This document shows, piece by piece, positions 1 through 64,000 of a DNA stretch of 64,000 nt. The notes beneath the pieces were generated by a model, which saw only the letters and a list, made by a program, of their open reading frames with translations, did not search any database and had not been told where the DNA came from. Source of the DNA: Jiella sonneratiae (lineage in GTDB: Bacteria > Pseudomonadota > Alphaproteobacteria > Rhizobiales > Rhizobiaceae); the NCBI RefSeq assembly GCF_017353515.1, contig NZ_JAFMPY010000001.1:372001-436000 (forward strand), given 5' to 3'. Position numbers and translations under genes: made by a program. How positions within the stretch are numbered: position 1 is the stretch's first letter; each line of letters starts with the position of its first letter.

Positions 1-613
1 GATCGCCCTCGTCGTTGACGAGCTTGGCCGGCATCGCCGAGAGGCGGCCGCCATGCAGGAGATTCATGAAAAAGGTCTCGAGGCAATCGTCGCGGTGATG
101 GCCGAGAACCAGCGCCTCGCACCCCTCCTCCCGGGCGATGCGGTAGAGATGGCCGCGGCGGAGCCGCGAGCAGAGCGAGCAGTAGGTCGCGCCTTCCGGC
201 AGCTTGTCGGTGACGATCGAATAGGTGTCCCGATACTCGATCCGATGGGCGATGCCGTTCCCGGTCAGCCAGTCGGGAAGCACGTTCTTGGGAAAGTTCG
301 GCTGGCCCTGGTCGAGGTTGCAGGCGAGGAGATCGACCGGCAGCAGCCCGCGCCACTTGAGATCGTGAAGCAGCGCGAGCAGCGCGTATGAATCCTTGCC
401 GCCGGAGATCGCCACCAGCCATCTCGCGCCCGGACGCACCATGGCGAAGCGCTCGATGGTCTCGCGCATCTCGCGCACCAGACGCTTGCGCAGCTTCTTG
501 AACGAAACCGAGCGTGGCGCCCCGGCAAACAGCGGATGGGCGGCTTCCTCCGCCTCGCTTTCGATGGCGACGTCCGTCTCGGCAAGCGCCGGCTGATCGC
601 GTTCGTCCAGCAT
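1..613 (-). CDS. ttcA: tRNA 2-thiocytidine(32) synthetase TtcA (3' end cut by window)
   Basis: TtcA is a cytoplasmic iron-sulfur ATPase that thiolates cytidine 32 in the anticodon loop of some tRNAs. The visible 204 residues carry the PP-loop ATP pyrophosphatase motif [10 protein letters not shown] near residues 70-79, and the first cysteine pair, CSLC, near residues 145-148, which binds the Fe-S cluster. The second cysteine pair expected in the family would lie beyond the left edge. The ATG at 611-613 is preceded on its strand by a purine-poor leader with no strong Shine-Dalgarno. The gene is transcribed leftwards out of the window, so its C-terminus and operon partners are not visible. Identification is firm from the two motifs and their spacing. 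Confidence 0.93.
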
Positions 614-808
614 CGTCGACCCCTTCTCTCTCGGCACCCGGCCTCTCTAACGGCTTCCCGGCGCGAAGGTAAGCAGGCATTTCCGCCGCCGTGACCCCGC
701 AGGAACCGTCGGCGCCGGCCGCCGGCATCGGCTTCATGGTCGACGCCGATCTTCCCCTGCGGTATGTTTGCGGCGGCGTCTTGCCTTCCTCACGACGCGA
801 GAACAGCG

Positions 809-1408
809 ATGCCTTTTTCTCCGAAGCCGAGACCGGTGGTCGTTGACGGCGCGACGCTGGAGCTCGTCGCCTTCTACTATCCCGGCAGCAACACGCCCTG
901 GGACGACGTCTACGACGCGCCGTTCCTCGGCAACTTCTGGCTCACGACCGTGACCATGACGGTCGGCGGGACGAGCGGCACGTTCCACACCGCCGAGGCG
1001 GCATTCCAGGCGACGAAGTGGTGGCACGACGCGGCGGCGCGCCAGGCGTTCGAGAACGCGCCGGACGGCGACGCCGCCTACCACGTCAAGCGGCAGTTGC
1101 AGCGGGACGGTGTGGCGCCGGATTACGGCTATGCCGGGCTCGGCCGCGACGGCGCGATGCGGCACGTGCTGGCGGCGAAGTTTTCAGGCAAGGACCTCGC
1201 CGACGGCCTGATCGAGACGAAGGAGGCCTATCTTCTCGAACACAACGCCAGGACCGGCCGCGACGACTATTGGAGCGACAATGCCGACGGCACGGGCAGG
1301 AACATGCTCGGCCTGATGCTGATGGCCCTGCGCAGCGATCTCGGCGGCTGCCCGGATCCGGCGCCGAACGCGCCCGTCGCCGACTTCACGCGGCAGGTGG
1401 AGAACTGA
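809..1408 (+). CDS. NADAR family (YbiA-like) N-glycosidase
   Basis: This 199-residue protein matches the NADAR family. The N-terminal part has an AEAAFQATKWW segment (family: 'E..yQa.K') and the C-terminal part has DYWSDNADGTGRNMLGLMLM, equivalent to the 'WG...dG.GkN.LGkiLM' signature. YbiA-type members hydrolyse damaged or toxic riboflavin-pathway intermediates; other NADAR members remove ADP-ribose from guanine bases and act as antitoxins to DarT-like enzymes. The sequence does not tell me which role applies, and no DarT-like partner is adjacent. An in-frame start 45 bp upstream (764) is possible, but the ATG at 809 gives the usual family length. It stands alone between divergent ttcA and convergent rpsD. 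Confidence 0.8.
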   Translation: MPFSPKPRPVVVDGATLELVAFYYPGSNTPWDDVYDAPFLGNFWLTTVTMTVGGTSGTFHTAEAAFQATKWWHDAAARQAFENAPDGDAAYHVKRQLQRDGVAPDYGYAGLGRDGAMRHVLAAKFSGKDLADGLIETKEAYLLEHNARTGRDDYWSDNADGTGRNMLGLMLMALRSDLGGCPDPAPNAPVADFTRQVEN

Positions 1409-1530
1409 AGAGCGCTCTGCGAGGCCGATGTGGCCAAGGGATGAACGCGGAACAGCGCGCCGTTTCCCGTTCCCAGGCGCGACGCCATTGCGCGGAGGTG
1501 GCGGCTAGGTGTTGTGGGATTCGGGCTCGC

Positions 1531-1596
1531 GACGTCCCTCGCCCTTTTGAGGCTTGCCTCGCCGCGCTCGGCTCGCACCTCAGGATGAGAGACGTC
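1531..1596. repeat. candidate intergenic repeat element
   Basis: The 315-bp gap between the NADAR gene and rpsD holds a block of the type 'cctcgcccttttgaggc ... ggctcgcacctcaggatgag', bounded on each side by GACGTC. Blocks with this wording ('gctcgcacctcaggatga') are scattered between genes in many Hyphomicrobiales. Only one copy is present in this window, so calling it a repeat rests on recollection of related genomes. The rest of the gap holds the rpsD terminator and nothing else I can support. Confidence 0.3.
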
Positions 1597-1661
1597 GGAC
1601 GATGCGCCGCGAGACCATCCGTGTCATGCGCTGCGAAGTCCCTCCCGCCCCTCCGCCAACG

Positions 1662-1689
1662 AAAAAGGCCGCCCCGGGGGGCGGCCTTT
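1662..1689 (-). terminator. rpsD rho-independent terminator
   Basis: A 12-bp perfect stem (AAAGGCCGCCCC at 1664-1675 with GGGGCGGCCTTT at 1678-1689) lies 35 bp beyond the rpsD stop. On the minus strand the stem runs into five T residues, the classic intrinsic-terminator layout. The A/T symmetry of the stem ends means it could also stop rightward transcription from the NADAR gene. Confidence 0.85.
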
Positions 1690-1723
1690 CCAAAACTTCG
1701 AACGGATCGACCGGTCGGCCGGA

Positions 1724-2341
1724 TCAGCGCGAATAGAACTCGACGACGAGGTTCGGCTCCATCTGCACGGCGTAAGGAACGTCGTGGAGACCGGGGATGC
1801 GCTGGAAGGTCGCGACCATCTTGTGGTGGTCGACCTCGATGTAGTCCGGCACGTCGCGCTCGGCGAGCTGCGTCGCCTCGATGACGGCGACGTTCTGCTT
1901 GGACTTCTCGCGCACCTCGATCACGTCGCCCGGCTTGCAGACGTAGGACTGGATGTTGGTCCTGACGCCGTTGACGTTGACGTGGCCGTGATTGACGAAC
2001 TGGCGGGCGGCGAACACCGTCGACACGAACTTGGCGCGGTAGACGATGGCGTCGAGCCGGCTCTCCAGAAGGCCGATCAGGTTCTCCGAGGTATCGCCCT
2101 TGCGGCGGGCGGCCTCGTCGTAGATCTTGCGGAACTGCTTCTCGCGGATGTCGCCGTAATAGCCCTTGAGCTTCTGCTTGGCCCTGAGCTGCAGGCCGAA
2201 GTCGCTCATCTTGCCCTTGCGGCGCTGGCCGTGCTGGCCGGGGCCGTACTGGCGGCGATTCACCGGGGACTTGGGACGCCCCCAGATGTTTTCGCCCATG
2301 CGGCGATCGATCTTGTATTTCGCGGATGTGCGCTTGGTCAT
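1724..2341 (-). CDS. rpsD: 30S ribosomal protein S4
   Basis: S4 is a primary 16S rRNA-binding protein of the small subunit and also governs translational accuracy. The 205-residue product has the alphaproteobacterial S4 length. Its N-terminal region is rich in basic residues ([20 protein letters not shown], about 29-48), the family signature [14 protein letters not shown] starts near residue 92, and the S4 RNA-binding fold follows with [10 protein letters not shown]. The start is the ATG encoding [12 protein letters not shown]; an open frame continues 39 codons further upstream but that part is not S4-like. The gene is monocistronic here, followed by its own terminator. Confidence 0.98.
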
Positions 2342-2568
2342 CGCATTTCCTTTTGGCGAAGAACGAAGGCCCGTGGATCGCCACGGGCCGGCAAGGAAAC
2401 GCGCCCTCCTCTGCCCTCGACGGGCCGACAGAATGGCGTTAGCACAGACCGACACCACTCGCGGGACACGTTGAAAACCGGCCGGAGCGGTGCTCCAGCC
2501 GGCTGGCGGGGTTGCTATCGCAGGGTCGCCGGCATGTCAACTCGGCGACGGGACTTTCGGCTGCCGGG

Positions 2569-2727
2569 TCAGTATTTGGCGATCACCCACACGGCATGGA
2601 CGATCCCCGGAATGTAGCCGAGCAGCGTCAGCAGCAGGTTGATCCAGAACTGCTTGCCGAGGCCGACCTGCAGGAAGACGCCCAGCGGCGGCAGGATGAT
2701 GGCAATGATGATGCGGACGAGATCCAT
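2569..2727 (-). CDS. YqaE/Pmp3 family membrane peptide
   Basis: This 52-residue peptide begins MDLVRIIIAIILPPLGVFL and ends LLGYIPGIVHAVWVIAKY. It has two hydrophobic helices and the LPPLGVF and GYIPGIVHA motifs of the Pmp3/YqaE (UPF0057) family. Relatives in plants, yeast and bacteria affect membrane potential and tolerance to salt or cold. It is short but matches the family along its entire length. It lies head-to-head with the secreted protein at 2904 and 228 bp upstream of rpsD on the same strand, with no reason to assume cotranscription. Confidence 0.88.
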   Translation of the reverse strand: MDLVRIIIAIILPPLGVFLQVGLGKQFWINLLLTLLGYIPGIVHAVWVIAKY

Positions 2728-2903
2728 GGATGGCGGGCTCCGTTGACGAAGGTTGTCCCGTTAACGTGAACGGCCGGCGGGCGTTCCGCCCGATCCCGAG
2801 GGCGTCCGCCCGCGAAAAAGTCGCGCTTTTGCCATGTCCGGCGGCAATCAAGGGCATCGGGGCGCTTCCAGACCCGAGAATCTGCCCCCACGAGGAGATG
2901 GGC

Positions 2904-3425
2904 ATGAAGATCGAGAAGCGATCGTTCCACATGGCGGCCCTGGCCGCCGGTCTTTCAGTGGCGGCTGCCGGAGCGGCGCAGGCGGCCCCCGACTATTTCG
3001 CGCGCTTCGACGGGGCGTGGCACGGCGGCGGCAGCGTCAGGGTGCGGCAACTGCCCTCGGCCGTCGACGTGTCCTGCGACATGGCCGGCAGCCGGCGCGG
3101 CCGCGAGGCCTTCACCCTCGGCGGCGACTGCCGGGCCATGCTGTTCATGCGCCGGCAGATCGCCGCGACGCTGCGCTACGATCCGAAGGCGAAGCTCTAC
3201 ACCGGCACCTACACCGGATCGACCAGCGGCCCGGCGACGCTCTCCGGCCGGCTGAAGGGCGACACGCTCGACCTCAAGGTGACCTGGGCCAGGAAGATCT
3301 ATGACGACGACTTCGCCCGCATGCTGATCAAAAATACCGGCCGCGGCGCCTTCACCATGCAGGTGGTCGAGAAGATCGGCGGCAAGAGCGTCGTCGTCTC
3401 CGACCTCGCCTTCCGCGGAAAGTGA
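2904..3425 (+). CDS. secreted protein of unknown function
   Basis: I do not recognise this 173-residue protein. It begins MKIEKRSFHMAALAAGLSV and has a clear signal peptide ending about residue 29 (GAAQAAPDYF), so the mature protein of about 145 residues should be periplasmic. The mature part alternates short polar and hydrophobic stretches (LYTGTYTGSTSGPATLSGRL, DTLDLKVTW), as in a small beta-barrel or lipocalin-like fold, and has two cysteines that could form a disulfide. The ATG at 2904 sits 6 bases after GAGGAG; an ATG two codons earlier is too close to that site. It is convergent with the next gene, with strong hairpins between them. Confidence 0.75.
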   Translation: MKIEKRSFHMAALAAGLSVAAAGAAQAAPDYFARFDGAWHGGGSVRVRQLPSAVDVSCDMAGSRRGREAFTLGGDCRAMLFMRRQIAATLRYDPKAKLYTGTYTGSTSGPATLSGRLKGDTLDLKVTWARKIYDDDFARMLIKNTGRGAFTMQVVEKIGGKSVVVSDLAFRGK

Positions 3426-3480
3426 CCCGCAGAAGCTTGCGGAAGAGACATCCGGCAGGCTGCCGCCGGCCGGCAGAGCG

Positions 3481-3538
3481 GCGGCGCCGGGCGTTGTCCG
3501 CGCCCGGCGCCGCTGGCGGGCCGGCGTCCTGCCGGCCC
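3481..3538. terminator. pair of GC-rich hairpins between convergent genes
   Basis: GCGGCGCCGGGCG (3481-3493) pairs perfectly over 13 bp with CGCCCGGCGCCGC (3501-3513) around a 7-base loop. A second 8-bp hairpin (GGGCCGGC / GCCGGCCC) follows at about 3518-3538. They lie between the stops of two converging genes, where bidirectional terminators are expected, but neither has a T-run, so their role could be mRNA 3'-end protection or slow rho-dependent termination. Confidence 0.5.
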
Positions 3539-3552
3539 CACCGCCGATTCCG

Positions 3553-3876
3553 TCACTGCCGGCAGACGGGGCTCGACGCGATCGCCAGATCGGTCTGCCA
3601 GGCATTCTCCTGGCCGAGGGTCGCGTCGCCCGGCACCAGCGTGTTGCCGTTGCGCGCCATGGAACTGGCCTTCGGATAGTGGGAATAGTGCGCTTCGACG
3701 TTTTCGCAGCGCGGCTGGGCGGCCGTCGTCTCGTCGCCGGCATAGCCGTAGCTCATCGGTGCGGAGCGAAGCGTCGTCATCCGATGATGACCGGCGGCCA
3801 TCGCGGGAAGCGCAGTCAGCCCGAGGACGGCACCGGCCGAGAGGACGAGCGCGAATTTCGAGATGTTGCGAGACAT
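3553..3876 (-). CDS. small secreted hypothetical protein
   Basis: The 107-residue product starts MSRNISKFALVLSAGAVLGL and has a standard signal peptide with a cleavage site after about residue 28 (PAMAAGHH). The mature 80 residues contain two cysteines (PRCENVEAHYSHY and the C-terminal SSPVCRQ) that could form a disulfide, and no catalytic motif. The start is fixed by a GAAAGGAGAA ribosome-binding site just upstream. I know no function; similar short exported proteins are common in rhizobial genomes. Confidence 0.75.
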   Translation of the reverse strand: MSRNISKFALVLSAGAVLGLTALPAMAAGHHRMTTLRSAPMSYGYAGDETTAAQPRCENVEAHYSHYPKASSMARNGNTLVPGDATLGQENAWQTDLAIASSPVCRQ

Positions 3877-4142
3877 GGTCTTCTCCTTTCGGCGTGAGCG
3901 GGAAACGCCGCTCGAAGAAGAACCTAGGACCTCGACATTGCCGTTTGCGGGACGGGAGATTGTCGTTTCGTCACGTTGCATCGCAGGCGCGTGCAGCCGC
4001 TTGTGGCGGCACCGGACGCCGTCCTCGATGCGCCGCATCCGGAGACCTGGAGGGCATTCCGCCCGCCGGGCCGGGCGCTGCGCGGGCATGCCCCCCGCAA
4101 CGTTGTAACCGGCTTTCGGAGAGGATCATGCGCCCGCAAGAA

Positions 4143-4180
4143 GAGCGGGATGACGAGCGAAGCTCGGTCTCATCCCGCTC
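4143..4180 (-). terminator. hairpin downstream of thrS
   Basis: GAGCGGGATGA (4143-4153) pairs perfectly with TCATCCCGCTC (4170-4180), and the loop itself contains a small GAGC/GCTC hairpin. It begins 16 bp beyond the thrS stop and is followed on the minus strand by TTCTT, a weak U-tract. A terminator is the most likely reading. Confidence 0.55.
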
Positions 4181-4195
4181 CCGCGCGGGCGCGGC

Positions 4196-6217
4196 TCAGG
4201 CCGCGCCTGCCGGCGCCGTGGCGGAGCCTTCCTCCGCCCGGCGCTTCAGATCGGGAGGCACCGCCTCGGCGGCGAGGGACGCGATGGCCGAGTCGAGGGC
4301 GAGCGAAGTCTGATCCTTCGAGCCGAGACGACGCAGGTTCACCGACCGCTCCTCCGCCTCGCGGCGCCCGCAGACCAGCATCACCGGCACCTTGGCCAGC
4401 GAATGCTCGCGGACCTTGTAGTTGATCTTCTCGTTCCTGAGGTCGGCGCTCGCCCGCAGTCCGGCGGCCTTCAGCGCCGAAACGACCTCCATGGCGTAGT
4501 CGTCCGCCTCCGCGGTGATGGTCGCGACCACCACCTGTTCGGGCGCGAACCACAGCGGCATGTGGCCGGCGAAGTTCTCGATCAGGATGCCGAGGAAGCG
4601 CTCCATCGAGCCGCAGATCGCCCGGTGGATCATCACCGGCTGCTTCTTCTCGGAATTCTGGTCGATGTAGAAGGCGCCGAAGCGCTCCGGCAGGTTGAAG
4701 TCGACCTGGGTGGTGCCGCACTGCCATTCGCGGCCGATCGCGTCCTTCAGGGTGTATTCGAACTTCGGCCCGTAGAAGGCGCCCTCGCCCGGCAGGATGC
4801 CGGTCCTGATGCGATTGCCGGAGCGATGCTGGATCTCCTCCAGCACCTTGGTCATGACGCTCTCGGCGCGGTCCCACAGTGCGTCCGAGCCGACGCGCTT
4901 CTCCGGCCGGGTCGAGAGCTTCACCGTGACCTCGTCGAAGCCGAAGTCCTTGTACACCGAGAGGATCAGGTCGTTGATGCGCAGGCACTCGGCCGCCATC
5001 TGCTCGTCGGTGCAGAAGATGTGGGCGTCGTCCTGGGTGAAGCCGCGCACGCGCATCAGCCCGTGCAGCGCGCCGGATGGTTCGTAGCGGTGGACGTTGC
5101 CGAATTCGGCATATCGGATCGGCAGTTCGCGGTAGCTCTTCAGGCCGTGCTTGAAGATCTGGACGTGGCCGGGGCAGTTCATCGGCTTGATCGCGAAGAC
5201 GCGGTGGTCGGCATCCTCGTCGTCCGGATGGGTGAAGCCGTAGGCCGACTTCACCGCGAACATGTTCTCCTGGTACCAGCCCCAGTGTCCGGAGGTCTCC
5301 CACAGCGACTTGTCGAGGATCTGCGGTGCATTGACCTCTTCATAAACGCCCTCCAGCCGGCGGCGCATGTAGGAGACGAGGCTCTGGAACATCCGCCAGC
5401 CCTTGCCGTGCCAGAAGACGACGCCGGGCCCTTCCTCCTGGAAGTGGAAGAGGTCCATCTCCCGGCCGAGCCGGCGGTGATCGCGCTTTTCCGCCTCCTC
5501 CAGCATGTGGAGGTAGCCGGCGAGCTGTTCCTTCGTCGCCCAGGCGGTCCCGTAGATGCGGGTCAGCATCGGATTGTTCGAATCGCCGCGCCAGTAGGCG
5601 CCGGCGACCTTCATCAGCTTGAAGGCGTCGCCGATCTGGCCGGTCGAGGCCATGTGCGGGCCGCGGCAGAGATCGAACCAGCCGCCCTGTGAGTAGATCT
5701 TGACGTCCTGGTCTTCCGGGATCGCGTCGACCAGTTCGACCTTGTATCCCTCGCCCTTGTCCGCAAAGACCGCCTTGGCCTTGTCGCGGGACCAGACTTC
5801 CTTGGAAAAGGCCGCGTTGCGGCGGATGATCTCGGCCATCTTTTTCTCGATGACCGGCAGGTCCTCGGGCGTGAACGGCTCGTTGCGTGCGAAGTCGTAG
5901 TAGAAGCCGTTCTCGATCACCGGGCCGATGGTCACCTGCGTGCCGGGCCAGAGTTCCTGCACGGCCTCCGCCATCACGTGAGCGGCATCGTGCCGGATCA
6001 GTTCCAGCGCGCGCGGGTCGTCGCGGGTGAGGATCTCGAGGCTGCCGGATCGGCCGACCGGGTCGGCGAGATCGCGCACCTCGCCGTCGAGGGCATAGGC
6101 GATCGCCTTCTTGGCGAGCGACTTGGAAATGCCGACGGCGATCTCCGCGCCGCTTGTCGCGGCATCGAACGTGCGTTCGGAACCATCGGGAAAAGAGAGG
6201 CGAACGGCCTCGGCCAT
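4196..6217 (-). CDS. thrS: threonyl-tRNA synthetase
   Basis: ThrRS charges tRNA-Thr and edits mischarged serine in the cytoplasm. The 673-residue protein shows the expected order: an N-terminal TGS domain ([15 protein letters not shown]), the editing domain, the class II catalytic core with [10 protein letters not shown] (a zinc-ligand Cys is in this motif), the motif 2 region [20 protein letters not shown], and a C-terminal anticodon-binding domain. Two ATGs lie close together; the one at 6217 is seven bases from AGGAGA, whereas the one at 6223 is only one base away, so 6217 is preferred. Length is normal for alphaproteobacteria. It appears monocistronic. Confidence 0.98.
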
Positions 6218-6514
6218 GATCATGTCTCCTCGGGTCCAGTCCCGCCTACGAGCGCGGGTGGGATTTAAGATTTCGGCACGGCGAGCCCGGCGCTGCGGAG
6301 CGTGTCGCCCGGAGGGCGCCGATCGGCGCCGCAATCCGCCGGGCGGGGCAAGGGCCGTCCTATAAGCGGCACCGACCTCCTGCTCAAGTGGGAAGCCGCC
6401 GTGGGGAGCGACCGATGTCGCCGCACGCCGTCGTCCGGCCGATCGATGGCCGCCGCCGGCCCTGCGTCCGGGCGGTCGCCTGTCTCCTGCCGGATGGTGC
6501 CGCGAAGGCTTCGC

Positions 6515-6691
6515 TTATTCCAGGTCTTCCGTCGGTGCCTCGGGAACGAACTTCTTGATCGACTCGATCGCCCGGTGCGCGCCGGATTTGGAGCTGTAGC
6601 CCTCGGTCGAGAAGATGACCTCGCTGTTGTATTTGAACCGGACGCGGTACTCGCCGGCCTTGTCCTTGTAGACTTCGAACTTGTGCGCCAT
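6515..6691 (-). CDS. YegP/DUF1508 family small protein
   Basis: This 58-residue protein begins MAHKFEVYKDKAGEYRVRFK and contains a single DUF1508 unit: the strands FEVYKDKAGEYRVRF and EVIFSTEGYSSKSGAHRAIESIKK are typical of YegP, which usually has two such units. The function of the family is unknown. The start has a strong GGGAGGG site upstream. It lies downstream of yidD on the same strand, 83 bp away. Confidence 0.85.
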   Translation of the reverse strand: MAHKFEVYKDKAGEYRVRFKYNSEVIFSTEGYSSKSGAHRAIESIKKFVPEAPTEDLE

Positions 6692-6774
6692 GGTCGCGGA
6701 CCCTCCCGAATGAAACGGGAGCGTCCGACGAAGCCCGGGGAAAGTCAATCGTCCGAAAGCTACTCGGAGCGGCC

Positions 6775-7041
6775 TCACGCCTCGGGGACGTTGTCGATGC
6801 CGTGGCCGCCGAACGGACCGCATTTCGCCACCCGCTTCGCCGACAGCCAGCCGCCGCGCAGCAGCCCGTGGCGGGCAATCGCCTCGTAGGCGTATTCGGA
6901 ACAGGTTGGGAGATGCCGGCAGTGTCCGCCAACGAGCGGCGAGAAGCTCAGCTGGTAGAGGCGCACGAATCCGACGCCGAACAGCCGGCCGGGAGTCTTC
7001 CGCCAGGGACCGGTGTAGTTACGAGAGGTCTTCGCCGGCAT
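6775..7041 (-). CDS. yidD: membrane protein insertion efficiency factor YidD
   Basis: YidD is a small peripheral inner-membrane protein that assists YidC-dependent membrane insertion. The 88-residue product has the invariant core VRLYQLSFSPLVGGHCRHLPTCSEYAYEAI, with both conserved cysteines, and the C-terminal CGPFGGHGIDNVPE. Its first 23 bases overlap the end of hepT in another frame, so any ribosome-binding site must lie inside hepT; none is obvious, suggesting translational coupling. The next gene downstream is the YegP-like gene. Confidence 0.95.
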   Translation of the reverse strand: MPAKTSRNYTGPWRKTPGRLFGVGFVRLYQLSFSPLVGGHCRHLPTCSEYAYEAIARHGLLRGGWLSAKRVAKCGPFGGHGIDNVPEA

Positions 7042-7396
7042 CGATCAGAATCGGTTCGAGAGCGCGACGGAATTCCGCGACCGACCGCGTCGCCACTTGC
7101 CACAATGTCGACCACGAAAGATCTTCATAGCCGTGAGCGATGCGATTCCGCATTTGAAAGGCGTAGCGAAGTTCGATTTCCGGGTGGGCCAGCACGAAAT
7201 CGGGAAACTTTCTGATGACGCGATGGCTGATCTCCCCGATCTGCTCGACCGCTTTGGCCAATGCAAGCTGGTCGAATTCCTCGGCCTGCAGACGCTGAAG
7301 ACTGGTTCGTTCGACGACGCGCTCGCACCGCAAGCACGCGCGGTGCAGCGCGACGAGAACATCGATCAAGAGCGGGTCGTGTTCGGCCGAACTCAC
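7019..7396 (-). CDS. hepT: HepT-like toxin (HEPN ribonuclease, DUF86)
   Basis: HepT is a HEPN-fold RNase toxin whose active site is R-X4-6-H-X-Y. Here it is RNRIAHGY near residues 83-90, complete. The 125-residue length and helical composition fit the family. Upstream, and overlapping by four bases, is the cognate nucleotidyltransferase; in studied pairs MntA AMPylates the active-site tyrosine of HepT to silence it. Its 3' end overlaps the start of yidD by 23 bp. Base composition over this and the next gene is clearly lower in GC than the flanks, which suggests acquisition. Confidence 0.88.
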   Translation of the reverse strand: MSSAEHDPLLIDVLVALHRACLRCERVVERTSLQRLQAEEFDQLALAKAVEQIGEISHRVIRKFPDFVLAHPEIELRYAFQMRNRIAHGYEDLSWSTLWQVATRSVAEFRRALEPILIDAGEDLS

Positions 7397-7683
7397 AGCG
7401 CCCGAAAATCCCGCTGAATGCGGCGCAGGACGCGATCCGAGAATTCGTCGTCCAAACGAAGATCGACCGGTGAGCCAATGGCGAGATGGAGTTCGTCTTG
7501 AGCCCGGAAAAGATCGAAATACGACAATTCGTTCGCAGCCTGCACGACAATGTCGAGATCGCTCTCCTCCGTATCCTCGCCGCGGGCGACCGAACCGAAC
7601 ACACGCGGGTTGCTCACCGGATAGCGCGACAGGATCTCGCGGATGGTCTCACGGTGTCTTTCGAGCGCTTCCGACGGCCTCAT
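7393..7683 (-). CDS. mntA: MntA-like nucleotidyltransferase antitoxin
   Basis: The 96-residue protein is a minimal nucleotidyltransferase: GSVARGEDTEESDLDI near residues 30-45 is the GS-X10-D-X-D active-site motif of the MNT family. In HepT-MntA modules this enzyme transfers AMP groups to HepT and acts as antitoxin. Gene order is antitoxin first, with a 4-bp ATGA overlap into hepT, so the two are translated together. The pair interrupts the run between yidD and the NifU-like gene. Confidence 0.88.
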   Translation of the reverse strand: MRPSEALERHRETIREILSRYPVSNPRVFGSVARGEDTEESDLDIVVQAANELSYFDLFRAQDELHLAIGSPVDLRLDDEFSDRVLRRIQRDFRAL

Positions 7684-7738
7684 CGCCCTGGTTTCCCGTT
7701 TGCGGCGGGCGGCCGCCCGTCCTGTCCGGCGAAGGCTC

Positions 7739-8185
7739 TCACGCCACCTCGCCGCGCCCCTGGCGCTCGATCTTGTCGAGCGCGTCGACCACCGCGTCGA
7801 AGGTCAGCATCGTCGATGCGTGCCGGGCCTTGTAGTCGCGCACCGGCTCCAGATATTTCAGGTCCTCGAAGCGGCCCTGCGGCGGCGCGGCGTTCTCCTT
7901 CAGCATCGCCCGCATTTCATCGCGGACCTTGCGCAGTTCGCCCGGCGTCGTGCCGACGATGTTGCGGGCCATCACCGAGGACGAGGCCTGGCCCAGAGCA
8001 CAGGCCTTGACGTCGTGGGCGAAATCGGAAACCCGGCCGTCCGCCATCTTGAGGTCGACGGTGACCGTCGAACCGCAGAGCCGCGAATGGGCGGTGGAAC
8101 TGGCATCGGGGTCGTCCAGCCTGCCGATCCTCGGAATATTGCCGGCGAACTCGAGGATCTTGGCATTATAGAGGTCGTCTATCAC
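7739..8185 (-). CDS. NifU/IscU-like iron-sulfur cluster scaffold protein
   Basis: The 148-residue protein resembles the IscU/SufU N-terminal scaffold domain, on which [2Fe-2S] clusters are built before transfer to apoproteins. Cysteines in SRLCGSTVTVD (about residue 37) and VKACALGQASSSVMA (about residue 61) are the first two cluster ligands; the third cysteine of IscU, usually in a C-terminal 'HC' motif, is absent (KARHASTM retains the His only). This degenerate pattern is usual for the scaffold-like protein found beside folE in rhizobia, so its exact role is uncertain. It is divergent from folE. Confidence 0.8.
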   Translation of the reverse strand: MIDDLYNAKILEFAGNIPRIGRLDDPDASSTAHSRLCGSTVTVDLKMADGRVSDFAHDVKACALGQASSSVMARNIVGTTPGELRKVRDEMRAMLKENAAPPQGRFEDLKYLEPVRDYKARHASTMLTFDAVVDALDKIERQGRGEVA

Positions 8186-8455
8186 GATATTTTCCTCTTC
8201 CGAGGTTTTTCACGCGGTCCCTGTCATCGGAACGTCCGGCCGATTATATAGGTGCGAGGTCGCCGCTTCGATAGACCGCTCGTCGCGGCATGCGAGGCGA
8301 GGCGTCGGTCGCTTCTGACGGCCTTCACCCGGCAAGGGGAACGAGACGACGTGAAGAGGCGAGATTCGACCGACGGCGACGGACGCTCCGGCGCGCCGGA
8401 TATCCACTCCCTTTGGGTCGCCGCTCGGATTCCGACATTTTCGGAGCGCAAGAAC

Positions 8456-9079
8456 ATGGAAGCAGTGGTCAAGAAATTTCCCGAAAAGACCGATGGTGCC
8501 CCGGTGGCCCGGCCCAGCCGGGCGGAGGCCGAGGCGGCGGTCGAGACCCTGCTGCGGTGGATCGGCGAGGATCCGGCCCGCGAGGGCCTGAAGGAAACGC
8601 CGAAGCGCGTCGTCAAGGCCTATGAAGAGCTGTTCGCCGGCTACGACGAGAAACCCGCGGACGTGCTCGGGCGCACCTTCGAGGAGGTGGCGGGCTACAA
8701 CGACGTCGTGCTGGTCCGCGACATCAAGTTCCACACCCACTGCGAACATCACATGGTGCCGGTCATCGGCCGCGCCCACGTGGCTTATCTTCCCGACGGG
8801 CGCGTGCTCGGCCTGTCGAAGATCGCCCGCCTCGTCGATCTCTATGCCCGACGGCTGCAGACCCAGGAAGCCATGACCGCGCAGGTCGCCGACGCCCTCG
8901 ACAGGACGCTGAAGCCGCGCGGCGTCGCGGTGATCCTCGACGCCGAGCATCTGTGCATGTCGATGCGCGGCATCCGCAGCCAGGGCTCCTCGACCTTCAC
9001 GGCGACCTATCGCGGCAGCTTCGCCGACGACGCGGCCCAGCAGGACCGCATCCTCCGGCTCGTCGGCTGCGGCGGTTGA
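8456..9079 (+). CDS. folE: GTP cyclohydrolase I
   Basis: FolE converts GTP to 7,8-dihydroneopterin triphosphate, the first step of folate synthesis, and also feeds queuosine. The 207-residue protein has the zinc and active-site segments [20 protein letters not shown] and [19 protein letters not shown], and the C-terminal [19 protein letters not shown] with the second zinc cysteine. The ATG at 8456 has GGAG ten bases upstream. It is followed after 17 bp by hisI and is probably cotranscribed with it. Queuosine enzymes (tgt, queA) also lie in this window, about 42 kb away. Confidence 0.97.
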
Positions 9080-9096
9080 CCACCGTCGACGCCGCC

Positions 9097-9534
9097 ATGG
9101 CGCCCGGCAGCTTCTCTCCGCCTTCCACTGACAGGACGGAGCAGGAGGAAGGATCCGTCCTTCGCCCCCGCTTCGACGCGAACGGCCTGATCACGGCCGT
9201 CGCGACCGATCATGCCACGGGCGAACTTCTGATGGTCGCCCACATGAATGCCGAAGCGCTCGACCGGACGATCGCAACCGGCCTCGCCCATTACTGGTCG
9301 CGGTCGCGCCGGGCGCTGTGGAAGAAGGGCGAAAGTTCCGGCGCCCTGCAGGTGGTCCGCGAGTTGCGTGTCGACTGCGACCAGGATGCCGTCTGGCTCC
9401 GGGTCGACTGTCGAAGGCGGGACGACACCTGTCATACGGGTAGAACGACTTGCTTCTATAGAGTCGTCCAGCCCGAGGACCGTACGCTGGAGGGCGGCGC
9501 CGCACCGGGCGCTCACACAGCGTCAACCGCGTGA
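9097..9534 (+). CDS. hisI: phosphoribosyl-AMP cyclohydrolase
   Basis: HisI opens the adenine ring of phosphoribosyl-AMP, the third step of histidine synthesis. The 145-residue protein contains the family segments [37 protein letters not shown] and the zinc-binding [12 protein letters not shown] and [12 protein letters not shown]. It lacks a HisE domain, as is usual in alphaproteobacteria. Its start lies 17 bp after folE, and the two genes are commonly paired in rhizobia. Confidence 0.97.
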
Positions 9535-9642
9535 CAGCCGGCCGCAGCCATGGGCCTTCGCCCCTTAATACGATGGTCAATTGTTGGGCATAGGCTCGTC
9601 ATTCCAGTAGACCGGCCAGGAGACCGGAACCGGAGGGCCGTC

Positions 9643-10638
9643 ATGCTCGAACGTGTATTCGGTTGGCGCGAGGAACCCATCGACCAGCCGCAGATCTCGC
9701 CGCGAAGCGTCGCGGTCCAGCCGAAGCTTCCGGGCGGCATCGCGCTCGCCCTCGGCGGTGGAGCCGCCCGCGGCTGGGCCCATATCGGCGTGCTCAAGGC
9801 GCTCGACGAATTCAACGTGCCGATCTCAATGATCGCCGGAACCTCGATCGGCGCCCTGGTCGGCGGCTGCTATCTCGCCGGCAAGCTGCCGGAACTCGAG
9901 GAATTCGCGCTGTCGCTGACGCGGCGCGGGCTGATCCGCTATCTCGATTTCAGGATCGGCGGCTCCGGGCTGATCGGTGGGCTGCGGCTGTCGCGCCGGC
10001 TGACCGAGGCGCTGCACGAGACCCGCATCGAGGATCTCGACCGGCCGCTGATCTGCGTCGCGACCGACGCCCAGACCGGCCACGAAGTGTGGCTCGACTC
10101 CGGCTCGCTGGTGCTCGCGATGCGCGCCTCCTACGCCCTGCCCGGCGTCTTCGAGCCGGTGATCTGCGGCGGGCGCCGGCTGATGGACGGGGCGCTGGTC
10201 AATCCCGTCCCCGCAAACGTCTGCCGCGTCTTCGAGCAGCAGAACGTCATGGCCGTCAATCTGCACTACGACCTTTTCGGACGCGCCGCCGTGCTGCGGA
10301 TGCGGGCGAACGAGGAAGAGCTCGCCGGCGGCGAGACCTTCCGGGCCGTGTCGCCGCCGGACGACGAGCGCGACTTCGCCGCGCAGCGACGCAAGAAGCT
10401 CGGCCTGACCCGGACGATGGTCGACGCCTTCAATATCATCCAGGATCGCATTTCCCGGGCGCGGCTCGCCGGCGATCCGCCGGACCTGTCGCTGCAGCCG
10501 CGAGTCCGCGACATCGGGCTGTGGGAATTCTTCCGGGCGGCGGAGGCGATCGAGATCGGCTACGGCGCCACCAAGAGCCGGATCTCCGAAATCCAGCGTC
10601 TCGCCGAAAGCCATCATCCAGAACCGCTCCGCCTCTGA
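9643..10638 (+). CDS. patatin-like phospholipase (RssA-like)
   Basis: The 331-residue protein is a bacterial patatin-like serine hydrolase. It has the oxyanion-hole glycine run ALGGGAARGWAHIGVL (about residues 36-51), the nucleophile elbow GTSIG (about 68-72) and the catalytic aspartate in DGALVNPVP (about 184-192), giving a complete Ser-Asp dyad. Such enzymes cleave acyl chains from phospholipids; the natural substrate is unknown. No signal peptide is seen, so it is likely cytoplasmic or membrane-associated. The ATG at 9643 is preceded by GGAGG at 9632-9636, ruling out a longer upstream reading. Confidence 0.9.
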   Translation: MLERVFGWREEPIDQPQISPRSVAVQPKLPGGIALALGGGAARGWAHIGVLKALDEFNVPISMIAGTSIGALVGGCYLAGKLPELEEFALSLTRRGLIRYLDFRIGGSGLIGGLRLSRRLTEALHETRIEDLDRPLICVATDAQTGHEVWLDSGSLVLAMRASYALPGVFEPVICGGRRLMDGALVNPVPANVCRVFEQQNVMAVNLHYDLFGRAAVLRMRANEEELAGGETFRAVSPPDDERDFAAQRRKKLGLTRTMVDAFNIIQDRISRARLAGDPPDLSLQPRVRDIGLWEFFRAAEAIEIGYGATKSRISEIQRLAESHHPEPLRL

Positions 10639-10759
10639 TTTTTTTCGCGGCATGACGTCCCCCGCGGGACGCGGCACTGCGCCGCGCCCGGCAGGTCTCG
10701 GCCCTTCCCGAACGATCCCGGGCCCCGACGCCGCCCCGGCGTCGCCGGAGCCGGCGGCA

Positions 10760-11191
10760 TCAGCCGGCGGCGATGTATTCCCGCATTTCCCGCGCTTCGC
10801 GCTCGGCCTCCTCGATCTTCATCTTCACGACGTCGCCGATCGAGATGATCCCGGCGAGCCGCCCGTCCTCGACGACGGGCAGATGCCGGAACCGGCCGTG
10901 GGTCATGGTGGTCAGCACCTCCTCGATCGGCGTCATCGTCGTGCAGGTCTTCACCTTGACGGTCATCGCCTCGCCGATCGGCTTTTCGAGGACGACCGGC
11001 CCCGACCGCGCCAAAACACGGACGACGTCCCGCTCCGAGACGATGCCGGCGACGCGGCCGCCATCGTCGACGAGGACGATCGCCCCGATGCGCTTTTCGG
11101 CCAGCACCTGCACCACTTCGGAGAGCGTCACCTCCGGCCGAAGCGTCACCACCTCGCTTCCCTTGCCCTTGAGTATGTGAGCGACTGTCAT
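10760..11191 (-). CDS. CBS-pair domain protein
   Basis: This 143-residue protein consists almost entirely of two CBS motifs (about residues 10-65 and 75-130; for example VDDGGRVAGIVSERDVVRVL and VVEDGRLAGIISIGDVVKMK). Such stand-alone pairs bind adenine nucleotides and act as energy or redox sensors or partner subunits. There is no catalytic domain. The start has a strong GGGAGGT site. It converges with the patatin gene and has no obvious operon partner. Confidence 0.92.
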   Translation of the reverse strand: MTVAHILKGKGSEVVTLRPEVTLSEVVQVLAEKRIGAIVLVDDGGRVAGIVSERDVVRVLARSGPVVLEKPIGEAMTVKVKTCTTMTPIEEVLTTMTHGRFRHLPVVEDGRLAGIISIGDVVKMKIEEAEREAREMREYIAAG

Positions 11192-11533
11192 CTGCACCTC
11201 CCGTCGTTCCCGCATCAACGAAGGTGCGACAGCCGCAACCCGTCGGCAAGGGGCATGGGCGTGGCTTTCGGGCTTTGATGGATGCAGTGAGCCGGACGGC
11301 GCAGGCGACGAGTTGCGCCTGAGGCCGACCTCCGTGACTTTTCGACCCGGCGCGAACCGCCTTTCGGCGAAAGCGTCTCGGCCGGCCGGGGTTCGAATGT
11401 CACATTCAATCCGCGAAGCGCAGAGAACGCTGTTGGAACCGGGACTGGGCAAGGCGATTGGCCCGATCTCCCCCCTTCCGGAAAGATCGAAGCGACGACG
11501 ACCGGTCTTGTTTGTAGAGCGACCGCCCAGCCG
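11192..11533. other. intergenic region with no recognised feature
   Basis: This 342-bp stretch separates the CBS gene (transcribed away from it) from the 3' end of the rhomboid gene. I see no convincing ORF, tRNA or intrinsic terminator. A 'ggttcgaatgtcac' string recalls a tRNA T-arm, but no acceptor or anticodon stem surrounds it. The right half should contain the end of the rhomboid transcript, the left half the CBS promoter. Confidence 0.4.
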
Positions 11534-12286
11534 TTAGACCCGGCGTGCGACCGGCCGGTCGAGAAACGGCAGGCAGAAGAAGCCGAAGACGAAGCCGCCG
11601 AGATGCGCCTCCCATGCGACCTCGCCGCCGCCCGTCAGGGCGCCGCCGACCCCGGCCCCGACGAGGAAGTTCGTCACGAAGAATGCGACGATGAAGACCA
11701 GCACGGTCCGGTCGGAAAACGCCTCGCGTACCGAGATCGCCGGCCTGTACCGCTCGGCGCCGAAGCCGGGCGAGCGCCCGGCGCGCACGAAGGCGAAGCG
11801 ACAGGCGCCGCCCATCAGGGCCGAGACCGTTCCGGATGCGCCGATCACCGGCACGTCGAGCCCGGCGTTGAAGAGATAGAAAGCCGCCGCGCCGGCGATC
11901 GTGCCGAGTGCGCAGAAGCCGAGGAAACGGGCGTTGCCGAGCCGGCGGGCGACCGGCGTGCCGAAGGCCAGGAGCCAGATCGTGTTGAGCCCGTAATGCG
12001 TCCAGCTGCCGTGCAGGAAGGCATAGGTCAGCGGCGACCAGAGCGAGACGCCCGCCGGCCGGATCTGGCAGATCTCCTGGCCGCTGCCGTAGCAGCCGGG
12101 AATGAAGGCGAAATCCAGAATGACGCGGGTGTCGGCAAGTTCGCCGAGGAGCAACGTGCGGCAGAGATGCACGAGGCCCATGGCCGCCACGAGCGCGAGG
12201 ACGACGCCGGGAACGTTGAAGGCCGGCGGCGGGCGGCGGACCGGTTCGCGCTCGGGCCAGGCGTTCGGTTGAGGCTCTTCGGACAC
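11534..12286 (-). CDS. rhomboid-family intramembrane serine protease
   Basis: The 250-residue protein has the GlpG-type rhomboid core: HGSWTHYGLNTIWLLAFG in the second core helix, the catalytic serine in GASGTVSALMGG, and the catalytic histidine in HLGGFVFGFF. Six or seven hydrophobic helices are visible after a proline- and arginine-rich N-terminus. It would cleave transmembrane substrates inside the inner membrane. I chose the GTG at 12286 because AAGGAG lies five bases upstream; an ATG 13 codons earlier (12325) is possible. It lies downstream of the candidate small RNA, whose terminator separates it from that transcript. Confidence 0.9.
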   Translation of the reverse strand: MSEEPQPNAWPEREPVRRPPPAFNVPGVVLALVAAMGLVHLCRTLLLGELADTRVILDFAFIPGCYGSGQEICQIRPAGVSLWSPLTYAFLHGSWTHYGLNTIWLLAFGTPVARRLGNARFLGFCALGTIAGAAAFYLFNAGLDVPVIGASGTVSALMGGACRFAFVRAGRSPGFGAERYRPAISVREAFSDRTVLVFIVAFFVTNFLVGAGVGGALTGGGEVAWEAHLGGFVFGFFCLPFLDRPVARRV

Positions 12287-12505
12287 GCACACTCCTTCGC
12301 CGCTCTTGTCAGGGCCTGTCGTCATCCCGCGCCCCCGCCGCGGCGGCAGCCCCGTCGCGGGCGTCTCCCCTTGGCATATCCGCCGATTGGATAAAACCTC
12401 GATCCGCTTCGGCGGTCCGATCCGCGTCGGCGGTCCGGGCCCCCTCGCCGGCGCGGCATCGAGACCGATCAACGGCGACCGGTCGGCCCGGCGATGCGTC
12501 GCCAC

Positions 12506-12538
12506 AAAAAAAGCCGCCCGATCGAGATCCGGCGGCTT
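12506..12538 (-). terminator. orphan rho-independent terminator
   Basis: On the minus strand AAGCCGCC and GGCGGCTT (12531-12538 with 12511-12518) form an 8-bp stem with a 12-base loop, followed by seven T residues. No protein gene on this strand ends here: the closest coding start upstream belongs to a gene on the other strand. It therefore most likely ends a non-coding transcript. Confidence 0.8.
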
Positions 12539-12660
12539 AGAAGAATTTGATCGTCGCTCCCCGTGCGGGAGGAGACCCCGTAGCGCTACGAAGACCGTGC
12601 ATGTCCTCGTCCTGCAGTTACGCCCGGATGAAGGCTGCGGCAATCAAATCTCTCAAATTT
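12506..12660 (-). ncRNA. candidate small RNA ending at an intrinsic terminator
   Basis: The 516-bp gap between the rhomboid and PilZ genes has no supportable ORF, yet it contains an RNA-like series on the minus strand: a palindrome CGTAGCGCTACG (12579-12590), a hairpin CTCCC/GGGAG (12557-12571) whose 5' arm lies in a CTCCTCCC anti-Shine-Dalgarno string, an unpaired A/T-rich stretch, then a textbook terminator (12506-12538). Rhizobial trans-acting sRNAs often present CCUCC-type loops. The 5' end is a guess because no clear promoter was seen; about 12660 is where the sequence turns AT-rich. Confidence 0.45.
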
Positions 12661-12802
12661 CGTTAACGCGTAAAAATATTCGCAAATTGCGGCACTCTGC
12701 CGCACATCGAACGGACGTTCGCTGCGCCGTGCATGGTTCCTTAACCCTCTTCGCATAAGGATTGCCCATCTGGCGGCATAGGGAGGGCGAGAGCGGAACG
12801 CG

Positions 12803-13408
12803 ATGAACATGATGCCTCAGCCGTCGCGGCAGGAACCCTCCGAAAGACGCCGCTTCAGCCGCGTCGAACTCGATCTCCTCGGCCGCTTCATGCGCGAGAA
12901 CTTCGAGGAGTTTCCGTGCCGGGTCGAGAACATGTCGCCGGGCGGCATCGCCGTGGTGACGCCCGTCGAGCCGCGGCCGGGCGAACGCATCATCTTCTAT
13001 GTCGACCATATCGGCCGGCTCGAGGGCAACGTCGCCCGCACCTATGCCGGCGGTTTCGCCGTCGACCTCGTCGCCTCCGAGCGCAAGCGGGAAAAACTCG
13101 CGGCCCAGCTCACCTGGTTCGCCAACCGCAACGAGCTCGACCTCCCGGAAGATCGCCGCCACGAACGCCTGCGGCCGACCAATTCGCGCGTCGAGATCCT
13201 GCTCGACGACGGCCGCAGCTATCAGGTCAAGATCATCGACCTGTCGCTTTCCGGCGCCGCCGTCCAGTGCGCGGTGCGCCCGGCCCTCAATTCGCGCGTG
13301 ACCCTCGGCATCATGCAGGGCCGCGTCGTGCGCCATCTGGAAGAAGGCTTCGCCATCGAATTCTCGGCCGTCCAGACCGAGACGACGCTGGAAAGCCTGC
13401 TCGCCTGA
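12803..13408 (+). CDS. double PilZ-domain protein
   Basis: PilZ domains bind cyclic di-GMP. This 201-residue protein has two: an N-terminal one with RRRFSRVEL and NMSPGGIAV (about residues 16-50), and a C-terminal one starting RRHERLRP with DLSLSGAAV (about 118-155). The RxxxR and D/N-x-S-x-x-G motifs are fairly intact in both, although the second RxxxR is RHERLR-like. Similar tandem PilZ proteins are widespread in rhizobia without an assigned function. A palindrome CGAACG-GA-CGTTCG lies about 85 bp upstream (12708-12721) and may be a regulatory site. Confidence 0.9.
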   Translation: MNMMPQPSRQEPSERRRFSRVELDLLGRFMRENFEEFPCRVENMSPGGIAVVTPVEPRPGERIIFYVDHIGRLEGNVARTYAGGFAVDLVASERKREKLAAQLTWFANRNELDLPEDRRHERLRPTNSRVEILLDDGRSYQVKIIDLSLSGAAVQCAVRPALNSRVTLGIMQGRVVRHLEEGFAIEFSAVQTETTLESLLA

Positions 13409-13499
13409 CGGCCCGATCGCAGAAATCAGCAAAATCGATTGGCGTCCCGCCTGCCGGCGATGCCAGATTGCCGGCTCGAAACGTCGAAGAGGACGCACG

Positions 13500-14117
13500 A
13501 TGCTGACGATCTACGGCATGCCGGACTCCGGCAACTGCTACAAGCCGCGCCTGGTCTGCGCGCTGCTCGACCGGCCGTTCCGCCACGTCGGCGTCTCGAC
13601 GAACGACGGCGGTACCGGGCGGCCGGACTTTCTGGCGAAAAACCCGAACGGCAAGGTGCCGCTGCTCGAACTCGACGACGGCCGGCTGCTGCCGGAATCG
13701 AACGCCATCGCGTTCTTTCTCGGCGAGGCATCTCCCCTCGTCCCGACGGACCCGTTCGAGAGGGCCGAGATGCTCTCCTGGATGTTCTTCGAACAGTACA
13801 GCCACGAGCCCTACGTCGCGGTGCGCCGCTCGCTGACGATCTATCCGCGGCTCGCCCGCCTCGCCACGCCGGAACGTCTCGCCGAGACGCTGAAGGGCGG
13901 CATGAAGGCGCTCGGCGTCATGGAAGGGCGCCTCGGCGAGCGGGAATGGCTCGCAGGCACCGCGGCCAGCCTCGCCGACGTCGTCCTCTACGCCTACACC
14001 CACGTCGCCGGCGAAGGCGGCTTCGACCTCTCGGCCTATCCTGCGGTCAAAGCATGGCTCGGGCGGATCGAGGCACTCCCCGGCTACCGGCCGATGCACT
14101 GGCTGCCGGCCGGCTGA
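13500..14117 (+). CDS. glutathione S-transferase family protein
   Basis: The 205-residue protein has the N-terminal thioredoxin-fold GST domain (MLTIYGMPDSGNCYKPRLVC, then NPNGKVPLLELDDGRLLPES with the cis-proline and the ES glutathione-binding pair) and an all-helical C-terminal domain (EYL-type segment EREWLAGTAASLADVVLYAY). It should conjugate or reduce substrates with glutathione in the cytoplasm; the substrate is not predictable. The position of the catalytic Ser/Cys is occupied by SGNC. It follows the PilZ gene by 91 bp on the same strand. Confidence 0.9.
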   Translation: MLTIYGMPDSGNCYKPRLVCALLDRPFRHVGVSTNDGGTGRPDFLAKNPNGKVPLLELDDGRLLPESNAIAFFLGEASPLVPTDPFERAEMLSWMFFEQYSHEPYVAVRRSLTIYPRLARLATPERLAETLKGGMKALGVMEGRLGEREWLAGTAASLADVVLYAYTHVAGEGGFDLSAYPAVKAWLGRIEALPGYRPMHWLPAG

Positions 14118-14243
14118 GGCGGCAGGCCGCGAACGCGCGGGACAAAGGCATGGGGATCGGCGGCTGACAGACGACGGATGCCGCGCAGGACGATCGCTCC
14201 AAGCCCGATTGCAGGGCCGCTCGCCGCGAAAATGCGCGGCGTC

Positions 14244-14774
14244 TCACTTCGGCGGAAAGATCACGCCGCAACCGATGCGGTCGCCGGCGTCGCCGGAGGG
14301 CTGCGAGGCATAGTCGTCGGCATCGGCATGGACGACCAGCGCCGAGCCGTCCGCATCATCGAGCGGCGCATCGCCTTCGGACAACGTCACGCCGGGATTG
14401 AACACGGAGACCTTGGCGACCCCGTTGGTCGCGACGACATCCGGCATGTCGCCGGCGTGCGGTCCGGTCTTGCTGAGATAGCCGTGCTCGATCTTGGCGG
14501 GGTTGAAATGACCGCCGGCCGACTTGAAGTCGCCCTCGCAGACGCCCTTCTCGTGGATGTGGAAGGCATGGTTGCCGTCCGGAAGGTTCTGCAGGGCGAC
14601 GTCGAGGAGAACGCCGTGCGGCGTCACAATGACCGACACCGTCCCCAGCGAGGTTCCGTCCCGCCCGGTCATCTCGACTTTCCGGGCGACGGTCATGCCG
14701 GCCATCGCCGGCGAGAAAGTCGCCGAAACCGTGACGGCGGCGGCGACGGCAATGACGGCGGCAAGTCTGATCAT
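14244..14774 (-). CDS. sodC: periplasmic Cu/Zn superoxide dismutase
   Basis: SodC converts superoxide to peroxide and oxygen in the periplasm. The 176-residue protein starts with a signal peptide (to about residue 25, FSPAMAG). The metal ligands are complete: HAFHIHEKG (Cu His pair), GGHFNP, HAGDMPDV (Zn His and Asp) and the closing VVHADADDYASQPSGDAGDR. Two cysteines (GVCEGDF and IGCGVIF) form the conserved disulfide. A small hairpin CGCCGCG/CGCGGCG (14222-14241) lies just past the stop. The gene is monocistronic and converges with the GST gene. Confidence 0.97.
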   Translation of the reverse strand: MIRLAAVIAVAAAVTVSATFSPAMAGMTVARKVEMTGRDGTSLGTVSVIVTPHGVLLDVALQNLPDGNHAFHIHEKGVCEGDFKSAGGHFNPAKIEHGYLSKTGPHAGDMPDVVATNGVAKVSVFNPGVTLSEGDAPLDDADGSALVVHADADDYASQPSGDAGDRIGCGVIFPPK

Positions 14775-14943
14775 GGTGACGATCCAGGGCGCTGGGGTTG
14801 GCGGACGGCCGGCACCGGCCGGACTTCCGCAGCGGAAGAAAAACGCGACGAGTTCCGCACGTCCCGCGCCGCGCGTCGCCTCACAAGACCGTGACAGCGC
14901 CTGATCGCCGGAACTCCGGCCGCTCCCCGGCGGCCGAGCCGCC

Positions 14944-15681
14944 TCAGCCTTGCTTCGGCTTCAGGCTGGCCACGAGGTCGGCGAACCGCTCGCCCTGAAC
15001 GAGGATGTGGCTCTTCAGTTCGGCCTCGGCAGTCTCGCCGTCCCCCGCCTCGATCGCCGCCACGATCCGCCGATGCTCGGCCAGCGACTGGCGCATGCGA
15101 TGCGGCACCCTGAGCTGCAGCCGGCGGAACGCCTTGAGGCGCTGATGCAGTCGCCGCGCCTCGGCGGCGAGGAAGCCGTTGCCGCAGGCGTCGTAGATCG
15201 CCTCGTGGAAGCGTTCGTTCTCGTAGTAATAGGCGTCGCTCTCGTTCCTTTCCGCCGCGCTCTGGCAGGCGGCGAGCGCCTCCGCGAGCTGCACGCGCCG
15301 CTTCGGATCGACGCGCCGCGCGGCGAGTCGGCCGGCCATCGCCTCGAGTTCCGCCATCACCTCGAACATTTCGACCAGTTCGCCGAGCCCGGTCTCCCGG
15401 ACGAAGGCGCCGCGATTGGGGATCAAAGCGACGAGGCCGGCCGAGGCGAGCTGGTTGATCGCCTCGCGCACCGGCGTGCGCGACACGCCGAAGCGGGCGG
15501 CGACGGCCTGCTCGTCGAGCCGCTCGCCGGCGTGGCGCTCGCCGGTGGCGATCTCCTGTTCGAGAATGTCGCGGATCTCCGCCGATTTCACGCGCCCGGC
15601 CGGCGGCCGGCGGGGAGAAACCTCCGCCTCGGGCGGGTCGGCCACCAGCGTGGCTGCGGATTGGTCTGACCGTCTCTGCAT
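14944..15681 (-). CDS. GntR-family regulator (FCD type), probable malonate regulator
   Basis: The 245-residue protein has an N-terminal winged helix (GERLDEQAVAARFGVSRTPVREAINQLASAGLV, about 52-85) and a C-terminal all-helical FCD ligand domain with the metal-binding pattern (NERFHEAIYDACGN, AEHRRIVAAIEAGD, HILVQGERF). It is divergent from the malonate TRAP operon, matching the arrangement in Sinorhizobium meliloti, where a GntR regulator controls matPQMAB. I infer that it senses malonate or malonyl-CoA and binds the GTATAC palindrome located between the two genes. Whether it represses or activates cannot be read from the sequence. Confidence 0.88.
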   Translation of the reverse strand: MQRRSDQSAATLVADPPEAEVSPRRPPAGRVKSAEIRDILEQEIATGERHAGERLDEQAVAARFGVSRTPVREAINQLASAGLVALIPNRGAFVRETGLGELVEMFEVMAELEAMAGRLAARRVDPKRRVQLAEALAACQSAAERNESDAYYYENERFHEAIYDACGNGFLAAEARRLHQRLKAFRRLQLRVPHRMRQSLAEHRRIVAAIEAGDGETAEAELKSHILVQGERFADLVASLKPKQG

Positions 15682-15711
15682 GGATGGAATTGCGCCGTTC
15701 GTGCCCGAATA

Positions 15712-15721
15712 TCGTATACAA
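15712..15721. promoter_or_regulatory. candidate GntR operator TCGTATACAA
   Basis: TCGTATACAA fits the T-N-GTATAC-N-A form of FCD-subfamily GntR operators (general pattern TNGTNNNACNA). It lies 31 bp upstream of the regulator start and immediately before a TTGACA hexamer of the mat operon, so a bound regulator would overlap both promoters. A second partial match, TGGTACGA, lies near 15751. Confidence 0.5.
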
Positions 15722-15726
15722 TTTCC

Positions 15727-15759
15727 TTGACACGGTGTGCAAGCCGATGTTGGTACGAT
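15727..15759 (+). promoter_or_regulatory. candidate promoter of matPQMAB
   Basis: A consensus -35 hexamer TTGACA occupies 15727-15732. The -10 is less clear: TTGGTA starts 17 bp later and TACGAT 21 bp later. The position, about 45-75 bp before the matP start and beside the GTATAC palindrome, fits a regulated promoter. Confidence 0.45.
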
Positions 15760-15804
15760 GCAGGGCTTGGAGGAGCCTCGCAACCGAACCGGGAGGAACG
15801 ACCC

Positions 15805-16794
15805 ATGAAGAAACTGCTGCTTTCGACGATCTGCGGCCTCGCGCTGACGACGTCGGCCTTTGCCGCCGACATGACGCTGCGCGCCTCGCACCAGTGGCCC
15901 GGCGGCAAGGGCGACGTGCGCGACGAGATGGTGCAGCTCATCGGCAAGGAACTGGAAAAGGCCGACGTGGGCCTGAAGCTGCAGGTCTTCCCCGGCGAGT
16001 CGCTGTTCAAGGCGAAGGATCAGTGGGGCGCCGTCACCAAGGGCCAGGTCGACATCACCGCCTTCCCGCTCGACTATGCCTCCGGCCGCCATCCGGCCTT
16101 TTCGGCGACGCTGATGCCCGGCCTGGTCGGCAGCCACGAGCGCGCCGCGCGGCTGAACGATTCGCCGTTCATGGACGACATCAAGGCCGAGGTCGAGAAG
16201 GCCGGCGCGATCGTCCTTTCCGACGCCTGGCTCGCCGGCGGCTTCGTCTCGTCGAAGGAATGCGTCACCGCGCCGGACACGGCGAAGGGCCAGGTGCTGC
16301 GGGCCGCCGGCCCCGCCTTCGAGGAGATGCTGGTCGGCGCCGGGGCGTCGATCTCCTCGATGCCCTCTTCGGAAATCTACACCGGCATGCAGCAGAACGT
16401 CCTCACCGGTGCCAACACCTCGTCCGGCTCGCTGGTCTCCTACCGCATCTACGAAGTCGCCAAGTGCCTGACGGCACCGGGCGAGAACGCCCTGTGGTTC
16501 ATGTACGAGCCGATCCTGATGTCGAAGCGCAGCTTCGACCGCCTCGACGAGAAGCAGCAGAAGGCGGTCATGGCCGCCGGCAAGGTCGCGCAGGACTATT
16601 TCGCCGGCGAGGCGAAGAAGCTCGATGACGAGCTCGTCAAAATCTACAAGGACAACGGCGTCGAGGTCACAACCATGTCGAAGGAGAACTACGACGCTTG
16701 GCTGAAGATCGCCAAGGAGACCTCCTACAAGAACTTCGCCGAGAAGGTGCCGAACGGCAAGAAGCTGATCGACGAGGCGCTCGCCGTCGAGTGA
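15805..16794 (+). CDS. matP: TRAP transporter substrate-binding protein (malonate)
   Basis: This 329-residue protein is a DctP-type periplasmic receptor. It begins with a signal peptide cleaved near residue 21 (TSAFAADMTLRASHQWP). Family landmarks are SLFKAKDQWGAVTKGQVDI and the arginine-containing helix-beta segment around AKGQVLRAAGP that holds the carboxylate of the ligand. The GGGAGG site fixes the start. Its operon partners are the two membrane subunits and malonyl-CoA enzymes, so malonate is the likely ligand, by analogy to S. meliloti MatP. Confidence 0.9.
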   Translation: MKKLLLSTICGLALTTSAFAADMTLRASHQWPGGKGDVRDEMVQLIGKELEKADVGLKLQVFPGESLFKAKDQWGAVTKGQVDITAFPLDYASGRHPAFSATLMPGLVGSHERAARLNDSPFMDDIKAEVEKAGAIVLSDAWLAGGFVSSKECVTAPDTAKGQVLRAAGPAFEEMLVGAGASISSMPSSEIYTGMQQNVLTGANTSSGSLVSYRIYEVAKCLTAPGENALWFMYEPILMSKRSFDRLDEKQQKAVMAAGKVAQDYFAGEAKKLDDELVKIYKDNGVEVTTMSKENYDAWLKIAKETSYKNFAEKVPNGKKLIDEALAVE

Positions 16795-16808
16795 CGCCCG
16801 TTCTCCAG

Positions 16809-16842
16809 GGCCCGGGCCGCGCCGAACGGGGCGGCCCGGGCC
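16809..16842 (+). terminator. 12-bp hairpin between matP and matQ
   Basis: GGCCCGGGCCGC (16809-16820) pairs perfectly with GCGGCCCGGGCC (16831-16842) across a 10-base loop, 14 bp after the matP stop. There is no T-run. In operons where the binding protein is needed in excess, such structures protect the upstream mRNA or partly terminate; that is my reading here. Confidence 0.5.
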
Positions 16843-16915
16843 GATCGCAGCCGGCGGGCGAGGGTCCCGCCGTCACGGCGCTTGCGCGGGCCGCACTGTC
16901 CGGAAGAATGTGAAC

Positions 16916-17458
16916 ATGCGCCTCTACATCTCGGCGATCACGGCTGTCTCGCGCGCTGTCGGCGTCCTCGCCGGCATCATGCTCCTGTCCGCCGTCCTCT
17001 CCGTCAGCCACATGGTCTTCGTGCGCTACGCGCTCGGCTGGTCCACCGTCTGGCAGACCGAATACACCGCCTATGCGATCGTCGCGGCGACCTTTCTCGG
17101 CGCGCCCTGGGTGCTGACCGTCAAGGGCCACGTCAACGTCGACATCCTGCAGATGGCCGCGGCGCGGCGGCTGCGGGCGGCGATGCAGATCCTCTCGGCG
17201 CTGCTCTCGCTCTTCTTCGTCGCGCTTCTCGCCTATGCCGGCTGGCTGCATTTCGAGGAGGCATGGAGCGGCGGCTGGACCAGCGACACCGTCTGGGCCG
17301 TGCCGCTGTGGATGCCGCTCCTGCCGATGCCGGTCGGCACCGTGCTCCTGGCGCTGCAATATGTCGCCGAGATCATGCGCCTCCTGCTCGACGGCGGCGA
17401 GCCCGTCGCCGAGCATTCCGTCCTCTTTGCCGACACCACCGACGAGGCCCGCCCGTGA
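16916..17458 (+). CDS. matQ: TRAP transporter small permease (malonate)
   Basis: The 180-residue DctQ-type subunit has four hydrophobic helices and the conserved VFVRYALGWSTVWQTEYTAY segment after the first helix, plus GAPWVLTVKGHVNVDIL. It partners the large permease in using a sodium gradient to import the substrate captured by MatP. I prefer ATG 16916, nine bases after GGAAG; GTG two codons earlier (16910) is too near that site. The stop overlaps the matM start. Confidence 0.9.
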   Translation: MRLYISAITAVSRAVGVLAGIMLLSAVLSVSHMVFVRYALGWSTVWQTEYTAYAIVAATFLGAPWVLTVKGHVNVDILQMAAARRLRAAMQILSALLSLFFVALLAYAGWLHFEEAWSGGWTSDTVWAVPLWMPLLPMPVGTVLLALQYVAEIMRLLLDGGEPVAEHSVLFADTTDEARP

Positions 17459-18783
17459 CGCCGCTCTCTTCCGGCCTGGTGATGCTCGTCGCGCTGCTCG
17501 GCCTTCTGGCGATCGGCACGCCCATCGCCTTCGCCCTCGGCCTCGTCGCCTTCGGCGCGCTCTATTCGGTCTATGGCGGGTTCTTCCTCGAAACCGTCGG
17601 CGAGCAGTTCTTCGGCTATCTCTCGCCCTTCAGCCTCGTCGCCGTGCCGATGTTCATCCTGATGGGCGCGGCGGTCGCCTCCTCGCCCGCCGGCAAGGAT
17701 CTCTACGAGGCGCTGGACCGCTGGCTGAACCGCGTCCCCGGCGGCCTCGTCCTGTCCAATCTCGGCGCTTGCTCGATCTTCGCCGCGCTGTCCGGCTCCT
17801 CGCCCGCCACCTGCGCGGCGATCGGCAAGATGGGCATTCCGGAGATGCGCCAGCGCGGCTATCCGGCGGAGATCGCCGCCGGCTCGATCGCCGCCGGCGG
17901 TACGCTCGGCATCCTCATTCCCCCATCCGTGACGATGATCGTCTACGGCATCGCGACGGAGACCTCGATCGGCCGGCTGTTCCTGGCGGGGCTCCTGCCC
18001 GGTCTGATGCTGACGGTGTTCTTCATGGCCTGGACGATCATCGCCTGCCGGCGGCGCGGGCTGGGTCTCTCCGAGCTGACCCAGAGCTTCTCGATGGCCG
18101 ATCGCTTCGCCGCTCTGCCGCGCGTCCTGCCGTTCCTCGCGATCATCGTCGGCGTCCTCTACGTGCTCTACGGGGGCGTCGCGACGCCGTCGGAAGCCGC
18201 CGGCGTCGGCGCGCTGTTCTGCCTGGTCCTCGTCGCGGTGATCTACGGCGTGTTCTCGCGGGCCTGGAAATTCTCGAACATGCAGGTGATCTTCCGCGAC
18301 ACGCTCAAGGAAAGCGTGATGATCATGCTGATCATCGGGGCGGCCGATCTCTTCGCCTTCGCCCTGTCGTCGATGTTCGTCACCCAGACGGTGGCGCAGG
18401 CGATCGCCGACCTCGAGGTGAACCGCTGGGTGCTGATGGCGGTGATCAACCTGTTCCTGCTGGTGGCGGGCTTCTTCCTGCCGCCGGTGGGGGTGATCCT
18501 GATGACCGCGCCGATCCTTCTGCCGATCATCACCAATGCCGGCTTCGACCCGTACTGGTTCGCCGTGATCCTGACGATCAACATGGAGATCGGCCTGATC
18601 ACCCCGCCGGTCGGCCTCAATCTCTACGTGATCAACGGCATCGCGCCGGACATCACCCTCGCCCAGATCCTGCGCGGGTCCCTGCCCTATGTCCTCTGCA
18701 TGGTGCTCGGCATCGTGGTGCTCTGCCTGTTTCCTCAGATCGCGCTGTTCCTGCCGGACTATGTCATGGGAGCTGCCAGATGA
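17455..18783 (+). CDS. matM: TRAP transporter large permease (malonate)
   Basis: The 442-residue DctM-type subunit forms the transport channel, with about 12 hydrophobic helices. Typical motifs are VAVPMFILMGAAVASS, SGSSPATCAAIGKMGIPEM, AGGTLGILIPPSVTMIVYG and, near the C-terminus, LITPPVGLNLYVINGI. It starts with GTG inside the matQ stop (GTGA overlap) and its own stop overlaps the matA ATG, so matQ, matM and matA are translationally coupled. Confidence 0.94.
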   Translation: MTPLSSGLVMLVALLGLLAIGTPIAFALGLVAFGALYSVYGGFFLETVGEQFFGYLSPFSLVAVPMFILMGAAVASSPAGKDLYEALDRWLNRVPGGLVLSNLGACSIFAALSGSSPATCAAIGKMGIPEMRQRGYPAEIAAGSIAAGGTLGILIPPSVTMIVYGIATETSIGRLFLAGLLPGLMLTVFFMAWTIIACRRRGLGLSELTQSFSMADRFAALPRVLPFLAIIVGVLYVLYGGVATPSEAAGVGALFCLVLVAVIYGVFSRAWKFSNMQVIFRDTLKESVMIMLIIGAADLFAFALSSMFVTQTVAQAIADLEVNRWVLMAVINLFLLVAGFFLPPVGVILMTAPILLPIITNAGFDPYWFAVILTINMEIGLITPPVGLNLYVINGIAPDITLAQILRGSLPYVLCMVLGIVVLCLFPQIALFLPDYVMGAAR

Positions 18784-20135
18784 GCCGCGTCTCGCTCCTG
18801 TCGGACCTGCTCGCCTCGATCGGCGCCCGCTCCTGGTTTTCCGGCGAGGAGGCGCCGCAGGGGATCGACGTGCCCGAGATCGCCGCGCTCTGCCACCGTC
18901 TCGTCTCCTCGCGCGGCGAGGCGACGGGCGTCCGCATGGCGGCCGATGTGATCAACGGCATCCGCGGTCTCGACGAAAAGAAGATCAAGCGGTTCTTCCA
19001 CATGCTGGCGGAGGAGTTCGCCCCCGATCCGGTCGAACTCGCCGAGGCCGCCGGCGCCTATGCCACCGATCCGAACCCGGCGACGCTCGGCCGGCTGCAG
19101 CATGCCGCCGAGCCGCCGCGCCAGGAGCTGTTCCGGCGGCTGAACCTCGCGCCGGGCGGCACCGCCGAACTCGTCAAGCTGCGCGAGCGGCTGTTGCCGC
19201 TGGTCCGGCAGGATCCTTCCCGGCTCGGCCCGGTTGACGAGGACCTGCGGCACCTCTTCCAGTCGTGGTTCAACCGCGGCTTCCTGATGCTGCGGCCGAT
19301 CGACTGGAACACCCCCGCCTCGATCCTCGAGAAGATCATCCAGTACGAGGCCGTCCATGCCATCGGCAACTGGGACGAGCTTCGCCAGCGCCTCGCGCCC
19401 GCCGACCGGCGCTGCTTCGCCTTCTTCCACCCCTCGATCCCCGACGACCCGCTGATCTTCGTCGAGGTGGCGCTGACCGACGAAATCCCCGCCTCGATCG
19501 CCGCGGTGCTCGATCCGACGCGGCCGATCATCGCCGCCGAGGACGCCCAGACCGCCGTCTTCTATTCGATCTCCAACTGCCACAGAGGGCTTGCCAGCGT
19601 CTCTTTCGGCTCGTTCCTGATCAAGCAGGTGGCAGAGGACCTGAAGGAGCACTTCCCCGATCTCAGGACCTTCGTCACGCTCTCGCCCGTCCCCGGCTTC
19701 GCCGCCTGGATCGAGGCGCTGCCGAAGGATTTGCGCGAGCGCCTCGAGCCGGGCGAAAAGCGCGCGATCGAAATCCTCGCCGAGACCGACTGGCAGGCCG
19801 ATCCGACGAAGGTCGAGGAGGCGCGGGGCGGCGTCCTGTCGCTCGCCGCCCGCTACTTCCTGCGGGCCAAGCGCGCCGACGGACAGCCGCAGGACCCGGT
19901 CGCCCGCTTCCATCTCGGCAACGGCGCGATGCTGAACCGCATCATGCATCTCGGCGACCCGTCGCGCCGCGGCCTTTCCCAGGCCCATGGTCTCATGGTC
20001 AACTATCTCTACGACCTGCCGAAGGTCGAGCAGCGGCACGAGGCCTATGCCGCCGAGGCGGAGATCGCCGCGAGCCGCGCCGTCACCGGCCTCCTGCCCG
20101 GCCGCGGCGGACACACACTGAAGGACGTCGCATGA
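18780..20135 (+). CDS. matA: malonyl-CoA decarboxylase
   Basis: MatA decarboxylates malonyl-CoA to acetyl-CoA. The 451-residue protein has the helical N-terminal domain (about 1-170) and the GNAT-like catalytic domain. The conserved serine lies in SISNCHRGLASVSFGSFLIK and the catalytic histidine in VARFHLGNGAMLNRIMHLGD, matching the Ser/His pair of the family. The start ATG overlaps the matM stop and its stop overlaps the matB start, the tight packing expected of one catabolic operon. Confidence 0.95.
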   Translation: MSRVSLLSDLLASIGARSWFSGEEAPQGIDVPEIAALCHRLVSSRGEATGVRMAADVINGIRGLDEKKIKRFFHMLAEEFAPDPVELAEAAGAYATDPNPATLGRLQHAAEPPRQELFRRLNLAPGGTAELVKLRERLLPLVRQDPSRLGPVDEDLRHLFQSWFNRGFLMLRPIDWNTPASILEKIIQYEAVHAIGNWDELRQRLAPADRRCFAFFHPSIPDDPLIFVEVALTDEIPASIAAVLDPTRPIIAAEDAQTAVFYSISNCHRGLASVSFGSFLIKQVAEDLKEHFPDLRTFVTLSPVPGFAAWIEALPKDLRERLEPGEKRAIEILAETDWQADPTKVEEARGGVLSLAARYFLRAKRADGQPQDPVARFHLGNGAMLNRIMHLGDPSRRGLSQAHGLMVNYLYDLPKVEQRHEAYAAEAEIAASRAVTGLLPGRGGHTLKDVA

Positions 20136-21661
20136 CCAACACGCTTTTCGACGGGCTGCTCGCCACCGGACGGCGCGATCCGCAGCGCCGCTTCGCGCTC
20201 CTGCCCGACGGCCGCTCCTATTCCTACGCCGACGTCGACGCCGTCTCGGCGCGCTTCGCCAACGTGCTCGCCGGCCTCGGCGTCGAATCCGGCGACCGGG
20301 TCGCCGTCCAGGTCGAAAAGTCGATCGAAGCGCTGATGCTCTATCTCGGCACCGTGCGGGCGGGGGGCGTGTTCCTGCCGCTCAACACCGCCTATACGCC
20401 GACCGAGATCGACTATTTCCTCGGCGACGCCAAGCCCGCCGTCTTCGTCTGCGATCCGAAGAAGCGGGACGCCCTGGCGGAGGTTGCCGCCAAGGCCGGC
20501 GCCGCGCTCGAAACCCTCGGCGTGTGGCGCTCGCCGGACGAGAGTGCCGGCTCGCTGAGCGACAAGGCGCTGGCCGCGCCTGAAAGCTTCGAGACCGTCG
20601 CCCGCGGCCCGGAGGACCTCGCCGCAATCCTCTATACTTCCGGCACGACCGGGCGCTCGAAGGGCGCGATGCTGAGCCACGCCAATCTTCTGTCGAATGC
20701 CGAGGTGCTGCAGAAGACCTGGGCGTTCACCAGGGACGACGTGCTTCTCCACGCGCTGCCGATCTTCCACACCCACGGCCTGTTCGTCGCCTCGAACACG
20801 GTGACGATCGCCGGCGGATCGCTGATCTTCCTACTGAAGTTCGATCCCGACGCGGTGTTCGAACATCTCGGCGGGTCGACCGCGATGATGGGCGTTCCGA
20901 CCTTCTACACCCGGCTCCTCGCCGACGCGCGGCTGAACCGGGAAACCACCGCCCACATGCGGCTCTTCACCTCGGGCTCGGCGCCGCTTCTCGCCGAGAC
21001 GCACCGCGCCTTCGAGGCGCGGACCGGCCAGCGCATCCTCGAGCGCTACGGCATGACCGAGACCAACATGAACACCTCCAACCCCTATGACGGCGAAAGG
21101 CGCGCCGGCACGGTCGGCTTTCCGCTCGAGGGCACGCAGCTCCGGATCGCCGAGCCGGAGAGCGGCGAGATCCTGCCGGACGGTGAGATCGGGGTGATCG
21201 AGGTGAAGGGGCCGAACGTCTTTTCCGGCTACTGGCAGATGCCGGAAAAGACCGCCTCGGAGTTCCGCGCCGACGGCTTCTTCATCACCGGCGACCTCGG
21301 CTTCGTCGACGCCGACGGCTACGTCACCATCGTCGGCCGCGGCAAGGATCTCGTCATCACCGGCGGCTACAACGTCTATCCGAAGGAGGTCGAACTCGTC
21401 ATCGACGAGCTCGACGGCGTCGTCGAGAGCGCCGTCATCGGCGTTCCGCACAAGGACTTCGGCGAGGGCGTCGTCGGCTGCGTGGTCGCCTCGAAGCCGC
21501 TGGAGGAGGCGGCGGTCATCGCCGCGCTGAAGGACAGGCTCGCCCGCTTCAAGCAGCCGAAGCGCATCGTCTTCGTCGACGAACTGCCGCGCAACACCAT
21601 GGGCAAGGTGCAGAAGAACGTCCTGCGCGAGGACTACAAGGACCTTTTCGCCGGCGGGTGA
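20132..21661 (+). CDS. matB: malonyl-CoA synthetase
   Basis: MatB is an ATP-dependent acyl-CoA ligase that activates malonate. The 509-residue protein has the AMP-binding P-loop YTSGTTGRSKGAMLSH (about 169-184), RYGMTETNMNTSNPYDGERR (the acid-recognition region, with an arginine typical of malonyl ligases), the GDLGFVDADGYVTIVGRGKD hinge motif, and the C-terminal catalytic lysine in PRNTMGKVQKN. It closes the operon: MatP-Q-M import malonate, MatB makes malonyl-CoA and MatA yields acetyl-CoA. The start overlaps the matA stop (ATGA). Confidence 0.96.
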   Translation: MTNTLFDGLLATGRRDPQRRFALLPDGRSYSYADVDAVSARFANVLAGLGVESGDRVAVQVEKSIEALMLYLGTVRAGGVFLPLNTAYTPTEIDYFLGDAKPAVFVCDPKKRDALAEVAAKAGAALETLGVWRSPDESAGSLSDKALAAPESFETVARGPEDLAAILYTSGTTGRSKGAMLSHANLLSNAEVLQKTWAFTRDDVLLHALPIFHTHGLFVASNTVTIAGGSLIFLLKFDPDAVFEHLGGSTAMMGVPTFYTRLLADARLNRETTAHMRLFTSGSAPLLAETHRAFEARTGQRILERYGMTETNMNTSNPYDGERRAGTVGFPLEGTQLRIAEPESGEILPDGEIGVIEVKGPNVFSGYWQMPEKTASEFRADGFFITGDLGFVDADGYVTIVGRGKDLVITGGYNVYPKEVELVIDELDGVVESAVIGVPHKDFGEGVVGCVVASKPLEEAAVIAALKDRLARFKQPKRIVFVDELPRNTMGKVQKNVLREDYKDLFAGG

Positions 21662-21828
21662 GGGGCGTAGCACCTGGGCGGCGGGCGTCCCCTTTCCCGG
21701 CGGGAGAAAAGCGATTTCGTCGGTTTGGCCGCGCGCAGGGGCCAGCCGATAGAAATCGCAACACAGGGGGCCCACCTGGCCGGCTGCAGCTTCCGCAAAG
21801 AGGTCCCCGACGTCTCACCTGGTCGTCA

Positions 21829-21850
21829 TCCCGGGCCTGACCCGGGATCC
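21829..21850. repeat. palindrome CATCCCGGG-N5-CCCGGGATC
   Basis: ATCCCGGG and CCCGGGAT flank a 5-base loop. The same 'gtcatcccgg...ccgggatcc' wording recurs inverted inside both copies of the adjacent tandem repeat, so the three palindromes form a cluster like the mosaic intergenic elements of rhizobia and enterics. Confidence 0.6.
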
Positions 21851-22201
21851 ATGCCTCCGTATCTCCGCGCCTGTCGGCAGCAGGAAGAGCCCGACCGCCT
21901 TGCACCCGATGATCCGCGGAGATGGCTTGGCATGGATCCCGGCTCGAGGCCGGGATGACGAGGCTTCGATGTCGCCGCGTCTCTTCGGAGCGCCGTTGTC
22001 GCGGAAAACGGCCCCATCGCTCGGCCATGCCTCCGCATCTCCGCGCCTGTCGGCGGCAGGAGGGGCCCGACCGCCTTGCACCCGAAGATCCGCGGAGATG
22101 GCTTGGCATGGATCCCGGCTCGAGGCCGGGATGACGAGGCTTCGATGTCGTGGCGTCTCGTCGGAGCGCCGTTGTCGCGGAACACGCGGCCCCTTCGCTC
22201 G
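21849..22201. repeat. two-copy 176-bp tandem repeat with internal palindromes
   Basis: Unit 1 (21849-22024) and unit 2 (22025-22201) are the same sequence with a few substitutions and a short length change near the end, and both begin CCATGCCTCCG. Each contains a perfect 8-bp palindrome ATCCCGGC-TCGAG-GCCGGGAT, at 21936-21956 and 22112-22132, exactly 176 bp apart. The repeat fills the 551-bp gap between the converging matB and FUSC genes. Short open frames through it are translation of repeat DNA, not genes. Confidence 0.85.
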
Positions 22202-22212
22202 GCCACCCTCCC

Positions 22213-23277
22213 TCACTCCTGCAGCGCCTTCAGCGCCTGCGGCCTGACCAGCCACAGCGCAAGCGCCCCGAGCGCCGCCAGCGGCACCATCATCGCCGCC
22301 GCCGCGCCCATCGTCGCCAGCCGCTCGAAAGCGAGCGTCTCGAAGGGCGTCGCGATGTTCAGGAAGGCGAGGACGGTCACCGTCAGGCAGGCGATGAAAC
22401 CGGTATAGCTCATCGGCAGGATCCGGAAGCCGAGCGGCAGGGTGACGAGGCCGATCGGCGCGATCCACCACGGGTCGGTGGTGATCGCCGCAACGGCTAA
22501 CAGGGCGAGCGTGCCGAGGACGGTGCCGACGCCGCGCTGCCAGGTGCGCGAGAAGAGCTGTCCGTGCGGCGGCAGGCAGAGCGCGACGAAGGTCAGCGGA
22601 AACCAGAAGCCGTGGGCGCCGAAATGCCGCTGGCCGACATAGACCGAGATAACGAGGCCGGTGGCGAAGACCGCCCCGAAGACGGCGCTGTAATGGCTCG
22701 AGGTCGCCTCCTCGGGCGGCAGCGTCGCGGCGAGGCCGGCGAGCCGGGTGACGACGAGACTCCAGATCATCGACAGGCAGTAGACGAGGAACAGCGCTTC
22801 CGGCCGGTCCGCCGGCATCAGCGAACTCGTGAAGATCGTCCAGAAGATCAGACCGCGGACCACCGGCCGCGCGAAGCCGTAATGGCCGGCCGTCGCCGCC
22901 GCGATCCCGACCATCGGGGCGACCAAAAGCGTCATGTCGCGATTGCCGAGACAGACGAAGCCGGCGAGCCCGGTGGCGAAGACGATCAGGCCGGCGCTGC
23001 CGGAGCGCACGTCCTTGGAGGCGAGATGCGCCGACATGGCGGCGATGAGTGCGGCGATCGCCAGCTTGCCGAACAGGAAGCCGCAGACGACCGGCGGCAG
23101 CGCCGCGGCGATCATCGTCGCGGCGACGGCCTTCCACGGCATCGGCTGGCCGGAGATACGGATGGTCCCGCGCAAGACGTCGACGAAACGCTGCCCGGCC
23201 GTCGGCGTGCCGCCGGCCCCGCCGGGCCTGCCCTCGGCGGGCGAACGGGCCGCCGGCCGGCCGGCATCCGCGCTCAT
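22213..23277 (-). CDS. FUSC-family inner-membrane protein
   Basis: This 354-residue protein has about ten hydrophobic helices in two groups separated by a short polar stretch (RLAGLAATLPPEEATSSHYS). The second half carries RTWQRGVGTVLGTLALLAVA, the 'R.lGT..G' signature of the FUSC (fusaric acid resistance-like) families. Such proteins are linked to efflux of aromatic acids, but this one lacks the cytoplasmic domain of AaeB, so no substrate is predicted. Its ATG overlaps the stop of the MOSC gene (ATGA), so the two are coupled. Confidence 0.75.
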   Translation of the reverse strand: MSADAGRPAARSPAEGRPGGAGGTPTAGQRFVDVLRGTIRISGQPMPWKAVAATMIAAALPPVVCGFLFGKLAIAALIAAMSAHLASKDVRSGSAGLIVFATGLAGFVCLGNRDMTLLVAPMVGIAAATAGHYGFARPVVRGLIFWTIFTSSLMPADRPEALFLVYCLSMIWSLVVTRLAGLAATLPPEEATSSHYSAVFGAVFATGLVISVYVGQRHFGAHGFWFPLTFVALCLPPHGQLFSRTWQRGVGTVLGTLALLAVAAITTDPWWIAPIGLVTLPLGFRILPMSYTGFIACLTVTVLAFLNIATPFETLAFERLATMGAAAAMMVPLAALGALALWLVRPQALKALQE

Positions 23278-23885
23278 CCGCCGTAGATCCACTGTTCGGG
23301 AAGCCGCGCCTCGAAGCTTTCGCCGGTGCGGATCGTGCCGGGCTTCTCGACCCAGGCGACGAGCCCGCGGCGCTTCTTCGCCGCCGGGACGAAGCCGAGC
23401 TCGACATCCGTGCCGCCGCCGGCCTTCGCGGCGACCGCGCGGCCGGCGAACCGGCAGGGGCCGTTGTCGCCGTCCACCTTCACCGTCACCCCGCTTTCGA
23501 AGAACAGGAGCGTGCGCGGCGGCAGCAGCGAGAGCTGCGCGATGCCCTCGACGAGGAGGTTGCCGCCGATCCATTCCGGCCGGATCTCGGCAATGCCGAG
23601 CGCCTTCGCGACGGCCGCCAATTCGTCAGGAGAGAGGATCGACAGCTGGCGCTCGTTGCGGATCTCGGTCCCGCGCTCGTACCAGGGCTCGCGCCCGCCG
23701 GAGCGCCGCGTCCCACCGCCATGGACGTCGCCGGCGATGCCGTCGAAACCGAGCGCGAGGGTCTCGACGGCGTGCGTCTCGAACCCCGCGCCGAAGGTCC
23801 GGTAGAGCCCGGCGACGGTGCCCTTCAGCCGGCGCGCCGGGGTGATCTGCGGCAGTTCGAAGCCGGGAAGCATGGTCTGGCCCAT
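23274..23885 (-). CDS. MOSC-domain protein
   Basis: The 203-residue protein matches the MOSC fold, a beta-barrel that binds sulfurated molybdenum cofactor or handles N-hydroxylated substrates. The family's essential cysteine appears in KVDGDNGPCRFAG, and VETLALGFDGIAGDVHGG is the usual 'G..GD.H.G' segment. It sits 3.2 kb from a molybdenum-hydroxylase maturation cluster on the same strand, which may be meaningful. AGGAG precedes the start at 23885. Downstream it is coupled to the FUSC gene. Confidence 0.88.
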   Translation of the reverse strand: MGQTMLPGFELPQITPARRLKGTVAGLYRTFGAGFETHAVETLALGFDGIAGDVHGGGTRRSGGREPWYERGTEIRNERQLSILSPDELAAVAKALGIAEIRPEWIGGNLLVEGIAQLSLLPPRTLLFFESGVTVKVDGDNGPCRFAGRAVAAKAGGGTDVELGFVPAAKKRRGLVAWVEKPGTIRTGESFEARLPEQWIYGG

Positions 23886-23996
23886 GGCCGCCTCTCCTGA
23901 TGACGTCTCTGCCCTGTCTCGCGCAGGAAACGATCGCGCACAAGGCCGGCATCCCCGCGGACCGGGCCGCGCCGGCGGCTTGCGGCGGGATCGGAC

Positions 23997-24635
23997 CTAG
24001 TAGCGCGGATCCTCGGCCGCCTCGTCGCCGGTCTTCGCCGCTTCCGGGGAATAGGTCGCGACCCGGTAGATATAAATCGCCGCGATCGCCACGATGACGA
24101 CGTTCGAGACCGGGCCGACATAGGCGCCGACCACCTCGTATTGCTGGCCGAGCAGATAGCCGACGACGGTCAGCATCGCCGTCCAGACCGCACTGCCGAT
24201 CGCCGAGTAGAGGAGGAACGTCGGCATCGGCATGTGCGCGATGCCGGCAGGCACGGAGATCAGGGTGCGGACCGTCGGCAGCTGGCGGCCGAAGAGCACG
24301 GCCGTGGCGCCGCGGCGCCGGAACCAGACATTGGCCCGCTCGACATCGGCGGGCGACAGCGTCAGCCAGCGGCCGTGCCGCGCGGCGAGGCGCGTCATCC
24401 GCCGCTCGCCGAGGGCGTGCCCGGCATAGTACCAGGGAACGACGCCGAGGAGCGAGCCGATCGTCCCCGACGCGACCACGGAGAAGAGCGACATCTCGCC
24501 CTTGGCCGACTGGTAGCCGGCGAGCGGCATGATCAGTTCCGAGGGGATCGGCGGAAAGACGTTTTCGAGAAACATCAGGAGGCCGATCCCGAAGACCCCG
24601 AAATCGCTCATGATCGTCCGGACGACGTCGTCCAT
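23997..24635 (-). CDS. DedA family membrane protein
   Basis: DedA/SNARE-associated proteins are inner-membrane proteins now linked to undecaprenyl-phosphate or phospholipid flipping and to proton-driven stress tolerance. The 212-residue sequence shows the hallmark LENVFPPIPSELIMPLAGY near residues 22-40, the re-entrant GTIGSLLGVVPWYYAGHALG, and RQLPTVRTLISVPAGIAHMP with the two conserved arginines. I use the ATG at 24635 with AGGAG ten bases upstream; another ATG nine codons earlier is possible. Confidence 0.92.
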   Translation of the reverse strand: MDDVVRTIMSDFGVFGIGLLMFLENVFPPIPSELIMPLAGYQSAKGEMSLFSVVASGTIGSLLGVVPWYYAGHALGERRMTRLAARHGRWLTLSPADVERANVWFRRRGATAVLFGRQLPTVRTLISVPAGIAHMPMPTFLLYSAIGSAVWTAMLTVVGYLLGQQYEVVGAYVGPVSNVVIVAIAAIYIYRVATYSPEAAKTGDEAAEDPRY

Positions 24636-24863
24636 TGCCGCATCGCTCCTCGTCTCGTGCAAAAATCCGGTGACGGCTCCCGTCCGGCATGCAAGGCAGC
24701 AGCAGCGACGTTCGTTCCATCGCCGCTCGGGGTGTGGCGCACCGGGGTGTGGCCCCCTGGGGTAGGCCGGTCGTGCCGGAAGCCATCGCCCCGCCGACCG
24801 GACGATCCGTCCGACGAACCGTCGCAGGGCATCGGAGAAAGAGATCGCGCGGGCTCGCGACGC

Positions 24864-26492
24864 TCAGCCGCGATCCAGCCGTCCACCCGCCGCTTCCAGT
24901 GCTTCCGGCGTGTCGACGTCGAGGCTCGCTGCGGGGCCGATGTCGATCTCGATCAGCGCGTCCGGGTTGGCGGCGATGATCCGCGCCGCACCGACGTCGC
25001 CGGAGAGCGCATCGACCGCATCGGCGAACTGCCGCGACAGGATCACCGGATTGCGCCGCTCGCCGCGGTCGCAGGCGGCGACGATCGCGCCCCTGCCCTT
25101 GCCCGTGAAGGCGGCGATCAGGCGGTCGAGGTCCTTGCCGGTGAGGAGCGGCTGGTCGGCCAGCATGACGAGGATGCCGTCGGCCTCCCGGGCGGCGAGG
25201 AAGCCCGCCTTGACGGAGGTCGACAGCCCGTCCGAATAGTTGGGATTGCCCACGATCTGGACGTCGAGGCCATCGAGAGCCGCCACGACGTCGGCGCGCA
25301 TGTGACCGACGACGACATGCACGCTCGCGGCGTTGCGCGCCGCCAGCGCGGTCTCGACGGAACGGCGGACGAGCGGCTTGCCGTCGAAGGCGGCGAGCAG
25401 CTTGTTCGTCCCGCCCATGCGGCTGGACTTGCCCGCGGCGAGCACGACGATGTCCACCGAGGGATCGTCCGCCTCGCCGTCGCCATCCTCTTTCCGCTCG
25501 CCCTCGCGCGGCCGCGGCCGCGAGGCGATCTCCATCAAGAGGCCGCCGACGCCCATCTTGCGGATGTCTTCACCCGACACCGGAAGATCCGCCAGCAAAC
25601 GGTTGATAATCCAATCGAAACCGTTCTCCTTCGGGCTGCGGGCGCAGCCCGGCGCGCCGACGACCGGCCGGCCGCCGAGCGCCCCGAGCAGCAGGAGATT
25701 GCCGGGATCGACCGGCATGCCGAGGTGGTCCACCCTGCCGCCGGCGAGGCGGATGGCCGCGGGCACGACATCGTCCTCGTCGATCACGGCGGAGGCGCCG
25801 AAGACGAGCACGAGATCGGCGTCGTCCACCTCCTTGAGGCGTTGCGCCAGCGCTTGTGCCTCGTGGGCCGTGCGGGTCTCGCCGACGACCGAGGAGCCCG
25901 AGGGCGAAAGCCTCGCGTCGGTGATCCGCCGGGTCTTGTCCAGCGTCTTCGGGCGGGTTCCGGCGAGCTCGGTCTGGATCAGCGCGACCTTGCGGGCCCG
26001 AAAGGGCGCGAGCCGGAAGGCGGGACCTTCGGCGAGCACCTTCAGCACGGCCTCGACGGAGCCGCCCGCGACGGCGAGCGGAATGATCTTCACCGTCGCG
26101 ACCATCCGGCCGGGCCCCACCGGCTCGAATTCGCCGAGGGTCGCAAGGGTGATCGAGGGGTCGACGGCGTTAATGCGGTCGACGACGGCGCGGTCGGGCA
26201 TAAACAGGCCCGCCGCCTCGGCGAAGACGTTGACGCGGCCGGTCGCGGCGCCCGCGACCGACAGGCCCGATCCGCCGAGCGCCGCGCCGATGCGCGCCGC
26301 CGCCTCGTCCTCGGCAAGGTCGTCCGCATCGAGCCTCGCCGCCACGACGGCGGCGATTCCCGCCTCCGCGAGAGCCTCGATGTCGCCGGCCGACAGCCGC
26401 GTTCCCTTGGCGATGCGGCCCGTGGCGACCGCTTGCGAATGGGCCAGCAGCGCCCCTTCGGCTTCCCGCGTCGGAAGCTGCCCGAACCTCAT
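24864..26492 (-). CDS. molybdopterin-binding / MocA-like nucleotidyltransferase fusion
   Basis: This 542-residue protein joins two domains. Residues about 1-340 are a MoeA/MoaB-like molybdopterin-binding region (TLGEFEPVGPGRMVATVKII, VGETRTAHEAQALAQRL, LVLVFGASAVIDEDD). Residues about 345-542 form a MobA/MocA nucleotidyltransferase with VVLAAGKSSRMGGTNKLLA (substrate loop) and VMLADQPLLTGKDL. MocA-type enzymes attach CMP to molybdopterin to make the MCD cofactor used by xanthine-oxidase-family hydroxylases. It starts on the stop of the XdhC gene (ATGA overlap), placing it in a hydroxylase maturation operon. Confidence 0.88.
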   Translation of the reverse strand: MRFGQLPTREAEGALLAHSQAVATGRIAKGTRLSAGDIEALAEAGIAAVVAARLDADDLAEDEAAARIGAALGGSGLSVAGAATGRVNVFAEAAGLFMPDRAVVDRINAVDPSITLATLGEFEPVGPGRMVATVKIIPLAVAGGSVEAVLKVLAEGPAFRLAPFRARKVALIQTELAGTRPKTLDKTRRITDARLSPSGSSVVGETRTAHEAQALAQRLKEVDDADLVLVFGASAVIDEDDVVPAAIRLAGGRVDHLGMPVDPGNLLLLGALGGRPVVGAPGCARSPKENGFDWIINRLLADLPVSGEDIRKMGVGGLLMEIASRPRPREGERKEDGDGEADDPSVDIVVLAAGKSSRMGGTNKLLAAFDGKPLVRRSVETALAARNAASVHVVVGHMRADVVAALDGLDVQIVGNPNYSDGLSTSVKAGFLAAREADGILVMLADQPLLTGKDLDRLIAAFTGKGRGAIVAACDRGERRNPVILSRQFADAVDALSGDVGAARIIAANPDALIEIDIGPAASLDVDTPEALEAAGGRLDRG

Positions 26493-27205
26493 GCAGGCTC
26501 CTTTTCACCGCGCCGCTCGGCGAACATCTTGCGCTTGCGGAACGCCTCGATCACCGAGGCGAGGATCGCGACGGCGATCTCGCCGGGTGTCGAGGCGCCG
26601 ATGTCGGCACCGATCGGGGCTTCGATCCTGTCGATCGAGGATTGCGGGATGCCGGCCCCGATCAGCCGCTCCACCCGCCGCGCATGGGTCTTCCGGCTGC
26701 CCAGCGCGCCGACGTAGAAGCAGCCGGCCTTCAGCGCCGAAATCAACGGATGGTCGTCGATCTTCGGATCGTGGGTGATGACGCAGACCGCCGTGTAGGC
26801 GTCGAGGGGCCGCGCCTTCAAAACGTCCTCGGGCCATTCGGCCGTGAGCACGGCGCCGGGGAAGCGCTCGGGGGTGGCAAAGGCCGTCCGCGGATCGATG
26901 ATCTCGAAGTCGAAGCCGGCGATCTTCGCCATGGGCGCGAGCGCCTGGCTGATATGGACGGCGCCGATGGCGACGATGCGGGCGGGCGGCAGATGGGCAT
27001 TGAGGAAGACCTCGCCCGCCCCGGTCTCGGCGATCCCCGACTTGCCGGAGCGGATCGCCTTCTCGATCGGATCGGCCAGCGGATCACCGCCGACTTCGGA
27101 CTCGCGCACCAGCCGCTGCCGGCCGGTGGCGAGCTCCGTCACCACGACGGCGGCACGCCGCGCCGCGCGTTCTTCGTTGAGGGCGGCGAGAAGAGTCCGG
27201 TCCAT
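26489..27205 (-). CDS. XdhC/CoxF family protein with Rossmann domain
   Basis: XdhC-family proteins bind molybdenum cofactor and insert its terminal sulfur form into xanthine-oxidase-type enzymes. The 238-residue product has a short N-terminal XdhC segment followed by the C-terminal Rossmann domain (VAIGAVHISQALAPMAKIAG, DPRTAFATPERFP, VITHDPKIDDHPLISALKAG, YVGALGSRKTHARR), ending with IGASTPGEIAVAILAS. It lies between the small XdhC protein (one-base stop/start overlap) and the MocA-like gene (4-bp overlap). Confidence 0.9.
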   Translation of the reverse strand: MDRTLLAALNEERAARRAAVVVTELATGRQRLVRESEVGGDPLADPIEKAIRSGKSGIAETGAGEVFLNAHLPPARIVAIGAVHISQALAPMAKIAGFDFEIIDPRTAFATPERFPGAVLTAEWPEDVLKARPLDAYTAVCVITHDPKIDDHPLISALKAGCFYVGALGSRKTHARRVERLIGAGIPQSSIDRIEAPIGADIGASTPGEIAVAILASVIEAFRKRKMFAERRGEKEPA

Positions 27206-27534
27206 CAGGCCACCCGCTCGACATAGACGCGGATGCGGCCGCCGCAGGACAGCCCGACACGCCAGGCGGTCTCGTCGGCGACGCCGAATTCCAGGATCTT
27301 CGGCGCGCCTGCCTCGATGACGTCGATCGCCTCGGCGACCACCGCCCCCTCGACGCAGCCGCCGGACACCGAGCCCTCGAAATTGCCCTCGGCATCGATG
27401 ACGAGGTGGCTGCCGGTCGGCCGCGGGGCTGAGCCCCAGGTCTCGATCACCGTCGCAAGCGCCAGCGAGCGCCCTTCGCCGGCCCAGCGCTCGGCGGTCT
27501 TCAGGACGTCGAGTTCGATCGCAGTTTCGGACAT
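27205..27534 (-). CDS. XdhC/CoxI N-terminal-domain protein
   Basis: This 109-residue protein is only the N-terminal XdhC_CoxI domain: ATVIETWGSAPRPTGSHLVI and GSVSGGCVEGAVVAEA are the conserved motifs, with the cysteine in SGGCVEG. Paired short and long XdhC-like proteins are usual in CO-dehydrogenase-type accessory operons. The TGATG junction couples it to the longer XdhC protein downstream. Confidence 0.9.
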   Translation of the reverse strand: MSETAIELDVLKTAERWAGEGRSLALATVIETWGSAPRPTGSHLVIDAEGNFEGSVSGGCVEGAVVAEAIDVIEAGAPKILEFGVADETAWRVGLSCGGRIRVYVERVA

Positions 27535-27589
27535 TGGTCAGATCCTCTTTCCCACTGTCATTTGCAGCGGGTCGACCCTTCCGCCATTC

Positions 27590-27710
27590 ACCCCCCTCTG
27601 TCGGCTTCGCCGACATCTCCCCCGCAAGGGGGGAGATCAGCGGGAGCCAACGTCCATGTCGGCCGATCTCCCCCCTTGCGGGGGAGATGCCCGGCAGGGC
27701 AGAGGGGGGT
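27590..27710. repeat. rhizobial-type intergenic inverted repeat
   Basis: The outer arms (CCCCCCTCTG at 27591-27600; CAGAGGGGGG ending at 27709) and inner blocks (catctcccccgcaaggggggagatc and its inverse gatctccccccttgcgggggagatg) make a large imperfect palindrome of about 120 bp. Its wording matches the mosaic elements found between genes in rhizobia. It sits in the 237-bp gap between coxE and the first xdhC gene and could form a very stable RNA hairpin that partly insulates the two halves of the cluster. Confidence 0.75.
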
Positions 27711-27771
27711 TGAGGCGCAGGGCACCTGTCGTTTCGACTTATGTCGATCCCCGCCCCGCCCTCGGCAAGGG

Positions 27772-29058
27772 TCAGGCGGCGGCGACGAGCGTTTCGTCCT
27801 TCAGCCACAGCCTGGGGTCGGTCTCGGCCATCGGCCGGTCGCTCGACAGAGCCTCGCAGAGCGCCCGCATCGCATCGAGCGAATGCACCGAGCGAAACTC
27901 GTCGACATGCGGGAGCATCGCCCTCACCCCGCGCGCCTTGGCCGAGAAGCCCTCGTAGCGTAAGAGAGGGTTCAGCCAGATCAGCCGCCGGCAGGACTTG
28001 TGCAGCCGCTCCATCTGCCTTTCGAGATCGCCGACGCTGTCGCGCTCGAGACCGTCGGTGATCAGGATGACGATGGCGCCCTGCCCGAGCACCCGCCGCG
28101 ACCAGACCCGGTTGAAGGTCGACAGCGCCTCGGCGATGCGCGTGCCGCCCGACCAGTCCTTCACCGTGCCGGCACATTCCTCGAGCGCCTCGTCGGGATC
28201 CCTGCGGCGCATCTGGCGCGTGACGTTGGTCAGCCGCGTGCCGAAGAGAAACGTCTGGACCCGCCGCCGCTCGTCGGTCAGCGCGTGGAGAAAATGCAGG
28301 AAGACGCGGGTGTACTGGCTCATCGAACCGGAGATGTCGGCGATCACCACGACGGGCGGGTGGCGGGTCCGCGGCGAGGCGAATTTCGGCAAGAGAAGAT
28401 CGCCGCCGGTGCGCATCGAGGCGCGCATCGTCGCCCGCGCGTCGATCCGCGCGCCGCGCGGGTCGAGGCGGTAACGCCGCGTCGCCACCTCGTCGTGCGG
28501 CAGCCGGAGCGCGGCGATGGCGCGCTTGGCATCCGCGAGTTCGGCGACCGACATCTGGGCGAAATCCTTCCTGCGCAGCACCTCGTCGCCGGATACGGTC
28601 AGGCTGGCGTCGATCTCGACGATCGGCCGGTCCTGTTTCGTCACGCGGTCCTTGGCGCCCTCGAACAGCCCTTCCGCCGCCCGGTCTTCGCCTGCCCGCT
28701 TCTTCTCCGGCTCGCGCTCGCGCGGCGGCGCCGTCGGCGAGAACATCGCGATCATCTTCTCGATCAGTTCGCGCGAGCGCCAGAACAGCCGGAACGCCTC
28801 GGCGAACACTGCCTCGTCCTCGCGGCGCGACACCAGCGTCGCATGCAGCGTCCAGAAGAAGTCGTCGCGGGAGGCGAGGCCCGCCGCCTTCACCGCCTCG
28901 ATGGCGTCGAGCGTCGCCGCCGGGCCGAGCTTCAGCCCGGCCCGGCGCAAGGCGCGGGCGAAATAGGCGATGTTGTCGGCGAGCCGGCCGTTCGGATCGG
29001 CACGGCGCGGCCCGGCAAGCGTCGCGTCCGCGGGCTCAGGAGGCGGCGCCGAGCTCAC
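27772..29058 (-). CDS. coxE: CoxE-like VWA-domain protein
   Basis: The 428-residue protein has a CoxE-type layout: an N-terminal helical part, a charged linker (REREPEKKRAGEDRAAEG), then a von Willebrand A domain with MIDAS motif DISGSMSQY (about residue 241) and the ITDGLERDSVGDLERQME segment. With its MoxR partner, CoxE in CO-dehydrogenase operons helps mature the Mo-Cu active site. It overlaps the end of the MoxR gene by 23 bp. The gene symbol follows family and context, since no CO-dehydrogenase subunits are visible. Confidence 0.85.
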   Translation of the reverse strand: MSSAPPPEPADATLAGPRRADPNGRLADNIAYFARALRRAGLKLGPAATLDAIEAVKAAGLASRDDFFWTLHATLVSRREDEAVFAEAFRLFWRSRELIEKMIAMFSPTAPPREREPEKKRAGEDRAAEGLFEGAKDRVTKQDRPIVEIDASLTVSGDEVLRRKDFAQMSVAELADAKRAIAALRLPHDEVATRRYRLDPRGARIDARATMRASMRTGGDLLLPKFASPRTRHPPVVVIADISGSMSQYTRVFLHFLHALTDERRRVQTFLFGTRLTNVTRQMRRRDPDEALEECAGTVKDWSGGTRIAEALSTFNRVWSRRVLGQGAIVILITDGLERDSVGDLERQMERLHKSCRRLIWLNPLLRYEGFSAKARGVRAMLPHVDEFRSVHSLDAMRALCEALSSDRPMAETDPRLWLKDETLVAAA

Positions 29059-29959
29059 GCTTCACCTCGTCGAGTATCTTCCGGCTCTCGCCGCTCTGCA
29101 GCCGCTCGATGTCGTCCTGATATTTGAGCAGCACGCCGAGCGTGTCGGAGATGTGGGCGGGATCGAGCGCCACGGCGTTGAGTTCGGTCAGCGCATTGGC
29201 CCAGTCGATCGTCTCGGCGACGCCGGGGGCCTTGAACAGGTCGATCGTCCGCAGCCGCTGCACGAAGCCGACGAGCTCGGCGGAAAGTTCCTCGTTGGCG
29301 CGCGGCGCCTTGCGACGCACGATGGCGAGCTCGCGCTCGGCCTTCGGATAGTCGACCCAGTGATAGAGGCAGCGCCGCTTCAGGGCGTCGTGGATCTCTC
29401 TCGTGCGGTTGGTGGTGATGATGACGATCGGCGGCTCCTCGGCGCGGATCGTGCCGAGCTCTGGAATGGTGACCTGGTTGTCGGAGAGGATTTCGAGCAG
29501 GAAGGCCTCGAAGGCCTCGTCGGTCCGGTCGAGTTCGTCGATGAGAAGCACCGGCGCCCGGCCCGGGACGGCCTCCAGCGCCTGGAGGATCGGCCGGCGG
29601 ATCAGGAAGCGTTCGGAGAAGATCTCCGAGCGCATCGCGTCGCGCGCCGTGTCGCCGCTCGCCTCGGCGAGGCGGATCTCGATCATCTGCGCGGCGTAGT
29701 TCCACTCGTAGAGCGCCGAGGAGACGTCGAGGCCCTCGTAGCACTGCAGCCGGATCAGCGGCCGGTCGAGCGCCGCCGCCAGCACCTTGGCGATCTCGGT
29801 CTTGCCGACGCCGGCCTCGCCCTCGAGAAACAGCGGCCGGCCCATCTTGAGCGCGAGGAAGAGCACCGTCGCCAGCGGCCGGTCGGCCAGATAGTCGGCG
29901 CGGTCGAGCAGCGCCGCGGTTTCGTCGATCGAGGCGGGAAGCTTCGTCACGGTCGTCAA
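29036..29959 (-). CDS. coxD: MoxR-family AAA+ ATPase (CoxD-like)
   Basis: The 307-residue ATPase has Walker A GEAGVGKTE (about 47-55), Walker B VLLIDELDRTDEAFEAFLLE (about 136-155), sensor 1 IITTNRTREIHDALKRRC and an arginine finger in that segment. MoxR ATPases pair with VWA proteins as chaperones for metal-cofactor insertion, and CoxD is the form acting on CO-dehydrogenase-like enzymes. The stop lies inside the coxE reading region (23-bp overlap), so the two are coupled. Confidence 0.88.
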   Translation of the reverse strand: MTTVTKLPASIDETAALLDRADYLADRPLATVLFLALKMGRPLFLEGEAGVGKTEIAKVLAAALDRPLIRLQCYEGLDVSSALYEWNYAAQMIEIRLAEASGDTARDAMRSEIFSERFLIRRPILQALEAVPGRAPVLLIDELDRTDEAFEAFLLEILSDNQVTIPELGTIRAEEPPIVIITTNRTREIHDALKRRCLYHWVDYPKAERELAIVRRKAPRANEELSAELVGFVQRLRTIDLFKAPGVAETIDWANALTELNAVALDPAHISDTLGVLLKYQDDIERLQSGESRKILDEVKRELGAAS

Positions 29960-30032
29960 ATCCCTGTCGTCTCGCGGGTGGCCGCGGGCGCGCTTTCGCC
30001 CGTCCCCCGGCCCTGTTGATCGTCCATCCGCG

Positions 30033-30575
30033 TCATCCGGCCACCGGCAGGGAGCGGAAGCTGCGGTCGAGATAGAGGAGCGCCGGCGCCGACGGGCCGA
30101 GCTGGACGTCCGCGACCTCGCCGATCAGCACCTTGTGGGTGGCGATCACCTTGGCGTCGATCAGCCGGCAGTCGAAGCGGGCGAGCGCCGAGGCGAGCAG
30201 CGGCGCGCCGCTGACGCCGGTCGACCATTTTCCGCGGGCGAAGCGCTCGCGCTGGCTGAGCCTGCCCTCGCCGGCGAAGAGGCGGGCGAGCGGCTCGTCC
30301 GCCGCGGCGAGCACGTTGACCGCAAAGACGCCGTTCTCCTCGAACCAGGCGTTCTCGGCGCTCGAGAGATTGAGGCAGACGAGCAGCGTCGCCGGATCGT
30401 CGGAGACAGAACATGCCGACGTGACCGTCACGCCGCGCTGCCCCGAGGCCCCGCCGGTCGTCACGACGTGGACCGAGGCGGCGAAGCGGGTCATGGCGGC
30501 GCGAAACGATCGCGGGTCCGTCCGCAGGGGCGTCGGCAAACGTTGGTCCTCGTTCATCGGAAAGACATGGTTCAT
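30033..30575 (-). CDS. flavin reductase family protein
   Basis: The 180-residue protein is an FMN-binding split-barrel reductase of the HpaC/RutF type: FRAAMTRFAASVHVVTTGG, RGVTVTSACSVSDDPATLLV and the C-terminal ALLYLDRSFRSL are diagnostic. It would reduce free flavin with NAD(P)H for a partner monooxygenase, but no monooxygenase is adjacent. It is 73 bp upstream of the MoxR gene on the same strand. The start is uncertain, since neither ATG 30575 nor ATG 30557 has a good ribosome-binding site. A 2,128-codon open frame runs into it from the right and is spurious. Confidence 0.85.
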   Translation of the reverse strand: MNHVFPMNEDQRLPTPLRTDPRSFRAAMTRFAASVHVVTTGGASGQRGVTVTSACSVSDDPATLLVCLNLSSAENAWFEENGVFAVNVLAAADEPLARLFAGEGRLSQRERFARGKWSTGVSGAPLLASALARFDCRLIDAKVIATHKVLIGEVADVQLGPSAPALLYLDRSFRSLPVAG

Positions 30576-30719
30576 CGCATCTACATAGGGTGGCCTCGAA
30601 CGGCGCGCACCCTCGATCCTCGCTCGAGGGCCGGCGCGGCGACGGATTCGCCGCGGCCCGACAGTCGCACGGCGCGGGCGCGATTTCCAACTGCCGGCGA
30701 ACGCGCTATCACCGCCACC

Positions 30720-31823
30720 ATGCGCGCTCACGCAATCCTCGCCTTGTCGCTCCTTTCGGCCGTGCCGGCATCCGCCCAGGAGGCTGCGACGCCGCTCGTC
30801 GGCGTCGCCGCGCCGCTCGCCGATTCGCAGGCGATCCTCGGTCGCCAGCTGACCGCCGGCGTCGCCGCGGCGGTCGCGAGCCACGGCGGCGGGACGGCGA
30901 GAACGGTGGTCGCCGACACCTCTTGCTCGGCAGAGGGAGGCGCCGCGGCGGCGAAGAATTTCGTCGCCGAAAAGGCCGACGTCGTCGTCGGCTTCCTCTG
31001 CATCGAGGCGATCGAGGCGGCGCTGCCGATCCTCAAGAAGGCCGGCATCCCGACGCTCGACGTCGGCGTCAGGGCCAACCGGCTGACCGACGACAAGCCC
31101 CGCAGCGGCAATCTCCTGTGGCGGATCGCGCCTCGCTCCGACGCCGAAGCGATCGCCGTTTCCCGTTACGTCGCCGCGCGCTGGGCGGACCAGCCCTTCG
31201 GCCTCGTCGACGACGGCTCGATCGCCGCCCGCAGCCTGTCGGATTCCGTCCGGCGGCGGCTTGCCGACCAGGGGCTGAAGCCGCAGACGCTCGACAATTT
31301 CCGGCCGGCCGAGGAAAAGCAGTTCGGCCTGGCGCGGCGCATGGAACGCAGCGGCGTCACCCGCTTCTTCATCGCCGGCGACAGGCCGGACGTCGCGATC
31401 ATCGCGCGCGATGCCAAGGAGCTGGGGCTCGACCTTTCCATCGTCGGTTCCGAAGCGCTGTTCGACGAAGCGAGCACCGACACGCCGCTGCCGGCCGGCA
31501 TCGTCGCCATCGGTCCGCAGACGCGGTTTCCCGAGCTCGAACCGAAGGACGAGGCGGAGGGGACCCGCGACGAGACCGGCCGGCTTCCGCCGCAGGGCTA
31601 TTTCGGACCGGCCTATGTCGCGACCGAGATCGCCATCGAGGCGGTTCGTCGAAGCCGCGAGGATGGCGGCGACGGCGGCGGGATCGACAAGGCCCTGGCC
31701 GGCGGGCCCTTCGAGACCAGTCTCGGCAAGGTGACCTTCGACAAAAAGGGCGACGGCAGTCTCGACCTCTTCCGCGTCTTCGAGTGGCGCGGCGACGAAT
31801 TCGCGGACGAAACCGGCGGGTAA
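30720..31823 (+). CDS. ABC transporter substrate-binding protein, type I periplasmic fold
   Basis: The 367-residue protein starts with a signal peptide cleaved near residue 20 (PASAQEAATP). The mature part resembles the LivJ-type (Peripla_BP_6) receptors: VGVAAPLADSQAILGRQLTAG at the N-terminus, KNFVAEKADVVVGFLC, and PQGYFGPAYVATEIAIEAVR near the end. These bind branched-chain amino acids, amides or urea. No permease or ATPase genes are next to it, so it is an orphan receptor. It is divergent from the flavin reductase gene. Confidence 0.8.
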   Translation: MRAHAILALSLLSAVPASAQEAATPLVGVAAPLADSQAILGRQLTAGVAAAVASHGGGTARTVVADTSCSAEGGAAAAKNFVAEKADVVVGFLCIEAIEAALPILKKAGIPTLDVGVRANRLTDDKPRSGNLLWRIAPRSDAEAIAVSRYVAARWADQPFGLVDDGSIAARSLSDSVRRRLADQGLKPQTLDNFRPAEEKQFGLARRMERSGVTRFFIAGDRPDVAIIARDAKELGLDLSIVGSEALFDEASTDTPLPAGIVAIGPQTRFPELEPKDEAEGTRDETGRLPPQGYFGPAYVATEIAIEAVRRSREDGGDGGGIDKALAGGPFETSLGKVTFDKKGDGSLDLFRVFEWRGDEFADETGG

Positions 31824-32123
31824 GCCGCGGCGGCACCCGCTTTGCCATTGCGGGCTCGCCGCAAGCCATGGGCGCCCGGCTGGCGCGGCACTTCGAAGCG
31901 ACGCTCCGAGGCCCCGACGATTTTTTTGACGCAGGGGCAGCGGCGGCATCGACTTCGCCAGGGCGATAAAATACAATATATTATCCGGTCGACGCTCCTC
32001 ATCGCGCGCTCTGAACGCCAGAACGCGGCCGGATGCTTCTATCGATCGTATCAGACCATCGCATTGTCCGGAATTCGGGTCCGTGTTTCGGATCGATGCT
32101 TCAGGCTGGCGGAGGAAATCTCG
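31824..32123 (+). promoter_or_regulatory. 300-bp intergenic region, likely promoter of the PAN-domain gene
   Basis: The region has one AT-rich patch, 'gataaaatacaatatattatcc' (about 31968-31989), which stands out in this GC-rich DNA and offers -10-like TATATT/TATTAT hexamers. A TTTTTTTGACG run lies about 45 bp before it. A weak hairpin CCCGC/GCGGG (31836-31854) may end the upstream gene. No ORF is supported here. Confidence 0.3.
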
Positions 32124-32687
32124 ATGCGCCGCGTTGTGACGAGTCTTTTCTGCATCTTGCTGCTGCTCTTCCTCGGTGTCGGCGCCTCCCGCGCCGACCA
32201 GGAATTCGAGGACAATGTCGACCGCCCCGGCGGCGACTACAAGAATTTCGATCTGAACGACCCGACGCCGGGAAGCTTCGGCGGGCCGGTCGACGCCTGC
32301 CGCATCCAGTGCGAGCAGGACGGCGCATGCCGGGCCTGGACCTTCGTCAAGAAGGGCGTCCAGGGTCCGAAGGCCAGATGCTGGCTGAAGACCGCCATTC
32401 CCAACGCCGTGCGAAACGGCTGCTGCACATCGGGCGTTCCGGCACGTTCGTTCGAAGCGGGGATCGACCGTCCGGGCGGCGACTACAAGAACTTCGACCT
32501 CCCGGCAGCCGATGCCAATCTCTGCGGCAGCGCCTGCAACGGCGAGAACGCCCTCTGCAGGGCCTGGACCTTCGTGCGCCCCGGCGTCCAGGGGCCGAAG
32601 CCGCGCTGCTGGCTGAAGAACACGGTCCCGCCGGCGGCGGTCAATGACTGTTGCACCAGCGGCGTGTTGGGCCCTATCGTGCACTGA
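32124..32687 (+). CDS. secreted protein with two PAN/Apple domains
   Basis: The 187-residue protein has a signal peptide (to about residue 24, GASRADQEF) and two repeats of about 75 residues. Each repeat runs DRPGGDYKNFDL ... C ... C ... CRAWTFV-(K/R)-GVQGPK-x-RCWLK ... CCTSGV. The cysteine spacing is that of PAN/Apple modules, which bind proteins or carbohydrates and are held by disulfides. The two copies are far more alike than most PAN pairs, implying recent internal duplication. GGAGG eight bases upstream fixes the start. I infer an exported adhesion or binding role; nothing more can be said. Confidence 0.82.
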   Translation: MRRVVTSLFCILLLLFLGVGASRADQEFEDNVDRPGGDYKNFDLNDPTPGSFGGPVDACRIQCEQDGACRAWTFVKKGVQGPKARCWLKTAIPNAVRNGCCTSGVPARSFEAGIDRPGGDYKNFDLPAADANLCGSACNGENALCRAWTFVRPGVQGPKPRCWLKNTVPPAAVNDCCTSGVLGPIVH

Positions 32688-32849
32688 GGGAGCACGTGCG
32701 ACATCGAGGCCCCGCCTGGTGCGGATCCCGCGTCGGGTGTCGGATTGGAAGGCTCCATTCGAACCTCCGTCGCGGCGCGTGGCCTGCGGGATCGGCATTC
32801 GCCGCGCCGGTCCGGCCGCGGGTCGGCGAAACCAGGAAGCGAACCGCTC

Positions 32850-33872
32850 TTGCAGAGCCATGGCTGGCATCGGGGTCCGCGCAACCTCATCACCGACGTC
32901 GGCGGCGTCTTCGTCGGCAATGCCGGCGACGACGGCCTGAAGAGCGGGACGACCGTCGCGCTCTTCGACCCTCCGGCGGTTGCCGCGGTGGAGATTCTCG
33001 GCGGCGCGCCGGGCACGCGCGAAACCGAGCTGCTCGCGCCGGAAAGGCTGGTTCCGGGCGTCGACGCGCTGGTGCTCTCCGGCGGCTCGGCCTTCGGCCT
33101 CGACGCGGCCGGCGGCGTCCAGTCCCTGCTGCGCGAGACCGGCCGCGGCTTCGCCGTCGCGGGCTTCAAGGTCCCGATCGTCCCGGCGGCGATCCTCTTC
33201 GATCTCGCCAATGGCGGAGACAAGGACTGGGGGCTGCATCCGCCCTATCGCGACTTCGGATATGGAGCGGCGAAAGCCGCCGCGGCGGACTTCGCCATCG
33301 GCACGGCGGGAGCCGGCATCGGCTGCACGACGGGGACGGTGAAGGGCGGGCTCGGTTCGGCATCGGTGCGCCTTCCCTCCGGAATCACGGTCGGCGCGCT
33401 CGTCGCGGTGAATGCCGTCGGCTCCGCCACCGTCGGCGACACGGCGCATTTCTGGGCCGCGCCCTTCGAGATCGGCGACGAGTTCGGCGGCCTCGGGCTG
33501 AATGCCGTCCTGCCCGAGCAGCGGGAGCTGCTGCGCAGCAAGTTCGATCCGAAGCCGGCCGCCAACACGACGATCGGGATCGTCGCCACCGACGCGATCC
33601 TCGACAAGGCCGCCGCCAAACGGCTGGCCATCGCCGCCCATGGCGGGCTCGCCCGGGCGATCTGGGCATCGCACACGGCTTTCGACGGCGACCTGGTCTT
33701 CGCCGCCGCGACCGGCGCTTCCGGCGTCGCGGTCGACCAGCGCGAGGCGGCGACGATCGAACTCGGCGCCGCGGCTGCAGCCGTCATGGCGCGGGCGATC
33801 GCGCGCGGCGTCCATGCGGCCCGCCCCGCCCCGGGAGACGTCGCCCCGGCATGGAGCCAGCGCTTCGGCTGA
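32850..33872 (+). CDS. P1 family peptidase (S58, DmpA/NylC-like)
   Basis: Members of this N-terminal-nucleophile family are autoprocessing aminopeptidases or amide hydrolases. The protein has NLITDVGGVFVGNA at the start, ALVLSGGSAFGLDAAGGV, GGLGSASVRLPSGITVGALVAVNAVG, and the autocleavage site NTTIGIVATDA with a threonine as probable nucleophile. No ATG fits. The TTG at 32850 has AGGAAG ten bases upstream and gives the family's usual short N-terminus (340 residues); a TTG at 32745 would add 35 residues not typical of the family. It follows the PAN gene by about 160 bp. Confidence 0.85.
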   Translation: MQSHGWHRGPRNLITDVGGVFVGNAGDDGLKSGTTVALFDPPAVAAVEILGGAPGTRETELLAPERLVPGVDALVLSGGSAFGLDAAGGVQSLLRETGRGFAVAGFKVPIVPAAILFDLANGGDKDWGLHPPYRDFGYGAAKAAAADFAIGTAGAGIGCTTGTVKGGLGSASVRLPSGITVGALVAVNAVGSATVGDTAHFWAAPFEIGDEFGGLGLNAVLPEQRELLRSKFDPKPAANTTIGIVATDAILDKAAAKRLAIAAHGGLARAIWASHTAFDGDLVFAAATGASGVAVDQREAATIELGAAAAAVMARAIARGVHAARPAPGDVAPAWSQRFG

Positions 33873-34010
33873 CGGAGCGTCGCCCCATGCGGCGCGGCGG
33901 AATTCTTCCGTCAGCAAGCCCCCTCGGCAAAGCCCACCAGCAAACACCATTGTGTTTCTCGCGTCTTGTCGGCAAAGCAGGTCGGTGTGCCCGCCTGAAG
34001 TGTTCCAGCC

Positions 34011-36524
34011 ATGCCGATCGCCACCGTCGTTGCCCTCGTCGCCGTCGTCGTCGCCCTCGGCTCGCTGGCGCGGCCGGTGGCGCGCTTCTTCCGGCTGCCG
34101 GTGTCGATCGTCCTGGCGGCCGGCGGCCTCGCCCTCGGCCTGCTCTGCCTCTATTCGATCGAGAACCCCGGCTCGATGCTGCCGGCGACGTTCTCGGCCA
34201 TGGTGCTCGACCTTCCCGTCGGCTCGCACCTCTTCCTTTACGTCTTCCTGCCGACGCTGATCTTCCAGGGCGCGCTCGACGTCGACATGCACAGGATCCG
34301 CGAGGACGTCCTGCCGATCGTCATCCTCGCCCTCGTCGCGGTGATCGTCGCGACCTTCGGCGCCGGCCTCGCGCTGTGGCCGCTGGCCGGCATGCCGCTC
34401 GTCGCCTGTCTCCTCGTCGCCTCGCTGATCGCCACCACCGATCCGGTCGCGGTCATCGCGATCTTCCGCGAGGTCGGCGCTCCGGAACGGCTGACGCGGC
34501 TCGTCGAAGGCGAGAGCCTGTTCAACGACGCCGCGGCGATCTCGCTGTTCCTGATCTTCACCACCGCCCTCACCGCCCCCGGCTCGCTCTCGGCCCTGTC
34601 GGTCGCGGCGAGCCTGATCCTCCTGCCGCTCGGCGGCGCCGTGCTCGGCTGGGCCGTCGCCCAGGCCTTCCTCGTCCTGTCGCGCTCGCTCGCGGACGAC
34701 CGCATCGCCTTCGTCTCGCTCAGCCTCGCCGTCCCCTACCTCGCCTACTGGATCGGCGAGGAGGTGCTGGAGGTCTCCGGCGTCATCGCCGTGGTTTCGG
34801 CCGGCGTGACGCTGGCGACCTTCGCCCCCGGCCGGATCGCCGGCGACACCTGGCGCCACCTCAAGGACACCTGGGAACAGCTGGCCTCCTGGTCGGCCAT
34901 CCTGATCTTCGTGATGACCTCGCTGCTCGTCCCGCGCCTCGTCGGCGGGGCGACGCCGCACGACCTTTTGCTGCTCCTCGTCGTCTTCGCCGCGACGCTC
35001 GTCGCGCGCGCCCTGGTGATCTTCGGCTGCTTTCCGCTGCTGTCGCGGTTCGGCCTCTATGACGGGGTGTCCCGCTCCTATGCGGTGGTGATGATCTGGG
35101 GCGGCCTGCGGGGGTCGATGACCCTGGCGCTGGCCCTCGCCGTCACCGAGAATCCGGCGATCCCGCGTCCGGTCGCCGCCTTCGTCGCGACGATCGCGAC
35201 CGGCTACACGCTGGCGACGCTGTTCGTGCAGGGCACCACGCTGCGCCTGCTGATCCAGGGTCTGAGGCTGGACGTCCTTTCCGGCGTCGACCGCGCGATC
35301 CGCGATCTCGCGCTGTCGGCGACCTCGGAGAAGGTCGAGGCGCTGGCCCGCTCCATGGCCGAGCGCTTCCGCACCTTCTCGCGCAATGAAAGGATCGGGG
35401 ACGACGACCTCGACTTCGTCATCGATCCGGTGACCTCCACGGCGAGCCTCTGCGAAGAGGAGAAGCTGCGGCTCGCGCTGATCACCCTGTCCGACCGCCA
35501 GCGCGACATCGTCCTCTCCCGCTTTGCCGAAGGCAAGGTCGCGCCGCCGATCGCCCGCGAACTGACGGCCGCCGCCCGGCAGCGCCTCGACCTCGTCCGC
35601 GCCCGCGGCGCCGAGGGCTACGACGTCGCCACCCGCAACGAGATCGGCTTCGACCGCCTCGACCGGATGAGCCTGCAACTGCAGCGGCGTCTCGGCTACA
35701 GCCGGCTGCTCGCCCGGCGGCTCGGCGACCGCTTCGAGCGCCTGGCCGAGATCTCGCTGGTCATCGACCGGCTGGTGCCCTTCGCCGACGCCGAGCTCAG
35801 GCCGGTCCTCGGCGCGGAGCCGGCCGTCGGCGCGACGGCGGCGCTGAAACAGCGCCAGGACGTCGTCGAGCGCGAGATCGCGGCGATCCGCCTGCAATAT
35901 CCGGCCTATGTCGCGAAACTCGAGCGGATGATCATCGCGCGCTCCATCCGCGCCTTCAAGGCAGCGGAGATCGAGCGGCTGCGCCAGTCCGGCGTCATCA
36001 ACAGCGAGGTCGAGCGCAGCGTCCTCAAGGGCCTCGGTCCGGCGCGGCTCGTCGAGACGCGGCGGCCGGAGCTCGATCTCGGCCTCGACACGCTCAGCCT
36101 GATCGAGCGCTGCGACCTCTTCGCCGGCCTCGACGCGCGGGTGAAAACCGAGCTCGCCCGGCATCTGAGGCCGCATTTCGTGCCGCCCGGCCTCACCGTG
36201 ATCCGCACCGGTGAGATCGGCGACGCGGCCTATTTCATTGCCTCGGGCGCGATGGAGGTGGAGCGCGGCGACGTCAAGGTTCGGCTCGGCAGCGGCGAGA
36301 TCTTCGGCGAACTCGCGCTGATCTTCGACATCCGGCGGCAGGCCGACGTCAGGGCGATCGCCTATTCGTCGCTGCTGCGGCTCTCCGCCCAGGACTTCGC
36401 GCGGTTCCTCGAGCGCCATCCGGACATACGCGCCAAGATCGAGGCGGTGGCGAGGGCGCGGATGGACGAGAACCAGATGGCGATGCCGAAGGAGCGCGTC
36501 GCGATGAGCGAGCCGGTCGCCTGA
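34011..36524 (+). CDS. cation/proton antiporter with C-terminal cyclic-nucleotide-binding domain
   Basis: Residues about 1-430 are a 12-helix NhaP/NHE-type antiporter: LYVFLPTLIFQGALDVD, IATTDPVAVIAIFREVGAPE, EGESLFNDAAAI and WGGLRGSMTLALALAV are its hallmarks. A long helical linker follows (about 430-700), then a CAP-type cyclic-nucleotide-binding domain (about 705-815) with a phosphate-binding cassette FGELALIFDIRRQADVRA that keeps the glycine, glutamate and arginine that hold the cyclic phosphate. The 837-residue design is that of sperm-type NHEs (SLC9C) and their bacterial relatives, where cyclic nucleotides modulate exchange. It converges with an adenylate cyclase 16 bp away. Confidence 0.92.
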   Translation: MPIATVVALVAVVVALGSLARPVARFFRLPVSIVLAAGGLALGLLCLYSIENPGSMLPATFSAMVLDLPVGSHLFLYVFLPTLIFQGALDVDMHRIREDVLPIVILALVAVIVATFGAGLALWPLAGMPLVACLLVASLIATTDPVAVIAIFREVGAPERLTRLVEGESLFNDAAAISLFLIFTTALTAPGSLSALSVAASLILLPLGGAVLGWAVAQAFLVLSRSLADDRIAFVSLSLAVPYLAYWIGEEVLEVSGVIAVVSAGVTLATFAPGRIAGDTWRHLKDTWEQLASWSAILIFVMTSLLVPRLVGGATPHDLLLLLVVFAATLVARALVIFGCFPLLSRFGLYDGVSRSYAVVMIWGGLRGSMTLALALAVTENPAIPRPVAAFVATIATGYTLATLFVQGTTLRLLIQGLRLDVLSGVDRAIRDLALSATSEKVEALARSMAERFRTFSRNERIGDDDLDFVIDPVTSTASLCEEEKLRLALITLSDRQRDIVLSRFAEGKVAPPIARELTAAARQRLDLVRARGAEGYDVATRNEIGFDRLDRMSLQLQRRLGYSRLLARRLGDRFERLAEISLVIDRLVPFADAELRPVLGAEPAVGATAALKQRQDVVEREIAAIRLQYPAYVAKLERMIIARSIRAFKAAEIERLRQSGVINSEVERSVLKGLGPARLVETRRPELDLGLDTLSLIERCDLFAGLDARVKTELARHLRPHFVPPGLTVIRTGEIGDAAYFIASGAMEVERGDVKVRLGSGEIFGELALIFDIRRQADVRAIAYSSLLRLSAQDFARFLERHPDIRAKIEAVARARMDENQMAMPKERVAMSEPVA

Positions 36525-36540
36525 CGCCCGCCGCCCTGCG

Positions 36541-38526
36541 TCAGGACGCCTCCATCCGGTGCGGGGCCTCTTTCAGGGGCTTGGCGTTCCGGCGCGCTTC
36601 GCGGGCGGCGATCGTCGCATGAAGCCCGGCGAGCGCCGGACGGTCGGCGAAGCACGCCGCGTCGCCCCCGCCTTCGCCGGCAAGAAGTGCCTCGACCGCA
36701 ACATCGAAGCGTTTCCTCGCCTCGTCGCCGAGCGGCTCTACGGACAGCACCGTATAGACCGGCGCGACGCCGCTCCGCCCCTTCACGGCGATGCGGGCGA
36801 CGAGCAGCGGCGCCAGCCCGGGTGAGATCGCCGCCGCGGTCGCCGCGCCGACGAGCAGCGGCACGGCGCATTCCTTCGAGGCGCTTTCGAGCCTGGAGGC
36901 GTAGTTCACGGCATCGCCGAGGACCGAATAGTCGAAGCGGGTCGCCGACCCCATGTTGCCGACGACGCAGGTTCCGGTGTTGATGCCGACGCCGACCGCG
37001 AGCTTCGGCGCCGCCGCGCCGAGCTCGGCGCCGAGCTCCGCATTCAGCCCCTCGACGGCCGCGAGCATGGCCAGCCCCGCCTCCACCGCGTGGCGCGCAT
37101 GGTCGGGATCGTCGAGCGGCGCGTTCCAGAAGGCCATGATGCAGTCACCGATGAACTTGTCGATCGTCCCGCCGCGATCGAGCACCGCCTGCGACAGCGG
37201 CGTCAGCAGCCGGTTGATGAGCTGGGTCAGGCGCTCGGGCTCGTCCTTCATCGACTCGGCCAGGGTGGTGAAGTTGCGGATGTCGGAAAACAGGATGGTG
37301 AGTTCGCGCCGCTCGCCGCCGAGCTTCAGGGCGGAGGGATCGCGGGCCAGCCGCTCGACCAGGGCCGGCGCGAGATAGTGGCCGAAGGCGCGGATGACGC
37401 CGCGGCGCATCGCCCGCTCCTGGGTGATGTCACGCGCGGCGAGCGGCGCGAGCACCGCGGCGACGGCGAGCGAAGGGGCGAGCGGCGGCAGGAACAGCCG
37501 CAGGCCGAAGAAGGCCGCGGCGCTGGCGCCGAAGACGGCGGCGACGAGGCAGAGCCCGGCGAGGACGCTCCACAGATCCGCCGGCCGGAAGGCGACGAAG
37601 GCCGCGGCGAACGCCGCGACGACGACGAAGCCGGCGACGAGCGGCAGGCCGGCCGGGCGGAGCGTCAAGGCGTGGCGCAGATTGTCGGCGATCGTCGCCT
37701 GGATCTCGACACCCGGCACCAGCATTCCGGTCGCCGAGGTAAACGGCGTCGCGAAGCTGTCGGCACCGCCGGTCTCGGCCGGGATCGCCATCTGCAGGCT
37801 GCGGCCGACCACGGCGATCTTGCCCTTCAGGAAGCCGGGGGGAAGGAACGTTCCGGGATCGAGCGCCTGATAGTAGGAGACGGTCGGATAGCTGCGGGCC
37901 GGGCCCATCGGACGGAGCAGGCCGCCGGCCGCGGCGACAGGCGCCTCGCCGGCCGCTTCGAGAAGCTTTGCGGCAAAGCCGTCCGGCGCGGCCGGCACCC
38001 GCCGCAGCACGTTGTCGGGATCGAGCGAGACCGAGGCGAGCCCGACCCGCGCGCCGGCGGCGACGAATTCCGGCAGCGGCTCGGTGCGGATGAGCTGGCT
38101 CATCTGCGGCGTCTCGATGACGCTCTCGTCGGCGGCAAGCACCACGTCCGGTCCGAGCGCCTGCGCCAGCGCCGCGTCCGCCGCCTCGCTGGAGGGTTCT
38201 GCGAAGACGAGATCGAGGCCGATCGCCCTGACGCCGGCCTGTCTCAGCGCGTCGACCAGCCTGGCATGCAGGTCCCGCGGCCATGGCCATTGCAGGCCGA
38301 TCTCGGCGAAGGAGGGTTCGTCGATCGCCACGACGACGATGCCGCCGTCACCGTCACCGTCATCCGCCGTCGCGGCCACGGGCGGCGACAGCGTCGCGAA
38401 GAGATCGAAGACCCGCGCCTCGGCCATGCGGAAGGGCTGCCAGAGCGACAGGCCGAGGCACAGGAGGATCGCCGCCGCCGCACAGAATGCCGTCTCGACG
38501 ATGCGCCGGCGTTTCGTCCGGTCCAT
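36541..38526 (-). CDS. CHASE2-domain class III adenylate cyclase
   Basis: The 661-residue protein has an N-terminal helix (11-30), an extracytoplasmic CHASE2 sensor (about 35-280), three membrane helices (about 295-360) and a cytoplasmic cyclase domain (about 400-600). Metal-binding Asp415 (FSDIRNF) and Asp461 (KFIGDC), the adenine-selecting Lys457, and transition-state Asn541 and Arg545 (VNYASR) are present. The position usually Asp in class IIIa enzymes is Ser534 (FDYSVLG), as in class IIIb cyclases. It should make cAMP. Its ATG directly abuts the stop of the FecR-TPR-barrel gene, so the two are coupled. Confidence 0.93.
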   Translation of the reverse strand: MDRTKRRRIVETAFCAAAAILLCLGLSLWQPFRMAEARVFDLFATLSPPVAATADDGDGDGGIVVVAIDEPSFAEIGLQWPWPRDLHARLVDALRQAGVRAIGLDLVFAEPSSEAADAALAQALGPDVVLAADESVIETPQMSQLIRTEPLPEFVAAGARVGLASVSLDPDNVLRRVPAAPDGFAAKLLEAAGEAPVAAAGGLLRPMGPARSYPTVSYYQALDPGTFLPPGFLKGKIAVVGRSLQMAIPAETGGADSFATPFTSATGMLVPGVEIQATIADNLRHALTLRPAGLPLVAGFVVVAAFAAAFVAFRPADLWSVLAGLCLVAAVFGASAAAFFGLRLFLPPLAPSLAVAAVLAPLAARDITQERAMRRGVIRAFGHYLAPALVERLARDPSALKLGGERRELTILFSDIRNFTTLAESMKDEPERLTQLINRLLTPLSQAVLDRGGTIDKFIGDCIMAFWNAPLDDPDHARHAVEAGLAMLAAVEGLNAELGAELGAAAPKLAVGVGINTGTCVVGNMGSATRFDYSVLGDAVNYASRLESASKECAVPLLVGAATAAAISPGLAPLLVARIAVKGRSGVAPVYTVLSVEPLGDEARKRFDVAVEALLAGEGGGDAACFADRPALAGLHATIAAREARRNAKPLKEAPHRMEAS

Positions 38527-41500
38527 CTAGAACCGTGCCTGCATCGTCGCGCGGATGGTCCGCTGCGCCGTCGGCACCAGCGGCGCGACCTCGACGGCTT
38601 CGTCGAAGAGGTTGTAGACGCCGAGATCGACGGCGAGATGCCGGTCCTCGCTTTCCCACGAGCCGAACACGTCGGTGACGAAGGCGTCGTCGAGCCGCTG
38701 GTTGCCGATGTGGGATTCGCGGTGGCCGAGATAGGTCTCGCGGGCGGTGACCTTGATCCGGCTCGGGTCGACATAGGTCAAAGCGACGTTTCCGCCCCAG
38801 TCGGGCACATAGGGGATGTCGCCCGTGGCGCCGGCGACGGTTCCCTTCGACCAGCTCCGGGCGAGCGTCGCCGAGGCGCCGAAGCCGCCGCCGAGCCAGC
38901 TGTTGACCGTCAGGGACAGCCGGTCGAGCCTGGCGTCGTCGACCGTGACGGCGTCGATATAACCGGGCACTTCGAAGGCGAGACCGGCAAAGTCCTGGTG
39001 CTGGTATTCGACCGCCGTGAAGAGGTGCCGCGACCACTCGCTGTCGAGGCGCACGATGGAGGTGTCGACATGTTCGACGCCGCCGCCCAGCGCGTTGGAC
39101 CGCAGCCCCACGACGCCGATCGGCGCCAGCGTGTAGCTGTCCTGCTCCGGCCGTTCGCGCAGGAAGCCTGCCCTGAGCCACTGCCCCTCGACCGGCATGT
39201 AGGCCGCGCCGAAGCGCGGCGCGAGGAACTCGTCCCGCTCCGCCCCGTCGGTCTCGGTCGTCGAGCCGAACAGGCCCGCCTCGAAGCGCAGCGCGTCCGT
39301 CGCCTCGAAGGTCGCGTCGATCCAGGCGCGGCCGAAATTCGAACGGCTTTCGGAGGACGCGACCGAGATCAGCCGGGGAATGCCGGCGGCATCGAAGGCG
39401 TAGAGTTCGCCGGCGGTCTGCGACCGCTGGCCGCCGTATTCGCCGCCATATTCGAGGGTGAAGGGTTCGAAGCCGACGATGTGCGAGGCGCTGGCCTTCA
39501 GGAGGTCCTGCCGGGCGTTGGCGGCATAGGCGCCGAGGACGTTCTGGTAGAGGAGTTCGAGCGGCACCAGCGCCTGCTCGCCGTCGTTCCGCACCCCGAA
39601 GACCGCGACGTCGAGGACGTTGTGATAGCCGAAGGTGTGGGAGAAGCCGAGCGTGCCGAGGAAGGTGTCGTCGCGGGCCGTGTCGCCGCGGGTGAACGGG
39701 ATCGCCTCCAGCGCCTCGTTGCCGGTCCCGCGCGCGGCCGAGACGAAGCCGGCGACGCGGTCGTAAGGGGTGACCTGGAGGCCGAAGCCCCCGACCAGCC
39801 GGTAGTTGTCATCGTCCTGGTCGGCATAGTCCGGGGAAGTCGACTCGCCGCTCACCTGCAGCATCATCGAATAGGGCAACGGGTCGTAGCCGAGCGACTG
39901 GACGCCCGCACCATACACCCCGCCGGACTGGCCGGCGCGGCTGAGGACGCCGCCGCTGAAGGAGAATTCCGTGAACGGCGTGGTGACGAAGGACGGGCGC
40001 AGGTTGGAGCCGGCGAGGCTGAGAGCATCGCCGAGAATGCCCTTGGTCAGGAGCGAGAAGCCCCTGCTGTCGACGTCGGCATCCGGCCCGGCGATCTCGT
40101 CGCCGCGGGAGAGCGAGAACGGCGCCGGCGTGCCGTAGAGCGCCCGGTCGAAATAGCCGGCCGATTCGAACGGATCGAAGACCAGTTCGCTCCAGTAGTT
40201 GCCCCAGGCGTCGAGCGACAGGAACCCGTAGGCCGAGGCCAGCGCCGAGCCGGAATCGCGCGTCGCATGGATCGACTGGTAGTCGCCGCCGCGGGCGCGG
40301 ATCCGCTCGACCGCCCGATGCGCGTATTCGATCGCGTCGTCGGCCTGATACTGGTCGACCGCGAGCGCGGCGAGATATTGCGCGGCGAGCACGCTGTTCG
40401 GGTCGAGCCGGTCGGCGTCGTCGAAGGCCTGGCGCGCATGCTCGATGTCGCCATTGGCGGCATAGGCCTCGCCGAGGGTGAGAAGCACGTCGGAATAGGC
40501 CGGGTTGGTCGCCGAGGCCTTCAGCAGGCTGTCGAGGGCTGCCTTTTCCTCGCCCTCGAGCAGTTGCTGCGTGCCCCGCACCATATAGGCGATGGTGAAG
40601 GACGGATCGGCCTCGAAGACCGCGTCCGTCATGGCGCGCGCCTCCGCGACGCGGCCCTGCGCCAGATAGACCATGGCGAGATTGGCGCGGTTGATCGGAT
40701 CTTCCGGATCGATCTCGACGGCCCTCAGCAGCGCCGCCTCCGCCTCGCGCATCGCCCCGCGTTCCGCGAGCGCCAGGCCGTAGACGTTGAGCAGCGCCGT
40801 GTTGCCCGGGGCGAGCGCCAGCCCTCTCTCGAGGTCGGCGATCGCCCCCTTCAGGTCCGATTCGGCATTGGCTCGGTAGTCCGCCCGGGCGGAGAGCACT
40901 TCGGGATCGTCCGGATCCAGCGCATAGGCGCGGTCGGCGGCGCGCTTTGCCGTCTTGTAGTCGCTGGCGAACATCGCGACCTTGCTCAAAAGCGCCTCGA
41001 ATTCCGGGTCGTTGGAAAACCGCGGCTCGGCATCGAGCAGGATCTGCAGCGCCTCGCGCGGGGTCTTGAGGATCGCCGCGATCACCGCCTCGCCGGCGAC
41101 CGAGATCCGGTCGTTCGGATCGGGCCTCGGCGCCGGCGGCACGTGCCGCGGATCGGCGAGCGAGCGGGCGTAGTAGAGGAAGTAGGTCGCGGTGGTCCGG
41201 CGCTCGCCGGAAAGCTGCGGCAGGGCGGCCTCGTAGAGCCTGACGGCCTCGGCGTAGCGCTGCCGGCCCGCGGCGATGTTCGCCTGAAGCAGGGTGAGCC
41301 GCGCCGCCCGCGCTGCCGTCAGCGGGCCCTGCCGGGCATCGGCGATCATACGCTCGGCGACCTTCCGCCCGTCGCGGTCGGCGGCGATCTCGGCCGCCAG
41401 CACCCGGTCCTCGGCGCTGCGGGAACCGGCGGGGATGGCGGCGAGCCGGCGCTGCTCCTGAAGCAGCCGGCGGTTCGGCAGGGGTGTCGTCGGAAAGGAT

Positions 41501-42159
41501 TCGAAGGCCGAGCGCAGAGAGACGTTGACGAGCATCTGCTCATGCACGTCGTCGGCGACGATGACGTTCTTGGTCGGCGCCTCGCCGAGCGTCGCGGCCG
41601 CCGCCTCGCCCTGGCGCACGGTCACCGAGCCCTGCGGGTTGGAAAACTGCACCTCGCCGTCCAGCACCGACAGGGTCGTGCGGCTGCCTTCGGCCTGCAT
41701 CGCCCAGTCTGTGCCGCGGATCGCCGCGGTGGCGGCGGCCGTCTCGACGAACACGCCGGAGCCGCCGCGCGCCGCACGACCAAAGATCTGGCCGCTCTGC
41801 AGCACCAGCTTCGTGTCGCCGCCGGGCACCCGCTCCTTGACGATCAGCGTCGAGTTCCGCCCGACGCGGATCTGCGTCTGGTCGGAGAACAGGATGGCCA
41901 GCTGCCCGGCGGAATTCGTCCTGAGGACGTCGCCGGTCTTGACCTCCTGCAGGACCTCGACGCCGCGCCACGCCGGCGCCTCGACGAACTCGATCTCTTC
42001 GCCGAGCTTGGTCGCGACGACCGACCCGGCGGCCGGGGCGACCCGCGGAACCGGGTCGGCGCCGGCGGCGGTGGCGGCGAAGCCGCAGGCGGCCAGGAGA
42101 GTGAGACGGCAACGCGTCCGATGCATCGCGGGGAAACTCGAGACTTGACGATGCGGCAT
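38527..42159 (-). CDS. FecR-TPR-beta-barrel outer-membrane protein
   Basis: This 1,210-residue protein combines an export signal (core MHRTRCRLTLLAACGFAATA), a FecR domain (about 60-200: VKTGDVLRTNSAGQLAILFS and RGTDWAMQAEGSRTTLSVLD), a long run of TPR repeats (about 230-600), and a C-terminal region (about 620-1210) rich in alternating beta-strands that ends in phenylalanine (TMQARF), the outer-membrane-barrel signature. FecR domains sense or relay envelope signals. It lies directly upstream of the CHASE2 cyclase with no gap, which suggests it delivers a signal to that sensor. An alternative start at 42126 gives a more typical signal peptide. Confidence 0.85.
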   Translation of the reverse strand: MPHRQVSSFPAMHRTRCRLTLLAACGFAATAAGADPVPRVAPAAGSVVATKLGEEIEFVEAPAWRGVEVLQEVKTGDVLRTNSAGQLAILFSDQTQIRVGRNSTLIVKERVPGGDTKLVLQSGQIFGRAARGGSGVFVETAAATAAIRGTDWAMQAEGSRTTLSVLDGEVQFSNPQGSVTVRQGEAAAATLGEAPTKNVIVADDVHEQMLVNVSLRSAFESFPTTPLPNRRLLQEQRRLAAIPAGSRSAEDRVLAAEIAADRDGRKVAERMIADARQGPLTAARAARLTLLQANIAAGRQRYAEAVRLYEAALPQLSGERRTTATYFLYYARSLADPRHVPPAPRPDPNDRISVAGEAVIAAILKTPREALQILLDAEPRFSNDPEFEALLSKVAMFASDYKTAKRAADRAYALDPDDPEVLSARADYRANAESDLKGAIADLERGLALAPGNTALLNVYGLALAERGAMREAEAALLRAVEIDPEDPINRANLAMVYLAQGRVAEARAMTDAVFEADPSFTIAYMVRGTQQLLEGEEKAALDSLLKASATNPAYSDVLLTLGEAYAANGDIEHARQAFDDADRLDPNSVLAAQYLAALAVDQYQADDAIEYAHRAVERIRARGGDYQSIHATRDSGSALASAYGFLSLDAWGNYWSELVFDPFESAGYFDRALYGTPAPFSLSRGDEIAGPDADVDSRGFSLLTKGILGDALSLAGSNLRPSFVTTPFTEFSFSGGVLSRAGQSGGVYGAGVQSLGYDPLPYSMMLQVSGESTSPDYADQDDDNYRLVGGFGLQVTPYDRVAGFVSAARGTGNEALEAIPFTRGDTARDDTFLGTLGFSHTFGYHNVLDVAVFGVRNDGEQALVPLELLYQNVLGAYAANARQDLLKASASHIVGFEPFTLEYGGEYGGQRSQTAGELYAFDAAGIPRLISVASSESRSNFGRAWIDATFEATDALRFEAGLFGSTTETDGAERDEFLAPRFGAAYMPVEGQWLRAGFLRERPEQDSYTLAPIGVVGLRSNALGGGVEHVDTSIVRLDSEWSRHLFTAVEYQHQDFAGLAFEVPGYIDAVTVDDARLDRLSLTVNSWLGGGFGASATLARSWSKGTVAGATGDIPYVPDWGGNVALTYVDPSRIKVTARETYLGHRESHIGNQRLDDAFVTDVFGSWESEDRHLAVDLGVYNLFDEAVEVAPLVPTAQRTIRATMQARF

Positions 42160-42222
42160 GAATCTTTGCCGGCCACGTCGCTGTCAATCTGAGGACTGCA
42201 GGTTGAGACGCTGCGTCAAGTC
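42142..42222. promoter_or_regulatory. 9-bp inverted repeat in the divergent promoter region
   Basis: GACTTGACG (42142-42150) and its exact reverse complement CGTCAAGTC (42214-42222) lie 63 bp apart, spanning the gap between the FecR-TPR-barrel gene and the divergent small membrane-protein gene. Each arm contains a TTGACG hexamer resembling a -35. They could be paired promoters or a two-site operator. Confidence 0.35.
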
Positions 42223-42328
42223 GATTCCCGGATTGCGTGACCACGGCGCCACAGACGCCGGACGCGAGTTCCGGCAGAGCGATGATGTCACGTCACCGTC
42301 ACCCGAATCACGCCTGCTGGAGCGTCGG

Positions 42329-42811
42329 ATGTCCGAACGGCATCTCGTCCATCTCATCGAAGCCAACCGCATCTTCGCCGACCAGATCCGGACGGCCGAT
42401 CAGAAGGCGGCCTACATCTTCACCTTCATCCTCGCCCTTGTCGTCTGGTCCGCCGAGACGCGGCGCTCTTTCTCGCTGGAGCATCTCGCCGCGGCCGGCC
42501 CGGTCAACGCCGTCGCCAGCCTCGTCATGCTGGCGGCGGTGGGCACCGCCCTGATTTCGGCAATCTGCGTCGTCCTGCCCCGCTCGCGCCCGGGCACCAG
42601 CTTCCTGTTCTGGGGCGCGTGGCCCGCCGCGGGCGAGGCCCTCGACGCGGCGCGCAGCCGCGACGACACCGAGATCCTCTATCAGGACTATCTCCAGAAC
42701 ACCCGGACGCTCGCGGCGATCTGCCAGGCGAAGTACCGCCTCGTCGCCCTCGCCTTCCGCTCGATGTTCGTGGTTCTGGCGAGCTACATCGCCCTCCTGG
42801 TCTCCGGCTGA
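42329..42811 (+). CDS. small membrane protein resembling Pycsar transmembrane effectors
   Basis: The 160-residue protein has a helix starting RTADQKAAYIFTFILALVVW (residues 21-40), a second hydrophobic span (about 57-84) and a third at the C-terminus (about 144-159), with a conserved-looking segment YLQNTRTLAAICQAKYRLVA (121-140) between. The 'AD-x-KA' before the first helix and the 'Kyr..a' near the third are features I associate with the PycTM/DUF5706 family, whose studied members collapse membranes when a cyclase makes a cyclic nucleotide during phage attack. GGAG six bases upstream fixes the start. The match is from memory of short motifs, so it is tentative. Confidence 0.6.
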   Translation: MSERHLVHLIEANRIFADQIRTADQKAAYIFTFILALVVWSAETRRSFSLEHLAAAGPVNAVASLVMLAAVGTALISAICVVLPRSRPGTSFLFWGAWPAAGEALDAARSRDDTEILYQDYLQNTRTLAAICQAKYRLVALAFRSMFVVLASYIALLVSG

Positions 42812-42820
42812 GGCCGCCGG

Positions 42821-43723
42821 TCAGCCGGCACCGGCGATCAGCGCCAGGATCGCCAGGACGATCACGGCGGCGCCGAGGAATTCGAGCCGCGTCACCTTCT
42901 CGCGGAACCAGAAGACCGACGAGGCGAAGGTAAAGACCAGTTCGATCTGCCCCAGCGCCCGGACATAGGCGACCTTCTGCAGCGTCATTGCGGTAAACCA
43001 CCCGGCCGAGGCGCTGGCGCCGGCAAGGCCGACCAAAAGGCCCGGTGCCCAGGCGCGGACGACGCGGCAGAGCTCCTCCCGGTCGCGCGCCGCCATCCAA
43101 ACGAGCATGACCAGCGTCTGGATGGCGAGGGTGACGGCGAGCGTCAGCGCCGCACGCAGCGGGGCCGACCCTTCGTCGAGGGCCAGCGCCGCGGCCCGGA
43201 AGAACACCGCCGAAAGGCCGAACAGCGCCCCGGAGGCGATCCCGATCGCTGCCGCCCGCGATGCCAGGCCGCGCAGCACGTTGCCCGGCCCGGCATTGCC
43301 GACGGAAATCAGCACGACGCCGACCACCCCGGCGACGACGGCCAGGAGCCCCAGCGGCGCGATGCTCTCGTTCAGGATGAGGAAGCCGAAGAGCGCGGCC
43401 TGCACCGGCTCGGTCTTCGAATAGGCGGTGCCGACCATGAAGTTGCGCAGCCCGAAGAGATAGACCAGCAGGAAGGTCGCGCCGATCTGGGCAAGGCCGC
43501 CGGCTGCCGCCGCGCCGAGCATCGCGGCGTTCGGCGCGGGCAACTTCTCGGCGTCGATCCAGGCGACGGCGGCGAGATAGAGGAGCGCGAATGGCAGGCC
43601 GAAGCCGAAGCGCACGAAGGTCGCGCCGGTCGTCCCCATCCGGCCCTTCAGCCGCTTCTGCAGCCCCGAGCGCAGGTTCTGACAGAAGGCCGCGGCGATG
43701 GTGATCGGGATCCAGGCGGGCAT
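42821..43723 (-). CDS. EamA-family (DMT) transporter
   Basis: The 300-residue protein has ten hydrophobic helices arranged as two EamA repeats (about 5-140 and 155-298). Conserved DMT features include GTAYSKTEPVQAALFGFLIL in the first repeat and ALGQIELVFTFASSVFWFREK with the 'E-E' ending of the second. Family members export metabolites or amino acids across the inner membrane; substrate unknown. Its stop lies 9 bp from the stop of the converging PycTM-like gene. Confidence 0.88.
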   Translation of the reverse strand: MPAWIPITIAAAFCQNLRSGLQKRLKGRMGTTGATFVRFGFGLPFALLYLAAVAWIDAEKLPAPNAAMLGAAAAGGLAQIGATFLLVYLFGLRNFMVGTAYSKTEPVQAALFGFLILNESIAPLGLLAVVAGVVGVVLISVGNAGPGNVLRGLASRAAAIGIASGALFGLSAVFFRAAALALDEGSAPLRAALTLAVTLAIQTLVMLVWMAARDREELCRVVRAWAPGLLVGLAGASASAGWFTAMTLQKVAYVRALGQIELVFTFASSVFWFREKVTRLEFLGAAVIVLAILALIAGAG

Positions 43724-43772
43724 GACGCGAATCGTCCTGTTTTTGGCAAGCTCCCGCGTCTATCATCGCCGC

Positions 43773-44531
43773 ATGCTTGAGAAGCCGACAAAATCCGCCA
43801 GTCCATCCAGCCCCGCGTCGGGCCACGACGTCCGCACCACGCGCGAAGCGAGGCCGGACGACTTCGCCGGCGTGCGCGACTGGGTGTTCGACCTCGACAA
43901 CACCCTCTATCCGCGCCACACCAACCTGTTCTCACAGATCGACCAGCGGATGACCTCCTTCGTGGCGGAGTTCCTGCAGCTTCCCAAGGACGAGGCCCGC
44001 ACGGTCCAGAAGGACTTCTACCGCCGGCATGGAACGACGCTGCGCGGGCTGATGATGGAGCATGCCGTCGATCCGGACGCGTTCCTCGAATACGTCCACG
44101 ACATCGACTATTCCTGGATCGATCCCGATCCGGCGCTCGGCGCGGTGATCGCCGCCCTGCCCGGCCGCAAGTTCATCTTCACCAACGGCGACCGACGGCA
44201 CGCCGAGCGCGCCGCCCGCCAGCTCGGCGTGCTCGACCATTTCGAGGACATCTTCGATCTCGTCGCGGCGGACCTCGTCCCGAAGCCGGCGGCGGAGACC
44301 TACGACAAGTTCCTCGGCCTGCATCGGGTGGACGCCGCCCATGCCGCGATGTTCGAGGATCTCGCCCGCAATCTGGAAGTCCCTAAGCGCCTCGGCATGC
44401 GCACCGTGCTGATCGTCCCGCCGAATTTCGAGGACACCTTCGGCGACGTCTGGGAGCACGAGGGGCAGGACGGCGCGCATATCGACTTCGTCACCGAGGA
44501 TCTCGCGACCTTCCTGCGCGGCATCAGCTGA
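43773..44531 (+). CDS. pyrimidine 5'-nucleotidase-like HAD hydrolase
   Basis: The 252-residue protein belongs to the HAD superfamily, SDT1/PPM1-like group. Motif I is FDLDNTLYP (about residue 42), motif II FTNGD, motif III lysine in VPKPAAETYDKF, motif IV FEDLARNLEVPKRLGM. These enzymes dephosphorylate pyrimidine nucleoside monophosphates or related phosphates in the cytoplasm. An N-terminal extension of about 38 residues (rich in Ser, Pro and Thr) is not part of the fold and makes the start less certain. It is divergent from the EamA gene. Confidence 0.88.
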   Translation: MLEKPTKSASPSSPASGHDVRTTREARPDDFAGVRDWVFDLDNTLYPRHTNLFSQIDQRMTSFVAEFLQLPKDEARTVQKDFYRRHGTTLRGLMMEHAVDPDAFLEYVHDIDYSWIDPDPALGAVIAALPGRKFIFTNGDRRHAERAARQLGVLDHFEDIFDLVAADLVPKPAAETYDKFLGLHRVDAAHAAMFEDLARNLEVPKRLGMRTVLIVPPNFEDTFGDVWEHEGQDGAHIDFVTEDLATFLRGIS

Positions 44532-44588
44532 CGCGATCGGAGCGCCGGCCGGCCGCCGACGGAACGGCCGGCAGACAAACTCCGCGTC

Positions 44589-44885
44589 TCAGCCGCCGAG
44601 AAGCGACCGCCCCTTGCGCACCAGCCCGCGCAGCGACCGGCTGCTCGTGCCTGTGCCGTCCTTTGCGCCCGCCGAACCACCGCCGTCCCGGTTCTGCTTC
44701 AGGATCGCGTCCATCTGCTCGCGGCCACCCGCCCCCTCGCCGCGGATCGCGGCGCGCCGGGCCTCGCCGCTCTCCGCGTCGCTGTCGCCGGCTTCCTTGC
44801 GCCGCCCTTCGGAGCCGATCTGCTGCGGCGTGTCGCGATCCTGCTGATCACGGACGAGCGTCGGGTCGGTGTCGAGATCGGGCAT
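44589..44885 (-). CDS. small hydrophilic protein of unknown function
   Basis: The 98-residue product is highly polar, rich in Asp, Arg, Gly and Glu, with no hydrophobic segment, so it is probably soluble and largely disordered apart from a short C-terminal helix (RSLRGLVRKGRSLLGG). I recognise no domain. A well-placed AAGGAG eight bases before the ATG supports translation. It converges with the HAD gene, whose stop is 57 bp away. Confidence 0.6.
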   Translation of the reverse strand: MPDLDTDPTLVRDQQDRDTPQQIGSEGRRKEAGDSDAESGEARRAAIRGEGAGGREQMDAILKQNRDGGGSAGAKDGTGTSSRSLRGLVRKGRSLLGG

Positions 44886-45159
44886 GGGGTCACTCCTTGG
44901 ATCCTGCAGGACGGCAGCTGCTCACCCCCGCATCGTAAGGCCGAGCCGAGAGCCGCGCGAACCGTTCGCCTCTTTTGCGAACGGCGGCGCGGCGCGTCGG
45001 TTCCGAAGCAACGCCCCCGACCCACCGGCTGGCTTCATCCGCACGACATCGATGGCAGGCAGAAGGGCGCCGACACGACGCAGGCACGACGACGCGGGCA
45101 CAGGGGCGCCCGGCTGACGGGTCGACGGCAGCGCTCGTCAACCCTCACCGGGGGCGCGG

Positions 45160-45882
45160 ATGACAGTCACGGATTTCGGCGCGGGTCGGCGCGACGACGC
45201 TCTCGGCGATGCGCTGCAGGCAATCTCGCACGGAACGGCCGCCGCGGCGGGACGTGCGGCCCAGCTCTTTCCGCCCTATGCCGCAGGCGAACGGCGCGAG
45301 GCGCTGCGCCGTCTCGCCGTCGCCGCTGCGAGCGCCCTCGCCGTCATCGTCGGCACGTCGCTCGCCAATCTCGTCGCCCTTCACGCGACCGGCAACATCA
45401 ACGCCGTCGCGGCCGGCCGCCTCTACCGCTCGGCCACTCTCCCGCCGGCGCGGCTCAACTCGCTGATCGTGACAGAGAGAATACGAACGATCGTCAACCT
45501 GCGCGGCGGCGAAGGAAGCGACTGGTACGAGGCCGAGCGCGCGCTCGCGGCGCAGCACCGCCTGGATTTCGTGAGCTTTCATCTCTCGGCGACAAGCGTT
45601 CCGGACGAACGGCTTCTCGACGGGATCGTCTTCGTCCTGAAGAACGCGCCGAAGCCGATCCTCATCCATTGCAAGTCAGGCTCGGACCGTACCGGCCTCC
45701 TTGCAGCGATATACGAATACGCATTCGAGGGCGAAAGCGCCGGGGCGGCTGCCGGGCAGCTGTCCTTCGACTACGGCCATTTTCCCTGGCTCGGCAGCCG
45801 GACGATTGCGATGGACGAAGCCTTTGCGGCCTATGTCGCCAGGCACCGCGCGGGCGATGCTGCAGCGGTAGATGGGAAGTGA
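45160..45882 (+). CDS. membrane-anchored dual-specificity/tyrosine phosphatase-like protein
   Basis: The 240-residue protein has one hydrophobic segment (AAASALAVIVGTSLANLVAL, about 54-73), then a cysteine phosphatase domain with the active-site loop HCKSGSDRTG (about 167-176), which fits C-X5-R. Upstream, GRLYRSATLPPARL and TIVNLRGGEG are typical of bacterial DSP-like enzymes. Substrates may be phosphoproteins, phosphoinositides or lipid phosphates. The active-site domain would be on the side set by the single membrane span. The following gene is convergent, 49 bp away. Confidence 0.85.
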   Translation: MTVTDFGAGRRDDALGDALQAISHGTAAAAGRAAQLFPPYAAGERREALRRLAVAAASALAVIVGTSLANLVALHATGNINAVAAGRLYRSATLPPARLNSLIVTERIRTIVNLRGGEGSDWYEAERALAAQHRLDFVSFHLSATSVPDERLLDGIVFVLKNAPKPILIHCKSGSDRTGLLAAIYEYAFEGESAGAAAGQLSFDYGHFPWLGSRTIAMDEAFAAYVARHRAGDAAAVDGK

Positions 45883-45931
45883 GGTTGGAAGAGCCGTCGC
45901 CTGCCGTAACAGGCGGGCTGGCGGGCGGCGG

Positions 45932-47512
45932 TCAGTCGGTGCAGACGACCGGGTAGACCGCGTCCTTCACCTTCGCCGTTGCGTCGGGCACGCTCTCGAG
46001 CGCCGCCTTGGGATCGGCGGTCCTGAAGGCGACGCCGTTCTTGTGCAGGAAGGAAGCGACGGCGTCGGGACGGATGGCGAAGTTGATCGACTGCGGGATG
46101 TCCCCCGTCGCGTCGGCAACGGCGACGGCGTCGAGCTTGGCGGTGACGACGCCCACCACGCGGCCGGCGAGATCGACCAGCGGACCGCCCGAATTGCCCG
46201 GCTGCACCGGGGCCGAGATCTGCAGGTAGCGCGGATCGTTCATCAGGCCGAGCAGCGAGGAGACGTTGCCGCGGGTGACGTTCAGCGAGTCGGCGAGGAT
46301 CGAGCGCAGCGGGAAGCCGAGGGCGAGGATGTCCTCGCCGAGCCGCGGCTTCGTCGCCGAGATGGCGAGCGGCGTACCGATGCTCGAATTCACATGGACC
46401 AGCGCGAGGTCGTTGTCCGCGTCGATGCGGATCTCCGACGCCGGGACATTGGCGCCGACCTCGACCTTGCGGCAGCCGCGCACGACATGGGCATTGGTCA
46501 AGAGCCAGCCGTCGGCCACGACGAAGCCGGAGCCCGCCATGTCGAAGGCCGGCGTGCCGGGCTGCGGCGAAACACCCTGGGCCGGCTCGATGGCGGCCTT
46601 GCCGTAGCGGCGCTCGCGCGGCAGCTCGAACATGTGAGACCCGGCACCCGCCTCGCCGCCGTCGGCCATCGCATAGCGCGTCTCGCCCCGTTCGGTCGCC
46701 CGCCGGTGGGCCAGCATGGCAGAGAACGGCTTGTCGGCATTTTCGGCGACGAGCGGAGCGCTCGGCTCGCCGGCAAACGGTTCGAAGAGGTTGGAAGCGA
46801 CGGTGACGAAGGGCGCGAGATCGCCCACAGCCTTTTCCGGATAGGACACCGAAAAGCCGCGGAGGTCCGGCCCGGAGCCGGCAAAGCGCATGAAGTAGTG
46901 TCGTCCCGCCTCGGTCCCGGCGACGGTGAACCAGTCGCCGGCCTTCTCGGAGTCGAGCACCGACCGCTTGGCCGTCGGCTGGCTGAGGGTCTCGTAGAGA
47001 CCGGCCAGCGTCTGCCCGGTGTCGGAGATCCGGACGGTCTCGACCTCGACGCTGCCGTCCTCGGCGCGCCAGAGATTGCCGACCTCGGTCCGGCCACGAT
47101 CGCTGACGAGCTTCAGCGGCAGAGCGAGGCGGGCACCGGTGGCGCCATCGTCGACCATGGCGACGCCGAGATCCTGCTGAACCGTGTCCGAAAGCGAGAT
47201 CAGCTGCTGCAGCATCACCTCGCTGATGACACCGTCGGCCTGCATGCCGTGCCGCGCCTGGAAGTCGCGGATCGCCCGCAGGGTCGGCGCGGCTATCATG
47301 CCGGAGAACGGCCCGGAATAATCGCCGGTCCAGGCGAGCCGGATCTGCAGGCCGCGGCGGAAGGAAAGGTCCGTCTGCGTGTTGTAGGCAAGTGACAGAT
47401 TGGCCGGGGAGGATGTGGTAGCCGTGACGTGGGAAGACGGCTCACGTGCGAGCGCGGCCGGCGAAGTCGCCAGCACGAATGCCGCAATCATGACCCCCAA
47501 TCCGCGACGCAT
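45932..47512 (-). CDS. exported trypsin-like serine protease with peptidoglycan-binding-like domain
   Basis: The 526-residue protein has a signal peptide (to about residue 22, PAALAREP), a peptidoglycan-binding-like segment (GLQIRLAWTGDYSG ... TLRAIRDFQARHG, about 53-90), a middle region without a known domain, and a C-terminal trypsin-like domain with the triad His in LLTNAHVV, Asp in DADNDLALV and Ser in PGNSGGPLVD. No PDZ domain follows, unlike DegP. It probably acts in the periplasm, perhaps anchored near the cell wall, on unknown substrates. Confidence 0.9.
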   Translation of the reverse strand: MRRGLGVMIAAFVLATSPAALAREPSSHVTATTSSPANLSLAYNTQTDLSFRRGLQIRLAWTGDYSGPFSGMIAAPTLRAIRDFQARHGMQADGVISEVMLQQLISLSDTVQQDLGVAMVDDGATGARLALPLKLVSDRGRTEVGNLWRAEDGSVEVETVRISDTGQTLAGLYETLSQPTAKRSVLDSEKAGDWFTVAGTEAGRHYFMRFAGSGPDLRGFSVSYPEKAVGDLAPFVTVASNLFEPFAGEPSAPLVAENADKPFSAMLAHRRATERGETRYAMADGGEAGAGSHMFELPRERRYGKAAIEPAQGVSPQPGTPAFDMAGSGFVVADGWLLTNAHVVRGCRKVEVGANVPASEIRIDADNDLALVHVNSSIGTPLAISATKPRLGEDILALGFPLRSILADSLNVTRGNVSSLLGLMNDPRYLQISAPVQPGNSGGPLVDLAGRVVGVVTAKLDAVAVADATGDIPQSINFAIRPDAVASFLHKNGVAFRTADPKAALESVPDATAKVKDAVYPVVCTD

Positions 47513-47733
47513 ATCGTCCCCCTGCGGTGTCGACGTTCCAGCCTACAATGCAGCCAGAGCGGTTTCGATCCGTCTAGCATAATCTTTTTTTAAGGTTTCC
47601 AGGCGCTGTTAGCCGTTACGCAGGGGAATGTACAGCTATTCACGCAGCGTTGATTGCCTTGCGAGGCGGGCGCCTGCGTCATGCCGGGCCTTGCTTGCCT
47701 GCGTTCGCCGCCCTGCCCTTCGGTCGCGACCGT

Positions 47734-48903
47734 TCAGCCGCGCGCGCCCGGCGCGGCGATCCCGTCCGGCCGCGTCTCTTCCCCGAGTTCGACGTCGGCG
47801 ATCCTGCGGCCGCGATGCCGGAGCTTCTCGCTCGACAGGCCGATCTGGTCGACGTCGCGCGAGGCCTGGCCGAAATGCTGGCGCAGCGCCGCGACCCGCG
47901 CATCGAGCCGTTCCAGATCTTCGGCGAAGAGCCGGACCTCGGCCTGGATCCGCCCGGCCGAGGCGCGCAGCCTGGCATCCTTGAGCACCGCCTGGACGAC
48001 CTGGATCGACAGGTTGAGCAGCGACGGCGAGACGATGACGACGCCGGCCCGGTAGGCCTTCTGGACGATATCGTCGAACTCCTCGTGGAGGACGGCGAAG
48101 ACGGTCTCCGACGGGACGAAGAGGAAGGCGGTGTCCTGGGTCTCGCCGGGGATCAGGTATTTTTCCGCGATCGCCCGGACATGGACGTCCATGTCGCGCC
48201 GCAGCCGGGCGCCCGCCGCCGACCGCCCGGCCTCGTCGCCCGCCGCCTCCAGCGCGCTGTAGGCCTCCAGCGGAAACTTCGCGTCGACGACGAGGCCCGG
48301 TGCGCCGTTCGGCATGCGGATCAGGCAGTCCGGCCGGCGGCCGTTCGACAGCGTCGCCTGGAACCGGTAGGCCGAGGCCGGCAGGGCATCGGCGACGATC
48401 GCCTGCATCCGGCCCTCGCCGAAGGCGCCGCGGCTCTGCTTGTTGGCGAGGACGTCCTTCAGCCGCACCACCTCGCCGGCGAGGTTGCGGATCTCGCTCT
48501 GGGCGCGATCGATCACGGCGAGACGTTCGGCAAGGATCGAAAGCGACGCCTTGGTGTCCTTCGTGGTGGAGAGGATCGACTGGCCGACGCGGCTGGTGAG
48601 GCCGTCGAGACGGTCCGAGAGCGTCCGTGTCAGGTCTGCCTGCCGGGCGCCGAAGATCTCCGCCATCGTCTGCATCCGCCCGGAGATCTCGGCCTGCGCG
48701 CTCAGAACGGCGTCGAGCCGTTCGGCATCCGCCTCGGCCGCCTCGAGCGCCGCCTGCCGCGACCGGGCGCGCCCGGCCGCCCGCAGCCAGAGGACGGCGA
48801 CGCAGAAAAGCGCCGCGGCGAGGAACAGCGACAGCCCGTCGACCCTCACGCCGAGGAGCGTCGCGACGGGACGGTTCAGTTGTGCGGCGAGATCGGGACT
48901 CAT
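47734..48903 (-). CDS. rmuC: DNA recombination protein RmuC
   Basis: RmuC is a membrane-anchored, coiled-coil protein with a nuclease-like fold that limits inversions at short repeats and has been linked to restriction of incoming DNA. The 389-residue product has an N-terminal membrane helix (about 24-42), a coiled coil rich in Ala, Glu and Arg (about 45-140) and the RmuC core: KSRGAFGE-type motif SRGAFGEGRMQAIV, PDCLIRMPNG, LVVDAKFPLEAY and AFLFVPSETVFAVLHEEF. It is convergent with nothing and monocistronic. Confidence 0.94.
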   Translation of the reverse strand: MSPDLAAQLNRPVATLLGVRVDGLSLFLAAALFCVAVLWLRAAGRARSRQAALEAAEADAERLDAVLSAQAEISGRMQTMAEIFGARQADLTRTLSDRLDGLTSRVGQSILSTTKDTKASLSILAERLAVIDRAQSEIRNLAGEVVRLKDVLANKQSRGAFGEGRMQAIVADALPASAYRFQATLSNGRRPDCLIRMPNGAPGLVVDAKFPLEAYSALEAAGDEAGRSAAGARLRRDMDVHVRAIAEKYLIPGETQDTAFLFVPSETVFAVLHEEFDDIVQKAYRAGVVIVSPSLLNLSIQVVQAVLKDARLRASAGRIQAEVRLFAEDLERLDARVAALRQHFGQASRDVDQIGLSSEKLRHRGRRIADVELGEETRPDGIAAPGARG

Positions 48904-49041
48904 GCCCGAGCCTCATAGCATGCAAAGGTTAAGGATGGGACCAAAAGCAGAACGAAACGACGGGAGAAGCCGCCGCAAACACTGCAACCCCGCGCAACAA
49001 CCGGATTGACCGCCCCCGCGCCAGCGACTACCTCCGCAGCC

Positions 49042-49557
49042 ATGACGATCAAGCCGCTCATCATCCTCCCCGATCCCAAGCTGCGCCAGGTCTCGACGCC
49101 CATCGAGCGGGTGGACGAGACGCTGCGCAAATTCGCCGACGACATGCTGGAGACGATGTACGACGCCCCCGGCATCGGCCTTGCCGCGATCCAGGTGGGC
49201 GAGCCGATCCGGATGCTCGTCCTCGACGTGTCGAAGGAGGAAGAGGAGAAGACGCCGCGCGTCTTCCTCAATCCCGAGGTCGTCTCGCGGTCCGACGGGC
49301 GGAGCACCTACGAGGAGGGCTGCCTCTCCATTCCCGACTATTATGCCGAGGTGGAGCGGCCGGCCGAGGTGACGGTGCGCTATCTCGGCCTCGACGGAGC
49401 GATGCACGAGGAAAGCGCGAGCGGGCTCTACGCCACCTGCCTGCAGCACGAGATCGACCATCTCGACGGCATCCTGTTCATCGACCACATCTCGAAGCTC
49501 AAGCGCGACATGGTGATCAAGAAGTTCACCAAGCAGGCGCGGCTCAAGGCGGGCTGA
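49042..49557 (+). CDS. def: peptide deformylase
   Basis: Def removes the formyl group from nascent N-termini. All three motifs are present in the 171-residue protein: [10 protein letters not shown] (motif I), [17 protein letters not shown] (motif II, metal Cys) and [14 protein letters not shown] (motif III, HExxH). The start at 49042 gives the usual [16 protein letters not shown]-terminus. The fmt start follows the stop by only 4 bp, the classic def-fmt pair in which formylation and deformylation genes are coexpressed. Confidence 0.98.
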
Positions 49558-49561
49558 GCCG

Positions 49562-50536
49562 GTGGCGCTCGCCGTCGTCTACATGGGCACGCCGGCCTTC
49601 TCGGTGCCGACGCTCGCCGCCGTCGCCGCGGCCGGCCATTCGTTTCGGGCGGTCTATACCCAGCCGCCGCGCAAGGCCGGGCGGCGCGGGCTGAAGCTCA
49701 CGCCGTCGCCGGTCCATCTCGAGGCGGAGCGCCTGGGCCTTCCCGTCCGCACGCCCCTCGATTTCAAGGATCCGGCGGAGATCGAGGCCTTCGCGGCGCT
49801 TCAGGCCGACGTCGCGGTGGTCGTCGCCTACGGCCTCCTCTTGCCGAAGCGGCTTCTCGACGCGCCGCGCTTCGGCTGCCTCAACGGCCACGGCTCGCTG
49901 CTGCCGCGCTGGCGCGGCGCCGCGCCCATCCAGCGGGCGATCGAGGCGGGCGACGCGGTGACCGGCATGATGGTGATGCGGATGGAGGCGGGGCTCGACA
50001 CCGGCCCGGTGGCGCTCACCGCCGAGACGCCGATCGGACCGTCGGAGACGGCGGGCGACCTGCAGGAGCGGCTCAGCCGGCTCTCGGCAACCCTGATGGT
50101 CGAGGCGCTGGAAAAGCTCGAAGCCGGCACCCTCGCCTTCGAAGAACAGGCCGCGATCGAAGCCCGCACCGGACGCCGGGCCGTCTATGCCAGAAAGATC
50201 GACAAGGCGGAGGCCGAGATCGACTGGTCGGCCGCGGCGGGTGCCGTCGCCGGCAGAATCAACGGCTTTTCGCCGATGCCGGGGGCCTTCACGACCGTCG
50301 CGCTCGGCGGCGCGCCGGAGCGGGTAAAGGTCCTGCGGGCGGTCGCCCTCGCCGGAGCCGAACTCTCCGGCGACGCTTGCGAGGCGCCCGGCACCGTGCT
50401 CGACGACGGGCTCGCCGTCGCCTGCGGCAGCGGCGCCGTGCGTCTCCTGGAACTGCAGCGTCCCGGCGGCCGGCCGATGCGGGCCGCCGACCTGCTGCGC
50501 GGCACGCCGGTCGCCCGCGGCGTGCGCCTCGGCTGA
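49562..50536 (+). CDS. fmt: methionyl-tRNA formyltransferase
   Basis: Fmt formylates initiator Met-tRNA using 10-formyl-THF. The 324-residue protein starts with GTG. The catalytic domain has VVYMGTPAFSVPTL, the active-site region CLNGHGSLLPRWRGAAPIQR (Asn and His retained, though the usual 'N-x-H-A-S' reads N-G-H-G-S), and GLDTGPV with the catalytic Asp; the C-terminal OB-fold domain includes ARKIDKAEAEIDW and the 'NGFSPMPGAF' segment. It is cotranscribed with def. Confidence 0.97.
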   Translation: MALAVVYMGTPAFSVPTLAAVAAAGHSFRAVYTQPPRKAGRRGLKLTPSPVHLEAERLGLPVRTPLDFKDPAEIEAFAALQADVAVVVAYGLLLPKRLLDAPRFGCLNGHGSLLPRWRGAAPIQRAIEAGDAVTGMMVMRMEAGLDTGPVALTAETPIGPSETAGDLQERLSRLSATLMVEALEKLEAGTLAFEEQAAIEARTGRRAVYARKIDKAEAEIDWSAAAGAVAGRINGFSPMPGAFTTVALGGAPERVKVLRAVALAGAELSGDACEAPGTVLDDGLAVACGSGAVRLLELQRPGGRPMRAADLLRGTPVARGVRLG

Positions 50537-50544
50537 GACCACGA

Positions 50545-51678
50545 TCAGCCGAGCGCCGGCAGGTCGCCTTTTGCCCAGCCTTCCGAGACCTCGGCACAGA
50601 AGTCGCCGTAGCGGCCGGCCTCGATCGCCGCCCGGATGCCGGCCATCAGCGACTGGTAGTAGGCAAGGTTGTTCCACGTCAGCAGCATGCCGCCGAGCGA
50701 CTCGTCCGAGCGCACGAGGTGATGCAGATAGGCCCGCGAATAATCGCGCGCCGCCGGGCAGTCCGACGTCTCGTCGAGCGGCCGCGGGTCCTCGGCATGG
50801 CGGGCGTTCTTCAGGTTGATCTTGCCGCGGCGGGAATAGGCGAGGCCGTGCCGGCCGGCTCTGGTCGGCATCACGCAGTCGAACATGTCGATGCCCCGGG
50901 CGACGGAGCGGATGATGTCGTCCGGCGTGCCGACACCCATCAGGTAGCGCGGCTTCGCCTCGGGCAGCACCGGCACCGTCTCGTCGAGCGTTTCGAGCAT
51001 CACCGCCTGCGGCTCGCCGACGGCGAGACCGCCGACGGCGTAGCCCTTGAGGTCCATCGCCGAAAGGCCCGCCGCCGAGCGCTGGCGCAGGTCGATCTCC
51101 GTGCCGCCCTGGACGATGCCGAACATCGCCTTGCCGGGCTGGTTGCCGAACGCCGCCTTGCACCGTTCGGCCCAACGCAGCGACAGTTCCATCGCCCGTT
51201 CGATCTCCGGCCGCTCGGCCGGCAGGCGGATGCACTCGTCGAGCTGCATCTGGATGTCGGAGTCGAGCAGCCCCTGGATCTCGATCGAGCGTTCCGGCGT
51301 CAGCGAATGGACCGAGCCGTCGACATGCGAGCGGAAGGTGACGCCGGTCTCGTCGAGCTTCCTGAGGTCGGCGAGCGACATCACCTGGAAGCCGCCGGAA
51401 TCGGTCAGGATCGGATAGGGCCAGCGCGCGAATTCGTGCAGGCCGCCGAGCCGGGCGACGCGCTCGGCGCCCGGGCGCAGCATCAGGTGGTAGACGTTTC
51501 CGAGGATGATGTCGGCGCCGAGTTCCCGGACCTGGGAGAGATACATCGCCTTGACGGTCCCGGCGGTCCCGACCGGCATGAAGGCGGGCGTGCGCACCGT
51601 GCCGCGCGGCATCGCAATCGTGCCGCGGCGGGCGCGACCGTCTGTCGCATGGAGGCGGAAGGAGAAGGCTTCGGTCAT
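50545..51678 (-). CDS. tgt: queuine tRNA-ribosyltransferase
   Basis: Tgt swaps guanine-34 for the queuosine precursor preQ1 in GUN-anticodon tRNAs. The 377-residue TIM-barrel protein has [18 protein letters not shown] (substrate Asp), GGLAVGE-type [10 protein letters not shown], and the nucleophile Asp in [13 protein letters not shown]. The zinc site near residues 300-320 is atypical: where the canonical C-x-C-x-x-C stands the sequence reads [20 protein letters not shown], keeping one Cys and the later His. A start three codons upstream (51687) is equally possible. It converges with fmt and pairs functionally with queA. Confidence 0.96.
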
Positions 51679-51910
51679 GGCCGGCATCGGGTAGCCCGCC
51701 GGGCGCCGGCTGGCAACGCGAAAACGCCCGCGGGCGGTTATTTCGCCTCACGGCCCGGCAGGCTCGCGCCTCGCTCGGATCACAAGAGACACGCGGCTTG
51801 AGAACTCACGAATGGTTGCGAACAGCAAGGATTTGCGATCCCTCGTCGGGAACGCTCGACGGCTGCCGGGAGTTGTCGGCCCCGAAGGACAATCCAGAAG
51901 GATCGAACCG

Positions 51911-52231
51911 ATGAAACGCATCATCCTCGCCGTCGCCGCGATCGCGCTTGCCGCTCCGGCCGCCGTCGCCCAGACGACCACGACGACGACCACCACCGTC
52001 GAGACCACCAAGGAGCCCGACTACGACACGATCCGGACCTACGTCACCAAGGAGAAGCACGAGTCCGTGGCGGCTCCCGACGGCTACACCGTGACGGTCG
52101 GCACCGCCCTTCCGGAGCCGGTGCCGCTGTACCGTCTTCCGGACAATGTCGGCCCCTACGAATATGCCGTCGTCGACGGCCACACCGTGCTGGTCGACGA
52201 CAACCGCAACATCGTGAAGATCATCGACTGA
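51911..52231 (+). CDS. DUF1236-type secreted protein
   Basis: The 106-residue protein has a signal peptide (to about residue 20, PAAVAQTTTT), a low-complexity stretch of eight threonines, and a C-terminal part with VGTALPEPVPLYRLPDNVG and VVDGHTVLVDDNRNIVKIID, the DUF1236 pattern. The domain is common in rhizobial exported proteins and has no assigned function. It lies alone between the divergent tgt gene and convergent queA, with an AAGGA site ahead of the ATG. Confidence 0.85.
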   Translation: MKRIILAVAAIALAAPAAVAQTTTTTTTTVETTKEPDYDTIRTYVTKEKHESVAAPDGYTVTVGTALPEPVPLYRLPDNVGPYEYAVVDGHTVLVDDNRNIVKIID

Positions 52232-52293
52232 TACGAGATCAGCTCGATCGGAGCGGGGCCCGTATCAGGCCCGCGCGGCGAATGACCGTCTTT

Positions 52294-52326
52294 GTTTCCG
52301 GCATCACGAAGTGATCTGCCGGAAAC
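52294..52326. repeat. 10-bp palindromic hairpin
   Basis: GTTTCCGGCA (52294-52303) pairs perfectly with TGCCGGAAAC (52317-52326), and the loop contains TCAC-GAA-GTGA. It is 62 bp past the DUF1236 stop with no T-run. The wording resembles intergenic palindromes of rhizobia. It may act as a transcript end or be a mobile repeat remnant. Confidence 0.55.
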
Positions 52327-52376
52327 CGTATGACGAATTTCGCGCGGCCGCGAGGCTGCAGCGTCCAGTCAGACAC

Positions 52377-52402
52377 CGGGCGGGGCCGCGAGGCTCCGCC
52401 CG
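52377..52402. terminator. GC-rich hairpin between converging genes
   Basis: CGGGCGGgGCC (52377-52387) and GGCtCCGCCCG (52392-52402) form an 11-bp stem with one mismatch and a GCGA tetraloop of the stable GNRA type. It lies between the stops of the DUF1236 and queA genes; a weak TTGCGTTTG follows on the plus strand. Confidence 0.4.
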
Positions 52403-52495
52403 TTGCGTTTGCGGTGGAGGCGAGCGCATGGCCGAGCGTCGGCTCGCGCTCGGAAGCAGAAGCCGGCGGGCGGGCCAGCCCCGTGCGCTCGATCG

Positions 52496-53587
52496 TCACG
52501 TCGCCCGATCCAGCAGGCAGGCATCGCCATAGGAATAGAAGCGATAGCCGGTCGCGACGGCGTGGGCATAGGCCGACCGCATGGTATCGAGGCCCGAAAA
52601 GGCCGAGACCAGCATGAACAGCGTCGAGCGCGGCAGGTGGAAATTCGTCACCAGGCGGTCGACCGCCCTGAAGCGGTAGCCGGGGGTAATGAAGATGTCG
52701 GTCGCGCCGGCGAAGGGACGGATGACGCCGTCGCCGCCGGCAGCGCTTTCGAGGAGCCGCAGCGACGTCGTCCCGACGGCGACGATGCGCCCGCCCCGCC
52801 GCCTCGCTTCGTTCAGCCGCTCCGCCGTCGCCGCATCGACATGGCCGATCTCCGCGTGCATGCGGTGCTCTGCGGTGTCTTCCGCCTTGACCGGCAGGAA
52901 CGTGCCGGCCCCGACGTGCAGCGTCAGGAACTCGACGCCGACGCCGCCGGCCTCGAAGCGCTGCATGAGTTCCGGCGTGAAGTGCAGACCCGCCGTCGGC
53001 GCCGCGACGGCACCGCTGTTTTTGGCGAAGATCGTCTGGTAGTCGCGCCGGTCGGCCTCGTCGTCCGGCCGCTTCGAGGCGATGTAGGGGGGCAGCGGGA
53101 TGTGGCCGATGGCGGCGATCGCCTCGTCGAGGACCGGGCCCGCGAGTTCGAAACGCAGCGTCGCCTCGCCGGCTTCGCCCCGCTCTTCGACCTCCGCGAC
53201 AAGCCGGCCCATCAGGCAGGCGCCGCCCTCCTCGGCCCCGAAGACGATCCGGTCGCCGGCCTTCACCCGCTTCGCCGGGCGCAGAAAGGCCTTCCAGCGA
53301 TCCGGGTCGAGGCGCATGTGCAGCGTCGCCTCGATGCGGGCGACGCCGTCGCCGGTGGTCACGCCCTCGCGCCGTCGGATGCCGCTCAGGCGTGCCGGGA
53401 TGACCCTGGTATCATTGAAGACGAGCACGTCGCCCGGACGGCAGAGGCCGGGCAGGTCGCCGACCGTGCGGTCGGCGAGCGAACCCGACGCCGCGACGCA
53501 GAGCAGCCGCGCCGCCTCGCGCGGCACGGCCGGCCGAAGCGCGATTCGCTCCTCCGGGAGGTCGAAGTCGAAGAGGTCGACGCGCAT
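52496..53587 (-). CDS. queA: S-adenosylmethionine:tRNA ribosyltransferase-isomerase
   Basis: QueA builds the epoxycyclopentane ring of epoxyqueuosine on tRNA. The 363-residue protein has the whole set of family blocks: [20 protein letters not shown] at the N-terminus, [50 protein letters not shown] and [18 protein letters not shown]. Length is standard. Together with tgt (818 bp away, across the DUF1236 gene) and folE it serves queuosine synthesis. The run of housekeeping genes to gyrA is on the same strand. Confidence 0.98.
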
Positions 53588-53678
53588 CGTCGCAAGGCTC
53601 TCATGTCAGGCGCCGCGCATCGCCGGCGCCGCCGCCCGGCCGACGGCCGGCGAGACGCGTTGCCGGGCGGGCGAGGCC

Positions 53679-54155
53679 TCAGCCTTCGAGGTCTGCCGCG
53701 ACCCGCATGGTCTTGATCTGGTCGGGATCGCGCACCGGCTCGCCGCGCTTGATCTGGTCGACGTTCTCCATGCCCTCGATCACCTCGCCCCAGACCGAAT
53801 ACTGCTTGTTCAGCCAGGGCGCGTCCTCGAAGCAGATGAAGAACTGCGAGTTCGCCGAATTGGGATTGGCCGTCCGCGCCGCCGAGACGGTTCCGCGCTT
53901 GTGCGGCGTGTCCGAGAACTCGGCCTTGAGGTCGGGCTTGTCGGAACCGCCGGCGCCGGTGCCGGTCGGATCGCCGGTCTGCGCCATGAAGCCGTCGATA
54001 ACCCGGTGAAAGACCACGCCGTCGTAAAAGCCTTCACGCGCGAGTTCCTTCACCCGTGCGACGTGGCCCGGAGCGATGTCCGGCCTCAGCTTGATGACGA
54101 CCGTGCCCTTGCTCGTCTCGAGTATCAGCGTGTCTTCGGGATTTTCGTAAGCCAA
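53679..54155 (-). CDS. ppiB: cytoplasmic cyclophilin-type peptidyl-prolyl isomerase
   Basis: The 158-residue cyclophilin has the catalytic core FHRVIDGFMAQTGDPTGTG (Arg, Phe, Gln) and ANPNSANSQFFICFEDAPWL, with WGEVIEGM near the end. It lacks a signal peptide and should act in the cytoplasm. I chose TTG 54155, which matches the N-terminus of rhizobial homologues and follows GAGAGG; an ATG nine codons earlier (54182) is possible. It lies 161 bp downstream of a paralogue that carries a signal peptide. Confidence 0.93.
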   Translation of the reverse strand: MAYENPEDTLILETSKGTVVIKLRPDIAPGHVARVKELAREGFYDGVVFHRVIDGFMAQTGDPTGTGAGGSDKPDLKAEFSDTPHKRGTVSAARTANPNSANSQFFICFEDAPWLNKQYSVWGEVIEGMENVDQIKRGEPVRDPDQIKTMRVAADLEG

Positions 54156-54316
54156 CGGAGCGCCCTCTCTTTCCGTGAACATGCCGGCCGTTGCCCGGCC
54201 GGCGCGTGAACGGGCTGTTTGGGCGCTTTTGGCGCGAGACGCAAGAGCGCGGCCGGGACGCGCCTGCGACAGCTCGTCCCGCTCCGCCGCCTCAGCCAAG
54301 GCTCACGCGCGAAAGA

Positions 54317-54913
54317 CTATTTTTGGTCCGCGGCGACCGTGACCGTCAGCATCTTGTCGGGATCGTCCACCGCGCCGTTGGCCTGGGAGTCGCCCTTCTT
54401 GATCTTGTCGACCACGTCCATGCCCTTGGTGACGTTGCCGACCACCGTATACTGGCCGTCGAGGAAATGGCCGTCGGCGAGCATGATGAAGAACTGCGAG
54501 TTGGCCGAGTTCGGATCCTGGGCGCGGGCCATGCCGACGGTGCCGCGATCGAAGGGCTCCTTGGAGAACTCCGCCTTGAGGTCCGGCAGCTTCGATCCGC
54601 CCATGCCGGCGCGGTCCGGGCTGAAGCCGCTCGATCCTTCCTTGCCGAACTCGACGTCGCCCGTCTGGGCCATGAAGCCGTCGATCACCCGGTGAAAGAC
54701 GACGCCGTCATAGGCGTGGTCGCGGGCGAGCTGCTTGATCCGCTTGACGTGGTTCGGCGCGAGGTCCGGCCGCAGCTTGACGTCGATCTCGCCGTCCTTC
54801 GTCATGATCACCAGCGTGTTCTCCGCCTCGGATTTCGGCGATGCGGCATGGGCCGGCATCGACGCGGCGGAGATCGCGGCCGCAAGGCCGAGCATTGCAA
54901 CGAGTTTCATCAT
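54317..54913 (-). CDS. periplasmic cyclophilin-type peptidyl-prolyl isomerase
   Basis: The 198-residue cyclophilin has a signal peptide (to about residue 23, MPAHAASPKS) and the same catalytic core, FHRVIDGFMAQTGDVEFG and DPNSANSQFFIMLADGHFL. Compared with its neighbour it has an insertion after the active-site loop (KEGSSGFSPDRAGMGG), typical of PpiA-like periplasmic forms. It assists folding of exported proteins. Two adjacent ATGs (54913 and 54910) are possible starts. Confidence 0.94.
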   Translation of the reverse strand: MMKLVAMLGLAAAISAASMPAHAASPKSEAENTLVIMTKDGEIDVKLRPDLAPNHVKRIKQLARDHAYDGVVFHRVIDGFMAQTGDVEFGKEGSSGFSPDRAGMGGSKLPDLKAEFSKEPFDRGTVGMARAQDPNSANSQFFIMLADGHFLDGQYTVVGNVTKGMDVVDKIKKGDSQANGAVDDPDKMLTVTVAADQK

Positions 54914-54991
54914 GTCACCCCAAAATCGAAGCCGGCCTGCGCCGAAGCCGGGAACCGGAGCCGCCGCTTCGCCCCCGGTTTTCCGGCAGCG

Positions 54992-55510
54992 TCACGACCC
55001 TTCGGTATCCATGCCCTGGCGCGGCCCGCGTTTCCCCCTGATCGCCGCAGCGACGTGGGCCGGAACGAAACGCGAAACGTCCCCGCCCATTTTGGCGATC
55101 TGCCGAACCAATGTGGCGGTAATGGGCCTGGTGTCGGGCGATGCGGGGAAAAACAGCGTCACGACCTGCGGACGCATCGCGCCGTTCATTCCCGCCATCT
55201 GCATCTCGTAATCGAGATCGGTGCCGTCCCTGACACCGCGGATCAGCGCGACGGCGCCCGCTGCGTCGGCCGCATCGACCACCAATCCGTCGAAAGAGAC
55301 GACGCCGACGCGTTCCGGCGCCGCGCTCGCCGCGACGGCCTCGCGGATCATCGCCACCCGCTCCTCGAAGGAAAACAGCGCCTGCTTGCCGGGATGCACG
55401 CCGATGCCGACGACCACCTCGTCGAACACCGCCAGCGCCTGGACGAGCACCGACAGGTGGCCGTTCGTCAGGGGATCGAAGGATCCGGGGTAGAAGCCGC
55501 GTCTCGGCAT
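54992..55510 (-). CDS. coaD: phosphopantetheine adenylyltransferase
   Basis: CoaD makes dephospho-CoA from ATP and 4'-phosphopantetheine, the step before last in CoA synthesis. The 172-residue protein begins [17 protein letters not shown], containing the T/HxGH-type NGH nucleotide motif, and has [19 protein letters not shown] and the adenine-binding [20 protein letters not shown], where 'S-T' of the usual ISSTLVR is replaced by 'TATLVR'. GGAGCGG upstream supports the ATG at 55510. It is in the same-strand run coaD - cyclophilins - queA. Confidence 0.96.
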
Positions 55511-55721
55511 GGGCAGACCGCTCCGTTCACGCTGGTTTGACGGGTAGCGACGAAAGTTCATTGGCGCCCCGAGCGCCTCATATACAAATTACTCATGCGG
55601 CGCACCGATGATCTGTCGATCGCAGCCCGCCGGATTACGACTTCGTGACGATCGCCTGGCATCGCGATCGGGAACGAAATGCCCCTCCCGGCGGTTTGGG
55701 GATCAAAATGGAGATGCGCAG

Positions 55722-55868
55722 ATGCTGATGATCGCCTTGTCGATGACTTTGGTTCTCACCCTCGCGACCGCGACGGCGATCGCCCTCAGCGAAGACCGCG
55801 AGGATGCCCGGATCAAGGTTCTCGCGAAGAACCGCGATGGATTCGGCTTCCGCGTGCAGGACCGCTGA
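55722..55868 (+). CDS. small single-span membrane peptide
   Basis: This 48-codon frame begins MLMIALSMTLVLTLATATAI and would give one membrane helix followed by a charged tail (EDREDARIKVLAKNRDGF). GGAG seven bases upstream of the ATG supports translation. I know no family. It is the only frame in the 637 bp between coaD and gyrA, and is followed by a terminator on the same strand, which fits a small transcribed unit. Confidence 0.5.
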   Translation: MLMIALSMTLVLTLATATAIALSEDREDARIKVLAKNRDGFGFRVQDR

Positions 55869-56090
55869 CCGGACGGGGACGGGGCAGTAAACTGGTCTCA
55901 CCGGCCGACAAGGCTTTGGCTCACGCAACACATCGCGACCCGTCTCCGGACGACTTGTGCCGCAACGTGCGCCGGCCACAGGCGGATGCATGACCTGAGT
56001 GGATGTATGACCGCTGGCTGATTGCTCACCGCCGGCTGCCGTAAATATCCGGGCCGCTGTCCGACATGCCGGCGCGAGCTGAACAAGAGA

Positions 56091-56127
56091 AGGGCCATCC
56101 CGCACAGGCAGGACGGCCCCTTTTTTT
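56091..56127 (+). terminator. rho-independent terminator, probably bidirectional
   Basis: GGGCCATCC (56092-56100) pairs with GGACGGCCC (56111-56119; one mismatch) and is followed by seven T residues on the plus strand, ending any transcript from the small peptide gene. On the minus strand it starts 21 bp past the gyrA stop and is followed by TTCTCTTGTT, so it probably also ends gyrA mRNA. Confidence 0.8.
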
Positions 56128-56147
56128 CTTTCGCGAATTCGGACGGC

Positions 56148-59021
56148 TCAATCGTCCGTGTCACCTGGCTCCTGACCATCCGGACCGGCATCTTCCGGTC
56201 CCAAATCGATCGACATGTCGGAACCACCCGGCGCAGCGTCCGGACCCGGATCGCCGTCGAGCCCCGCCCCGTCCTCGCTCTCGCCGGCCTCGTCCGCTCC
56301 CTGGTCGGGGATGCGCTCGACCGAAACCACCCGCTCGCCGTCGGCCGTCCGGAAGATCGTGACGCCCCCCGTCGCGCGGCCCTTCATGCCGATGCCCTCG
56401 ATCGGGACGCGGATCACCTGGCCGCGATCGGTGACGAGGAGGAGCTGGTCCTCGCGATCCACCGGGAAGCCGGCGACGAGCCGTCCCAGCTTGTCGAGGC
56501 GGTTGGTGTCGGTAGCGCGGATGCCCTTGCCGCCGCGACCGCTTATCCGGAACTCGTAGGAAGACGAGCGCTTGCCGTAGCCGAACTCGCTCACCGTCAG
56601 GATGAACTCCTCGGCGGCGCTAAGTTCGCCGTAGCGCTCGGGGGTGATCGCGACGTCCTCGACGCCCTCTTCCTCGACCACCGGCGCGTCGCCGTTGACG
56701 TCGCCGGCGGCCTCGCCTTCGACGGCCCGGCGCATCTTCAGATAGGACGCGCGCTCGGCCGGCGTCGCCTCGACGTGACGCAGGATCGCCATCGAGACGA
56801 CCGTCTCGCCCTTGCCGAGCGAGATGCCGCGCACGCCCACCGAATTGCGCCCGGCGAAGACCCGGACGTCGGTGGTCGAGAAGCGGATGCACTGGCCGGA
56901 CGAGGCGGTGAGCAGCACGTCGTCGTCCTCGGTGCAGGTGGCGACGGCGAGAATCTCGTCGCCTTCCTCGTCGAGCTTCATGGCGATCTTGCCGTTGCGG
57001 TTCACCTGGACGAAGTCCGACAGCTTGTTGCGGCGGACGGTGCCCCGGGTCGTCGCGAACATCACGTTGAGCCGCTCGGCGGCATCCGGATCGCTCGGCA
57101 GCGGCAGGATCGAGGTGATGCGCTCGCCCTTTTCCAGCGGCAGGAGGTTGATCATCGCCTTGCCGCGCGACTGCGGCGTCGCCAGCGGCAGCCGCCAGAC
57201 CTTTTCCTTGTAGACGATGCCGCGCGAGGAGAAGAACAAGACGGCGGTGTGGGTGTTGGCGACGAACAGCCGCGTCACCGAGTCCTCGTCGTTCTTCAGC
57301 GACATGCCGGCGCGGCCCTTGCCGCCGCGCCGCTGCGCCCGGTAGGTGCCGAGCGGCACGCGCTTGATGTAGCCGCCGTGGCTGACCGTGACGACCATGT
57401 CCTCGCGGGGGATGAGGTCCTCGTCCTCCATGTCCGCGGCGCCTTCGGTCAGCTGCGTGCGGCGCGGGGTGGAGAACTCGTCGCGGATGGCGATGAGCTC
57501 GGCCTTGATGATCTCGCGGACCTTGATCCGCGAGGACAGGATTTCGAGATATTCGCGGATCTCGGCGCCGATCTTGTTCAGCTCGTCGCCGATCTCGTCG
57601 CGGCCGAGCGCCGTCAGGCGCTGCAGGCGCAGATCGAGGATCGCCCGCGCCTGCGCTTCCGACAGCCGGTAGGTGCCGTCTTCGGTGATGCGGTGGCGCG
57701 GGTCGTCGATCAGCCGGATCAGCGGCGCGACGTCCTTGGCCTCCCAGTTGCGCTCCATCAGCCGTTCGCGCGCCGTCGCCGGATCCGGCGCCTCGCGGAT
57801 CAGCTTGATCACCTCGTCGATGTTGGCGACGGCGATGGCGAGGCCGACCAGGACATGGGCCCGCTCGCGCGCCTTGCGCAGCAGGAACTTGGTGCGCCGG
57901 TTCACCACCTCCTCGCGGAAGGCGATGAAAGCCGACAGCATGTCGGGGAGCGTCAGCTGTTCGGGCTTGCCGCCGTTCAGCGCGACGATGTTGGCGCCGA
58001 AGGAGGTCTGCAGCGGCGTGAAGCGATAGAGCTGGTTGAGCACCACGTCGGAGGAGGCGTCGCGCTTCAGCTCGACGACCACGCGGTAACCGTCGCGGTC
58101 GCTCTCGTCGCGGATGTCGGAGATGCCCTCGATGCGCTTGTCGCGCACCAGCTCGGCCATCTTCTCGATCATCGAGGCCTTGTTCACCTGATAGGGAACC
58201 TCGGTGACGATGATCGCCTCGCGCTCGCCGCGCAGCGTCTCGATGTGGACCTTGCCGCGCATCAGGATCGAGCCGCGGCCGGTCGAATAGGCCGACATGA
58301 TGCCGGCGCGGCCGAGAACCAGCGCGCCGGTCGGGAAGTCCGGCCCGGGAATGATCTCGACGAGTTCCTCGAGCGTGATCTCCGGATTGTCGATCATCGC
58401 GACGCAGCCGTCGATCACCTCGCCGAGATTGTGCGGCGGAATGTTCGTCGCCATGCCGACGGCGATGCCGCCCGAGCCGTTGACGAGAAGGTTCGGGAAC
58501 CGCGCCGGCAGAACGACGGGCTCGTGTTCGCGGCCGTCGTAGTTCTCCTGGAAATCGACGGTTTCCTTGTCGATGTCCTCGAGCAGCGGGTCGGCGATCT
58601 TCTGCAGCCGGCACTCGGTGTAGCGCATCGCCGCGGGGGGATCGCCGTCGATCGAGCCGAAATTGCCCTGCCCGTCGATCACCGGCGCGCGCAGCGACCA
58701 GTCCTGCGCCATGCGCACCAGCGCGTCGTAGATCGCCGCGTCGCCGTGCGGGTGGTATTTACCCATCACCTCGCCCACGACGCCGGCGGACTTGCGGTAG
58801 GACTTGGTGGAGTTCAGCCCCATCTCGTGCATCGCGTAGAGGATGCGCCGGTGCACCGGCTTCAGGCCGTCTCGCACGTCCGGCAGCGCGCGGCTGACGA
58901 TCACGCTCATGGCGTAATCGAGATAGCTGCGCTGCATTTCCTCGATGATGGAGATGGTATCGATGCCGCTGCCGGGCCCCGCGGGGGGCGGCTGGATCGG
59001 CGGGTCGTTTTCGTCTGCCAA
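56148..59021 (-). CDS. gyrA: DNA gyrase subunit A
   Basis: GyrA is the DNA breakage-reunion subunit of gyrase. The 957-residue protein has the catalytic tyrosine in AMRYTECRL (Tyr134), the quinolone-determining region [19 protein letters not shown], and the six-bladed C-terminal wrapping domain with [10 protein letters not shown] (GyrA box) followed by an acidic Asp/Glu/Gly tail. The position equal to E. coli Ser83 is Ala95, while Asp87 is kept (Asp99). The start codon is TTG with AGGA about nine bases upstream; no ATG is available near it. Confidence 0.98.
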
Positions 59022-59317
59022 GAAGCTGTCCTGATCGGCAAGATTTCCGTGCGTCCGCTATAGCGCGGCGGCCCGGGAAGCGCAAATCTCCGGCCTTCGT
59101 CATCCCGTAAAAATTGTCATATGAAACAATGTCTTATGGAGGCGTCCAAAGAAATGGTCGCGCGCAATGTGTCCGCCCCGTGTCTGGCCCTCGCCGGGAG
59201 GGATCGGGGGGCGAATCGCCCGCGTCGCGCGGCCGTCGCACCGGGCCGTGCGCGCCGCTTGCTCTCGCGCCGGAAGCTGCTACCGAAGATGACGACAAAC
59301 GCCGGGATGCAGAGCCG

Positions 59318-59968
59318 ATGTTCGACGTCCTCCTCAACGGGTTCACGACCCTCTTCGTCATCCTCGACCCGCTCGGCCTGGTGCCGCTGTTCCTCGCGCT
59401 GACGCCGGGAGCCGGGTCGCAGACGCGCAGCGCCCTCGCCCTGCGCGCCTCGCTCATCGCCTTCGCCATCCTGGCGCTGTTCGGCCTCACCGGCCTCGCG
59501 CTGCTCGAGGTACTCGGCATCACCCTCGGCGCCTTCCGTCTCGCCGGCGGCCTGTTCCTCTTCTGGATCGGCTTCGAGCTGGTGTTCGAAAAGCGCACCG
59601 AGCGCAAGCAGAAGAGCGCCAGCCAGGCCGTCGGAGACCCGGACGGCGGCGACGTCGCGGCCTTTCCGCTGGCGATCCCGCTGATGGCCGGGCCCGGCGC
59701 GATCTCCGCCGTCATCCTCCTCGCCGGCAACCTGCCGGGCCTCGTCGGCAAGGCGGCGCTCCTCGCCGTGATCTTCGCAGCCGTCGCCTCGACCTTCGCA
59801 TTCCTCGCCGTCGCCCACCGCCTCGACCGGTTTCTCGGCGTCACCAGCCGCGCGGTCATCTCGCGGCTTCTCGGCGTCCTCCTCGCCGCGCTGGCGGTTC
59901 AGTTCGCCGCCGACGGCGCCGCGGCGCTGATGCATTCGACCGCCGCCACCGCTCCGGCGGCGGCTTGA
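59318..59968 (+). CDS. MarC family integral membrane protein
   Basis: The 216-residue protein has six hydrophobic helices with the MarC/UPF0056 patterns FVILDPLGLVPLFLALTPG and FPLAIPLMAGPGAISAVILL. The physiological role of the family is unknown; it was once linked to multiple antibiotic resistance without proof. An open frame extends upstream of the chosen ATG but is not MarC-like. It is divergent from gyrA, in an arrangement common in rhizobia. A short inverted repeat ATTGT-N8-ACAAT lies in the shared upstream region near 59115. Confidence 0.92.
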   Translation: MFDVLLNGFTTLFVILDPLGLVPLFLALTPGAGSQTRSALALRASLIAFAILALFGLTGLALLEVLGITLGAFRLAGGLFLFWIGFELVFEKRTERKQKSASQAVGDPDGGDVAAFPLAIPLMAGPGAISAVILLAGNLPGLVGKAALLAVIFAAVASTFAFLAVAHRLDRFLGVTSRAVISRLLGVLLAALAVQFAADGAAALMHSTAATAPAAA

Positions 59969-60104
59969 GCCGAGGCCTGCGTGCTTTCGCATCACGACAT
60001 GCCGGCCGGCACGCCCGGCGACGCCGGTCCGCGATGCGCGAAGTGACGCAACGTTTCGCCTGCTGTCGTGTTGTGTTCCGGATTCACCTTGAGGAGAGCA
60101 GCGG

Positions 60105-61097
60105 ATGGCGGAAGCCGCACGAGAAGGCGAGAGTTCAAGCAGTTCCGAGGGCAGCAAGGGCGCGGTGATCGCCGCCGCCGGCGCCAATCTCGCCATCGCC
60201 GCGACGAAGCTGGTCGCAGCCCTGTTCACCGGCTCCTCCTCGATGCTCGCCGAGGGCATCCATTCGATCATCGACACCGCCAATCAGGGATTCCTGCTGA
60301 TCGGCCTGAAGAACTCGAAGAAGCCGCCCGACGACAAGCATCCCTTCGGCTACGGCGCCGAGGTGTATTTCTGGTCGTTTCTCGTCGCCATCTTCATCTT
60401 CGCCCTCGGCGCCGGATTTTCCGGCTACGAGGGCGTCATGGGCCTGATCTCCGGAGAGAGCGAACTGACCTCGCCGCTCGTCGCGCTCGGCGTCCTGTTC
60501 CTCGCCTTCTGCTTCGAGGGCTATTCGTGGTCGGTCGCCTTCCGCGAGTTCCAGCAACGGCGCCGCGGCCGCGGCTTCCTGCGCGACTTTCGCGACATGA
60601 AGGACCCCTCGATCTTCGTCGTCCTGTTCGAGGATTCGGCGGCCTGCATCGGCGTGGTCATCGCGGCGATCGGCATCGGCCTGTCCTGGTCGACGGGCAT
60701 TCACCAGTTCGACGCGATCGGCTCGATCCTGATCGGCGTCCTGCTCGCCCTGGTCGCGATCTTCCTCGCCATCGAGGTCAAGGGACTGCTGATCGGCGAG
60801 ACGGCCGGGCCGGAAATCGACCGCCTGGTCCGCGACAAGCTGGGAAGCCATGCGGAGATTGCCGCGATCAACGAGCTGCGCACGCTGCATCTCGGGCCGG
60901 AGGACGTGCTTCTGACGATCAGCGTCGACTTCAAGGACGACGTCGTGTCCCAGCGGATCGAATCGATCGTCAGCGAGACCGAACACCTCGTCCGCGAAAA
61001 ATTCCCGATCGTCCGCAAGGTCTATGTCGAGGTGCAATCGCAGACGGGGCACAAGGCGCTCGCCCGGAAGGACGCCGAGGATCATCCCGACACGTGA
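60105..61097 (+). CDS. cation diffusion facilitator family efflux protein
   Basis: The 330-residue protein has the CDF fold: six helices with metal-site residues in AEGIHSIIDTANQGFLLIG (the H-x-x-x-D of helix 2) and FEDSAACIGVVIAAIGIG (E/D-x-x-x-D-like of helix 5), the KHPFGYGAEVYFWSFLVA signature, and a cytoplasmic ferredoxin-like domain (about 220-310). In place of the usual HxxxD in helix 5 there is FEDSA, as in the ZnT9/SLC30A9-like branch. It probably exports zinc or another divalent metal. GAGGAG precedes the start. Confidence 0.92.
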   Translation: MAEAAREGESSSSSEGSKGAVIAAAGANLAIAATKLVAALFTGSSSMLAEGIHSIIDTANQGFLLIGLKNSKKPPDDKHPFGYGAEVYFWSFLVAIFIFALGAGFSGYEGVMGLISGESELTSPLVALGVLFLAFCFEGYSWSVAFREFQQRRRGRGFLRDFRDMKDPSIFVVLFEDSAACIGVVIAAIGIGLSWSTGIHQFDAIGSILIGVLLALVAIFLAIEVKGLLIGETAGPEIDRLVRDKLGSHAEIAAINELRTLHLGPEDVLLTISVDFKDDVVSQRIESIVSETEHLVREKFPIVRKVYVEVQSQTGHKALARKDAEDHPDT

Positions 61098-61194
61098 CGG
61101 CTGACGACGCCGTCAGGCGTCGACGTGAGGCGGGCGGCGAGATCACGGCGGGCCGTGCCGGCACGCGGCCGGCGCGGCTCGGCTGCCCCGTGCC

Positions 61195-61704
61195 TCAGAA
61201 CGGGATTTCGTCGTCGAGATCGTTCGACCGGCCGCCGCCGCCGTAGTCGCCGCGGTCACGGTCGCCGCCGCCATAGCCGCCACCGCGGTCGGATCCGCCG
61301 CGCTCGTAGCCGCCGCCACCGCGCGAACCGCCACCGCCGCCCTCGCCATCGCCGCGCGAATCCAGCATCTGCAGATCGCCGCGGAAACGCTGCAGCACGA
61401 CCTCGGTGGTGTAGCGCTTCTGGCCGGACTGGTCGTCCCAGCTGCGGGTCTGGAGCTGACCCTCGATATAGACCTTCGAGCCCTTCTTCAGGAACTGCTC
61501 GGCGACCTTCACGAGGTTCTCGTTGAAGATCACGACATTGTGCCACTCGGTGCGCTCGCGGCGCTCGCCCGACGACTTGTCGCGCCAGTTCTCCGAGGTG
61601 GCGATCCTGAGATTTGCCACCGCGTCGCCGGAGTTGAGGCGCCGGATCTCGGGATCGGCCCCGAGATTGCCCACCAGAATGACCTTGTTGACGCTGCCCG
61701 CCAT
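61195..61704 (-). CDS. ssb: single-stranded DNA-binding protein
   Basis: SSB coats single-stranded DNA in replication, repair and recombination. The 169-residue protein has the OB fold (about 1-115: [60 protein letters not shown]), a glycine/arginine-rich linker, and the acidic tip DLDDEIPF that recruits partner proteins. GGAG eight bases upstream supports ATG 61704. It is divergent from uvrA across a 427-bp region containing a LexA box. Confidence 0.98.
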
Positions 61705-62131
61705 GACCGGACTCCCCATCGCTGAATTTGCCGCGACCCTAGACGAGCCGCATTCGGGACGAAAGGCGGAGGGCCGCGCTCATCCCCACCTACCCGAGCC
61801 ATCCCGTCGGCATCGCCGGGCGCAGCCCACGACCGCAACGGCGCGTCGCCGGCCCACCGTCGCAAGGCGGCCTGCCGAACCATGCGCCGCCGCCGCGGTC
61901 GCAGCCGCCGCACTGCCTTGGCCTGTCCCACGAGTTCCGTCGACCCTCGAGCCCGCATGCTCGCGACGGCTTTTCAACTCATGGAATCCGGTTTATAGAA
62001 CAAAATACGAACATGCAAGGGTTGAGTCGCAGAGCGCGGCATCTTCGGGACGGCGCCTTGGAGTCTGTCGCCGCGAGCCTTAAGTAGTGCCCTGCCCTGC
62101 AGACCGAGACGAACGACGGACCGCGGATTTC
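61705..62131. promoter_or_regulatory. ssb-uvrA divergent promoter region
   Basis: This 427-bp region separates two divergent DNA-repair genes. Its right part carries the LexA box. The left part, next to ssb, is GC-rich; I see no further operator, ORF or RNA. An open frame crosses it from the antisense strand of uvrA but has no coding character. Confidence 0.6.
61998..62012. promoter_or_regulatory. LexA (SOS) box GAAC-N7-GAAC
   Basis: GAAC (61998-62001), seven bases AAAATAC, GAAC (62009-62012) is an exact match to the alphaproteobacterial LexA operator. It lies 120 bp upstream of the uvrA ATG in an AT-rich patch suitable for a promoter (TTTATAGAAC), so uvrA is expected to be induced by DNA damage. 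It is 294 bp from ssb, which may or may not share control. Confidence 0.88.
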
Positions 62132-64000
62132 ATGGCCGAATTGAAGACGATCTCCATTCGCGGCGCGCGCGAGCACAATCTGAAGGGCGTCGACCTCGAC
62201 CTGCCCCGCGACAGGCTGATCGTCATGACGGGGCTTTCCGGCTCCGGCAAGTCTTCGCTCGCCTTCGACACGATCTATGCCGAAGGGCAGCGGCGCTATG
62301 TCGAGAGCCTCTCCGCCTATGCCCGGCAGTTCCTCGAGATGATGCAGAAGCCGGACGTCGACCAGATCGACGGCCTGTCGCCGGCGATCTCGATCGAACA
62401 GAAGACGACGTCGAAGAATCCGCGCTCGACGGTCGGCACGGTCACCGAGATCTACGACTATCTCCGGCTTCTCTTCGCCCGGGTCGGCGTGCCCTATTCG
62501 CCGGCGACCGGCCTGCCGATCGAGAGCCAGACGGTCAGCCAGATGGTCGACCGGGTGCTTGATCTCGAAGAAGGGACGCGGCTCTATCTGCTGGCGCCGA
62601 TGATCCGCGGCCGCAAGGGCGAGTACCGCAAGGAGCTTGCGGAGCTTCAGAAGAAGGGCTTCCAGCGGGTCAAGATCGACGGCGCGTATCACGAGATCGC
62701 CGACGCCCCGGCCCTCGACAAGAAGTACAAGCACGACATCGACGTCGTCGTCGACCGCATCGTGGTGCGGCCGGACATGAAGTCGCGCCTCGCCGATTCG
62801 ATCGAGACGGCGCTCGGGCTCGCCGACGGTCTCGCCGTCGCCGAGTTCGCCGACCGGCCGCTGCCGAAGGATCGGCTCGCCGATGCCGGCGCCAACCGCA
62901 ACAAGAACGAGACGCACGAGCGGCTCTTGTTCTCGGAGAAATTCGCCTGCCCGGTCTCCGGCTTCACCATCCCGGAAATCGAGCCGCGGCTGTTTTCCTT
63001 CAACAACCCCTTCGGCGCCTGTCCGACCTGCGACGGCCTCGGCTCGCAGCTCGCCGTCGATCCGAAGCTCGTGGTGCCGAACGAGGCGACGACGCTGAAG
63101 GCCGGCGCCATCGCGCCCTGGGCGAAGTCCACCTCGCCCTATTACGGCCAGACGCTCGACGGGCTCGGAAAGGTCTACGGCTTCAAGCAGACCGACCGCT
63201 GGGCCGAACTGTCGGAAACGGCGCGGTCGGCGATCCTCTACGGCACGGGCAGGGACAAGATCGAGTTCCGCTACCGGGACGGGATCCGCTCCTATGCGAC
63301 GACGAAGACCTTCGAGGGCGTCGTCAACAATCTCGCGCGCCGCTGGAAGGAGACCGATTCGGCCTTCATGCGCGAGGAGATCGAGCGCTTCATGTCGGCG
63401 ACGCCCTGCCCGGCCTGCGGCGGCTACCGGCTGAAGCCCGAGGCTCTGGCGGTGAAGATCGCCGGCCGGCACATCGGCGAGGTCACCGAACTTTCGATCC
63501 GCCACGCCGCCGAGTGGTTCGAGGCCCTGCCGGCGGCGATGAACGCCAAGCAGAACGAGATCGCCGTCCGCATCCTGAAGGAGATCCGCGAAAGGCTGCG
63601 CTTCCTCAACGACGTCGGGCTGGACTATCTGACCCTGTCGCGCTCCTCCGGCACGCTGTCCGGCGGCGAGAGCCAGCGCATCCGCCTCGCCTCGCAGATC
63701 GGCTCCGGCCTGACCGGCGTGCTCTACGTGCTCGACGAACCGTCGATCGGCCTGCACCAGCGCGACAACGCCCGCCTGCTCGACACGCTGAAGCACCTGC
63801 GCGACATCGGCAACACCGTCATCGTGGTCGAGCATGACGAGGACGCGATCCTGACCGCCGACCACGTCGTCGACATCGGCCCGGCGGCGGGCATCCACGG
63901 CGGCGAAGTGATCGCATCCGGGACGCCGGCCGAAATCATGGCGCATCCGAAGTCGCTGACCGGCCGCTATCTCGCCGGCGACCTCGGCGTGCCGGTGCCG
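62132..64000 (+). CDS. uvrA: excinuclease ABC subunit A (3' end cut by window)
   Basis: UvrA finds DNA lesions as a dimer and loads UvrB. The visible 623 codons cover about two thirds of the protein: first Walker [21 protein letters not shown], the signature [19 protein letters not shown], Walker [18 protein letters not shown] and the switch HDEDAI. The first zinc module reads [11 protein letters not shown] ... [13 protein letters not shown], so one of the four usual cysteines (in CPxCG) is a serine; the other module [10 protein letters not shown] is as expected. Translation begins at ATG 62132. The second ATPase half lies outside the window. Confidence 0.98.

Follow-up and report, generated by a model that had tools for sequence, protein, structure and literature searches.

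Signal perception by the CyaK cyclase of Sinorhizobium meliloti, a model legume symbiont, requires NsrA and yields a cAMP output, and the NsrA-CyaK pair acts in symbiotic signalling and in the autoregulation of infection, where it helps to keep further infection in check. The established and published output is Clr-dependent transcription, according to the accessible parts of two papers (PMC5498481, PMC13001267). A related FecR/TPR/CHASE2 cluster has been published for the Campylobacterota, but in the available portion of that paper the FecR and TPR proteins are separate, a phosphodiesterase is added, and neither an antiporter nor a PycTM is named (PMC9239204). Pycsar, which combines the PycC cyclase with PycTM, and the sperm exchanger SLC9C1 are two further points of comparison: in the accessible text on the former, PycTM is said to form a pore and so to disrupt the membrane (PMC11224242), and that on the latter reports modulation of the exchanger by cAMP (PMC6052114).

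The window analysed here, a stretch of 64,000 nucleotides from Jiella sonneratiae, carries the four neighbouring genes listed in Table 1. An earlier note on this DNA had proposed that they form a cAMP circuit, and the layout on which it relied holds: all four open reading frames are present with the expected domains, the antiporter and cyclase genes converge with their stop codons 16 bp apart, and the stop of the FecR-TPR gene directly abuts the cyclase ATG. The start of the PycTM-like frame had to be corrected from 42158 to 42329, since homologues align only from the latter and the ATG at 42158 overlaps the start of the FecR gene. Our preferred reading, to which we give a probability of roughly 60%, is that the locus encodes a trans-envelope cAMP receptor of the NsrA-CyaK type and, next to it, proteins that are likely to be its local outputs.

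Table 1. Features of the locus in the Jiella sonneratiae window.
Feature	Coordinates	Strand	Basis
CPA1-type cation/proton antiporter with C-terminal cyclic-nucleotide-binding domain (CNBD), 837 aa	34011..36524	+	PF00999 + PF00027
CHASE2 adenylate cyclase, CyaK type, 661 aa	36541..38526	-	PF05226 + PF00211
NsrA-type receptor gene (FecR, TPR)	38527..42159	-	FecR + TPR Pfam matches, NsrA homology
Intergenic region between nsrA-type and PycTM-like genes	42160..42328	.	Presumably carries both promoters
PycTM/DUF5706-family small membrane protein, 160 aa, divergent from nsrA-type gene	42329..42811	+	PF18967

Sequence comparison shows homology of the FecR-TPR protein to NsrA and of the CHASE2 cyclase to CyaK of S. 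meliloti, and this half of the locus is of the type described, as far as the accessible text goes, in PMC7529298. The receptor shares 38.5% identity, over 97% of the query, with a pSymB protein of S. meliloti 1021, and the cyclase 50% with its homologue in the same strain; in S. meliloti CP140934, the homologous gene is annotated nsrA and overlaps cyaK by 1 nt. The two species agree in how receptor and cyclase are built and in how their genes are ordered and oriented, and both have a DUF5706 gene at the corresponding position, whereas no antiporter match was found within the compared S. meliloti region. The window receptor has a FecR domain (PF04773, E 9e-14), several TPR families above cut-off and an N-terminal signal-like segment, the true start being possibly residue 12. 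It has no hydrophobic helix and gives a weak TonB-receptor-like match; its C-terminal part is presumed to be an outer-membrane barrel, for which homology to NsrA and such weak matches are the grounds.

The cyclase retains all six catalytic positions inspected (D415, K457, D461, S534, N541 and R545), as the earlier note had claimed, including the class IIIb-like serine. Class IIIb cyclases have Thr or Ser in place of the substrate-binding Asp, and S534 aligns with the Thr of P. aeruginosa CyaB (3r5g). Among 47 aligned homologues, D415, K457, D461, N541 and R545 are kept in all, and position 534 is Ser in 38 and Thr in 9, whether or not the cyclase is linked to an antiporter. With its homologues in S. 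meliloti as a guide, the pair in the window probably works as NsrA-CyaK does.

The resemblance of the small membrane protein to PycTM, also noticed earlier, is borne out by PF18967, which it matches at 44.5 bits against a cut-off of 27.2. Both this family and two PADLOC PycTM models match each of 20 aligned homologues, in which a conserved core is seen. The AlphaFold model is all-helical (mean pLDDT 84.5), and the invariant polar residues of the family sit in predicted membrane-adjacent helices. Searches for a solved relative gave none by sequence (best E 0.97) or by fold (best E 0.36), and a profile scan recognised no nucleotide-binding domain in the protein; both results count against the preferred reading.

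As in Pycsar, a PycTM-family gene lies in a cyclase locus. The best PADLOC match of the cyclase is a PycC model, but it covers only the common catalytic domain. The four genes could be an anti-phage system of the Pycsar kind, in which phage contact with the receptor, which presumably faces outward, would raise the messenger and the PycTM-like protein would permeabilise the membrane, much as the pore described for its Pycsar relatives. Several observations nevertheless make this highly unlikely. The window enzyme is a CHASE2 receptor cyclase that comes with an envelope sensor, Lys457 and Ser/Thr534 are kept in 47/47 homologues, and such residues at these positions are typical of adenylate cyclases; NsrA-CyaK, moreover, has its known role in S. 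meliloti in symbiotic signalling. For the most part the cyclase tree agrees with the families, which is not the pattern of a mobile defence island, even if a defence role would still be compatible with it. Finally, the accessible text of PMC11224242 gives other base-selecting residues for PycC, a difference that is one of description and not of alignment.

The conservation of the gene neighbourhood bears more directly on the preferred reading. A scan for named nsrA loci retained 80 of 401 relatives, and a search of the family of J. sonneratiae matched 32 genomes, two of which contributed no region to the comparison: G013, where only the TPR part matched, and G089, where the match lay at the end of a contig. 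The cyclase is present in 78/80 named loci and in 27 of the 32 other own-family regions. The PycTM-like gene adjoins the nsrA-type gene in 60 of the 80 named loci, as does the gene annotated DUF5706 in S. meliloti, and the antiporter is linked in 9; of the local partners, it is the PycTM-like gene that is conserved most widely, ahead of the antiporter. Of 121 genomes of the family, 23 encode both full-length PycTM and CyaK, 1 has only PycTM, 8 have only CyaK and 89 have neither (Fisher p 5e-17, uncorrected for kinship). The PycTM-like gene is divergent from nsrA in most loci, co-directional in five loci of family f34, and directly beside cyaK without nsrA in two genomes. All such counts of loci and genomes are not independent events, since the named and unnamed sets overlap (at least nine pairs of loci are on contigs of equal length, e.g., L090/L263, L039/L223, L045/L228, L040/L271 and L046/L230) and the lineages are related, and those of the order-level PycTM profile search, whose first pass scored eight candidates per genome, are lower bounds. 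Gene clustering exceeds chance, and the PycTM-like gene belongs to the NsrA-CyaK module. A Clr-like box was also considered for the region between nsrA and PycTM and rejected: with a consensus that we take to be that of Clr, it appeared in 1 of 85 such intergenic regions, versus 3.7 expected from mononucleotide shuffles.

What the PycTM-like protein does within this module is a separate question. Instead of being an output, it could act on receptor and cyclase as a regulator, either as an accessory protein in the membrane or as a sensor for feedback by cAMP, which would suit a small protein whose gene adjoins nsrA or directly cyaK and whose invariant polar residues lie where they are predicted to. 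Yet the receptor-cyclase pair can work without it, as it is absent beside the pair in 20/80 named loci and, in full-length form, from 8 of the 31 family genomes with CyaK. Its absence from these 20 loci weighs on the preferred reading too, as does damage to the gene in some genomes (an internal stop in G042, a 35-residue match in G011), and no recurrent replacement was seen by eye among the ORFs listed at loci without it. As its relatives are effectors in Pycsar, in the accessible account of that system, a regulatory role seems unlikely, and the PycTM-like protein is more probably a cAMP target.

The antiporter has a patchier distribution. It is absent from 32/32 other own-family regions, and on these regions it had seemed an incidental neighbour, a view overturned by the order-level search. 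In Jiella, Aurantimonas, Fulvimarina, Chthonobacter and one further genus, the antiporter and cyclase genes are arranged tail to tail, and they are so in all 17 antiporter loci that have a CyaK-type cyclase (one genome being counted twice; stop-to-stop distances are unreliable for L091, L096 and L226, where they are negative). Seven of the eight genomes found outside the family have the four-gene set, and the eighth has nsrA, cyaK and the antiporter together; the f34/g227 loci look like the split form of the Campylobacterota with an antiporter added. In a tree of 65 of 67 loci (G457 and G074 were left out, and the named Jiella and Fulvimarina antiporters were not included), the 12 cyclase-linked antiporters all fall in one 17-row clade (SH-aLRT 100), five members of which are unlinked. 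Outside this clade, CHASE2 has no match in 48 antiporter regions, five of them cut by contig ends, and eight cyclase-domain queries match in four of the 48. The proposed set therefore recurs beyond this genome and the circuit survives the comparison, with recurrence and the homology of its receptor-cyclase link to NsrA-CyaK in its favour; the place given to the antiporter has to be qualified, as it is not the main conserved partner.

A rival account would confine the system to receptor and cyclase, with cAMP acting on a CRP-type regulator, as in S. meliloti, and with the antiporter and PycTM as neighbours that have separate roles. The Clr-mediated output established in S. meliloti speaks for it, as does the fact that most genomes with the antiporter have it without the receptor. 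Antiporters were found in at least 56/397 genomes of the order and the FecR gene in at least 20 (lower bounds, as the first pass scored two candidates per genome), and so the antiporter must often work without the receptor; within the family, four of the seven genomes with an antiporter have a CyaK orthologue, and in the congener G020 the antiporter is on another contig. The J. sonneratiae genome moreover encodes eight class III cyclases, the CHASE2 enzyme among them, and nine CNBD proteins above cut-off, the antiporter among them, so that a private circuit is not forced. Against this account, a CyaK orthologue accompanies full-length PycTM in 23 of 24 genomes, PycTM stays adjacent even where its orientation has changed or nsrA has been lost, and the tail-to-tail antiporter is kept in three families at 41-45% identity, whereas the six other window flanking genes examined were not found in those loci outside the family. 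We consider it rather unlikely, and favour the receptor with local outputs.

The antiporter itself appears equipped for such an output. Its phosphate-binding cassette is intact, as previously asserted (G766, E767 and R776); all three residues are found in the 17 members of its clade, and outside it E767 is present in 38/48 and R776 in 41/48 antiporters. The ND motif (N172-D173) is kept in 65/65 aligned homologues. Among solved structures, the relatives of the CNBD (about residues 690-837) are SthK, HCN and PKA. For the exchanger part, plant SOS1 and the sperm NHE are among the best matches, SOS1 ranking ahead; both are CPA1-type exchangers with a C-terminal CNBD. Hydrophobic segments end near residue 406, with none in 430-700, and a voltage-sensor domain between exchanger and CNBD was not found (maximum 19-residue hydropathy 1.05 in 430-700), so that the protein is not a member of SLC9C1 but only similarly built. 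The analogy with sperm drawn earlier is consequently a loose one: exchanger type and CNBD are shared, but the voltage sensor is lacking, SOS1 ranks higher, and all 47 aligned cyclases have Ser or Thr where the Asp would be. The antiporter may nonetheless bind cAMP, and its transport may be under cAMP control.

The mechanism would then run as follows. A ligand or stress would be met by the outer-membrane part of the receptor, and the signal relayed via its periplasmic FecR and TPR parts to the cyclase's CHASE2 domain; the class III domain of the enzyme, in the cytoplasm, would then produce cAMP. Besides any transcription factor of the CRP type, cAMP would be likely to act directly on two targets: the antiporter, gated through its CNBD, and the PycTM-family protein, with a response in the membrane.

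The earlier note knew of no description of the set as one system, which holds only in part. The sensor half is published, for NsrA-CyaK and in the Campylobacterota, at least in the accessible portions of those papers; within the open-licence literature, no paper joins the NsrA-CyaK sensor half to an antiporter or PycTM-like protein, contains DUF5706 or SMb20774 (our guess at the tag of the gene beside nsrA, which the available part of PMC7529298 does not mention), or combines CHASE2 with an antiporter and adenylate cyclase, or CHASE2 with Pycsar. The two candidate membrane responders are the less explored part.

More broadly, and tentatively, NsrA-CyaK receptors of the Hyphomicrobiales may have dedicated non-transcriptional outputs at the inner membrane, namely a cAMP-responsive PycTM and, in several lineages, a cAMP-gated antiporter. 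If so, a signal at the outer membrane would alter ion fluxes or the membrane potential in a matter of seconds, in a likeness to the sperm coupling of cyclase to CNBD exchanger, and the perception of plant signals by S. meliloti would have a third, so far overlooked component in the DUF5706 gene that adjoins nsrA. The conservation of a PycTM-family gene at this position, S. meliloti included, offers a genetic handle on such a second output. Should the PycTM-like protein respond to cAMP, a phage-defence family would gain a signalling role outside defence; should the antiporter be gated by cAMP, a single bacterial locus would encode receptor, cyclase and exchanger and could serve as a simple model of how cyclic nucleotides control ion exchange.

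Four genes lie within positions 34011-42811 of the window (see table). As the earlier note had claimed, the antiporter and cyclase genes converge with 16 bp between their stop codons, and the cyclase start directly abuts the stop of the FecR-TPR gene. The start of the PycTM-like gene was placed where it is because homologues align from that position only.

Coordinates of the four genes in the window
Gene	Position	Strand	Product
Antiporter	34011-36524	+	CPA1 exchanger with C-terminal cyclic-nucleotide-binding domain (CNBD)
Cyclase	36541-38526	-	CHASE2 domain and class III catalytic domain
FecR-TPR gene	38527-42159	-	nsrA-type receptor
PycTM-like gene	start at 42329		PycTM/DUF5706-family membrane protein

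The earlier note knew of no description of this set as one system, but its sensor half has a counterpart in the literature: judged by homology, the FecR-TPR protein and the CHASE2 cyclase belong to a known kind. In Sinorhizobium meliloti, according to the portions consulted of the respective papers, perception of signal 1 requires NsrA together with CyaK, the inner-membrane cyclase that is its cognate partner (PMC7529298), and this cyclase is of the CHASE2 type (PMC13001267). A tblastn search of plasmid records revealed on pSymB of S. meliloti 1021 an end-to-end homologue of the window FecR-TPR protein (38.5% identity over 97%), while the window cyclase and PycTM-like protein share 50% and 43% identity, respectively, with their homologues in the same strain. 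In record CP140934, the receptor homologue is named nsrA and adjoins cyaK, and a divergent gene on the opposite side is annotated DUF5706, just as the PycTM-like gene lies beside the window's nsrA-type gene. A cluster encoding a CHASE2 cyclase, a phosphodiesterase, a FecR outer-membrane protein and a TPR protein is also described for Campylobacterota in the part consulted of PMC9239204. Within the open-licence PMC literature, no paper connecting these components was found under DUF5706 or SMb20774, nor was any found linking CHASE2 with the antiporter or with Pycsar.

The PycTM-like gene belongs to the nsrA-cyaK module. Of 121 genomes of the window's family, 24 have a full-length PycTM (E below 1e-40) and 31 a CyaK orthologue scoring over 590 bits; 23 carry both, one (G069) PycTM only, eight CyaK only and 89 neither (Fisher p 5e-17, uncorrected for relatedness of the genomes). 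PycTM adjoins the nsrA-type gene in 19 of 32 regions from 29 genomes of this family, with the cyclase adjoining in 27. Likewise, for 80 nsrA loci in named genomes (the best 80 of 401 relatives), the cyclase is found at 78 and PycTM at 60, a few of these PycTM matches being short or cut. The arrangement varies: PycTM directly adjoins cyaK in two genomes (G057 and G075) where the nsrA-type gene is elsewhere, is separate from the nsrA-cyaK pair in another (G088), and is co-directional with nsrA rather than divergent at five loci of family f34.

Several individual loci deserve mention. The nsrA-type match is split in two in G057 (L067), which looks like decay, and in G011 (L066), where a run of N may mark an assembly gap and a 35-residue PycTM match lies alongside. 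An Arenimonas sp. MAG (L282) carries the PycTM-nsrA-cyaK module on a contig labelled Lysobacteraceae, possibly through mis-binning or transfer. Plasmid pSS37A-Re-1 of Methylocystis iwaonis (L106) bears an NsrA-CyaK-like pair, with RES/Xre genes resembling a toxin-antitoxin pair some 670 bp away and no DUF5706 or antiporter annotation among the genes of the 21.6 kb examined.

In certain lineages the antiporter is part of the set as well. Recurrence of all four genes is confirmed outside the window's family but not in the other regions sampled within it, where the antiporter lies beside the cyclase in 0 of 32; seven of the 121 genomes have the antiporter, four of them with a CyaK orthologue. A PycTM profile searched at order level matched at least 17 of 397 genomes and pointed to eight in two further families. 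Seven of these share the window's gene order for antiporter, cyclase, FecR gene and PycTM; in the eighth, antiporter, cyclase and FecR gene stand together, with PycTM on a separate contig. At least 20 genomes of the order carry the FecR gene, 11 of them outside the window's family; the antiporter is also present in nine of these 11, and linked in eight. In the named-genome scan (best 80 of 401 relatives), all four genes were found in Jiella pelagia, Jiella pacifica, Jiella avicenniae, Jiella endophytica, Jiella sp. LLJ827, Aurantimonas sp. 22II-16-19i, a Fulvimarina MAG and Chthonobacter rhizosphaerae, and all but PycTM in Fulvimarina manganoxydans. The window itself is probably Jiella/Aurantimonas-like (Aurantimonadaceae). 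Antiporter and CyaK-type cyclase are tail-to-tail at all 17 loci that have both (L090 and L263 being one genome). In a congener (G020, locus L200), the left flank of the antiporter is the same as in the window, but the gene sits on a contig other than the cyclase's, and homology breaks off between the two genes; compared with window positions 24454-36476, a rearrangement in G020 split them at this point.

The 46-row cyclase tree mirrors, for the most part, the division into families. The antiporter tree, built by a quick method without bootstrap from 65 of 67 loci, places all 12 antiporters with an adjoining CHASE2 cyclase, nine with one of the NsrA-CyaK type and three with a different CHASE2 cyclase, in a single 17-row clade (SH-aLRT 100) that also has five unlinked members. 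None of the 48 regions outside this clade has a CHASE2 match, and four have another class III cyclase match within about 8 kb; linkage to such receptor cyclases within the clade therefore looks, from the tree, ancestral or repeatedly favoured. At three loci of f34, genus g227 (L158, L159, L160), the clade antiporter stands in tandem, not tail-to-tail, with the second kind of CHASE2 cyclase. Between the two, L158 and L160 have a gene for a metallo-beta-lactamase-fold hydrolase; next come a TPR/barrel-like gene and a small FecR-like one, a layout resembling an NsrA system split into separate genes (Pfam covered L158, and on L160 the hydrolase gene alone).

Asp415, Lys457, Asp461, Asn541 and Arg545 are invariant in all 47 cyclases aligned, and with position 534 they fit an adenylate cyclase. 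Ser534, regarded earlier as class IIIb-like, is indeed present, but Ser (38/47) or Thr (9/47) is common to linked and unlinked cyclases, and the cyclase residues do not set the antiporter-linked ones apart. In the antiporters, the ND motif is invariant (65/65); the window's antiporter has no voltage sensor. The phosphate-binding cassette is intact, as proposed: its Glu and Arg are kept in 17/17 clade members versus 38/48 and 41/48 elsewhere (p 0.04 for Glu, uncorrected). The predicted PycTM model is helical (mean pLDDT 84.5), with no match among solved structures.

The genes of the set, their domains, residues, homology and recurrence are observed, and from these we infer the most likely signalling route. 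A signal arriving at the outer membrane would be relayed by the FecR/TPR parts to the CHASE2 domain, and the cyclase would then make cAMP. Such a circuit may not be private to the four genes, as the same genome encodes eight class III cyclases and, above the cut-off, nine proteins with a CNBD, totals that include the cyclase and the antiporter described here. PycTM could equally regulate the receptor instead of being a target; in the proposed relay, the PycTM-like protein and the CNBD of the antiporter would be the direct membrane targets of cAMP.
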